IMG/VR virus record: IMGVR_UViG_3300042890_003939
Coordinates: 1 to 23,751 of that record
Origin: a virus
Reading direction: 5' to 3' (one strand)
Length of the DNA stretch: 23,751 nt
The notes beneath the pieces were generated by a model that did not search any database, was not told the origin of the DNA, and saw only the letters and a program-made list of their open reading frames with translations. Shown piece by piece: positions 1 to 23,751 of the stretch. Made by a program: the position numbers and the translations under genes. Within the stretch, counting starts at the first letter, position 1. Each line of letters opens with the position of its first letter.

Positions 1-1
1 A

Positions 2-376
2 GGTTACGACTCTATCTACTGCCACTGGGATGGTTATCCTAGTCATGTCGGTAAGATGCTCGAGAAGTATTACGATACAGAAGACAAAGTCAAAGAGCTT
101 ATTGCTCTTGGCTCTATCAGCTCCCTTGATAAGAAGATCGCTCCTGATGAAGGTGACAAACATAGCTTCTGTCATCCCGCTAAGAACGTTACAGTCGCTT
201 ATCATCGCGATCGAGGAGAAGGCGCTTTTCCTAGCATTGCGCGTTATGAAACACTCTACCAGGTTTATATAGAGGGAGAAGAATACAACTATGTATTCGA
301 AGATGGAGAATGGAAGCTGCTTGAAGAAGAAAATCGCTGCGGTATTCTGAAACCTCTTAACACAACTGAAGACTGA
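2..376 (+). CDS. conserved phage protein, 5' end outside window
   Basis: The frame is open from base 2, so the gene starts before the window; 124 residues are visible. The first residues include YCHWDGYPSHVG, followed by a helical stretch (LEKYYDTEDKVKELIALG), an ISSLDKK segment and TVAYHRDRGE. I recognise this pattern from a small conserved protein of unknown function found in many tailed phages; no biochemical role is known to me. The C-terminal 40 residues are acidic, with an EYNYVFEDGEWK stretch. An internal ATG at 56 would give a 106-residue product but would cut off the conserved YCHWDGYP motif, so it is not the likely start. The stop lies 40 nt before the next start and 17 nt before the next promoter. 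Confidence 0.8.
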   Translation, partial: GYDSIYCHWDGYPSHVGKMLEKYYDTEDKVKELIALGSISSLDKKIAPDEGDKHSFCHPAKNVTVAYHRDRGEGAFPSIARYETLYQVYIEGEEYNYVFEDGEWKLLEEENRCGILKPLNTTED

Positions 377-393
377 TATGATTACCTTTTTGA

Positions 394-410
394 GGGAACT
401 CGCTTATAAT
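394..410 (+). promoter_or_regulatory. class A promoter (GGGAAC-N5-TATAAT)
   Basis: GGGAAC at 394-399, 5 nt, TATAAT at 405-410, then 6 nt to the ATG at 417. It sets the start of the 85-residue gene and predicts a leaderless transcript. Confidence 0.7.
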
Positions 411-416
411 AATTGT

Positions 417-674
417 ATGCAAGACAAAGAGGACTTTGAATTTACTTTCAACAACATTGAACTAACTGGACAAAACGAAGAGAGTAACGAGTACGAGATT
501 ACTGACGCGTTTGGGAACACTTACGGCATCCATGATGTCCTTAACGAGAAGGGGATGATCGTCGACACGCTTGTCGTCAACATGGAGACTCTTGATGAGG
601 TTGAAGACTCTGAGCTCTTCAAAGCTCTCGTGACTCTTCGACGCAACTTCAATGCTCAAGAGGATCTGATTTAA
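417..674 (+). CDS. small acidic protein, unknown function
   Basis: An 85-residue acidic protein beginning MQDKEDFEFTFNN. The open frame extends back to an ATG at 378, but those 13 codons are the translated promoter (they give RELAYNN), so the start is placed at 417, 6 nt after TATAAT. Visible features are an EYEITDAFGNTYGIHDVL stretch of beta character and a helical C-terminus (SELFKALVTLRRNF). I recognise no domain or enzyme motif. The gene is the first of a run of small genes, each with its own promoter, and its TAA directly abuts the next GGGAAC box. Confidence 0.72.
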   Translation: MQDKEDFEFTFNNIELTGQNEESNEYEITDAFGNTYGIHDVLNEKGMIVDTLVVNMETLDEVEDSELFKALVTLRRNFNAQEDLI

Positions 675-691
675 GGGAACACTGATATAAT
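675..691 (+). promoter_or_regulatory. class A promoter
   Basis: GGGAAC 675-680, 5 nt, TATAAT 686-691, then TAGGAGCA and ATG 700. An AGGAG Shine-Dalgarno-like string sits between the -10 and the start, but from the expected start site most of it would not be transcribed. The same TAGGAGCAATGAAGA string occurs at 8294-8308. Confidence 0.7.
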
Positions 692-699
692 TAGGAGCA

Positions 700-912
700 A
701 TGAAGAATCTGAATAGTTATGTTGAGAAGGTTTGGGCAGAGACAACGCTTGATGGTAAGCTCTCTGCATTCACGGAGCTGGTGAACGTCTCTCATGCAAA
801 GAAGGAGAAGAAAGCATTGACCCTACGTCAGGCTGCAAACTGCTCTATGCAAAAGCTCGATAGCCTCGCTGTCAACTACTCGATGGCCGGTGAAGGCTTG
901 AAAGTCATCTGA
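700..912 (+). CDS. small protein, unknown function
   Basis: A 70-residue protein, MKNLNSYVEKVWAET..., predominantly helical, with a basic KKEKKALTLRQAAN segment at about residues 31-46. I recognise no family. ATG 700 follows its class A promoter by 8 nt and is preceded by AGGAG, so the start is well supported either by leaderless initiation or by a conventional site. The separate promoter suggests it is expressed independently of its neighbours. Confidence 0.7.
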   Translation: MKNLNSYVEKVWAETTLDGKLSAFTELVNVSHAKKEKKALTLRQAANCSMQKLDSLAVNYSMAGEGLKVI

Positions 913-932
913 AATAAAGCTTGAAATTTTAA

Positions 933-949
933 AGGAACTACTCTATAAT
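933..949 (+). promoter_or_regulatory. class A promoter with leader
   Basis: AGGAAC 933-938, 5 nt, TATAAT 944-949. Unlike most class A sites it is followed by a roughly 45-nt A-rich leader before ATG 999. Confidence 0.65.
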
Positions 950-998
950 AAGAACGAAGACGATAACGTCAAATCAACAAAAAACAAAAAGCAAACAT

Positions 999-1214
999 AT
1001 GAAACGCAATAAGCAATACCTGACCAACAAAGCCGCAACTAAGAACCCTAAGACCTTCAGCGTTACCTTGTATCGCGACGAACGCGGTGCATTCCATGCG
1101 CTTGGCGGATCGACCGTGATGCTCGATCGCTCTGGTAATAAGGAGCAATGGGTGAGTGTCAATACCCGCGATTTTGTTAGCTTGCTGAATAAGCAAGGTA
1201 TCAACTCGCTCTAA
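999..1214 (+). CDS. small basic protein, unknown function
   Basis: A 71-residue protein, MKRNKQYLTNKAATKNPKTF..., with a basic N-terminus and a probable beta-rich core (FSVTLYRDERGAFHALGG, STVMLDRSG, QWVSVNTRDFVSLLN). No recognised domain. It is one of the few class A genes with a real 5' leader (about 45 nt, A-rich, no strong Shine-Dalgarno). A hairpin terminator follows its stop, so it is probably a one-gene transcript. Confidence 0.7.
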   Translation: MKRNKQYLTNKAATKNPKTFSVTLYRDERGAFHALGGSTVMLDRSGNKEQWVSVNTRDFVSLLNKQGINSL

Positions 1215-1230
1215 GTTGACTGGTGGATGT

Positions 1231-1265
1231 ACCTCGCTCCTCTTAATCGGGGAGCGAGGTTTCTA
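1231..1265 (+). terminator. Rho-independent terminator
   Basis: A perfect 10-bp stem, ACCTCGCTCC (1231-1240) with GGAGCGAGGT (1251-1260), a 10-nt loop and TTTCT after it. It closes the transcript of the 71-residue gene just before a late promoter. Confidence 0.8.
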
Positions 1266-1272
1266 CTAAATA
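1266..1272 (+). promoter_or_regulatory. late-type promoter (CTAAATA)
   Basis: CTAAATA 5 nt before ATG 1278, placing the expected start site on the A of the ATG. Confidence 0.55.
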
Positions 1273-1277
1273 AAAGT

Positions 1278-1625
1278 ATGAAGACGTTTAAAATTATCCT
1301 CTGTTCTCTTGCTGTATCGTTATTTTGCTCTGTAGCAAATGCAGATACTTATTACAGCAACCAGTCTTATATTTACCGCGAGCAAATGGAGCAAGCTCGA
1401 CGCATGCAGGAGTATCGTCGCATGGCTATGCTACAAGAGCAAGCAAGACGTGAGCGCGAATATCAAGCTCAATTGAGAGCGCGCCAACAATACCATTATC
1501 AACCGCAATATACCCCTCAACGATATTACTACCAAAAGCAATACACTCCACGTTGCTATTACCCATCTTATTACACGCCGCAACTAAATTATAGCAATAG
1601 ACACTTTTCATTTTCCATCCGATAA
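1278..1625 (+). CDS. secreted Tyr/Gln/Arg-rich protein
   Basis: A 115-residue protein with a clear signal peptide (residues 1-22, basic start, hydrophobic IILCSLAVSLFCSVA, probable cleavage after ANA). The mature part is low complexity: a charged Gln/Arg/Glu helix (residues 29-68, EQMEQARRMQEYRRMAMLQE) then a Tyr/Gln/Pro-rich tail with repeats of the type QYTPQRYYYQ. The open frame extends back to 1227 across the terminator hairpin, so ATG 1278 after the late promoter is chosen. Export across the host inner membrane is expected; the sticky tail could act at the cell wall or outer membrane. No family recognised. Confidence 0.75.
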   Translation: MKTFKIILCSLAVSLFCSVANADTYYSNQSYIYREQMEQARRMQEYRRMAMLQEQARREREYQAQLRARQQYHYQPQYTPQRYYYQKQYTPRCYYPSYYTPQLNYSNRHFSFSIR

Positions 1626-1629
1626 AATT

Positions 1630-1791
1630 ATGAGCACCGAAAAGAAACTAAACATTTACGACCTTTATCTCGAGCTTCAAGCAAAGCGCAGTGACAAGAC
1701 GATCACTGACAAGGAGAAGGATGATCTTTTGAACATCTGCACTCTCTTCTTGAATGATTTGCTCTCTAGTCAGCCGACAGAGGAACTCTGA
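1630..1791 (+). CDS. small acidic helical protein, unknown
   Basis: A 53-residue ORF, MSTEKKLNIYDLYLELQAKR..., with mostly helical content and two leucine-rich segments (NIYDLYLELQ and LLNICTLFLNDLL). It starts 4 nt after the preceding stop and its TGA is embedded in the next class A promoter, a tight fit typical of real genes here. GATAAAAT immediately upstream could serve as a weak late-type -10. No family recognised. Confidence 0.6.
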   Translation: MSTEKKLNIYDLYLELQAKRSDKTITDKEKDDLLNICTLFLNDLLSSQPTEEL

Positions 1792-1797
1792 TATAAT
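1781..1797 (+). promoter_or_regulatory. class A promoter
   Basis: AGGAAC 1781-1786, TCTGA, TATAAT 1792-1797, then 6 nt to ATG 1804. It overlaps the last three codons of the upstream gene. Confidence 0.7.
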
Positions 1798-1803
1798 AAT
1801 AAT

Positions 1804-2037
1804 ATGGAATATAACGCTACATCACCGCTAATCGATCTAGGAATTAAGTTCTCAACTGAGCAATCATTTGGAACTGGCTATACTACTCTTAACGGCAACG
1901 CCTTTAAATTCGACAACTATAAGTCAGTTCAGACGCTTCGCTTCTTCACCACAGAGCAGCGTGACAATGCTGTGCTTCAGCTTGCTGCAGCTGGTCTTGT
2001 TGAAGGTTCAGGCTTCAATCTTACGACTACTGTCTGA
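1804..2037 (+). CDS. small protein, unknown function
   Basis: A 77-residue protein starting MEYNATSPLIDLG, exactly 6 nt after TATAAT. The second half (FDNYKSVQTLRFFTTEQRDNAVLQLAAAGLVEGSGFNL) looks like a small alpha/beta fold in which a helix with TEQRDNAVLQLAAAGL follows a strand, but no named family is recognised. Its TGA overlaps the ATG of the next gene (TGATG), indicating translational coupling. Confidence 0.72.
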   Translation: MEYNATSPLIDLGIKFSTEQSFGTGYTTLNGNAFKFDNYKSVQTLRFFTTEQRDNAVLQLAAAGLVEGSGFNLTTTV

Positions 2038-2291
2038 TGAAGACTTATCTCTATTGGGAATACACGGAGCCTTATCCAGAGCACCCAACAGAGATGACTG
2101 AGCGAGATATCCTCGACTCATATTGGAATTACTTTAAGAAGCAAATGGATAAAAAATTTGGACCCAATCATCATTTAACCACTGAAGAGGTCTGTATTGA
2201 TGATTGGGTCGTAATTAACTGGGCTTGGGAGAAGCCTTTATCTTCTTCTTCTGAAGAGAACGAGCATGCCGAGGCCGCCAAGAAGAGCTGA
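2037..2291 (+). CDS. conserved small phage protein with DDWVV motif
   Basis: An 84-residue acidic protein (MKTYLYWEYTEPYPEHP...). The central ILDSYWNYFKKQMDKKFG helix and the CIDDWVVINWAW segment resemble small phage proteins of unknown function that carry a DDWV-[VI]-x-WAW pattern. It is coupled to the preceding gene by TGATG. Its last 54 bases overlap the 3' end of the convergent PEP-CTERM-like gene, so the Ser/Glu tail here and the Arg4 tail there share the same bases. Confidence 0.72.
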   Translation: MKTYLYWEYTEPYPEHPTEMTERDILDSYWNYFKKQMDKKFGPNHHLTTEEVCIDDWVVINWAWEKPLSSSSEENEHAEAAKKS

Positions 2292-2909
2292 GCTGCTTTC
2301 TGGAATAGATGGACTGCCAATCGCTATACCTTCAACAGGTGCAGCTTGGTTGATGTAGAATGCATCCATACCAAAGCAGAATGCTCCGCTACCAGAGATA
2401 CGGAATAGGTCGATGTTATCAAACTCACTGCTTAATACAATGTCACTTGTTGATGACATACCCCAATCCTCGCCCGGAAGAAGGTACGATCCAGTCACAG
2501 CAGAGCCATTACGAAAGCCTTGAACAAAGATTTGTTCATTGTCAGAGTGAGGTCCACCTCCTTGAGATGTATTGGAAGTAATGGTAAAGTAATTAAGATC
2601 AAAGGTAGCACCTTCAATATTCTTAACGTCAATTGATTGCAATCCACCAAACCAGTGACCGTGGATAACATCATTGCCTGTTCCATAGTAATTCCCAACT
2701 GCTTGAGCATTGTAATTACCATTGCTGACATAATCTAATTCATAACCATTCTCAGTATATGAGACGATGTTGTAGTATGTTTGATTTGCAGCGGTAGTGT
2801 AAAGATTACCGTTAGCATCCGTAGCAGTACCTCCTGTGAATGAGATGACTGTTGCATATGCACTGCTTGCTAGCAATGCTCCAATTAGTAGTGTTAGTAT
2901 ACGTTTCAT
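2238..2909 (-). CDS. secreted PEP-CTERM-like surface protein
   Basis: A 223-residue protein with a signal peptide (MKRILTLLIGALLASSAYA, cleavage about residue 19), a beta-rich middle (repeated T/S/N/G strands, FDLNYFTITSN, EQIFVQGFRNGSAV, FDNIDLFRISG) and a C-terminal tripartite tail: PES near residue 203, a Leu/Gly hydrophobic helix (LLGGLGMLVLF) and RRRR at the very end. This is the architecture of PEP-CTERM exosortase substrates, with PES in place of PEP. In bacteria such tails direct membrane anchoring and processing by exosortase; here the substrate would depend on host machinery. It is the last gene of a minus-strand trio and overlaps the upstream stop by ATGA. Possible roles are host-surface display or blocking of superinfection; this is inference. 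Confidence 0.85.
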   Translation of the reverse strand: MKRILTLLIGALLASSAYATVISFTGGTATDANGNLYTTAANQTYYNIVSYTENGYELDYVSNGNYNAQAVGNYYGTGNDVIHGHWFGGLQSIDVKNIEGATFDLNYFTITSNTSQGGGPHSDNEQIFVQGFRNGSAVTGSYLLPGEDWGMSSTSDIVLSSEFDNIDLFRISGSGAFCFGMDAFYINQAAPVEGIAIGSPSIPESSSALLGGLGMLVLFRRRR

Positions 2910-3082
2910 TTCTTTAGAAATTTGGTTTTAAGTGAGACAATCTTCTTTGTAGCGATGCCTAATAGCTTACCTAGCTTGCTATCCTTAGGTATAAAGACAG
3001 CTAGTGTTGATAGGATACCAAGTACAGCGATACAAAGATCAATTACGTTTTGTTTTATAGGTTCTAGTGCGTCTATTAACAT
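2906..3082 (-). CDS. 58-aa single-span membrane peptide, holin-like
   Basis: The sequence runs MLIDALEPIKQNVIDLCIAV... with one hydrophobic span (about residues 13-31), then IPKDSKLGKLLGIATKK and a strongly basic C-terminus. Topology (short N-terminus, one span, Pro, basic tail) matches the 65-residue peptide at 15247-15444 beside the endolysin: both have a hydrophobic helix, I/T-P-x-[PK]-K, then L-x-K. A small holin or membrane-associated accessory is plausible but unproven. It starts 7 nt after the upstream stop and its TGA overlaps the ATG of the PEP-CTERM-like gene. Confidence 0.65.
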   Translation of the reverse strand: MLIDALEPIKQNVIDLCIAVLGILSTLAVFIPKDSKLGKLLGIATKKIVSLKTKFLKK

Positions 3083-3089
3083 AAGTTTG

Positions 3090-3872
3090 TTATGGGTTAG
3101 TGTTGGTTGTGGCAGGAGGGTTAATTACAGGAGGCACAAATGACTCAATGCTAGGAGGAGTTTGTAAGAGTGCGTCGTGCTTATCGGTAATCTTCTTTCC
3201 TTCTTCTAAGAGAGATTTTACTTTAGGTGATGATGGATCAACAGCAGTAGTTTCAGCAATTGATTCTTCTACCTTTTGCTCTGCTGCTTTCTCTACCTTA
3301 GCGATAGCCTTTTCAACTGTAGCTTTTGTTGCATCTACAGCAGCTTTAGCAGTAGCGTTCTGATAAGAAGTCGTAGAGTTATGAATTACATCCGATACTG
3401 AGAATGATACAGAGCCTGTTAGTAAGTCTCTAAGATATCCCAGGATGGGTAACTCTTTCTCAACAACCTTATAAACAATAGCGCCTTGAACGTACACAGC
3501 TTGTGATTGTGCGTAGACAGCAGTACTCATAGCTATCATACCAGCCATGCCAATTACTTTCATTTGATCTTGTATGAATTGCTTGTATGATTTCTTACCT
3601 TGCTTAGCTTGTGGAGGAAGCTTTGTATCTGTTGCAGGAGCAGCTTCGACCTCCTTACGCTTAGGCTTACTCTTCTCCTCTTCTACCTCTTCTACCTCTT
3701 CTTCAGGTTCTTCTTCCTCCTTTTCTCCGTTTTCCGCTCTACACTTCTGCAACTCCTGATACAATACCCATGCAGCTTCCTTAGCCTGCGCTTCAGATTC
3801 AGGGAGAGGACGACAATATTCTTCCACATACTCCTTTGCTTCTTCTACATCTAAATGATTACCCTTTTTCAT
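3090..3872 (-). CDS. acidic membrane protein with coiled-coil tail
   Basis: A 260-residue protein of modular composition: a helical N-terminus (1-45), a Glu-rich run (about 50-67), a Lys/Pro-rich linker with PKRKE, one hydrophobic segment at about 108-130 (VIGMAGMIAMSTAVYA), a second weaker one near 138-152, then an Ala/Lys/Glu heptad-like helix (about 172-207, AKAAVDATKATVEKAIAKVE), and a Pro/Thr-rich end. This implies a cytoplasmic acidic head, a membrane anchor and an extended coiled coil. No family recognised. It heads the minus-strand trio; CATAAATA at 3888-3895 is a candidate late promoter 15 nt upstream. Confidence 0.75.
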   Translation of the reverse strand: MKKGNHLDVEEAKEYVEEYCRPLPESEAQAKEAAWVLYQELQKCRAENGEKEEEEPEEEVEEVEEEKSKPKRKEVEAAPATDTKLPPQAKQGKKSYKQFIQDQMKVIGMAGMIAMSTAVYAQSQAVYVQGAIVYKVVEKELPILGYLRDLLTGSVSFSVSDVIHNSTTSYQNATAKAAVDATKATVEKAIAKVEKAAEQKVEESIAETTAVDPSSPKVKSLLEEGKKITDKHDALLQTPPSIESFVPPVINPPATTNTNP

Positions 3873-3887
3873 AAACTTTTATACTAT

Positions 3888-3895
3888 TATTTATG
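3888..3895 (-). promoter_or_regulatory. candidate late-type promoter for the minus trio
   Basis: CATAAATA on the minus strand, 15 nt before the start of the 260-residue gene. This gives a leader of roughly 10 nt; a TATAAAAG at 3876-3883 is a second, closer candidate. Confidence 0.4.
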
Positions 3896-3922
3896 GATTT
3901 CTGGCTAACCCTTGATAAATAA

Positions 3923-3939
3923 GGGACTGCGCTTAAATT
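3923..3939 (+). promoter_or_regulatory. degenerate class A promoter
   Basis: GGGACT 3923-3928, 5 nt, TAAATT 3934-3939, then 7 nt to ATG 3947. Spacing matches class A but both boxes deviate. Confidence 0.35.
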
Positions 3940-3946
3940 ATGGTAT

Positions 3947-4039
3947 ATGTATATCGACCATACTGATAGATTTGCACTCCCTCTCATAGTTCTAGCCACG
4001 ATCATCGCTGGTTTTATTATCTATGCTCTCAGCCGTTAA
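3947..4039 (+). CDS. 30-aa membrane peptide
   Basis: A 30-residue ORF, MYIDHTDRFALPLIVLATIIAGF..., with one hydrophobic helix (residues 10-27) and a C-terminal SR. It sits alone between the divergent minus-strand trio and the first MRYK-family gene, and lies 7 nt after a degenerate class A promoter. One-span micropeptides are common in phages, but with such a short ORF the call rests on the helix and the promoter spacing. Confidence 0.45.
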   Translation: MYIDHTDRFALPLIVLATIIAGFIIYALSR

Positions 4040-4042
4040 ACG

Positions 4043-4050
4043 AATAAATA
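4043..4050 (+). promoter_or_regulatory. late-type promoter (AATAAATA)
   Basis: AATAAATA 7 nt before ATG 4058; drives the first MRYK-family cluster. Confidence 0.6.
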
Positions 4051-4057
4051 CAATAAG

Positions 4058-4447
4058 ATGAGGTACAAGATAGCGATTTTTTATGACTCAGGAGGCGGTA
4101 TCGATATGCTTCAATACACGGAGTCTGTATATGAGTCTGATGGTGTAGATATCTTTATACGAGGAAGAATGAATGCACTCTATAAAGGGCTTTACACACA
4201 CCCTTCCAGTAAGATAATAATCGGTAATGCGCCATATAAAGAGTTCTTTATGGCTATACCTGAGACGCATCCTCTATTTAATTTCGATAGAATGGATGAT
4301 ATTAATCACCCTACGCAATATACTCATACGGAAGAGATAAATGATTGTAAGGTGAGGTATCATAGAGAGTTTAAGAAGCTCTTTCTCACAATACACAAAG
4401 AGTATCGTGACATTAAACAACACGGAACCGGACAATTTAAATTATGA
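4058..4447 (+). CDS. MRYK/HPLFNFD family protein 1
   Basis: A 129-residue member of an unrecognised paralogous family with 11 copies in this window. It starts MRYK and carries the central signature PETHPLFNFD at residues 68-77, preceded by hydrophobic FFMAI. N-terminal residues 1-60 look beta-rich; the C-terminal 40 residues are helical and basic (REFKKLFLTIHKEYRDIKQ). No signal peptide, membrane span or enzyme motif. It is the first gene after a late promoter and its TGA overlaps the next ATG (ATGA), so members 1 and 2 form a coupled operon. Function unknown; late expression is inferred. Confidence 0.8.
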   Translation: MRYKIAIFYDSGGGIDMLQYTESVYESDGVDIFIRGRMNALYKGLYTHPSSKIIIGNAPYKEFFMAIPETHPLFNFDRMDDINHPTQYTHTEEINDCKVRYHREFKKLFLTIHKEYRDIKQHGTGQFKL

Positions 4448-4809
4448 GATATAGTTACATAGAGATATTTGTAGAGCATAGCGCAGCAGCAGCTGACCTT
4501 CGTTACGAAGCAGATGACTACTACGGTGATGGTTCGTGGGATCCTCATTGGTATGATGCTGAAGAAGGTCTTAGCTTTCACTTTGATGAGGCAGATGATA
4601 ATGAAATAAGATTAGGTCATATTAGAATACCTGAAGCGCATCCTCTGTTTAACTTTGGTATAATAGAGAAAACGCAATTCGCAAGAGTTATGCCTTTTCC
4701 TCGAGAACTTTATTTAGAGGCAGATGAATACGCTCGTAATATATTAACAAGAGCTGGTATACCGATGACAGTGTATGAAGCAATGAAGTACGATGACGAG
4801 AACCAATAA
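4444..4809 (+). CDS. MRYK/HPLFNFD family protein 2
   Basis: A 121-residue acidic member starting MRYSYIEIF with PEAHPLFNFG at residues 63-72 after a hydrophobic-basic lead (HIRI). The N-terminal half is Asp/Glu/Tyr-rich (YEADDYYGDGSWDPHWYDAEE), much more acidic than member 1, although start and core motif are retained. The C-terminal third is helical. It is translationally coupled to member 1 (ATGA). Outside the two anchors, little identity to its siblings is visible. Confidence 0.8.
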   Translation: MRYSYIEIFVEHSAAAADLRYEADDYYGDGSWDPHWYDAEEGLSFHFDEADDNEIRLGHIRIPEAHPLFNFGIIEKTQFARVMPFPRELYLEADEYARNILTRAGIPMTVYEAMKYDDENQ

Positions 4810-4810
4810 T

Positions 4811-5173
4811 ATGAGATACATCAAAGGAGAATTTACTACAGGTGTAGGTAGACAGCTAGCTCTACAGAATGATGGTCAGTTATGGCGCTTAAAGGAAGGT
4901 ACTGGTAAGTTTACTACAGGAAGCGGTAAATGGGATCTTGATCAAGATTTTAATAGTGTAGTAGATGGGATATACTTCGCTAAAGCAGAAAAGCAATTTA
5001 GTCAAACCAAGATATTTTTTATGGTACCAGAGACTCATTTTCTTTTTAATGAGCATATGCTTTATAGTAAGATGTTTTATATGTTGAATGAAAGTCGAAG
5101 AGAAGCTATCGAAAGATTTGCTACTCTTGCTGTAATCGATATCATCAAAACAAAACTAGGAATTAAGATATGA
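4811..5173 (+). CDS. MRYK/HPLFNFD family protein 3
   Basis: A 120-residue member starting MRYIKGEFTTG, with PETHFLFN at residues 73-80 (Phe for Pro, and FD replaced by EH). A VVDGIYFA string about 20 residues before the core matches the xDG[IM][FY] sub-motif in members 5, 6 and 8. ATG 4811 follows the previous stop by one base; the longer frame opening at 4793 would add MTRTNN before the MRY start shared by every sibling, so it is rejected. The C-terminus is helical and basic. Confidence 0.78.
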   Translation: MRYIKGEFTTGVGRQLALQNDGQLWRLKEGTGKFTTGSGKWDLDQDFNSVVDGIYFAKAEKQFSQTKIFFMVPETHFLFNEHMLYSKMFYMLNESRREAIERFATLAVIDIIKTKLGIKI

Positions 5174-5517
5174 GATACGCTGCATACTACCTTAACATGA
5201 GCTCGAAAACAGCAACGGGGTTTGATACCGTATTTCTTTCTGTTGATGAAGCTAGAAAGTATTTTAAAGTAAAGCGAGGTAGAGATGCTAAACAAATTAC
5301 TACAACAGATGAAAGTATTCAGATGTTCTACTACAATGGTGTGATTTTGTGTATTGTAAGAGAAGACAATCCACTATATGCATGGGGAATACTTAACGAT
5401 GGGCTTTTTGCGATAGACAAACCAGGTGTTATAGACGGCCTCCATAAGCAGGTATTCAAGATGTTTGACGTGTATCAGTTATGGATGAGAGAGCATCTAG
5501 CTAAGCAGAAGAGATAA
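5170..5517 (+). CDS. divergent MRYK-family protein 4
   Basis: A 115-residue protein starting MRYAAYYLNM. The core signature is degraded to REDNPLYAW at residues 64-72 after hydrophobic VILCIV, at the same position as in its siblings. The C-terminus is helical (VIDGLHKQVFKMFDVYQLWMREHL). It is coupled to member 3 by ATGA. Position, start and motif placement support a rapidly diverging family member; sequence alone leaves some doubt. Confidence 0.7.
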   Translation: MRYAAYYLNMSSKTATGFDTVFLSVDEARKYFKVKRGRDAKQITTTDESIQMFYYNGVILCIVREDNPLYAWGILNDGLFAIDKPGVIDGLHKQVFKMFDVYQLWMREHLAKQKR

Positions 5518-5534
5518 GGGAACTATCTTATAAT
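5518..5534 (+). promoter_or_regulatory. class A promoter
   Basis: GGGAAC 5518-5523, TATCT, TATAAT 5529-5534, then GAGGT and ATG 5540. Confidence 0.7.
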
Positions 5535-5539
5535 GAGGT

Positions 5540-5680
5540 ATGAAGAAAGCTAAGGTTCATCGGTTCTGGATCACCTCGACATCATCTGTTGGAACATCTG
5601 ACTACAAGCTGTTTGTATCAAAAGCTGATTACGAGCGCGCAATGAAGCGTGTCAAAGAGCTCGAAGCACTCATCAAGTGA
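5540..5680 (+). CDS. 46-aa basic protein, unknown
   Basis: A 46-residue ORF, MKKAKVHRFWITSTSSVGTSDY..., with a basic N-terminus, a short beta-type middle and a C-terminal helix (YERAMKRVKELEALIK) resembling a short coiled coil. Start is fixed by the class A promoter 5 nt upstream. Its TGA overlaps the ATG of MRYK-family protein 5 (TGATG), so a class A transcript would also cover that gene. No family recognised. Confidence 0.65.
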   Translation: MKKAKVHRFWITSTSSVGTSDYKLFVSKADYERAMKRVKELEALIK

Positions 5681-6030
5681 TGCGATATAAGGCTATTCAA
5701 TGGCACGATAATAGTTCGCAGGGTACGGCAGATCTATATAAAGGTATAGCCCCGTTATTGTATTACCGTAAGGGTGATGAGTTCATACCTCACGATAATT
5801 GGAGAGGTTGGGGTGAACCTCTATTGATACAAAGCGAGACGGATGGAATGTTTCACTGTAAATCGAAACTACTCTTTGTGTATGTTGTCATATCAGAAGA
5901 GCATCCACTGTTTAACTTCCCTGGGGTGGTGATGGGTCTCTATCATATGATCTATACAAAGAGATACGATAACATCGTACGATACTGCAATAATGAGTTC
6001 AAAGCCTTATACGGTAAGGTAATTAAATAA
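5680..6030 (+). CDS. MRYK/HPLFNFD family protein 5
   Basis: A 116-residue member starting MRYKAIQWHDN, with SEEHPLFNF at residues 72-80 after the hydrophobic strand LLFVYVVI, and the sub-motif ETDGMFHC about 20 residues earlier. It is closest by eye to member 6, which has EVDGMFYC and VVIHESHPLFN in the same order. A GTG at 5677 would add one Met, but ATG 5680 preserves the family start and forms TGATG coupling with the 46-residue gene. The C-terminus is helical and basic. Confidence 0.8.
   Translation: MRYKAIQWHDNSSQGTADLYKGIAPLLYYRKGDEFIPHDNWRGWGEPLLIQSETDGMFHCKSKLLFVYVVISEEHPLFNFPGVVMGLYHMIYTKRYDNIVRYCNNEFKALYGKVIK
6022..6029 (+). promoter_or_regulatory. late-type promoter (ATTAAATA)
   Basis: ATTAAATA 6 nt before ATG 6036; overlaps the stop codon of MRYK-family protein 5. 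Confidence 0.45.
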
Positions 6031-6035
6031 GAGTA

Positions 6036-6398
6036 ATGAGATACAAAGCGATGATATGGCAACCAAATGGTAACTTCGATAGAATGCCGTCTACTCTATA
6101 TCATATGGTTGATGATTCCTTTATTCCTATTCTAAGAGGTGAGTTAATGACTCAAAACCTAGCTTCATACGCTCTACGTATTAAAGGTGAGGTAGATGGT
6201 ATGTTCTATTGTGTAGCTGCATCAGGAGCTATGAACTATAGCTATGTCGTTATACACGAGTCACATCCTCTATTCAATCAAGATCGTGTAACAACACTCT
6301 CATTCAATCTAGCTACTCCAAAAGCATACAATGAGGTGTTATACTTTCTTTTAACACAAGAAAATAAGATCTACGATAAGGTATTAGGTTCACGATAA
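6036..6398 (+). CDS. MRYK/HPLFNFD family protein 6
   Basis: A 120-residue member starting MRYKAMIWQPNG, with HESHPLFNQD at residues 74-83 and EVDGMFYC upstream at about 52-59. The similarity to member 5 over both motifs and the start (MRYKA-x-x-W) suggests a recent tandem duplication. The C-terminal segment is helical (KAYNEVLYFLLTQENKIYDKV). It has its own candidate late promoter. No known domain. Confidence 0.8.
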   Translation: MRYKAMIWQPNGNFDRMPSTLYHMVDDSFIPILRGELMTQNLASYALRIKGEVDGMFYCVAASGAMNYSYVVIHESHPLFNQDRVTTLSFNLATPKAYNEVLYFLLTQENKIYDKVLGSR

Positions 6399-6415
6399 GG
6401 GAACTACCTTATCAT
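6399..6415 (+). promoter_or_regulatory. class A promoter (TATCAT -10)
   Basis: GGGAAC 6399-6404, TACCT, TATCAT 6410-6415, then 6 nt to ATG 6422. The GGGAAC box starts one base after the TAA of MRYK-family protein 6 begins, overlapping none of its coding residues. Confidence 0.6.
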
Positions 6416-6421
6416 GGGGGT

Positions 6422-6601
6422 ATGCGATATTCTACCAAGCCAGTCATTAAAGCCGACCCTGTATCTGACCTAAAGCATTTGGATGTCTCAGCAGTAGTCT
6501 TCAAGCCAGAAGCACGCAACAATATCTATCTGCGTACACCAGCATACCGTAAGCGCAAATCGATCTCATTAAAAGGAATGACAGATAGTGAATGCTATTA
6601 A
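6422..6601 (+). CDS. 59-aa basic protein, unknown
   Basis: A 59-residue ORF, MRYSTKPVIKADPVSDLKHL..., ending in a basic stretch (YRKRKSISLKG). It begins MRY by chance or by descent, but lacks the HPLFN core, is half the family length and is driven by a class A promoter, so it is not placed in the MRYK family. Start fixed by the promoter. No family recognised. Confidence 0.62.
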   Translation: MRYSTKPVIKADPVSDLKHLDVSAVVFKPEARNNIYLRTPAYRKRKSISLKGMTDSECY

Positions 6602-6618
6602 GGGAACTCTCGTATAAT
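6602..6618 (+). promoter_or_regulatory. class A promoter
   Basis: GGGAAC 6602-6607, TCTCG, TATAAT 6613-6618, then AAGGT and ATG 6624. It begins directly at the last base of the upstream stop. Confidence 0.7.
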
Positions 6619-6623
6619 AAGGT

Positions 6624-6782
6624 ATGACCAACGAAGAGCTATTAGAAAGAGCTGAAGCAGCAGAGGATGGCTTGAGAGAGATCGCTCTGTTCCTGAGCTG
6701 CGGAGGTTATAACGATGATGGACCAATCGATGTCGATAAGTTCGTCAAGAAGATCAAAGAGGCTATCGTAGGAGCACCTTGA
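6624..6782 (+). CDS. 52-aa acidic protein, unknown
   Basis: A 52-residue ORF, MTNEELLERAEAAEDGLREI..., with an amphipathic acidic helix (1-23), a CGGYNDDGPIDVD turn and a second helix (KFVKKIKEAIVG). It has the size and helix-turn-helix-like layout of small phage regulators, but no specific family is recognised. Start is fixed by the class A promoter, 5 nt before the ATG; its stop overlaps the next late promoter. Confidence 0.65.
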   Translation: MTNEELLERAEAAEDGLREIALFLSCGGYNDDGPIDVDKFVKKIKEAIVGAP

Positions 6783-6789
6783 ATAAATA
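6782..6789 (+). promoter_or_regulatory. late-type promoter (AATAAATA)
   Basis: AATAAATA 6 nt before ATG 6796 of MRYK-family protein 7. Confidence 0.55.
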
Positions 6790-6795
6790 GTCTCG

Positions 6796-7140
6796 ATGAG
6801 ATACAGCATTGTAACGTTAGATATAACGGATAGTACACAGAGTGATATAACAGTTACACCAGTCATGTGGCCGTCAGCAGTGGGTGATGGAGAGGATATA
6901 AAGCTGAGTCAAGGTGATCTTGACAACTACCCACCACCAGTAGTGGACAAGGATGGAGTAAGATTGTATTCTATGGTAACATTTCGTGGGTCATATAACC
7001 TGTTATTCATACCAGAGACACATCAATACTATAATGGAGGGCTAGTACTGCATAACTTTAAACAAGATGACTATGAAGGTAGTCGGAAAGTAGCGGAGAT
7101 GATGAAGAAAATGTACAAAAAAATACGAAAAAGCGTATAA
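6796..7140 (+). CDS. divergent MRYK-family protein 7
   Basis: A 114-residue protein starting MRYSIVTLDITDS. The core is IPETHQYYNGG (about 72-82), keeping PETH and the Asn but losing PLF and FD. A DKDGVRLYS string precedes it, echoing the xDG motif of other members. The C-terminus is helical and very basic (MMKKMYKKIRKSV). It is a single late-promoter gene with no coupled partner. Start, spacing and PETH support membership. Confidence 0.72.
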   Translation: MRYSIVTLDITDSTQSDITVTPVMWPSAVGDGEDIKLSQGDLDNYPPPVVDKDGVRLYSMVTFRGSYNLLFIPETHQYYNGGLVLHNFKQDDYEGSRKVAEMMKKMYKKIRKSV

Positions 7141-7158
7141 AAAGGAATAAAAAGAGAT

Positions 7159-7175
7159 GGGAACACTGGTATAAT
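7159..7175 (+). promoter_or_regulatory. class A promoter with long leader
   Basis: GGGAAC 7159-7164, ACTGG, TATAAT 7170-7175. No ORF of useful size starts nearby; the next gene begins at 7300, giving a leader of about 118 nt containing a six-codon ORF (7198-7218). Confidence 0.6.
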
Positions 7176-7299
7176 AAGGAGAGAAAGATATCAACGCATG
7201 GCTAATAAACAAAGTTGAATAATAAGCAAAGTTATTTAATAGCAACGCGTTATATATAGCCTTGATAAGGAAGAGATAACGAGAAATATAAGAATACCA

Positions 7300-7473
7300 A
7301 TGGAATATAAAGAAAATACTGAGGAAGAGCTGCGAAATAAGGTTATGGAAGCACTTTCACCCGTGACAATGGCTGCTTTCACTGCAATTGATGTTCTAAC
7401 TGCTCTAATGAAAGCAGAATACAATCGAGGATACGCAGAAGGCTACACAATTGCATACTCTGAGCACTCTTAA
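7300..7473 (+). CDS. 57-aa protein, unknown
   Basis: A 57-residue ORF, MEYKENTEEELRNKVMEALS..., with an acidic helical start, a hydrophobic amphipathic middle (VTMAAFTAIDVLTALMKA) and a Tyr/Gly end (YNRGYAEGYTIAYSEHS). GYAEGY-type ends occur in several small phage proteins, but I assign no family. It lies about 120 nt downstream of its class A promoter, and its TAA abuts the next GGAAC box. Confidence 0.6.
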   Translation: MEYKENTEEELRNKVMEALSPVTMAAFTAIDVLTALMKAEYNRGYAEGYTIAYSEHS

Positions 7474-7489
7474 GGAACACTGTTAAACT
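7473..7489 (+). promoter_or_regulatory. weak class A promoter
   Basis: AGGAAC 7473-7478, ACTGT, TAAACT 7484-7489. The -10 is poor. ATG 7491 is 1 nt away and ATG 7500 is 10 nt away, so the start of the next gene is uncertain. Confidence 0.4.
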
Positions 7490-7490
7490 A

Positions 7491-7922
7491 ATGAACACTA
7501 TGAAATTCACAGAAATACTTAAAGAATGGATGGATTCACGCGAAGAATACTTGAAATGCTGCAATGAATCCTGGGCTCAAGAGGAATACCTCGATAAACT
7601 ACTCGCAACAATGCAGAGAGCGGAAGATGAGGTCAATGGAACTATTGAAAGACTCGAGGCTAACTGCAACGCCTACAAAGAAACTGGTTTTATCATCACA
7701 AACGCGGAGACAGCAGGAGACCCATTATCATGGAGTTCCTCTGATATTCCAACTGCAACGCCTAGGCAGAAACTGGTTTTGGACTGCGAGACATTAAGGG
7801 AACACTATTATAATAACAACATGACCGACATTACCGACCTGATGGCAGAAGAGCTCAAGACACTCCAAGAACGTCTTATCGCATTGCGCGATGAAGTAGA
7901 TGCAATTTTAGAAGCTCGTTAA
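7491..7922 (+). CDS. fusion-like ORF spanning an internal promoter
   Basis: A 143-residue ORF, MNTMKFTEILKEWMDSREEY..., with an acidic coiled-coil N-terminal half (residues 5-58, including RAEDEVNGTIERLEANCN), a Thr/Ser/Pro-rich middle, then the peptide REHYYNNN, which is a complete class A promoter translated in frame, followed by MTDITDLMAEEL. A 30-nt imperfect direct repeat (7662-7691 and 7751-7780, three mismatches, offset 89 nt) lies in the middle; the offset is not a multiple of three, so a duplication could have shifted the frame and removed the original stop. ATG 7500 is an alternative start. The protein may be expressed as one long form, or the two halves may be separate genes. Confidence 0.55.
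   Translation: MNTMKFTEILKEWMDSREEYLKCCNESWAQEEYLDKLLATMQRAEDEVNGTIERLEANCNAYKETGFIITNAETAGDPLSWSSSDIPTATPRQKLVLDCETLREHYYNNNMTDITDLMAEELKTLQERLIALRDEVDAILEAR
7662..7780 (+). repeat. 30-nt imperfect direct repeat pair
   Basis: AACTGCAACGCCTA then NNN then AGAAACTGGTTTT-type sequence occurs at 7662-7691 and 7751-7780 with three central mismatches. The copies lie in different reading frames of the same ORF. Confidence 0.8.
7798..7814 (+). promoter_or_regulatory. class A promoter inside an ORF
   Basis: GGGAAC 7798-7803, ACTAT, TATAAT 7809-7814, then AACAAC and ATG 7821. All elements and spacings match the consensus, although the site is read in frame by the surrounding ORF. Confidence 0.68.
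7821..7922 (+). CDS. 33-aa coiled-coil peptide, nested in-frame
   Basis: A 33-residue product, MTDITDLMAEELKTLQERLI..., which is one acidic amphipathic helix with leucine heptads. Its ATG sits exactly 6 nt after a consensus class A promoter, the spacing seen at the best sites in this window, so independent expression is likely even though a longer ORF continues through it. It shares frame and stop with the 143-residue ORF and could act with or against the helical N-terminal half of that protein; this is inference. Confidence 0.6.
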   Translation: MTDITDLMAEELKTLQERLIALRDEVDAILEAR

Positions 7923-8070
7923 TCGACTGTGTTCCTGGGGCACTGAACTAAAACTGCCCTAACTGGCTGGGGAACTGGTTGACTCTTAAGCGGGGTCAGC
8001 TCGGGCAAAAACTCCCTATTTTTTGCGGTCGGGAGAAGTCAGCTACTTTGCAAAATGCAATCGGGGAGAA
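7923..8070. other. structured gene-free stretch, possible ncRNA
   Basis: This stretch is G-rich compared with its neighbours and shows several possible stems: GGGCA/TGCCC around 7939-7959, GGTTGAC/GTCAGCT around 7977-8001, and GCAAAAA/TTTTTTGC around 8007-8029. I see no ORF with a promoter and no tRNA cloverleaf. It may be a small RNA or a terminator-containing leader. Confidence 0.35.
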
Positions 8071-8087
8071 GGGAACATCAATACAAT
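8071..8087 (+). promoter_or_regulatory. class A promoter (TACAAT)
   Basis: GGGAAC 8071-8076, ATCAA, TACAAT 8082-8087, then 6 nt to ATG 8094. Confidence 0.7.
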
Positions 8088-8093
8088 AATGAT

Positions 8094-8276
8094 ATGAGCA
8101 AGGCTTACTTAGGCAACTGTCAAGACGAAGAGATTATCGAGCTGTTATTCGGAACTGTTTCTGAGTTCGCTCGCTTGGTTGAAGAGCACGGTGATGAGTT
8201 CACTATCGATGGTACTCGTGTTGAGTATGATGATGAGAGTGATATCCATTCATTCTATGCAGTGGAAGAAGACTGA
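8094..8276 (+). CDS. 60-aa acidic protein, unknown
   Basis: A 60-residue strongly acidic protein, MSKAYLGNCQDEEIIELLFG..., with a helix (EEIIELLFGTVSEFARLVEEHG) followed by beta-type FTIDGTRVEYDDESDIHSFYAVEED. The frame opens at 8055, but the extra 13 residues (ending RREHQYNND) are the translated promoter, so ATG 8094 is chosen. The charge and size are those of a DNA-mimic-type small phage protein, but there is no sequence-specific evidence for that role. Confidence 0.7.
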   Translation: MSKAYLGNCQDEEIIELLFGTVSEFARLVEEHGDEFTIDGTRVEYDDESDIHSFYAVEED

Positions 8277-8293
8277 GGGAACATCGATACAAT
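8277..8293 (+). promoter_or_regulatory. class A promoter (TACAAT)
   Basis: GGGAAC 8277-8282, ATCGA, TACAAT 8288-8293, then TAGGAGCA and ATG 8302. The -10-to-codon-3 region is nearly identical to the site at 686-708. Confidence 0.7.
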
Positions 8294-8301
8294 TAGGAGC
8301 A

Positions 8302-8568
8302 ATGAAGATGATCAAACAACCTGCTAAGAAAACAGTGAAGCGCAACGTCGGTGACAAAGTGATCGTTGAGGAGTATTGCTTCGATGGTCGTACCACCGTG
8401 CCAATCTACACTCGCGCAACGATCACCAAGATCAATCGCATCACAATGCATCTTGAGGATGAGAATGGATACGGGATCCTCTTTGACCCTCGCGAATGCG
8501 ATCTCGTTGCCGAGGAGGAGATCGCTGCGAAAGCAATGCAGCGCCAAGAAGCGATGTGCGCACGCTAA
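8302..8568 (+). CDS. small basic protein, possible beta-barrel fold
   Basis: An 88-residue protein starting MKMIKQPAKKTVKRNVGDKV. After a basic tail, NVGDKVIVEEYCFDGRTTVPIYTRATITKINRITMHLEDENG reads as a series of beta strands with a GDKV-x-V opening, as in small SH3-like or KOW-like barrels; the C-terminus is a helix (EEEIAAKAMQRQEAMC). Nucleic-acid binding is a guess from fold and charge. A much earlier in-frame ATG at 8179 lies inside the previous gene and is rejected in favour of the promoter-matched start. Confidence 0.68.
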   Translation: MKMIKQPAKKTVKRNVGDKVIVEEYCFDGRTTVPIYTRATITKINRITMHLEDENGYGILFDPRECDLVAEEEIAAKAMQRQEAMCAR

Positions 8569-8585
8569 GGGAACTCTAATACAAT
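8569..8585 (+). promoter_or_regulatory. class A promoter (TACAAT)
   Basis: GGGAAC 8569-8574, TCTAA, TACAAT 8580-8585, then 6 nt to ATG 8592. Confidence 0.68.
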
Positions 8586-8591
8586 AAGAGT

Positions 8592-8681
8592 ATGCAAGGG
8601 TGCGCGCTGCCGAATGTAGCCGTTAAATGGATGGAGAGTCCAGCCCTTGTTGCAGGACCCAAGAAGGGAACTGCCGTATAA
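8592..8681 (+). CDS. 29-aa micro-ORF
   Basis: A 29-residue ORF, MQGCALPNVAVKWMESPALV..., exactly 6 nt after a consensus class A promoter. Its last codons and TAA are the next class A promoter (the stop is the TAA within TATAAT). The promoter alone argues for transcription from this ATG; whether the peptide is stable or the transcript acts as RNA cannot be told. No family recognised. Confidence 0.45.
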   Translation: MQGCALPNVAVKWMESPALVAGPKKGTAV

Positions 8682-8682
8682 T
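8666..8682 (+). promoter_or_regulatory. class A promoter with short leader
   Basis: GGGAAC 8666-8671, TGCCG, TATAAT 8677-8682. The first ATG (8687) is followed at once by TAG, so the real start is ATG 8720 after a leader of about 31 nt. Confidence 0.65.
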
Positions 8683-8719
8683 AAGAATGTAGACAGCAAA
8701 CAACAAACCAAGAAATAAG

Positions 8720-9139
8720 ATGACAACTGCTCCTAAGAAAAAGTATTCCTTTCAAACGATTGTAAGTCCAGAACAAGTCCGCGCTGAGTTCACTCATGTC
8801 CGGGAAGACCTGATGACGTCTGATAAGCAGCTGATGCAAGCTCTCTGGAATCTGGCAATGCGCGACATGGATGCGGTACGTGAAGAGATCTTTAACCTGA
8901 AGTCAATCGCTGCTAACTTGAAAGAGATCAGTAAAATCTCCAAAGGAGAAGCTGAGGGCGCAGTGCCTAAGGCAGCGAAGGTTAAGAAGGCTCTGGCTAA
9001 GAAGGAGCCGAAGCCTAAGAAAGAGAAGCCGGCTCCTGCTAAGAAGACGGTCAAGTTCGAAGGTCGTGAAGAGCCTGAGATGTTCGTTGGGGTGGAGGAT
9101 GATGATATGGCATGCTTGGTCGTTGATGGTACACGATGA
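8720..9139 (+). CDS. Lys/Ala/Pro-rich protein with acidic tail
   Basis: A 139-residue protein, MTTAPKKKYSFQTIVSPEQV..., with a helical N-terminal domain (about 16-75, VRAEFTHVREDLMTSDKQLMQAL), then a Lys/Ala/Pro-rich segment (about 84-112, KKALAKKEPKPKKEKPAPAKK) resembling histone H1-like DNA-binding tails, and an acidic end (EGREEPEMFVGVEDDDM). Nucleic-acid binding is plausible from composition only. It has its own promoter and short leader and is followed directly by another class A promoter. Confidence 0.7.
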   Translation: MTTAPKKKYSFQTIVSPEQVRAEFTHVREDLMTSDKQLMQALWNLAMRDMDAVREEIFNLKSIAANLKEISKISKGEAEGAVPKAAKVKKALAKKEPKPKKEKPAPAKKTVKFEGREEPEMFVGVEDDDMACLVVDGTR

Positions 9140-9140
9140 T

Positions 9141-9157
9141 AGGAACACTCTTACAAT
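9141..9157 (+). promoter_or_regulatory. class A promoter (TACAAT)
   Basis: AGGAAC 9141-9146, ACTCT, TACAAT 9152-9157, then 9 nt to ATG 9167. Confidence 0.65.
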
Positions 9158-9166
9158 AATCAAGCA

Positions 9167-9475
9167 ATGGACAAAGACCTTTACGCTTTCATTATCACCC
9201 TCCTCCTCTCATCGTGCTTCATTACGCTGGTACTCATCGCAATCTTCGCACGCAGGGAACACAAATATAATCATAGTATGATCAAAGACGACCAAGACCT
9301 CTTCGATGCTCTTCAAGCCATCGCTCAGAACAATGTCCCAGGACTCGTAACGCTCACTGAGGCAGGCGCCGACCGTCTGGACTTCCATGAGGTGCACGTT
9401 AGGACTCTACACGATATGCTCAAGAAGGCTTTCGATCTAGGCTTTAAGCACCGTGATCATGGAGGATTTAACTGA
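9167..9475 (+). CDS. membrane-anchored ORF spanning an internal promoter
   Basis: A 102-residue ORF: residues 1-6 charged, 7-28 one membrane span (AFIITLLLSSCFITLVLIAIFA), then RREHKYNHS, which is a consensus class A promoter translated in frame, then a soluble acidic domain beginning MIKDDQDLFDALQAIAQNN. Either this is one membrane-tethered protein, or a 37-residue membrane peptide gene has lost its stop and reads into the next gene. Paired with the nested 65-residue product it could give tethered and free forms of the same domain. Confidence 0.58.
   Translation: MDKDLYAFIITLLLSSCFITLVLIAIFARREHKYNHSMIKDDQDLFDALQAIAQNNVPGLVTLTEAGADRLDFHEVHVRTLHDMLKKAFDLGFKHRDHGGFN
9255..9271 (+). promoter_or_regulatory. 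class A promoter inside an ORF
   Basis: GGGAAC 9255-9260, ACAAA, TATAAT 9266-9271, then CATAGT and ATG 9278. Confidence 0.68.
9278..9475 (+). CDS. 65-aa soluble protein, nested in-frame
   Basis: A 65-residue product, MIKDDQDLFDALQAIAQNNV..., with a helix (DLFDALQAIAQN), a VPGLVTLTEAGADRLDF segment and a second helix (VRTLHDMLKKAFDLGFKH). Its start is 6 nt after a consensus promoter, so separate transcription is expected. No family recognised. The same sequence forms the C-terminal part of the membrane-anchored ORF. Confidence 0.65.
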   Translation: MIKDDQDLFDALQAIAQNNVPGLVTLTEAGADRLDFHEVHVRTLHDMLKKAFDLGFKHRDHGGFN

Positions 9476-9481
9476 CGTTGA

Positions 9482-9488
9482 CTAAATA
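9482..9488 (+). promoter_or_regulatory. late-type promoter (CTAAATA)
   Basis: CTAAATA, GATAC, ATG 9494: spacing 5. The same -10/GATAC/ATG arrangement precedes nrdA. Confidence 0.6.
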
Positions 9489-9493
9489 GATAC

Positions 9494-9973
9494 ATGCGCA
9501 AGAGCGATCAAGTATTAATGTGGGAGGCCTTCATAGGTGAGTCAGACAATGGTCCAGTCTCAACAGGAGGTCCTCTAGGTGGTGGTAAGTCTTTTCCTAA
9601 GGAGTCTACATCGGAAGATGAAGAGGATGGTGATGAGGATGCTGAGGATGTTGATGGTGACCCATACGAGGATGAAGAGGGTAAGCAGTATGACACTAAG
9701 CTCGTACTCGCTATATTGAATAAGGTTGCTAGTGGTAGCGTCCATCCTGAAGAGGCAGCTAGGCTCATTGATCAGGTTGTTAACAATCAAGAGCGATATG
9801 GTAGTGAAGAGGATGAAGAGAAGAATGTTAAGCGTCACTCAGCACAGAAGGCTACCGATGCAATGCGTTCACAGTTCACTAAGGATAAGAGCGCTGCTAA
9901 TGTAAAGCGTCCACAACAAAGAAGTGTTGAAGGTATCAAGCGTGACACTACACACTACCAACAAGGTATGTAA
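9494..9973 (+). CDS. acidic late protein, possible head or scaffold component
   Basis: A 159-residue protein, MRKSDQVLMWEAFIGESDNG..., with a Gly/Ser linker, a long Asp/Glu run (about 40-64), a helical domain (KLVLAILNKVASGSVHPEEAARLIDQVV) and a basic C-terminus. The late promoter, acidity and N-terminal FIGES (fits the T4 prohead-protease pattern [LI]-x-E before a small residue) suggest an internal head or scaffold protein, but no homology is recognised. A strong terminator follows. Confidence 0.7.
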   Translation: MRKSDQVLMWEAFIGESDNGPVSTGGPLGGGKSFPKESTSEDEEDGDEDAEDVDGDPYEDEEGKQYDTKLVLAILNKVASGSVHPEEAARLIDQVVNNQERYGSEEDEEKNVKRHSAQKATDAMRSQFTKDKSAANVKRPQQRSVEGIKRDTTHYQQGM

Positions 9974-10007
9974 CTCCTAAGGAGCTTTAACGCTCCCCTA
10001 TTTGAAA

Positions 10008-10050
10008 AAGAGTCTCATCATGCTACCAGGGCTGATGAGACTCTTCTTGT
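10008..10050 (+). terminator. strong Rho-independent terminator
   Basis: A perfect 13-bp stem, AAGAGTCTCATCA (10008-10020) with TGATGAGACTCTT (10033-10045), a 12-nt loop and a T-rich tail. It ends the acidic late protein transcript. Confidence 0.85.
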
Positions 10051-10170
10051 CTCCTAAGAGCTGCTCTATCTCTCATTGTAGTAGAGCTCCCAGCGATAGA
10101 GAGACACGTCAGCGCTCCGAATTGCCTCATATGAGCTAGGTGCAGTACCGTGTTTGCAGCCATGTCCCAG

Positions 10171-10321
10171 AATTTTTTTGTCAAAAATCCGCAGACTTCC
10201 ATAAAGGGTTCTCTGAAGCCTATAAAGGTTCTCAGATGATCATTAAGGGTCCCGTAGATCCCGAAACTCTAAAATTTTTTTTTGCGCGAAATTCCGAGAT
10301 TTCCATATAGGGGTTCTCTAA
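10171..10321 (+). repeat. degenerate direct repeats with T-run and CCATA-AGGGTTCTC core
   Basis: Two longer units (10171-10216 and 10273-10321) share AATTTTTTT, an AAAT-CCG-AGA middle and TTCCATAxAGGGGTTCTCT. Two shorter partial cores lie between (10219-10235, 10240-10253). Only the last copy ends in a CTAAATA late promoter. Confidence 0.6.
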
Positions 10322-10324
10322 ATA
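10318..10324 (+). promoter_or_regulatory. late-type promoter (CTAAATA)
   Basis: CTAAATA 6 nt before ATG 10331, at the end of the last degenerate repeat. Confidence 0.5.
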
Positions 10325-10330
10325 TCATCG

Positions 10331-10999
10331 ATGATTGATACTCTTATTATATCTGATATACATCTTGGATCCTCTGTGTGTAATAGAGATAAGGTACTTG
10401 ATGTATTAGATATACCTTTCAATACTCTAATTATAAACGGAGACTTATTCGACAATCATTCGTTTCATAGATACACCAGGAAGGACTGGAAGATACTAAC
10501 ACGTATTCGAAAGTTATCGAAGACCCACCGTGTTATATTAGTAAAGGGTAATCACGATGGATGTGCTGAGTTTCTGGCGGCCATTACTGGTATGGTGTTT
10601 ACTAAATCCTATAGCTTTAAGGTTGGTGAGCGGCGGATGCTCTGCGAGCATGGCGACGAGTATGACCACTGGGTTCAAGCTAGGCCTATATCTACTTTTA
10701 TCTTTACTGGTCTATATTACTGGCTACAGAAGTTTGATAGAAAGAACATCATAACTCGTAGATTAAAGGCTTGGTCTAAGTCGTGGGTTCGTGCTAAGGA
10801 TATTGTATCTAAGAAATTCTTAGCTAAGCACGGCTATGATTACGATGTCATCATGGCTGGTCATACACACTATCCAGAAGAGAGGTATGATGTAAACTAT
10901 AAGTGTCATTATATTAACTCCGGTTCATTTTGTGATGAGATGTGCACATTCATTCAAATTCATTCAGATGGTACGGCTAAACTAACTTACATTGTCTAA
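10331..10999 (+). CDS. calcineurin-like metallophosphoesterase
   Basis: A 222-residue protein with the ordered metal-binding motifs of the calcineurin-like phosphoesterase superfamily: D9-x-H11 (SDIHLG), G37-D38 (NGDLFD), G73-N74-H75-D76, H107 (EHGDEYDH) and G177-H178-T179-H180. The overall layout, with DIHLG, an internal HGD and a basic helical insert (about 130-165), is closest by eye to LpxH/UDP-diacylglucosamine hydrolase-like members, but the substrate cannot be read from sequence. Family members hydrolyse phosphomono- or diesters with two metal ions. The gene follows a late promoter and overlaps the promoter of the next MRYK-family gene. Confidence 0.88.
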   Translation: MIDTLIISDIHLGSSVCNRDKVLDVLDIPFNTLIINGDLFDNHSFHRYTRKDWKILTRIRKLSKTHRVILVKGNHDGCAEFLAAITGMVFTKSYSFKVGERRMLCEHGDEYDHWVQARPISTFIFTGLYYWLQKFDRKNIITRRLKAWSKSWVRAKDIVSKKFLAKHGYDYDVIMAGHTHYPEERYDVNYKCHYINSGSFCDEMCTFIQIHSDGTAKLTYIV

Positions 11000-11002
11000 A
11001 TA
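10996..11002 (+). promoter_or_regulatory. late-type promoter (CTAAATA)
   Basis: CTAAATA overlapping the upstream TAA, 7 nt before ATG 11010; heads the second MRYK-family cluster. Confidence 0.55.
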
Positions 11003-11009
11003 ATATATA

Positions 11010-11348
11010 ATGAGGTATAAGGCGTATACATATGACGCGGGTAGGCAATTGAATCCATTAGAGGATTATCCTTTCTTTTTAGAGAACGGTGTATTTGTTT
11101 CTCATTATAAAGGCGCGCGAACATTTGAACTTACAAAGATGCTAAAACGTGCTGATGGTATATATCAAGCGACACACTTTGGTATCTTCTTTATACCAGA
11201 GCCTCATCCATTCTTTAACATAGATGTTATAACCAACGCTGTGGATGGTTACGGTCAACCTCCTATAACCGATAGAAAGCGTATACACACTACATGGGTT
11301 AAGTTTACTCAGTTGTGTTACAACTATATTAGAAAGGTAGCTAAATGA
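11010..11348 (+). CDS. MRYK/HPLFNFD family protein 8
   Basis: A 112-residue member starting MRYKAYTYDAG, with PEPHPFFNID at residues 63-72 after the hydrophobic strand FGIFFI, and RADGIYQAT about 15 residues earlier (the xDG[IM][FY] sub-motif). The C-terminal helix is basic (YNYIRKVAK). It is coupled to member 9 by ATGA. It lies 3.9 kb from the first cluster but keeps the same start, motif order and late-promoter control. Confidence 0.8.
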   Translation: MRYKAYTYDAGRQLNPLEDYPFFLENGVFVSHYKGARTFELTKMLKRADGIYQATHFGIFFIPEPHPFFNIDVITNAVDGYGQPPITDRKRIHTTWVKFTQLCYNYIRKVAK

Positions 11349-11716
11349 GATACAAAGTAATATATTTTTACCTTCCGCTTTTCTATGACATGATAGGTTC
11401 TCGCATCCATCACTTTGATATGAGTGAGGGATCATCTCTGCTTACAGAACATCCCGGTAATATATATTCTGACGATGCGAGAGACTACTTTTTAATAGAG
11501 GGTAGTAAAGATATCTATAGAGTTTCTACACCGGAGAATCCACACTCTAATTGGTTTGTTAAGATCGTAGAAGAGTCTGATCCTCTGTTTAACTTTGATA
11601 TGGCTTATCTATTAGGTTATGAGGACGATGTTAATATGAATATTAATCTGGAGACATACGGACCTAGTCTTGTACCGCAGTTTGTAGACGACAAAGTACT
11701 CCGAATGCATCACTGA
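11345..11716 (+). CDS. MRYK/HPLFNFD family protein 9
   Basis: A 123-residue member starting MRYKVIYFYLPLF, with EESDPLFNFD at residues 76-85 (Asp replaces the core His) after FVKIV. KDIYRV about 20 residues earlier may be a remnant of the DG sub-motif. The N-terminal third is longer than in most siblings. Coupled to member 8; a GGCCC-TGC-GGGCC hairpin follows its stop. Confidence 0.78.
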   Translation: MRYKVIYFYLPLFYDMIGSRIHHFDMSEGSSLLTEHPGNIYSDDARDYFLIEGSKDIYRVSTPENPHSNWFVKIVEESDPLFNFDMAYLLGYEDDVNMNINLETYGPSLVPQFVDDKVLRMHH

Positions 11717-11747
11717 GCGGCAGACAAAAAGACCACGAGCGGCATGA

Positions 11748-11765
11748 GGCCCTGCGGGCCATTTG
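11748..11765 (+). terminator. possible weak terminator hairpin
   Basis: GGCCC-TGC-GGGCC stem (11748-11760) followed by ATTTG. The stem is short and the T-tract poor; it separates the member 8-9 and 10-11 operons. Confidence 0.4.
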
Positions 11766-11773
11766 TATAAATA
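11766..11773 (+). promoter_or_regulatory. late promoter (TATAAATA)
   Basis: A perfect T4-type TATAAATA 7 nt before ATG 11781. Confidence 0.7.
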
Positions 11774-11780
11774 TAATCAG

Positions 11781-12200
11781 ATGAGGTATAAGAAATTCCA
11801 GATATCGGGCGCTATCGAATTAGACGAGATCGATACCCTTTGGATAACCGATATTGATATCGTTGATGGTAGTATCCTCGAGCATGATAGAGTGCCAGAA
11901 GAAGCTCTTGAGGGTCCAGGTCATCATAAGGGGTTATATGAGTTTCTTAAGGTAGATAAGTATCTCTATAAGCGTGTTGATGCTGGTAGTGATATAGATG
12001 AAGATTACGGTAACGCTACGAGATACTATTATGTCTTACCGGAGACACACCCTGGATTTAATTTCGATGTAATATACAAAGCGAGTGAAGATGATATCTA
12101 TATGGCTTTCTTTAATGGTCCTGAAGAACGTGAAGACGATGCTCGTACAGTCTTACATCGCTACCTTCCTGAATTTGTAAATAGAAACACATACGAATGA
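11781..12200 (+). CDS. MRYK/HPLFNFD family protein 10
   Basis: A 139-residue member, the longest, starting MRYKKFQISGAI, with PETHPGFNFD at residues 87-96 after RYYYVL. The N-terminal part is acidic (DEIDTLWITDIDIVDGS). The frame opens at 11763, but that would start inside the TATAAATA promoter; ATG 11781 matches all siblings and the late-promoter spacing. ATGA coupling joins it to member 11. Confidence 0.8.
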   Translation: MRYKKFQISGAIELDEIDTLWITDIDIVDGSILEHDRVPEEALEGPGHHKGLYEFLKVDKYLYKRVDAGSDIDEDYGNATRYYYVLPETHPGFNFDVIYKASEDDIYMAFFNGPEEREDDARTVLHRYLPEFVNRNTYE

Positions 12201-12514
12201 GATACAAAAGCTTTACAATAGACGCGCAAGTTGCAGATTATAATGAATATGATGATCTACCATCATTGATGTACGTTGAGATACACAATGTTGTTATAGC
12301 AGGTTCAACACAGGCGCTTCCTAAATGGGCATCGGATAAACAAGTAGTTATGAAAGAAGATCATCCTGCTTTTAACTTTGATGTATGGGCTAACGAGATA
12401 GAATTTATCGATGAAGATAGACGCGATTTTATGGGTACTGTGGAATTAGATGAGTTTATGATTAAACACTTTCCACAAGTAATGAGATACTATAGAGATA
12501 ACGAGTTTTTATAA
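12197..12514 (+). CDS. MRYK/HPLFNFD family protein 11
   Basis: A 105-residue member, the shortest, starting MRYKSFTIDAQV, with KEDHPAFNFD at residues 53-62 after QVVM. It is acidic, with a C-terminal helix-rich segment (VELDEFMIKHFPQVMRYYRDNEF). It is the last family gene in the window and is coupled to member 10. No known domain. Confidence 0.8.
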   Translation: MRYKSFTIDAQVADYNEYDDLPSLMYVEIHNVVIAGSTQALPKWASDKQVVMKEDHPAFNFDVWANEIEFIDEDRRDFMGTVELDEFMIKHFPQVMRYYRDNEFL

Positions 12515-12521
12515 TCATTGA

Positions 12522-12529
12522 TATAAATA
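12522..12529 (+). promoter_or_regulatory. late promoter (TATAAATA)
   Basis: A perfect TATAAATA, GATAT, ATG 12535: spacing 5. Confidence 0.75.
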
Positions 12530-12534
12530 GATAT

Positions 12535-12819
12535 ATGTCTACTAAAAGTGATTTTATAATGTTCTCAGAGATGTATGATAACATCTATAGAGAAGCTGAT
12601 ACAAGCACTGCTCCAGGTATGGGTGATGTTAGTACATCCGGTACACCTGATACAGTTACTTCACCAGCTCCAGCTACCGGTACTGCCGGTGTAAGTACAG
12701 GGCCTATATCTTCTGCTCTTATGAGCCTTCAATCAGAATTACAAAAAGCTGGTCTTGGTTCACATCCTGAAGTTATTCAACATGTTCAAGGTTTAACAGG
12801 TATCATTCAAGGTAAATGA
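12535..12819 (+). CDS. small late protein, Ser/Thr/Pro/Gly-rich
   Basis: A 94-residue protein, MSTKSDFIMFSEMYDNIYRE..., with a helical N-terminus, a low-complexity Thr/Ser/Pro/Gly middle (about 24-58) and a C-terminal helix (ALMSLQSELQKAGLG). The N-terminus resembles that of the acidic late protein at 9494 (KSDQVLMWEAF against KSDFIMFSEMY), hinting at a shared targeting signal. It is driven by a perfect late promoter and ATGA-coupled to the next gene. A small virion or head component is the likeliest role, by inference. Confidence 0.7.
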   Translation: MSTKSDFIMFSEMYDNIYREADTSTAPGMGDVSTSGTPDTVTSPAPATGTAGVSTGPISSALMSLQSELQKAGLGSHPEVIQHVQGLTGIIQGK

Positions 12820-13277
12820 TAACATTTAAACAATACCTTTTAACAGAGAATATTGTATATGGTGTTAGAATAAACATACTAGGTCTATCACCAAGTGAAG
12901 AATTATTACCATCATCAGCACCGTATGGGTTTTGGGTAGATCGTTCTGGTAATTATAAATCTATCCCTAGCTTTTCATCTGGTGGTCATGCACAAGCTGC
13001 GAAGGAGATCATTATGAATGCTTATGATTATAAAGATGAAACTAATACACTAACCAGAGATGAAGAGCGCGAATTTAGTAAAGCAGTAGGAGCTGGGTTT
13101 AATTCTCTATATAAGATTCTTTTCGAGCTTAACTATATGCATGTCGTTAAAGGTGGTAATACATATTACCACTATAATACAGAAGGTAGCGTGATAACGA
13201 CATCGCAGTTAAGATTCCTTAATAATTTAAAACAGACGTATCGTACCGATATTGAACGTAGTAAAGAGATATATTAA
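12816..13277 (+). CDS. late protein with capsid-targeting-like start
   Basis: A 153-residue protein starting MITFKQYLLTENIV. The opening resembles T4-type capsid-targeting leaders of the MKTxxEF-[IL]-x-E kind and contains LLTE followed by Asn, close to the T4 gp21 cleavage pattern. The rest is mixed alpha/beta: PYGFWVDRSGNYKSIPSFSSGGHAQAAK, then helices (FNSLYKILFELNYMHVV) and a Tyr-rich hairpin. No family recognised; a virion-internal protein is possible. It overlaps the convergent minus-strand gene by 4 nt. Confidence 0.7.
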   Translation: MITFKQYLLTENIVYGVRINILGLSPSEELLPSSAPYGFWVDRSGNYKSIPSFSSGGHAQAAKEIIMNAYDYKDETNTLTRDEEREFSKAVGAGFNSLYKILFELNYMHVVKGGNTYYHYNTEGSVITTSQLRFLNNLKQTYRTDIERSKEIY

Positions 13278-13453
13278 CTAGCGAGTGTTGCTTCTTCTAG
13301 TTCTTGTTTAGAGACATGAAACTTACATTTATTAGCCTGAAAAAATACCTTATTACCTTCTATTCTATAAACAGTAATATAATCAACTGTTGAGCATCCT
13401 AGATTAGCTAGTTCCTGCTTAAATTCTTCCGTAATATATACACGCTCTTCCAT
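13274..13453 (-). CDS. 59-aa small protein, unknown
   Basis: A 59-residue minus-strand ORF, MEERVYITEEFKQELANLGC..., ending in KVFFQANKCKFHVSKQELEEA. The order strand, turn, strand, then [VS]-K-x-E-L-E at the end resembles the second half of the 68-residue protein at 16384. It lies downstream of the lysozyme-like gene on the same strand, 21 nt after its stop, with TTAAATTA as a possible weak late -10. No function assigned. Confidence 0.6.
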   Translation of the reverse strand: MEERVYITEEFKQELANLGCSTVDYITVYRIEGNKVFFQANKCKFHVSKQELEEATLAS

Positions 13454-13474
13454 ACGTATAATTTAATCTATTAC

Positions 13475-14263
13475 TTATACTTTACCATCAATGAAATCGG
13501 ATATTTTTGCTTTTCCACTAAAAATTAATGAATTACTTCTATTGCGTTTAGCTACACTACCTCCTCGACCTGTCGCTTGCCTCTCTTTTAACTCAGCCGA
13601 ATTAAGATATTCAGCTGCTGCTCTTTTAAATAAGCCTTTTTTTAGATATACAGGCCATTTATAAGTACTCTTGATTTCGCCTCTAAAGTGAGCATCAAGT
13701 AAAGCTATTTTCTGATCGTCTGAAAGTTTATTCCACACAGGTGCAAATATTCTCTTAATATCACTATACTTTAAACGAATATCTCTATCAAATATTGCTA
13801 ATGCTTGCTTAGGTGTTATTGATGTTGGATCGCCTGGAAGTACTTTATGACCAATGCCAATTGTAGGGTTACCAGCTTTAGCGTCATCAGGTCTCACGGT
13901 TAAGAATTTCGCGTTTGATTTACTGTATATATCTGTACCATAAATTTCGTGCTGAGTAATATATGGTTTAGCTCTGCTAATAATATCCTCATCACTAGAT
14001 CTTTTTTGTATATGTTGTGATGGTAATGGTTTATTTGGCTTAACTAATACAGCGGCTTGCTTAATAGCTTGTTTAGCAACTGGATCCGATGTCTGTGTAG
14101 CAGCTTGCTGTAGAGCTTGGATCTTTTCTTGTGACGGAGCCATACTTTTTTCAAGCTCTTTGTTGATAGCTTTTACACCGTATGTAGCAACTGAACCTAT
14201 TAATGCAGCTAAACCAACTGATCTCATTATATCCATTACTCCTTCATCGAACTGCTCTGTCAT
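13475..14263 (-). CDS. membrane-anchored T4-lysozyme-like protein (GH24-type)
   Basis: A 262-residue protein. Residues 12-33 form a hydrophobic segment (MRSVGLAALIGSVATYGV), followed by an Ala/Gln/Lys helical linker (40-75) and a lysozyme domain from about 95: E106 as candidate catalytic acid, PTIGIGH at 133-139 (the T4-lysozyme TIGIGH loop), ITPKQALAIFDRDI matching the T4 ITKDEAEKLFNQDV helix, and a late R-Q-x-T-G-R-x4-AKR segment. It would cleave peptidoglycan glycan strands. The anchor and the FDEG start suggest a virion-associated or membrane-tethered enzyme, distinct from the endolysin at 15486. Driven by a minus-strand AATAAATA. Confidence 0.8.
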   Translation of the reverse strand: MTEQFDEGVMDIMRSVGLAALIGSVATYGVKAINKELEKSMAPSQEKIQALQQAATQTSDPVAKQAIKQAAVLVKPNKPLPSQHIQKRSSDEDIISRAKPYITQHEIYGTDIYSKSNAKFLTVRPDDAKAGNPTIGIGHKVLPGDPTSITPKQALAIFDRDIRLKYSDIKRIFAPVWNKLSDDQKIALLDAHFRGEIKSTYKWPVYLKKGLFKRAAAEYLNSAELKERQATGRGGSVAKRNRSNSLIFSGKAKISDFIDGKV

Positions 14264-14269
14264 ATAGTT

Positions 14270-14277
14270 TATTTATT
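14270..14277 (-). promoter_or_regulatory. late-type promoter (AATAAATA)
   Basis: AATAAATA on the minus strand, 6 nt before the lysozyme-like start. Confidence 0.6.
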
Positions 14278-14301
14278 CTATTGATATATTAGACCTTTAT
14301 A

Positions 14302-14309
14302 ATAAAATA
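14302..14309 (+). promoter_or_regulatory. late-like promoter (ATAAAATA)
   Basis: ATAAAATA, TCTAC, ATG 14315: spacing 5. An overlapping TATAAT lies at 14298-14303. Confidence 0.4.
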
Positions 14310-14314
14310 TCTAC

Positions 14315-14437
14315 ATGAAGAACGGTACTAGAGCAGCTAATAAAATCAAACGTAAAGGTATTCATGCTAAGAGTAAAACCTCACATCTTAAGCAATCTAA
14401 GAACTACAAGAAGAAATATCGCGGTCAAGGTAAGTAA
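14315..14437 (+). CDS. 40-aa basic conserved small phage protein
   Basis: A 40-residue very basic ORF, MKNGTRAANKIKRKGIHAKS..., ending in YKKKYRGQGK. The pattern KG-x-HAK-[ST]-KTS then SKNYKK-x-YRGQG is one I recognise from tiny proteins in many T4-like phages; the function is unknown. Nucleic-acid binding would fit the charge. It ends one base before thyX begins, so the two are cotranscribed. Confidence 0.72.
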   Translation: MKNGTRAANKIKRKGIHAKSKTSHLKQSKNYKKKYRGQGK

Positions 14438-14438
14438 T

Positions 14439-15182
14439 ATGGAAGTTAAATTAGTAGATAGTATGGGGTCTGATCTCTCAGTAGTTAACGCTGCTAGGGT
14501 ATCATTTGATAAGATCTCAGATTGGGATTATACAGTTGATCCTAATGATGTTAACTCATTAGGAGTTGAAAATAAAACTCTAAAAGAAGCTGATAAGCGT
14601 ATTATTAAGTTTCTAGCTAGAGAGAATCACTGGACACCATTTGGACATGCATCACTTTCATTCCATATTAAGGCTCCTATCTTTGTAGCTCGTCAACTCG
14701 GTAAGCATCAGGTAGGGTTAGTGTGGAATGAGATTAGTAGACGTTATGTAGATAGTCCTCCTGAGTTTTATTACCCTTGTGGATGGCGTAAACGAAATGA
14801 AGATAAAAAGCAAGGATCGTATGAAGATGAATTCATCGATGGTTTTGAATATCAACATCCTTTTATGAGAGATGTTAATGATAATTTACTACCACCGACA
14901 ATGATTAAGACGAGTGAACTTGTATATCAAGCAGTTAATCAAGCTTCAAGTGCGTATAGATTAATGCTCGAAGCTGGTATATGCCCTGAACAGGCTCGTA
15001 TGGTTCTACCACAGAACATGTATACTGAATGGTACTGGACCGGTTCGTTGATTGCATTTGCTCGTGTATGTAAGCTTAGACTTAAGAAAGATACACAGAA
15101 AGAAACAAGAGATGTTGCTGAGCTGATTAATACAATTGCTGAAGATCTATTCCCTGTAAGTTGGGAAAGTCTAATGCAATAA
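14439..15182 (+). CDS. thyX: flavin-dependent thymidylate synthase ThyX
   Basis: A 247-residue protein that converts dUMP to dTMP using methylenetetrahydrofolate, FAD and NADPH. The signature region is RQLGKHQVGLVWNEISRRY at residues 85-103, a phage-type variant of the RHR-x5-NE-x-S-x-RY ThyX motif with one extra residue before NE. Other family features are VNAARVSF (16-23), ENHWTPFGHASLSF (62-75) with its FGH turn, and the late QARMVLPQN-x-YT-x-WYWT segment that binds dUMP. Length is typical. The frame opens earlier (14364), but that overlaps the 40-residue gene out of frame; ATG 14439 is chosen. A terminator follows. Together with NrdAB it supplies dNTPs. Confidence 0.97.
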   Translation: MEVKLVDSMGSDLSVVNAARVSFDKISDWDYTVDPNDVNSLGVENKTLKEADKRIIKFLARENHWTPFGHASLSFHIKAPIFVARQLGKHQVGLVWNEISRRYVDSPPEFYYPCGWRKRNEDKKQGSYEDEFIDGFEYQHPFMRDVNDNLLPPTMIKTSELVYQAVNQASSAYRLMLEAGICPEQARMVLPQNMYTEWYWTGSLIAFARVCKLRLKKDTQKETRDVAELINTIAEDLFPVSWESLMQ

Positions 15183-15190
15183 TATAAATC

Positions 15191-15222
15191 AAAAAGACCC
15201 GCTCTTAAAGAGTGGGTCTTTC
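15191..15222. terminator. bidirectional Rho-independent terminator
   Basis: AAAGACCC-GCTCT / AGAGT-GGGTCTTT hairpin (15193-15221) with A-run before and T-run after, between convergent thyX and the holin-like gene. Confidence 0.85.
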
Positions 15223-15246
15223 TGGTTAGATTGGTATGTGTTTAAA

Positions 15247-15444
15247 TTACTTTTGCTTAGCTTTACCAACATTAAGAGCTAAGAAATCGACAACGCGGTA
15301 TACCTTGGAAAGGGATGTACCCTTCTTTGGAGTTGGTGTGATAGCTGCAACTGAAGAAGCGAGCGTGACAGCTGCTGTTAAGATGCTATACCAAGGGGTT
15401 GACTTTACTAATTGTAATACTAATTCTGTTGTGAGATTATTCAT
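15247..15444 (-). CDS. small holin-like membrane protein
   Basis: A 65-residue protein, MNNLTTELVLQLVKSTPWYS..., with one hydrophobic span (about 18-36, YSILTAAVTLASSVAAI), then TPTPKKGTSLSKVYRVVDFLALNVGKAK. The helix followed by P-x-PK and VDFLALNxGKAK matches my memory of small proteins annotated as holins next to phage endolysins. Divergent from the endolysin gene, with a late-type promoter of its own. A lysis role is likely but unproven. Confidence 0.65.
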   Translation of the reverse strand: MNNLTTELVLQLVKSTPWYSILTAAVTLASSVAAITPTPKKGTSLSKVYRVVDFLALNVGKAKQK

Positions 15445-15452
15445 AACATTAT

Positions 15453-15460
15453 TATTTAAT
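15453..15460 (-). promoter_or_regulatory. late-type promoter (ATTAAATA), minus
   Basis: ATTAAATA on the minus strand, 8 nt before the holin-like start; back to back with the endolysin promoter. Confidence 0.5.
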
Positions 15461-15469
15461 CATCACTAC

Positions 15470-15477
15470 ATTAAATA
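15470..15477 (+). promoter_or_regulatory. late-type promoter (ATTAAATA), plus
   Basis: ATTAAATA 8 nt before ATG 15486 of the endolysin gene. It mirrors the minus-strand site in spacing. Confidence 0.5.
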
Positions 15478-15485
15478 CTTGTGTT

Positions 15486-16370
15486 ATGGAATTTAACGGA
15501 AAAAAAGACATTGTTAAAACTGTTCAAGCTCTTGTAGGTGTTGATGCAGATGGTATTAGTGGTAAAAATACATTAGCCGCTATTGGTGCAAAACTTGGCG
15601 TAGCAGGTAGTATTAAATCTATTCAAGACGCTGTTGGTGTAGGTGCTGATGGTATTGATGGACCAGGTACATGGAAAGCTATTGCTGCTAAGCTAGGTGT
15701 AAAGAATCAGATTACAGATAGTGTTACCCAGCATGCACCAGCTAGTGTTCCTCCTGCTGGTATTAGTGCTAATGCATATAAGCTTATCTTAGAATATGAA
15801 GTAGGTGGTGGTCCAGGTTATTATAATAAAGCACTTAAGCATCCTTGTTACCCAGGTGGTGAAAGCGGTGTTACTATTGGTATTGGTTATGATATGGGCT
15901 ACAATACAGCAGCACAATTTGCAACTGATTGGAAAGGTGTACTTGATGCTGGTTCATATAGTCGTCTTGCTGAACACCTTGGTAAGAAGAGCAGTAACGC
16001 TAAAGCTGCTATTCCGAGTGTTAAAGATATCTCTATTCCATGGGAAGCTGCTGAAGTAGTATTCAAAAGCAATACCCTACCTCGCTTTATTAAAGAAACA
16101 ACTAAGGCGTTTCCAGGTGCAGAAAAACTTCATGAAGATACTTTTGGCGCTCTTGTTAGCTTAGTATTTAACCGTGGTGGTAGTACGAGTGGTGGTTCAC
16201 GTGCTGAAATGTTAAACATTAAGAATGCTATTGCTTCTAACCGTTCTGATATCTACAATTATATCGCTCAGCAGATTATCGATATGAAACGTCTTTGGGT
16301 TGGTAAGGGGTTAGATGGGCTTTTAACTAGAAGAAATGATGAAGCAAAGCTTGTAAAATCTTGCGCTTAA
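15486..16370 (+). CDS. endolysin: two cell-wall-binding repeats plus lysozyme domain
   Basis: A 294-residue protein. Two tandem peptidoglycan-binding-type repeats lie at residues 8-38 (VQALVGVDADGISG then LAAIGAKLG) and 43-72 (IQDAVGVGADGIDG then WKAIAAKLG), followed by a Pro/Ala linker and a catalytic domain from about 95: candidate Glu in ILEYEVGGG (E103/E105), SGVTIGIGYDMG (128-138), and a late FGALVSLVFNRGGS helix typical of T4-lysozyme- or pesticin-like muramidases. It has no signal peptide, so a holin is needed for release. It lies divergent to the holin-like gene. Confidence 0.88.
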   Translation: MEFNGKKDIVKTVQALVGVDADGISGKNTLAAIGAKLGVAGSIKSIQDAVGVGADGIDGPGTWKAIAAKLGVKNQITDSVTQHAPASVPPAGISANAYKLILEYEVGGGPGYYNKALKHPCYPGGESGVTIGIGYDMGYNTAAQFATDWKGVLDAGSYSRLAEHLGKKSSNAKAAIPSVKDISIPWEAAEVVFKSNTLPRFIKETTKAFPGAEKLHEDTFGALVSLVFNRGGSTSGGSRAEMLNIKNAIASNRSDIYNYIAQQIIDMKRLWVGKGLDGLLTRRNDEAKLVKSCA

Positions 16371-16371
16371 A

Positions 16372-16378
16372 GTAAATA
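16372..16378 (+). promoter_or_regulatory. late-type promoter (GTAAATA)
   Basis: GTAAATA, ATTGT, ATG 16384: spacing 5. Confidence 0.45.
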
Positions 16379-16383
16379 ATTGT

Positions 16384-16590
16384 ATGTTAAAAAGACTATC
16401 AGAGCAGGAAATTCAGTTGTGTGGTAAAGGTAACTGTTGCCCTATTATTACAAAGATCGATGAAGATAACTACGAAGTACTTGACGATTACGGTAATAAG
16501 ATTAAGGTTAAAAAGAGTGAATTGGAGCTTGTAGCAGATGCTGTTAAAGCTCTTGATAAGCCAAAAGAAGATACTTTAATCTGTGGTTAA
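16384..16590 (+). CDS. conserved small phage protein with NCCPII...DDYGN
   Basis: A 68-residue protein, MLKRLSEQEIQLCGKGNCCP..., with GNCCPII-x-KI, then YEVLDDYGNKIKVKKSELE. I recognise this layout (G-x-CCP, then D[DY]-x-GN-x-[IV]-x-[MV]) from small phage proteins of unknown function. The adjacent cysteines and a third Cys at position 13 could bind a metal. Its last 8 bases overlap the next gene. Confidence 0.72.
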   Translation: MLKRLSEQEIQLCGKGNCCPIITKIDEDNYEVLDDYGNKIKVKKSELELVADAVKALDKPKEDTLICG

Positions 16591-16852
16591 TTTAGTATTA
16601 CATACTATTTCTTGTATCGGGCTGTGCTTTATTTTAAAGTATGGCTCGATACTTTCTTTTTTTAGAGATAAACTTGTTAAGTATAAATACTTTAAAGAAT
16701 TATTTTCTTGCTCTCTCTGCTTAGGATTCTGGGCAGGTATATTTACAGGTATAATAGGAGATTATAATCCTATAGTATTTGCTACATACGGTGCTGCAGT
16801 CTGCTGGTATGCAGATCATATTCTTGATCTTATTATTTCAAAGTATCAATAA
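16583..16852 (+). CDS. conserved phage membrane protein with CxLCLGFW motif
   Basis: An 89-residue protein with three hydrophobic segments (about 2-20, 45-60, 64-82) and an ELFSCSLCLGFWAGIFTG core. A C-x-x-C-x-GFW membrane motif is found in small phage and bacterial membrane proteins of unknown function. GTG 16583 is the best visible start and overlaps the upstream stop by 8 nt; no ATG is available in frame before the first span. Its end overlaps the convergent minus-strand gene by 20 nt. Confidence 0.7.
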   Translation: MVNLVLHTISCIGLCFILKYGSILSFFRDKLVKYKYFKELFSCSLCLGFWAGIFTGIIGDYNPIVFATYGAAVCWYADHILDLIISKYQ

Positions 16853-17183
16853 ATTGTAGCAATTCATGTAATTGCTCGCAAGCGAATCCCATTCCACGAT
16901 CTGTTGCATCTTGTAGCAGATCGTTTACTTTTTTCTTTACCGCGTTAACGGATACAATACGTTCATCTTCTTCTTCGAATGTAATGTTTGTCTCACCCAT
17001 AGAATAAGCTGTACCTGCATTACCCGGTACTGTGGTAGGTATCATACCTTTTGTACCGTATGAATTTTTAGGTCCCCAGGTATCTGATGCACCTGGTGTA
17101 TAATTCTTATCAGCGTATGGATTAGAAGTTAAATCAATACCTTCATATAAAAGTCCAAGCTCATTAAAACCGTATTTACTCAT
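16833..17183 (-). CDS. late protein, unknown, with NELGLLYEGI start
   Basis: A 116-residue protein, MSKYGFNELGLLYEGIDLTS..., with a Gly/Asn/Tyr/Pro-rich middle (about 20-65) and a helical C-terminus (VSVNAVKKKVNDLLQDATDRG, then EQLHELLQFIDTLK). The LLYEG near the start resembles a prohead-protease processing site, as in other late proteins here. Driven by a minus-strand CTAAATA. A minor virion protein is a reasonable guess; no homology recognised. Confidence 0.68.
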   Translation of the reverse strand: MSKYGFNELGLLYEGIDLTSNPYADKNYTPGASDTWGPKNSYGTKGMIPTTVPGNAGTAYSMGETNITFEEEDERIVSVNAVKKKVNDLLQDATDRGMGFACEQLHELLQFIDTLK

Positions 17184-17189
17184 TGCTTA

Positions 17190-17196
17190 TATTTAG
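17190..17196 (-). promoter_or_regulatory. late-type promoter (CTAAATA), minus
   Basis: CTAAATA on the minus strand, 6 nt before the start at 17183. Confidence 0.55.
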
Positions 17197-17219
17197 TGGA
17201 TAACCTCTAAAAAGATAGT

Positions 17220-17225
17220 TATAAT
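17220..17225 (+). promoter_or_regulatory. TATAAT -10 without GGGAAC
   Basis: TATAAT 6 nt before ATG 17232, the leaderless spacing, but with no GGGAAC box upstream. Confidence 0.45.
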
Positions 17226-17231
17226 TATCTT

Positions 17232-17669
17232 ATGATAAAAAAGTCAGTTAGTTACGAGAATATTGCCTTTATGGTAGATCAACTTGCAGAACGCGTTAAG
17301 ACTAACTATGATTATATTATTGGTATTGGTCGAGGCGGACTTATTCCTGCGACGATGCTAGCTTACAAGCTTAATAAAAAGGTATTAATGTTCGGTGTTA
17401 ATACATATAACAATCAAGTTCAAGAAGATAATTACGTCATATACCAACAACCCGACTTCCTTAAATCGGTTAGGTCTAATTATCTTGTTGTAGATGATAT
17501 CTGCGATTCTGGTAATACATTTAATATTTTTAAAAATATGTATAGTAATAATGATCTCTATACATTTGAATATGCATCTCTCTTCGTAAAGGATAAAGCG
17601 TCGCATATGGTTGATTATTATGGATTTTCAGTACCTGAAAAAACGTGGCTAGATTTCCCCTGGGAGTAA
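17232..17669 (+). CDS. purine-type phosphoribosyltransferase
   Basis: A 145-residue type I PRTase. The PRPP-binding loop is VVDDICDSGNTF at residues 86-97; YIIGIGRGGLIPATMLAYKL (28-47) supplies the N-terminal pyrophosphate loop; the C-terminal WLDFPWE hood end resembles xanthine-guanine PRTases (Gpt type). Family enzymes join a purine base to PRPP, giving a nucleotide. It would salvage host bases alongside ThyX and NrdAB; which base cannot be read. Start is 6 nt after a TATAAT. Confidence 0.9.
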   Translation: MIKKSVSYENIAFMVDQLAERVKTNYDYIIGIGRGGLIPATMLAYKLNKKVLMFGVNTYNNQVQEDNYVIYQQPDFLKSVRSNYLVVDDICDSGNTFNIFKNMYSNNDLYTFEYASLFVKDKASHMVDYYGFSVPEKTWLDFPWE

Positions 17670-17671
17670 GT

Positions 17672-17677
17672 TATAAT
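17672..17677 (+). promoter_or_regulatory. TATAAT -10 with weak upstream box
   Basis: TATAAT, AAGGGT, ATG 17684: spacing 6. A GGGAGT upstream is a poor match to GGGAAC with 4-nt spacing. Confidence 0.5.
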
Positions 17678-17683
17678 AAGGGT

Positions 17684-18070
17684 ATGTCCAGATCTGTAAC
17701 CTGTAGAATCTCAGGTAAGTCCTTCGTTTTTGCTACTGAGTATTTTAAGAAGCGTGTTGAAGAATACACCGATGTTGAATCTCTGCAAAAATATTATGTT
17801 ACTAAAAAAGTAAAGTCACTAATTGTAAGAGGTTATAGTGCACAAGAGATTCGTAATATTCTAATTGTAGAGGAAGATAATTTAATTGATGTTGATTCAC
17901 AAGAGATTATAGATATTATGATTTATCATGGCTTAAGAAATGAAACAATTTCAAAGAAAAATAGTAGTAATTTTGCTACACATAAATCCGATCCTGATGT
18001 ATCGGCATTCATAAATAATATAAAGGATTTAAATTATGACCAAGAAATTTATAGCGCAAACAGGCAGTAA
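17684..18070 (+). CDS. phage protein with CRISGKSF start, unknown
   Basis: A 128-residue protein, MSRSVTCRISGKSFVFATEY..., with helical segments (YFKKRVEEYTDVESLQKYYVTKKVKSL), a GYSAQEIRNIL helix, and an acidic middle. The CRISGKSF opening followed by helices resembles phage proteins of unknown function. The frame opens at 17645 inside the PRTase gene; ATG 17684, 6 nt after TATAAT, is chosen. Its last 35 bases overlap the next gene. Confidence 0.7.
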   Translation: MSRSVTCRISGKSFVFATEYFKKRVEEYTDVESLQKYYVTKKVKSLIVRGYSAQEIRNILIVEEDNLIDVDSQEIIDIMIYHGLRNETISKKNSSNFATHKSDPDVSAFINNIKDLNYDQEIYSANRQ

Positions 18071-18263
18071 TAACACAGTGAAAGTATATAATGCAAGCAC
18101 GGGAGCGCTGCATAGAGTTATTAATGTAGACGGTACTATCATATCACAACCTATTGTTATGGAGAGTGAGATGACTATTACAGTGCAACAAGGTACAGCA
18201 AAGGTTATAAAAATGTATAACATTAATAGTGGGAGTCTTAAGAAAAGCATGCCAATTCAATAA
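18036..18263 (+). CDS. 75-aa beta-rich protein with two-fold internal repeat
   Basis: A 75-residue protein. Two halves repeat the same pattern: VKVYNASTGALHRVINV (about 15-31) and IKMYNINSGSLKKSMPI (58-74), separated by GTIISQPIVMESEMTITVQQG. Small two-fold proteins of this kind recur in T4-like phages of aquatic bacteria, with no known role to me. AAAGG lies just upstream of ATG 18036, one of the few conventional ribosome sites here, consistent with a start inside another coding sequence. Confidence 0.72.
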   Translation: MTKKFIAQTGSNNTVKVYNASTGALHRVINVDGTIISQPIVMESEMTITVQQGTAKVIKMYNINSGSLKKSMPIQ

Positions 18264-18283
18264 TGGCTATTTAATATTTTTTA

Positions 18284-18291
18284 CTTAAATA
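18284..18291 (+). promoter_or_regulatory. late-like promoter (CTTAAATA)
   Basis: CTTAAATA 7 nt before ATG 18299 of nrdB. Confidence 0.45.
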
Positions 18292-18298
18292 TCACACC

Positions 18299-19282
18299 AT
18301 GGGACATAGTATTTTTGAAGAGCAAATTAGTCGTAAGCCAAACCTGTATCCGTGGACTGAACAGTTCATTGAAGCAATGCATAATGGTTTTTGGACGGAT
18401 AAAGAATTCAACTTTAAATCTGATGTACAGCAATTTAAAGTTGAACTAACTGATCAAGAGCGAGAAATTATTGTACGTACTTTATCCGCTATTGGTCAAA
18501 TTGAGGTAGCGGTTAAGACTTTTTGGGCCAAGTTAGGTGAGAATCTACCTCACCCTGCTTTATATGATCTTGGTATTGTTATGTCTAATACAGAAGTTAT
18601 TCATAACAACGCATACGAACGTTTGCTCAAGGTTCTCGAACTCGAAGACATTTTTGAAGAGAACCTTAAGCTTGAGTGGATCCAAGGGAGAGTCAAGTAT
18701 CTCCGTAAGTATACACATAGATTCTACAAGGACTCGAAGAAGCAATATCTATACGCTTTAACTTTGTTTACTTTATTCGTTGAGAATGTTTCTCTGTTTT
18801 CTCAGTTCTATGTTATCAATCATTTTGCTCGTTTCAAGAACGTTCTAAAGGATACTGATCAGCAAGTTAAGTATACTCGTAATGAAGAGAATATTCACGC
18901 TCTTGTAGGTATTCAAATTATCAATACTATTCGTGAAGAGCATCCTGAACTCTTTGATGAAGAGCTGACAGAGCGTATTGTAGCTGCTGCACATGAAGCA
19001 TTTAAATCGGAAAGTAAAATTGTCGATTGGATGGTTAATGGTATTAATGAACCCGGACTATCTGCTCCTATTCTTAAAGAGTTTATCAAGAACCGTATTA
19101 ATGAATCCCTTTCACAAATTGGCTTACCTAAGCCTTTTGAAGTAGATTCTACTATTTTAGAGTCTACAATGTGGTTCACGGAAGAATTATTGGGCAATAA
19201 TATGACCGATTTTTTCAGTTCTAGGCCCGTAGAGTACTCTAAGAAGTCTCAATGCTTTGACGAAGATGCATTATTTGGCTAA
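18299..19282 (+). CDS. nrdB: class I ribonucleotide reductase small subunit
   Basis: A 327-residue beta subunit that carries the metal/radical cofactor for NrdA. Visible ligands: E69 (IGQIEV; Asp in E. coli), E99 and H102 with Y106 four residues later (TEVIHNNAY, the E-x2-H-x3-Y pattern of tyrosyl-radical enzymes), E162 (LFVENV), and E197-x2-H200 (RNEENIH). The C-terminus (SQCFDEDALFG) fits an acidic tail that docks on the large subunit. The gene order nrdB then nrdA, split by a homing endonuclease, is reversed from the usual bacterial order. Confidence 0.96.
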   Translation: MGHSIFEEQISRKPNLYPWTEQFIEAMHNGFWTDKEFNFKSDVQQFKVELTDQEREIIVRTLSAIGQIEVAVKTFWAKLGENLPHPALYDLGIVMSNTEVIHNNAYERLLKVLELEDIFEENLKLEWIQGRVKYLRKYTHRFYKDSKKQYLYALTLFTLFVENVSLFSQFYVINHFARFKNVLKDTDQQVKYTRNEENIHALVGIQIINTIREEHPELFDEELTERIVAAAHEAFKSESKIVDWMVNGINEPGLSAPILKEFIKNRINESLSQIGLPKPFEVDSTILESTMWFTEELLGNNMTDFFSSRPVEYSKKSQCFDEDALFG

Positions 19283-19313
19283 TTGCGTTATACTCTATAG
19301 GTCGGGTAGTATA

Positions 19314-19321
19314 TATAAATA
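19314..19321 (+). promoter_or_regulatory. TATAAATA next to endonuclease start
   Basis: A perfect TATAAATA but only 1 nt before ATG 19323; if it acts as a late promoter the transcript would start inside the ORF. Confidence 0.35.
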
Positions 19322-19322
19322 T

Positions 19323-20042
19323 ATGAGAAAACCGTATTTTTATATTATTAAGCATATACCTAGTCAAAAATATTATGCAGGATGCAAGATTAATTCGAGA
19401 TCTAATTCTGTAGATTTAATGACTGAACAAGGATATCAAACTTCGTCACAAACTATTAAAGAATTAATACGTAAGGATACCTTACATATGTTTCAAATAG
19501 TTAAAATAAAACATTTTGAAACATCATACGAAGCTTTAACCTACGAAACAAGATTTTTAACAAAAGTAAATGCTGCAGATAATGTTATGTTCTATAATAA
19601 ACATAATGGTGGTAAGAACTTTGTTAATAAGGGTGGATATAAATTATCTGAGTCTACGAAGCAAAAGATGAAAAAACCTAAATCTAAAGAGACAGTTGAA
19701 AAGCAAAATCAAGAAAAACGAACAAGGAGCAAGGAAGTTTACAAAAAAATGGTTGAGACTCGTAAAAGCAGATACGATTCTTGGCATACGGAAGAACAGT
19801 TAGAGAAAATAAAACAGCATAATGCTACATGGTGGAATGAAGAAAATAGAAACAAGCATTCTGAGATAATGAAAGAGTATCATAAAAATAATCCTATAAG
19901 TGAGATAACTAGGCAAAAGCATAAAGAAAAAAGTAAGGGATCTAACAATGGTATGTTTGGTAAAAAACATAGTGAAACAACAAGAGAAAAGTTAAAGCTT
20001 GCCTGGAAAAAAAGAAAAGAAAATAAAGATACTCTTGAATAA
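19323..20042 (+). CDS. GIY-YIG homing endonuclease
   Basis: A 239-residue free-standing endonuclease of the T4 Seg/F-TflI type. GIY-YIG domain at residues 4-100: YFYIIKH for the first strand, KYYAGCK for the second, catalytic Glu at E75 (EALTYETRFL), and YNKHNGG. The second half is very Lys-rich (118-200) with NUMOD3-type DNA-binding motif GSNNGMFGKKHSETTREKL near residue 210. Such enzymes cut the same site in endonuclease-free relatives, spreading themselves. It sits between nrdB and nrdA; its codons look AT-richer than those of its neighbours. Confidence 0.9.
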   Translation: MRKPYFYIIKHIPSQKYYAGCKINSRSNSVDLMTEQGYQTSSQTIKELIRKDTLHMFQIVKIKHFETSYEALTYETRFLTKVNAADNVMFYNKHNGGKNFVNKGGYKLSESTKQKMKKPKSKETVEKQNQEKRTRSKEVYKKMVETRKSRYDSWHTEEQLEKIKQHNATWWNEENRNKHSEIMKEYHKNNPISEITRQKHKEKSKGSNNGMFGKKHSETTREKLKLAWKKRKENKDTLE

Positions 20043-20060
20043 CTTAGATTTAATATATAA

Positions 20061-20068
20061 TATAAATA
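20061..20068 (+). promoter_or_regulatory. late promoter (TATAAATA)
   Basis: A perfect TATAAATA, GATAC, ATG 20074: spacing 5. Confidence 0.7.
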
Positions 20069-20073
20069 GATAC

Positions 20074-21723
20074 ATGAGTAAAGATATATACTGGCTAAAC
20101 AAGGACTCTAGAAAATTTCTAGAGAGAGACTACCTCACGAAAGATGAGACACCAGAGCAGCGCATTAGAGATATTGCTGATGCTGCTGAAAGATATTTAA
20201 GTATAGAAGGCTTTGCTGATAAGTTTGAATCATATATGCACCAGGGGTTCTATTCTCTATCTACTCCTATCTGGAGTAACTTTGGTAGAGAACGTGGAGC
20301 CCCTATTTCATGTTTTGGAAGTTATATTCCAGATGATATGAATAAAATTCTTACTAAAATTGGTGAGATTGGTGCTATGTCTAAGATCGGCGGCGGTACT
20401 TCTGGTTACTTTGGTGCAATTAGACCTCGAGGTTCTATTATTAACTCAGGTGGTACAGCTACAGGTGTTCATCATCAATTGACTGTTTTCGATTCCTTAG
20501 TTAATTACGTATCACAAGGTAATGTACGTCGTGGTTCTTTCGCTGCTTATCTTCCTATTGATCATGGTGATATTGAAGAGTTTCTAGGTATTAGAGGTGA
20601 AGGTAACGACATTCAAGATCTCTCCATCGGTGTTACTATCACTAACGAGTGGATGCGTTCGATGGTAGAAGGGGATAAAGATAAACGTAAGATCTGGGGT
20701 CTTGTTATTAAGAAGCGCTTTGAGTCTGGTTATCCATATTTGTTCTTTACAGATAATGCTAATGATCAAGCTCCTCAAGTATATAAAGATAAAGGTTTGA
20801 AGATTAATCATTCTAATCTTTGCACGGAGATCTTCTTATCGAACGGTGATGATGAATCGTTTGTATGTGATCTTTCGTCTATTAACCTCGAACGTTGGGA
20901 CGATCTAAAAGATACTGATGCAATCGAAACGTTAGTATACTTCCTTGACGCGGTCATGACTGAATTTATTAATAAGACTGAAGGTGTTCCGTTTATGGAA
21001 GCGCCACGTAAGTTCGCTATTAATCAACGAGCAGTTGGTGTAGGTGTACTTGGTTGGCATTCATATCTTCAATCGAAGTCTGTTGCTTTCGAGTCTATGG
21101 AAGCGAAACTTATTAACGGTGAAGTGTTTAGTCTACTTCGTAAGAAATCTGATACTGCCTCAGAAGAGCTAGCTAGACTATTTGGTGAACCACCTCTGCT
21201 TGAAGGTTACGGTAGACGTAATACTACTACGCTTGCTATTGCTCCTACTACATCGAGTTCATTTATCTTAGGTCAAGTCAGTCAAGGTATTGAACCTCTT
21301 CGTGATAATTACTTTGTTAAGAATCTAGCTAAAGGTAAATTCTCTTATAAGAATCCTTATCTTGTTAAGCTACTTAAATCGAAAGATCAAGATACACTTG
21401 ATGTGTGGAAAGATATTCTTTCACATGGTGGATCAGTACAGCATCTAACGTTCTTAACGCAAGAAGAAAAAGATGTGTTTAAGACGTTTGGTGAGATTTC
21501 TCAAAAAGAAATTATTATTCAAGCTGCACAAAGACAGAAGTTTATCGATCAAGGTCAGTCATTAAATGTAATGGTTCCACCTTCTGCTAAACCTAAGGAT
21601 GTGAGTGAGTTATATATCTTTGCCTGGGAGCAAGGTGTTAAGTCTCTATACTATCAACGTAGTGCAAATCCTGCTCAAGAACTTGCAAGAAGTATTCTGA
21701 ACTGCGCATCATGCGAAGCATAA
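20074..21723 (+). CDS. nrdA: class I ribonucleotide reductase large subunit, short form
   Basis: A 549-residue catalytic subunit reducing ribonucleoside diphosphates to deoxy forms. Key residues are present: C80 (ISCFGSY) and C265 (FVCDLS) as the redox pair, N248-C250-E252 (NLCTEI) active site, Y526-Y527 (SLYYQRS) for radical transfer, and C544-x2-C547 at the tail (NCASCEA). It is about 200 residues shorter than E. coli NrdA and lacks the N-terminal ATP-cone, so dATP shut-off is probably absent. The frame opens at 19999, overlapping the endonuclease gene; ATG 20074 after the late promoter is chosen. Confidence 0.96.
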   Translation: MSKDIYWLNKDSRKFLERDYLTKDETPEQRIRDIADAAERYLSIEGFADKFESYMHQGFYSLSTPIWSNFGRERGAPISCFGSYIPDDMNKILTKIGEIGAMSKIGGGTSGYFGAIRPRGSIINSGGTATGVHHQLTVFDSLVNYVSQGNVRRGSFAAYLPIDHGDIEEFLGIRGEGNDIQDLSIGVTITNEWMRSMVEGDKDKRKIWGLVIKKRFESGYPYLFFTDNANDQAPQVYKDKGLKINHSNLCTEIFLSNGDDESFVCDLSSINLERWDDLKDTDAIETLVYFLDAVMTEFINKTEGVPFMEAPRKFAINQRAVGVGVLGWHSYLQSKSVAFESMEAKLINGEVFSLLRKKSDTASEELARLFGEPPLLEGYGRRNTTTLAIAPTTSSSFILGQVSQGIEPLRDNYFVKNLAKGKFSYKNPYLVKLLKSKDQDTLDVWKDILSHGGSVQHLTFLTQEEKDVFKTFGEISQKEIIIQAAQRQKFIDQGQSLNVMVPPSAKPKDVSELYIFAWEQGVKSLYYQRSANPAQELARSILNCASCEA

Positions 21724-21727
21724 TACA

Positions 21728-21734
21728 CTAAATA
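21728..21734 (+). promoter_or_regulatory. late-type promoter (CTAAATA)
   Basis: CTAAATA, ACTTT, ATG 21740: spacing 5. Confidence 0.55.
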
Positions 21735-21739
21735 ACTTT

Positions 21740-22381
21740 ATGAGATGGAAATATAATCTAAACGAAGGGGTAGGTGGAGATGATATTGAAAGTAAGCCAC
21801 AACAGATTTTTATTAATGCTATGGGGCCAGGAGGAGCCGCTGGTAGTAATATAAGAGTTGTTGAAAATACTATTTTCTTTTATGCAGATGTAACGGAGCA
21901 ATCAGCTCTTGATCTTAACGCGGTACTATATGAACTAGACGCTAAGCTTAAAAATACATATAACTTTTTAGGACCAGATTTTGTACCACATATTAAATTA
22001 CGAATTAATTCATACGGTGGCTCTGTATTTGCAGGCATGGCTATTCTTGATACTATTAGAAACCTTAAATCAGAAGTTCACACTTATATTGATGGTGCTG
22101 CTGCTTCAGCAGCTACGATTATATCAGTCGCTGGGAAAAAGAGATTTATAGGTAAGAATTCTTTAATGCTTATTCACCAACTATCATCCGGTAGCTATGG
22201 TAAGTTTTCAGAAATGGAAGATGATATGGAGAACAATCGACGTATTATGAAGATGATTAAAGATATTTATAAACAATATACAAAGGTACCAATGAAGCAA
22301 ATCGATGAGATTCTTAAACACGATCTCTGGTTTGACTCAGCTAAATGTCTTGAGTTTGGTTTGGTAGATCAAGTTCTATGA
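21740..22381 (+). CDS. ClpP-like serine protease
   Basis: A 213-residue ClpP-fold protease (peptidase family S14). Catalytic triad by position: S123 in DGAAASAAT (the G-x-A-x-S elbow), H146 in LMLIHQL, D195 in LKHDLW; the oxyanion GG lies in INSYGGSVFAG (90-99) and the family end FGLVD is present. The start YNLNEGVGG matches the [LI]-x-E/G prohead-cleavage pattern. In many phages ClpP-like enzymes are head-maturation proteases; an alternative is a Clp-type role with a host unfoldase. Coupled by ATGA to the next gene. Confidence 0.9.
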   Translation: MRWKYNLNEGVGGDDIESKPQQIFINAMGPGGAAGSNIRVVENTIFFYADVTEQSALDLNAVLYELDAKLKNTYNFLGPDFVPHIKLRINSYGGSVFAGMAILDTIRNLKSEVHTYIDGAAASAATIISVAGKKRFIGKNSLMLIHQLSSGSYGKFSEMEDDMENNRRIMKMIKDIYKQYTKVPMKQIDEILKHDLWFDSAKCLEFGLVDQVL

Positions 22382-22629
22382 TATTTGGTATTCTTTACGC
22401 AGTATGCTTTTTCATCTGCTACTTACCACAAATTTATAAAACCGTAAGATACAAGAGTGTAGAGGGGTTAAGCTTCTCTATGTTCTTACTCTCTCTTCTC
22501 GGTTATATCTTTTGTGGTTTATATATGATATACGGTGTAGGTTTTAATGTGGGTATGGCTATTAACAGCATATTAGGTACAACATGCTGTTTAATAATGA
22601 TGTTCTATATTATAATATATAGGAAGTAA
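22378..22629 (+). CDS. SemiSWEET / PQ-loop membrane protein
   Basis: An 83-residue protein with three predicted spans (about 2-16, 33-52, 57-80) and the PQ-loop signature YLPQIYKTVRYKSVEGLSF at residues 15-33. This is the three-helix unit of SemiSWEET sugar transporters, which dimerise to form a pore for sugars down a gradient; PQ-loop proteins also move other small solutes. ATGA-coupled to the ClpP-like gene. Length is normal for bacterial SemiSWEETs. Substrate unknown. Confidence 0.82.
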   Translation: MIFGILYAVCFFICYLPQIYKTVRYKSVEGLSFSMFLLSLLGYIFCGLYMIYGVGFNVGMAINSILGTTCCLIMMFYIIIYRK

Positions 22630-23751
22630 TTAATTAGGAGGGGATGTATTACCTGAACCTCCTTGAATACCACCATGTGTGTGATTCTTAAGAGAGACGC
22701 CATCAGCAATTACATCTACTTTAGATGTAATTGTCTTATCTGCATCAATTGTTCCCTTACATATTATATTACCTAATACAGTTAAATTACCACCAACTAT
22801 CAAATCACCTGATACTATTTGATTGCCTAAGACACTTAAACCTGGTTCAATTAAGATATCTGTACCACCTTTTATATTGATATTAGCACCATCGAGTTCT
22901 AGTAAGTCACCTGATGTAATAAACACGTGACCCGTTGACCCACCACCAGCACCACCTGTAATATTAACTTGAGCACCGCCTATATAGGTTATACCCTGAC
23001 CAGCTAATCTTAGAGGTCCGCTAGTACCAAACGTTATACCACCTGCAGCTGAATTAAAATCTAACTTATTACCAGCTTGAAAGTGTACATTACCAAAAGG
23101 TATATTTGACGCTACATCTTTCTCCTCATAATAAGGTGCAGATGTTTGCTTTGTTTTTATAGTCTTATCTCCATCGTAAGTAAGTTTATCGTTTACTTTC
23201 CTACCATTTGGATTTATAAAGACTGTATCAAAGTTAGCAGGAGCGGCACCTGCAGCTATTAAAATATCCTTACCGGAAAGCAACTTTATACTACCTCCAT
23301 TCCCCATCAACTGTTCATAAGGTGTAAGCTTCTTCTGTGTATCCTTATAAAACTCAGCCATATTTTTATGAGCTTTGTTCGGTTCGAAATTCTTACCTTG
23401 CGTGGAGCCTGTTTCCGGGTCAGGTTCATCACCCTTCGCTTCATGAACAGCGCCCGTTACATTACCAAAACCAGGCTGCATTACTTCCGGACTTGACTTT
23501 ATCGCTGCTAATTTTGATTGTTCAGCCATATATCCATCCATTAGCGGTGAATTATATAAATTAGTATGACCAGTTAAGATTGTAACATCACCGTAAACTC
23601 TATGCTCTGATTCTTGTGATACTAAATTATAACTACCTTTCGTAGTGTGGAAGGTATTACCGTTTGTAAGTGTTTGTCTATTATTAGGATTAAACTCTGA
23701 AGTTACTTGATTAGCAAATGTTAAATGACTACCGGATTTATGTGCGAGATG
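22630..23751 (-). CDS. baseplate spike (T4 gp5-like), 5' end outside window
   Basis: The minus-strand frame is open to the window edge, so the gene continues upstream; 373 residues are visible (an internal ATG at 23541 is not the start). The first visible part includes EHRVYGDVTILTGHTNLYNSPL, typical of T4-like gp5/VgrG spike proteins, then repeated short beta strands with a VGGNLTVLGNI rhythm of a triple beta-helix, and near the end LKNHTHGG, an H-x-H spike-tip motif that in P2-type spikes binds iron. It pierces the outer membrane during infection. A lysozyme domain, if any, would lie outside the window. Confidence 0.88.
   Translation of the reverse strand, partial: HLAHKSGSHLTFANQVTSEFNPNNRQTLTNGNTFHTTKGSYNLVSQESEHRVYGDVTILTGHTNLYNSPLMDGYMAEQSKLAAIKSSPEVMQPGFGNVTGAVHEAKGDEPDPETGSTQGKNFEPNKAHKNMAEFYKDTQKKLTPYEQLMGNGGSIKLLSGKDILIAAGAAPANFDTVFINPNGRKVNDKLTYDGDKTIKTKQTSAPYYEEKDVASNIPFGNVHFQAGNKLDFNSAAGGITFGTSGPLRLAGQGITYIGGAQVNITGGAGGGSTGHVFITSGDLLELDGANINIKGGTDILIEPGLSVLGNQIVSGDLIVGGNLTVLGNIICKGTIDADKTITSKVDVIADGVSLKNHTHGGIQGGSGNTSPPN

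Follow-up and report, generated by a model that had tools for sequence, protein, structure and literature searches.

A phage operon encoding a PEP-CTERM-like protein with exchangeable ectodomains: a candidate late surface-display module

Several phage genes are known to alter the surface of the infected cell, such as T5 Llp and P22 Gtr, which do so via lipoprotein export and glycosyl transfer, respectively. Spanins act on the envelope at the end of infection: one partner sits in the inner and the other in the outer membrane, and together they disrupt the latter at lysis. In bacteria, the criteria for recognizing substrates of the PEP-CTERM/exosortase (EpsH) system were defined in PMC1569441. 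Genes of this type have been recorded on viral sequences, as the available part of PMC11003980 lists TIGR03118-family proteins with an exosortase tail among virus HGTs from Yellowstone mats (n = 13). A reported link between PEP-CTERM proteins and phage in Microcystis (PMC12642866) concerns host gene expression only and was set aside. Here we describe a PEP-CTERM-like gene, C, and its operon in a virus record of 23,751 bases, the whole of which is referred to as the window.

A PEP-CTERM-like gene in the window

Gene C begins with an ATG, and the features of its product and of the adjoining genes are collected in Table 1. The protein has an N-terminal signal peptide and, as judged from sequence and hydropathy and from the beta body in its model, no other transmembrane segment; at its C terminus, SALLGGLGMLVLFRRRR consists of a hydrophobic stretch followed by a basic cluster. 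Both properties are those of PEP-CTERM proteins. Cleavage of the signal peptide is likely to occur after AYA. The tail, IPESSSALLGGLGMLVLFRRRR, is intact and comprises an IPES motif, a hydrophobic stretch and RRRR. In an alignment of 15 C relatives, P203-E204 and 46 further columns were invariant, and NDVIHGHW and CFGMD were conserved stretches of the ectodomain.

Table 1. Features of the A-B-C operon in the window
Feature	Position	Strand	Evidence
Gene C, PEP-CTERM-like cargo, 223 aa	2238..2909	-	ORF, NF038120 match, viral relatives, AlphaFold model
C signal peptide, residues 1-19 (MKRILTLLIGALLASSAYA)	2853..2909	-	Sequence; first model helix at residues 2-14
C ectodomain, residues about 20-190, beta sandwich	2340..2852	-	Invariant columns and fold comparison
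C sorting tail PESSSALLGGLGMLVLFRRRR, residues 203-223	2241..2303	-	Invariant P203/E204; terminal helix of model at 207-222
Gene B, 58 aa; a single transmembrane helix is predicted and the C-terminus is rich in lysine	2906..3082	-	Present at this position in every operon examined
Gene A, 260 aa; helices in the N-terminal part, an acidic linker, a hydrophobic helix rich in glycine and a flexible tail	3090..3872	-	Sequence, AlphaFold
CATAAATA box, T4-late-promoter-like, 15 bases upstream of A	3888..3895	-	TAAATA-class motif

Profile searches placed C near, and outside, the described families. The NCBIfam PEP-CTERM family NF038120 matched window C at E=1.1e-8 and 35.3 bits, below its cut-off of 80, with an alignment that was full length (C residues 17-223 onto positions 2-214 of the 215 in the model). 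By this comparison C is a distant relative of NF038120 and not a member. Searches with TIGR02595 and PF07589 gave no match to window C, which is no formal member of these tail models owing to PES in place of PEP. Many C relatives do have PEP, and two operon siblings exceeded the TIGR02595 cut-off of 16 (the C proteins of L141, at 21.0 bits, and of L143, at 17.5 bits). Among 15 viral homologues, 14 were matched by NF038120 and 4 by TIGR02595 (E up to 1). The MYXO-CTERM model scored 15.7 bits against a cut-off of 20, and the tail of window C is without the cysteine that is invariant in MYXO-CTERM tails according to the available text of PMC11980579. Judged by its architecture, window C is PEP-CTERM-like.

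The AlphaFold model of C is a beta sandwich (pLDDT 77, pTM 0.74). A PDB sequence search with C gave no match. When the model was compared with known folds using VIA-align, the best match was 9hmu (Z 10.7), of the DUF4465/BtuJ-type B12-binding proteins, followed by carbohydrate-binding modules (CBM-like chains) at Z 9-10. As matches near Z 10 are to a common beta sandwich, they leave sugar binding by C unproven and the fold does not indicate a function.

A conserved operon with exchanged bodies on phage contigs

Gene C is the last of three tightly packed genes in the order A-B-C, of which we collected 66 distinct versions, nearly all from viral contigs. In the window, B overlaps the start of C by 4 bases, and this overlap was found in 55 of the 58 versions matched by the B motif; B was also present in the remaining 8 versions, which the first B pattern had missed. 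B sequences can be aligned over their whole length and belong to no Pfam or PHROGs family. Searches of the same two collections with A gave no convincing match. The glycine-rich hydrophobic segment of A is conserved (of the type IGTAGVMSIGSGAYFQ), and the AlphaFold model of A, which is of low confidence (pLDDT 52; N-terminal helices, 72-82), is mostly helix and disorder. Both A and B are predicted to be inner-membrane proteins. A role of B as a holin was considered and is unsupported, a separate small membrane gene adjoining the window endolysin. That gene (15247-15444, minus strand) encodes a 65 aa protein that is a possible holin, with homologues in the operon-bearing L009, L011, L052 and L054.

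The ectodomains of C belong to four families that have no mutual similarity by BLAST or profile. The second to fourth families came in via searches with B and A, and these position-3 proteins comprise 29 distinct sequences of about 276 aa, 5 sequences and 1 sequence, respectively. Despite this exchange of bodies, a signal peptide and a PE/hydrophobic/basic tail were found in 65 of 65 complete C proteins (from 66 distinct homologous positions), compared with only 10 of 740 other ORFs of the fetched sequences, which served as controls; 8 of those 10 were PEP-CTERM-type relatives themselves. As the tail is constant while the bodies change, it would be the sorting signal, and not the body, that the operon keeps, and we take this constancy to be the strongest evidence that exosortase sorting is what matters.

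Relatives of the C body were found on 30-43 viral contigs (62-64% identity for the nearest and about 40% for the rest), two scans yielding 43 contigs with identities of 37-62%, and the body is also encoded at 19 loci of the genome collection. Cellular homologues occur in Pelomonas, Gallionellaceae, Planctomycetota and others, and no A or B was found beside the cellular copies examined. In a tree of 43 sequences, the viral type-1 bodies formed one group (support 99/98) beside bacterial PEP-CTERM-type proteins, its neighbors being a sequence from a Verrucomicrobia MAG and two further MAG-derived ones. The tree is consistent with a single capture that was followed by spread among phages.

Carriers of the operon include T4-like, T7-like and lambda-tailed phage types. 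In L003, whose contig is 122 kb long, the operon is accompanied by a gp23 capsid gene of the T4 type (E=2e-90), and in L023 and L036 by a lambda-type J tail fibre; in L006 the cassette directly precedes the gene of a T7-type head-tail adaptor (E=3e-184). Neighbors of the operon in the window include genes for a head maturation protease, ribonucleotide reductase (RNR), ThyX, lysozyme/endolysin and a metallophosphoesterase, so that the phage setting of C is sound. When 50,697 annotated phage records were searched by tblastn, no true match emerged for either of C types 1 and 2, for A or for the additional gene D described below. The existence of cellular C homologues could suggest that C is an ordinary cellular PEP-CTERM gene on a misassembled or non-viral contig. 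However, that explanation is refuted by the phage genes of the window, by the recurrence of the operon beside capsid, tail fibre or adaptor genes, and by the separate grouping of the viral copies together with the absence of A and B beside the cellular ones examined, and we give it almost no credence.

These results bear on the first-pass annotation, which had described C as a phage-encoded PEP-CTERM-like substrate with its signal peptide, beta-rich body and PES/hydrophobic/RRRR tail all intact. The intact parts were confirmed by the sequence, the model and all of the complete siblings, and the assignment is supported by the similarity to NF038120, the phage neighbors and the viral relatives. 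The outcome of the PEP-CTERM profile search that it had proposed was ambiguous for window C, given the score below the NF038120 cut-off, but positive for the L141 and L143 siblings. The place of C in a conserved operon of three genes, whose cargo domains are exchangeable, goes beyond what had been proposed.

Two of the 19 loci of the genome collection, on contigs assigned to a Flavobacteriaceae MAG (L036 and L037, ERR2094171_bin.138), carry A-B-C together with phage tail genes. Flavobacteriaceae were rejected as the host based on this phage gene content and on the lack of an exosortase match in that genome, and the two are likely phage contigs that were binned into the MAG. A C-body relative in a Bifidobacterium breve MAG (L039), also a genome without exosortase, likely lies on a mis-binned contig.

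Additional genes were noted in the window and in operon-bearing contigs. About ten paralogous genes of 105-145 aa, which start with MRYK/MRYS and have an internal PE(T/S/E)HPLFNFD motif, occupy 4058-7140 and 11010-12514 of the window (plus strand), and MRY genes resembling this array were also present in L002 and L003. An ORF between nrdB and nrdA (19257-20042, plus strand) appeared by eye to be like homing endonucleases of the GIY-YIG type. A small PQ-loop-like membrane protein of 83 aa is encoded in the window (22378-22629, plus strand) and, a few kb downstream from the operon, in L004 and L018 as well. Near the operon in L003, a protein of 1047 aa (3586-6729, minus strand) combines GT25, exostosin GT47 and nucleotide-diphospho-sugar transferase domains.

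Exosortase, gene D and the likely hosts

No exosortase was found in a search of the window and 23 viral records, and exosortase was present in 15 of the 18 cellular genomes tested that carry C-body relatives. These counts support the earlier proposal that the phage would depend on the exosortase of its host. An alternative is that C is a decoy, in which case abundant C would occupy the host exosortase and thereby stop the display of host surface proteins such as receptors or floc proteins, with the ectodomain hardly mattering; a constant tail with changing bodies, and no phage exosortase, would fit such a role. However, the bodies are well conserved within families, and a pure decoy would have no use for their many invariant residues, spread across about 200 aa; A and B would also be left unexplained. 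We consider a decoy improbable.

Some operons, those of several T4-like relatives among them, are extended to A-B-C-D. The D protein is about 385 aa long, with a signal peptide and a barrel-like end. D of L141 scored 22.4 bits (E=5.2e-5) against TIGR03016, a PEP-CTERM-system outer-membrane protein, short of the cut-off of 90.85, which suggests remote similarity only; another phage D matched BBP2_2 at E=0.002, also below cut-off. Homologues of D were found in 28 of 241 Verrucomicrobiota genomes, compared with 0 of 249 from Pseudomonadota and 0 of 199 from Planctomycetota, and the cellular homologues are outer-membrane barrels adjoining Wzz/GNVR polysaccharide genes. Exosortase was present in all 28 of the Verrucomicrobiota genomes with D homologues and in 80 of 115 Verrucomicrobiota genomes in the phylum at large. 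The distribution of D and the exosortase in all 28 genomes point to Verrucomicrobiota as likely hosts of the phages that carry D. In the window, no D adjoins the operon; by kinship, the host of the window phage may perhaps belong to the Verrucomicrobiota too.

B was found in none of 388 Verrucomicrobiota genomes, and so provides no prophage link to a host. This is as expected for a lytic phage. Within the same set, the type-1 C body was found only in UBA3063. The first-pass annotation had held that C would point to the host group and had proposed searching Verrucomicrobiota genomes for relatives and for exosortase. Exosortase proved common in the phylum, the type-1 body was confined to UBA3063 in the set searched, and Verrucomicrobiota are plausible hosts for the T4-like relatives based on the D homologues, the exosortase and the tree.

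A short C-terminal motif is common to phages and their putative hosts. Phage A in the D operons ends in ATPI, and a host protein, X, which is encoded before host D, ends in ATPE. Among 1148 distinct ORFs of at least 100 aa in all fetched loci, only 13 had an xATP(I/E) end, namely 7 phage A proteins and 6 host proteins of D loci, and no significant homology was found between host X and phage A beyond these last residues. This hints that the xATP(I/E) end may dock to D. A of the window, as in most phages, lacks both the xATPI end and the long linker. In the Verrucomicrobiota loci L152, L154, L155, L156 and L157, a secreted protein, X ending in ATPE, an outer-membrane barrel and a Wzz/GNVR co-polymerase were conserved together, and the ATPE end resembles a C-terminal signal of an undescribed kind.

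Timing, proposed function and comparison with known systems

The sequence TAAATA is the core of T4 late promoters. In the window, TAAATA-class boxes were found at most 45 bases upstream of 18 of the 44 likely gene starts, compared with 2.4% at random positions, and the genes preceded by them include those of lysozyme, the head protease and A. The T4-like relatives have TATAAATA or close variants before A, and ATAAATA-type boxes occur in the equivalent place in L002-L004, L141, L144 and L150; in most siphovirus-type operons no TATAAATA box was seen before A. Based on these motifs, and on the head-tail adaptor gene that directly follows the cassette in L006, the operon is probably expressed late. 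An inverted repeat (e.g., TTTCCCTCAAAG...CTTTGAGGGAAA) flanks the TATAAATA box before A in L141, L144, L150 and L004. A different element, GGAACT-N(3-6)-TATAAT, was observed upstream of small plus-strand window genes (at 395, 934, 1782, 5519, 6603 and 8667) and resembles a second class of promoter, an early one, separate from the TAAATA class.

Probable late expression argues against C being a classical early exclusion protein. In strict superinfection exclusion, C made early would coat the cell and block the receptor for related phages, which would suit the predicted surface display and ectodomains whose exchange fits receptor diversity. With a late-type box in the window phage and its T4-like relatives, however, we regard such a role as rather unlikely. 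Late-type boxes would agree better with an egress module, in which A, B and C (with D where present) serve to release progeny as infection ends, by opening the envelope or by loosening the polysaccharide coat in the manner of spanins or a depolymerising coat, with A spanning the periplasm and, in D phages, docking by its C-terminus to the barrel D. The inner-membrane helix of A, its long acidic linker in D phages and the xATP(I/E) end it has in common with host X would all fit, as would the Amidase_2 endolysin and small membrane protein encoded just upstream in L011. The window phage, however, has its own lysozyme and endolysin genes, A of most phages is without the end and linker in question, and C retains a display signal that lysis would not need; we see egress as an unlikely explanation.

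The explanation that we favor, with some confidence, is that the operon is a late, host-exosortase-dependent surface-display module that probably masks or modifies the polysaccharide coat of the host. Transcription would start late from a T4-type late promoter, as suggested by the motif. From its architecture, C would then be a Sec export substrate that stays anchored in the inner membrane through its C-terminal helix, leaving RRRR on the cytoplasmic side. An exosortase would cut at the PE motif and C would pass to the outer surface or polysaccharide layer; the enzyme would be that of the host, since a phage copy is absent and exosortase is common in the likely hosts. Display of C by this route is the part we hold to be very probable. 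The strict linkage of A and B to C suggests that they serve the cargo, for example as delivery or timing factors. Least certain is the final step, in which the carbohydrate-binding-like domain would cover or alter the polysaccharide coat, and further or progeny phage would adsorb less to the dying cell and to its debris. We put forward tentatively that the purpose of the module is to mask the coat against adsorption.

A more elaborate and doubtful possibility is that A-B-C(-D) forms a phage trans-envelope apparatus that usurps the polysaccharide-export and exosortase route of the host. A, anchored in the inner membrane, would engage a polysaccharide-locus barrel (that of the host, or D) via an xATP(E/I) tail copied from the host, and C would be delivered through it as an exchangeable ectodomain. 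If true, this would amount to a novel type of machine by which viruses remodel envelopes. Should the surface-display module be correct, lytic phages of exosortase-bearing bacteria exploit host surface sorting with a fixed two-gene helper pair and a swappable domain, and do so in phages of three tail types. The module would provide a handle on the role of exosortase cargo and on which hosts many uncultured aquatic phages infect, as well as a testable way into exclusion or egress of phages where bacteria are coated with polysaccharide.

Our search of the literature found no description of an A-B-C operon with two partners and swappable cargo, and phage exosortase cargo seems to be unreported apart from the TIGR03118 entry in the list of PMC11003980, as far as the available part of that source goes. 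Those genes are similar to C in being PEP-CTERM-type genes on viral contigs, but they are of a different family and appear there as transferred genes, with no operon, partners or conservation described in that part. Verrucomicrobiota polysaccharide loci have barrels (BBP2_2/OMP_b-brl by Wzz) that are homologues of phage D, with a neighbor ending in ATPE where phage A ends in ATPI, and the loci examined were without A, B and C. Like spanins, A is conceivable as an inner-membrane protein that reaches across the periplasm late; unlike them, the operon has no o-spanin lipoprotein and no sequence match in Pfam or PHROGs, and C has a display tail. T5 Llp and P22 Gtr resemble C in that a phage gene changes the surface, whereas C would use predicted exosortase sorting. 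The closest likeness is to the PEP-CTERM/exosortase (EpsH) substrates, with which C shares a signal peptide, no other transmembrane segment, a Pro-Glu motif, a hydrophobic helix and a basic end, and from which it differs in being phage-encoded, in its fixed operon with A and B, in having PES, and in its occurrence in viral records of which none searched encodes an exosortase. The tail and body of C are thus of a known kind, and the phage operon with swappable cargo is apparently the new part.

Follow-up and report, generated by a model that had tools for sequence, protein, structure and literature searches.

The window analyzed here, a linear IMG/VR virus fragment of 23,751 bases, encodes 11 small proteins of 105–139 amino acids that all begin with MRY, seven of them with MRYK, as originally predicted (Table 1; ORFs are named by their first nucleotide). 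Across this set, the glutamate of the proposed motif is invariant (E69 in ORF 4058) and the asparagine is kept in ≥90% of members, while a sub-motif DG[IMV][FYR] could be seen in ORFs 4811, 5680, 6036, 6796, and 11010. The suggestion of a single paralogous family was borne out when each member was scored with a profile built from the other ten: the 11 members obtained 16.0–33.5 bits (E 7e-4 to 3e-9). Scores never exceeded 8.7 bits among the non-member ORFs of these phages (n = 508) or 14.7 bits among MRY-preserving shuffles (n = 550). Once the MRY was stripped, nine of the 11 still reached ≥13.4 bits; the two weakest, 5170 (8.1 bits) and 6796 (11.0 bits), are then not convincing by themselves, but their membership is confirmed by counterparts in other phages, whether orthologues or relatives. 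Judged by these scores, the family is real and not a chance collection of MRY starts; the comparisons show one family, built on one small domain and laid out in co-directional arrays, and larger than first noted, with 106 members. A 59-aa MRY ORF at position 6422 is missed by the profile and was rejected as a member.

Table 1 Family members, putative expression signals, and the associated phosphoesterase gene in the window. Codes starting with G designate related phage records; percentages are identities.
Feature	Position	Strand	Description
Member 1	4058..4447	+	MRYKIAIF...IPETHPLFNFD, 129 aa
Member 2	4444..4809	+	MRYSYIEI..., 121 aa; ATGA overlap with member 1; orthologues G004 (55%), G006 (34%)
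Member 3	4811..5173	+	MRYIKGEF..., 120 aa; orthologue G006 (43%)
Member 4	5170..5517	+	115 aa; decayed motif EDNPLYAWG; ATGA overlap
Member 5	5680..6030	+	MRYKAIQW..., 116 aa; 30% identity to member 6
Member 6	6036..6398	+	MRYKAMIW..., 120 aa
Member 7	6796..7140	+	114 aa; decayed motif ETHQYYNGG; orthologue G004 (49%); AlphaFold pLDDT 88.3, pTM 0.82
Member 8	11010..11348	+	MRYKAYTY..., 112 aa; orthologue G004 (70%); AlphaFold pLDDT 81.1, pTM 0.69
Member 9	11345..11716	+	MRYKVIYFYLP..., 123 aa; ATGA overlap; orthologues G004, G005, G024, G028 (48–58%)
Member 10	11781..12200	+	MRYKKFQISGA..., 139 aa; orthologues G004, G006, G024, G028 (54–73%)
Member 11	12197..12514	+	MRYKSFTI..., 105 aa; ATGA overlap; orthologues 32–43%
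Late-promoter-like AATAAATA	4043..4050	+	7 nt before ATG of 4058
TAAATA	6024..6029	+	6 nt before ATG of 6036
TAAATA	6784..6789	+	6 nt before ATG of 6796
CTAAATA	10996..11002	+	7 nt before ATG of 11010; overlaps phosphoesterase gene stop codon
Exact T4-type late promoter motif TATAAATA	11766..11773	+	7 nt before ATG of 11781
Hairpin GGCCCTGCGGGCC	11748-11760		precedes late promoter motif of 11781
Calcineurin-like metallophosphoesterase	10331..10999	+	adjoins or inside second array in most relatives; not adjacent in G006

The distribution of the family was established from 25 related contigs fetched via the neighboring ClpP-like gene, whose whole records were then searched with the family profile (members in seven), and from further phages added through a degenerate DNA scan for I-P-E-x-H-P-x-F-N and iteration to convergence. 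The 106 members lie in 12 records of uncultured T4-like phages: G026 (122 kb) carries 21, G006 has 19, G004 and G027 have 14 apiece, and the window has 11, with smaller numbers in the short fragments. All records compared are metagenomic fragments, and the orthologue sets are small. More distant relatives (ClpP 46–55% identical; fragments of 52–90 kb) contained zero members. Profiles from Pfam, PHROG, NCBIfam, and PADLOC gave chance-level matches only, with none above cut-off, in agreement with the initial view that no known family could be recognized; nor did these searches distribute the members among different known families. Two members used as tblastn queries had no significant match in 50,697 phage records, a viral contig scan with one member as query returned no relatives, and a motif scan of bacterial genomes yielded no true member, the four contigs that carried the motif being judged not to encode one. 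Because matches were absent from the databases, from cultured phages (two queries), from bacteria (motif), and from the distant relatives, the family appears restricted to a single clade of uncultured T4-like phages. This lineage has a major capsid protein ~33% identical to that of Prochlorococcus phage P-HM2 and an NrdA with ~60% identity at best to cultured phages. Several candidate likenesses were set aside: the matches of 12197 to CBM_20 (E 0.002, under the cut-off) and of 6796 to PDC-M22A (E 0.002) were taken as chance, as was the IPEKHPLFN of a large protein on contig L090, and a resemblance to KTSC-type domains was dropped because it had no supporting evidence.

Across the 106 members, the core motif [ILVM]-P-E-x-H-P-x-F-N retains its glutamate in every case, as it does F/Y, while 101 members have N, 90 have P, and 82 have H; at the start, M and R are shared by each of the 100 members that align in this region. 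Among 34 orthologue-like pairs, identity was 0.92 over residues 1–9 and 0.88 over the motif, compared to 0.69 for the middle portion and 0.61 for the C-terminal one. AlphaFold models of 11010 and 6796 both begin with a strand-rich part and end in two helices, i.e., similar rather than unrelated folds, although the two are not fully independent because their underlying alignments overlap. In the alignments and models the fixed MRY(K) opens a beta strand, and both models place the motif at the last strand-to-helix turn. Neither model had a significant Foldseek match among solved structures in the PDB. Many of the top weak matches of the better model, 6796 (E ≥ 0.096, reported TM ~0.3), were PH, PTB, or related domains, which are likewise strand-rich and closed by a C-terminal helix; we treat this predicted likeness as a lead only. 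The I/L-x-E at the motif resembles a site of the T4 prohead protease gp21; cleavage there was judged unlikely, since the conserved HPxFN behind it argues for a structural role.

Orthologous members diverge faster than their genomic surroundings, with a median omega of 0.35–0.47 versus 0.05–0.18 for other genes of the same phage pairs. The gene-wide test gave no positive selection, as omega stays below 1. The diversifying selection originally proposed thus stands as accelerated divergence and not as positive selection: by these estimates members evolve faster than other genes yet under net purifying selection, and the values bear no direct sign of an arms race.

Turnover instead appears to involve whole genes. 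Within 29 array breakpoints, which are partly shared between genome pairs and so do not represent 29 independent events, 26 fell no more than 25 nt from a member start in each of the two genomes compared (chance expectation, 18%) and the other three at member ends, compared to 7 of 52 for breakpoints outside the arrays. A strongly diverged body could mimic replacement in this analysis; differences in gene number are unambiguous, e.g., between G008 or G009 and G026, and between G024 and G004. Sequence comparison thus supports turnover through the gain, loss, or replacement of entire members at a conserved ATGAGRTAY start, and shows start, promoter, and PExHPxFN core staying fixed while members turn over. 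In G008, G009, and G026, array segments are 94–98% identical when other segments are mostly 76–92% identical, and the median dS is 0.05–0.08 for members versus 0.7–1.25 for other genes. This combination of high array identity and low dS points to a recent exchange of the array, embedded phosphoesterase included, between diverged phages. In six or more related phages, the calcineurin-like phosphoesterase either adjoins the second array or is embedded in it. Within the start sequence, AGR encodes Arg2 in 88 of 96 members versus 52–59% elsewhere, a bias for which AT-rich codons near starts may account in part. Its other two frames contain TGA and often TAA; ATGAGATATAAA, which holds both, can therefore end the upstream gene while starting the next.

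The members were also expected to lie behind late promoters and to be chained by overlapping start and stop codons. T4-type motifs consistent with late promoters indeed precede 4058, 6036, 6796, 11010, and 11781; the chaining held through ATGA overlaps at 4444, 5170, 11345, and 12197, and the other junctions proved to be gaps. Over all arrays, 23 junctions between members measured −4 nt and five −11 nt. The late promoter of T4 is TATAAATA at −13 to −6, and that of phage Aeh1 is CTAAATA (PMC1524935). Here, a late-promoter motif was detected ahead of 29 of 42 array heads, leaving about one third without, and ahead of 22 of 64 inner members. The motif is not confined to the family: of 671 non-member ORFs, 166 have TAAATA 5–8 nt ahead of the start, 90 of these at exactly 5 nt, and the control hexamer TTAAAA gave no comparable peak, while some other control hexamers overlap TAAATA and hence peak at shifted positions. 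Genes behind TAAATA include the prohead protease and head-tail adaptor, with the portal gene at 7 nt, and the relative G004 encodes a gp55-type late sigma factor (E 6e-25), so that both elements by which T4-type late transcription is recognized, a TATAAATA-like motif before late genes and a gp55 sigma factor, were found. The same motif core thus precedes structural genes and family arrays, as with T4 late promoters, but here at only 5–8 nt from the start codon. If the spacing is as in T4, a gap of 5 nt makes the start codon coincide with +1, which predicts leaderless or near-leaderless late mRNAs across the lineage; Shine–Dalgarno-like motifs were seen in only 3 of 191 genes with the TAAATA spacing. 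Further examples of this spacing are found in the window at 12522-12535 and 21740, and in the structural genes of G004. Late regulation of the arrays is therefore supported at the sequence level. Since TAAATA also lies ahead of nrdB and clpP in the window, the motif does not prove a virion role. A second repeated family of small proteins (KDKxKTIxHRxDGPAVE...) occurs in G004 (L058 7818-8642, 12363-12964), intermingled with the MRY arrays and frequently preceded by TAAATA.

The closest parallel among described systems is provided by the internal proteins of T4, which are packaged in the head, cut by the prohead protease, and injected. IPI, IPII, IPIII, and their T-even relatives are small, made late, and encoded several per phage, with a constant short N-terminal signal (PMC3012670, PMC12373910; Repoila et al. 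1994 cited therein). They are virion-carried and differ strongly even among related phages, and each blocks a different type IV restriction enzyme, with specificity for a different GmrSD enzyme (PMC3012670, PMC12373910). The MRY family is similarly hypervariable and cassette-exchanged behind constant expression signals, but reaches 21 copies rather than 3, forms tandem arrays, and shares a conserved PExHPxFN core in all members. Inspection of the alignments revealed no T4-type capsid-targeting N-terminus, only MRY(K) being common to the members, and PHROG gave no match. Lacking that N-terminus and having a core of their own, the MRY proteins fall outside the T4 internal protein group, and by analogy the best explanation is that they would work like T4 internal proteins while being unrelated to them.

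We tentatively favor interpreting the arrays as a modular repertoire of late-made, host-interacting accessory proteins. The conserved core would maintain the fold, and each member would use its own variable surface to bind a different host or phage target. Because the proteins are predicted to be made late and have no obvious signal peptide or membrane segment on inspection, they would most likely accompany the virion or be active in the cell late in infection, neutralizing functions of hosts or competitors. A more specific version, which we put forward with greater reserve, is a one-fold repertoire: the lineage would keep variable binding proteins as a tandem library, and the 5′ unit common to them, i.e., a late promoter plus an ATGAGRTAY start with stops in the other two frames, would serve as a built-in joint for both recombination and expression. 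Such a start would allow bodies to be spliced behind any neighbor with expression intact; phages could then acquire, discard, and trade bodies and leave the array undisturbed.

Of the two main rival readings, we consider it rather unlikely that the products are late intracellular proteins that are never packaged, serving either to inhibit superinfection or host abortive systems, or as adaptors by which host machinery is redirected late in infection. The members display neither membrane segment nor signal peptide nor capsid-targeting motif on inspection, their GRAVY is below 0 throughout, and the weak structural neighbors of the predicted fold, of PH/PTB type, are binding modules, all consistent with such proteins; however, that structural similarity is not significant (E ≥ 0.096), and no observation separates these proteins from a packaged version. 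The other, decoration of the virion surface or tail by alternative small capsid, neck, or fiber-associated subunits that would bind glycans or host surfaces through their variable faces, appears unlikely. It would fit the variable body on a constant core and a late-promoter motif shared with structural genes, but the arrays adjoin nucleotide-metabolism and lysis genes rather than capsid genes, no decoration-protein match was obtained, and as many as 21 paralogues encoded together, spanning pI 4.1 to 10.0, would be unusual for a single lattice site.

A largely selfish or neutral duplication process, in which promoter-start units recombine freely and inflate the array with no diversified function, is improbable. 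Breakpoints at the repeated start and some recent tandem duplicates, such as G026 9072/9497 (65% identity) and G006 28202/28546 (52%), would be expected from it. It is already disfavored by purifying selection, with omega below 1 in nearly all pairs, as well as by the synteny kept across phages; in addition, the best match lies in another genome for 83 of the 106 members, which argues that most are old, maintained lineages. Finally, an enzyme family with E-x-H-P-x-F-N as active site and substrates differing by member would suit the invariant glutamate and frequent N and H, but is highly improbable because members conserved across phages can do without H, P, and D (e.g., EDNPLYA/EDNPLFG in the 5170 lineage) and the position of the motif in both models is that expected of a structural cap.

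The arrays represent a large phage protein family absent from the libraries searched, for which the structure prediction is testable, and they offer a clean natural example of how gene units are shuffled at a common start sequence. If the members are anti-defense proteins, the arrays would constitute a ready-made library of inhibitors against defense systems of hosts not yet cultured; PADLOC and PHROGs revealed no homology to defense or counter-defense proteins.

Other genes in the window and its relatives bear on the biology of this lineage. Four neighbors (window 9494-9973, 12535-12819, 12816-13277, and 13475-14263 on the minus strand) have N-termini such as MITFKQYLLTE and MRKSDQVLMWEAF, which we take to resemble T4 capsid-targeting sequences, and these proteins, rather than the MRY proteins, may be classical internal head proteins. 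The protein encoded at 2238-2909 (minus strand), ~62% identical in G026 and G027, combines a signal-peptide-like start with a PEP-CTERM-like end, PESSSALLGGLGMLVLFRRRR, and a weak match to NF038120; this end hints at a host with exosortase sorting. An 83-aa PQ-loop/SemiSWEET-like membrane protein is encoded at 22378-22629 (PF04193, E 7e-17; NCBIfam SemiSWEET, E 5e-8) and has relatives in G003 and G005 (81–89%). Between nrdB and nrdA, a putative homing-endonuclease-like ORF (19257-20042) has no good counterpart in the relatives. Lastly, a long gene of G009 and G026 contains a tandem repeat with a period of ~72 bp (L073 ~878-2190; L100 5252-6470).
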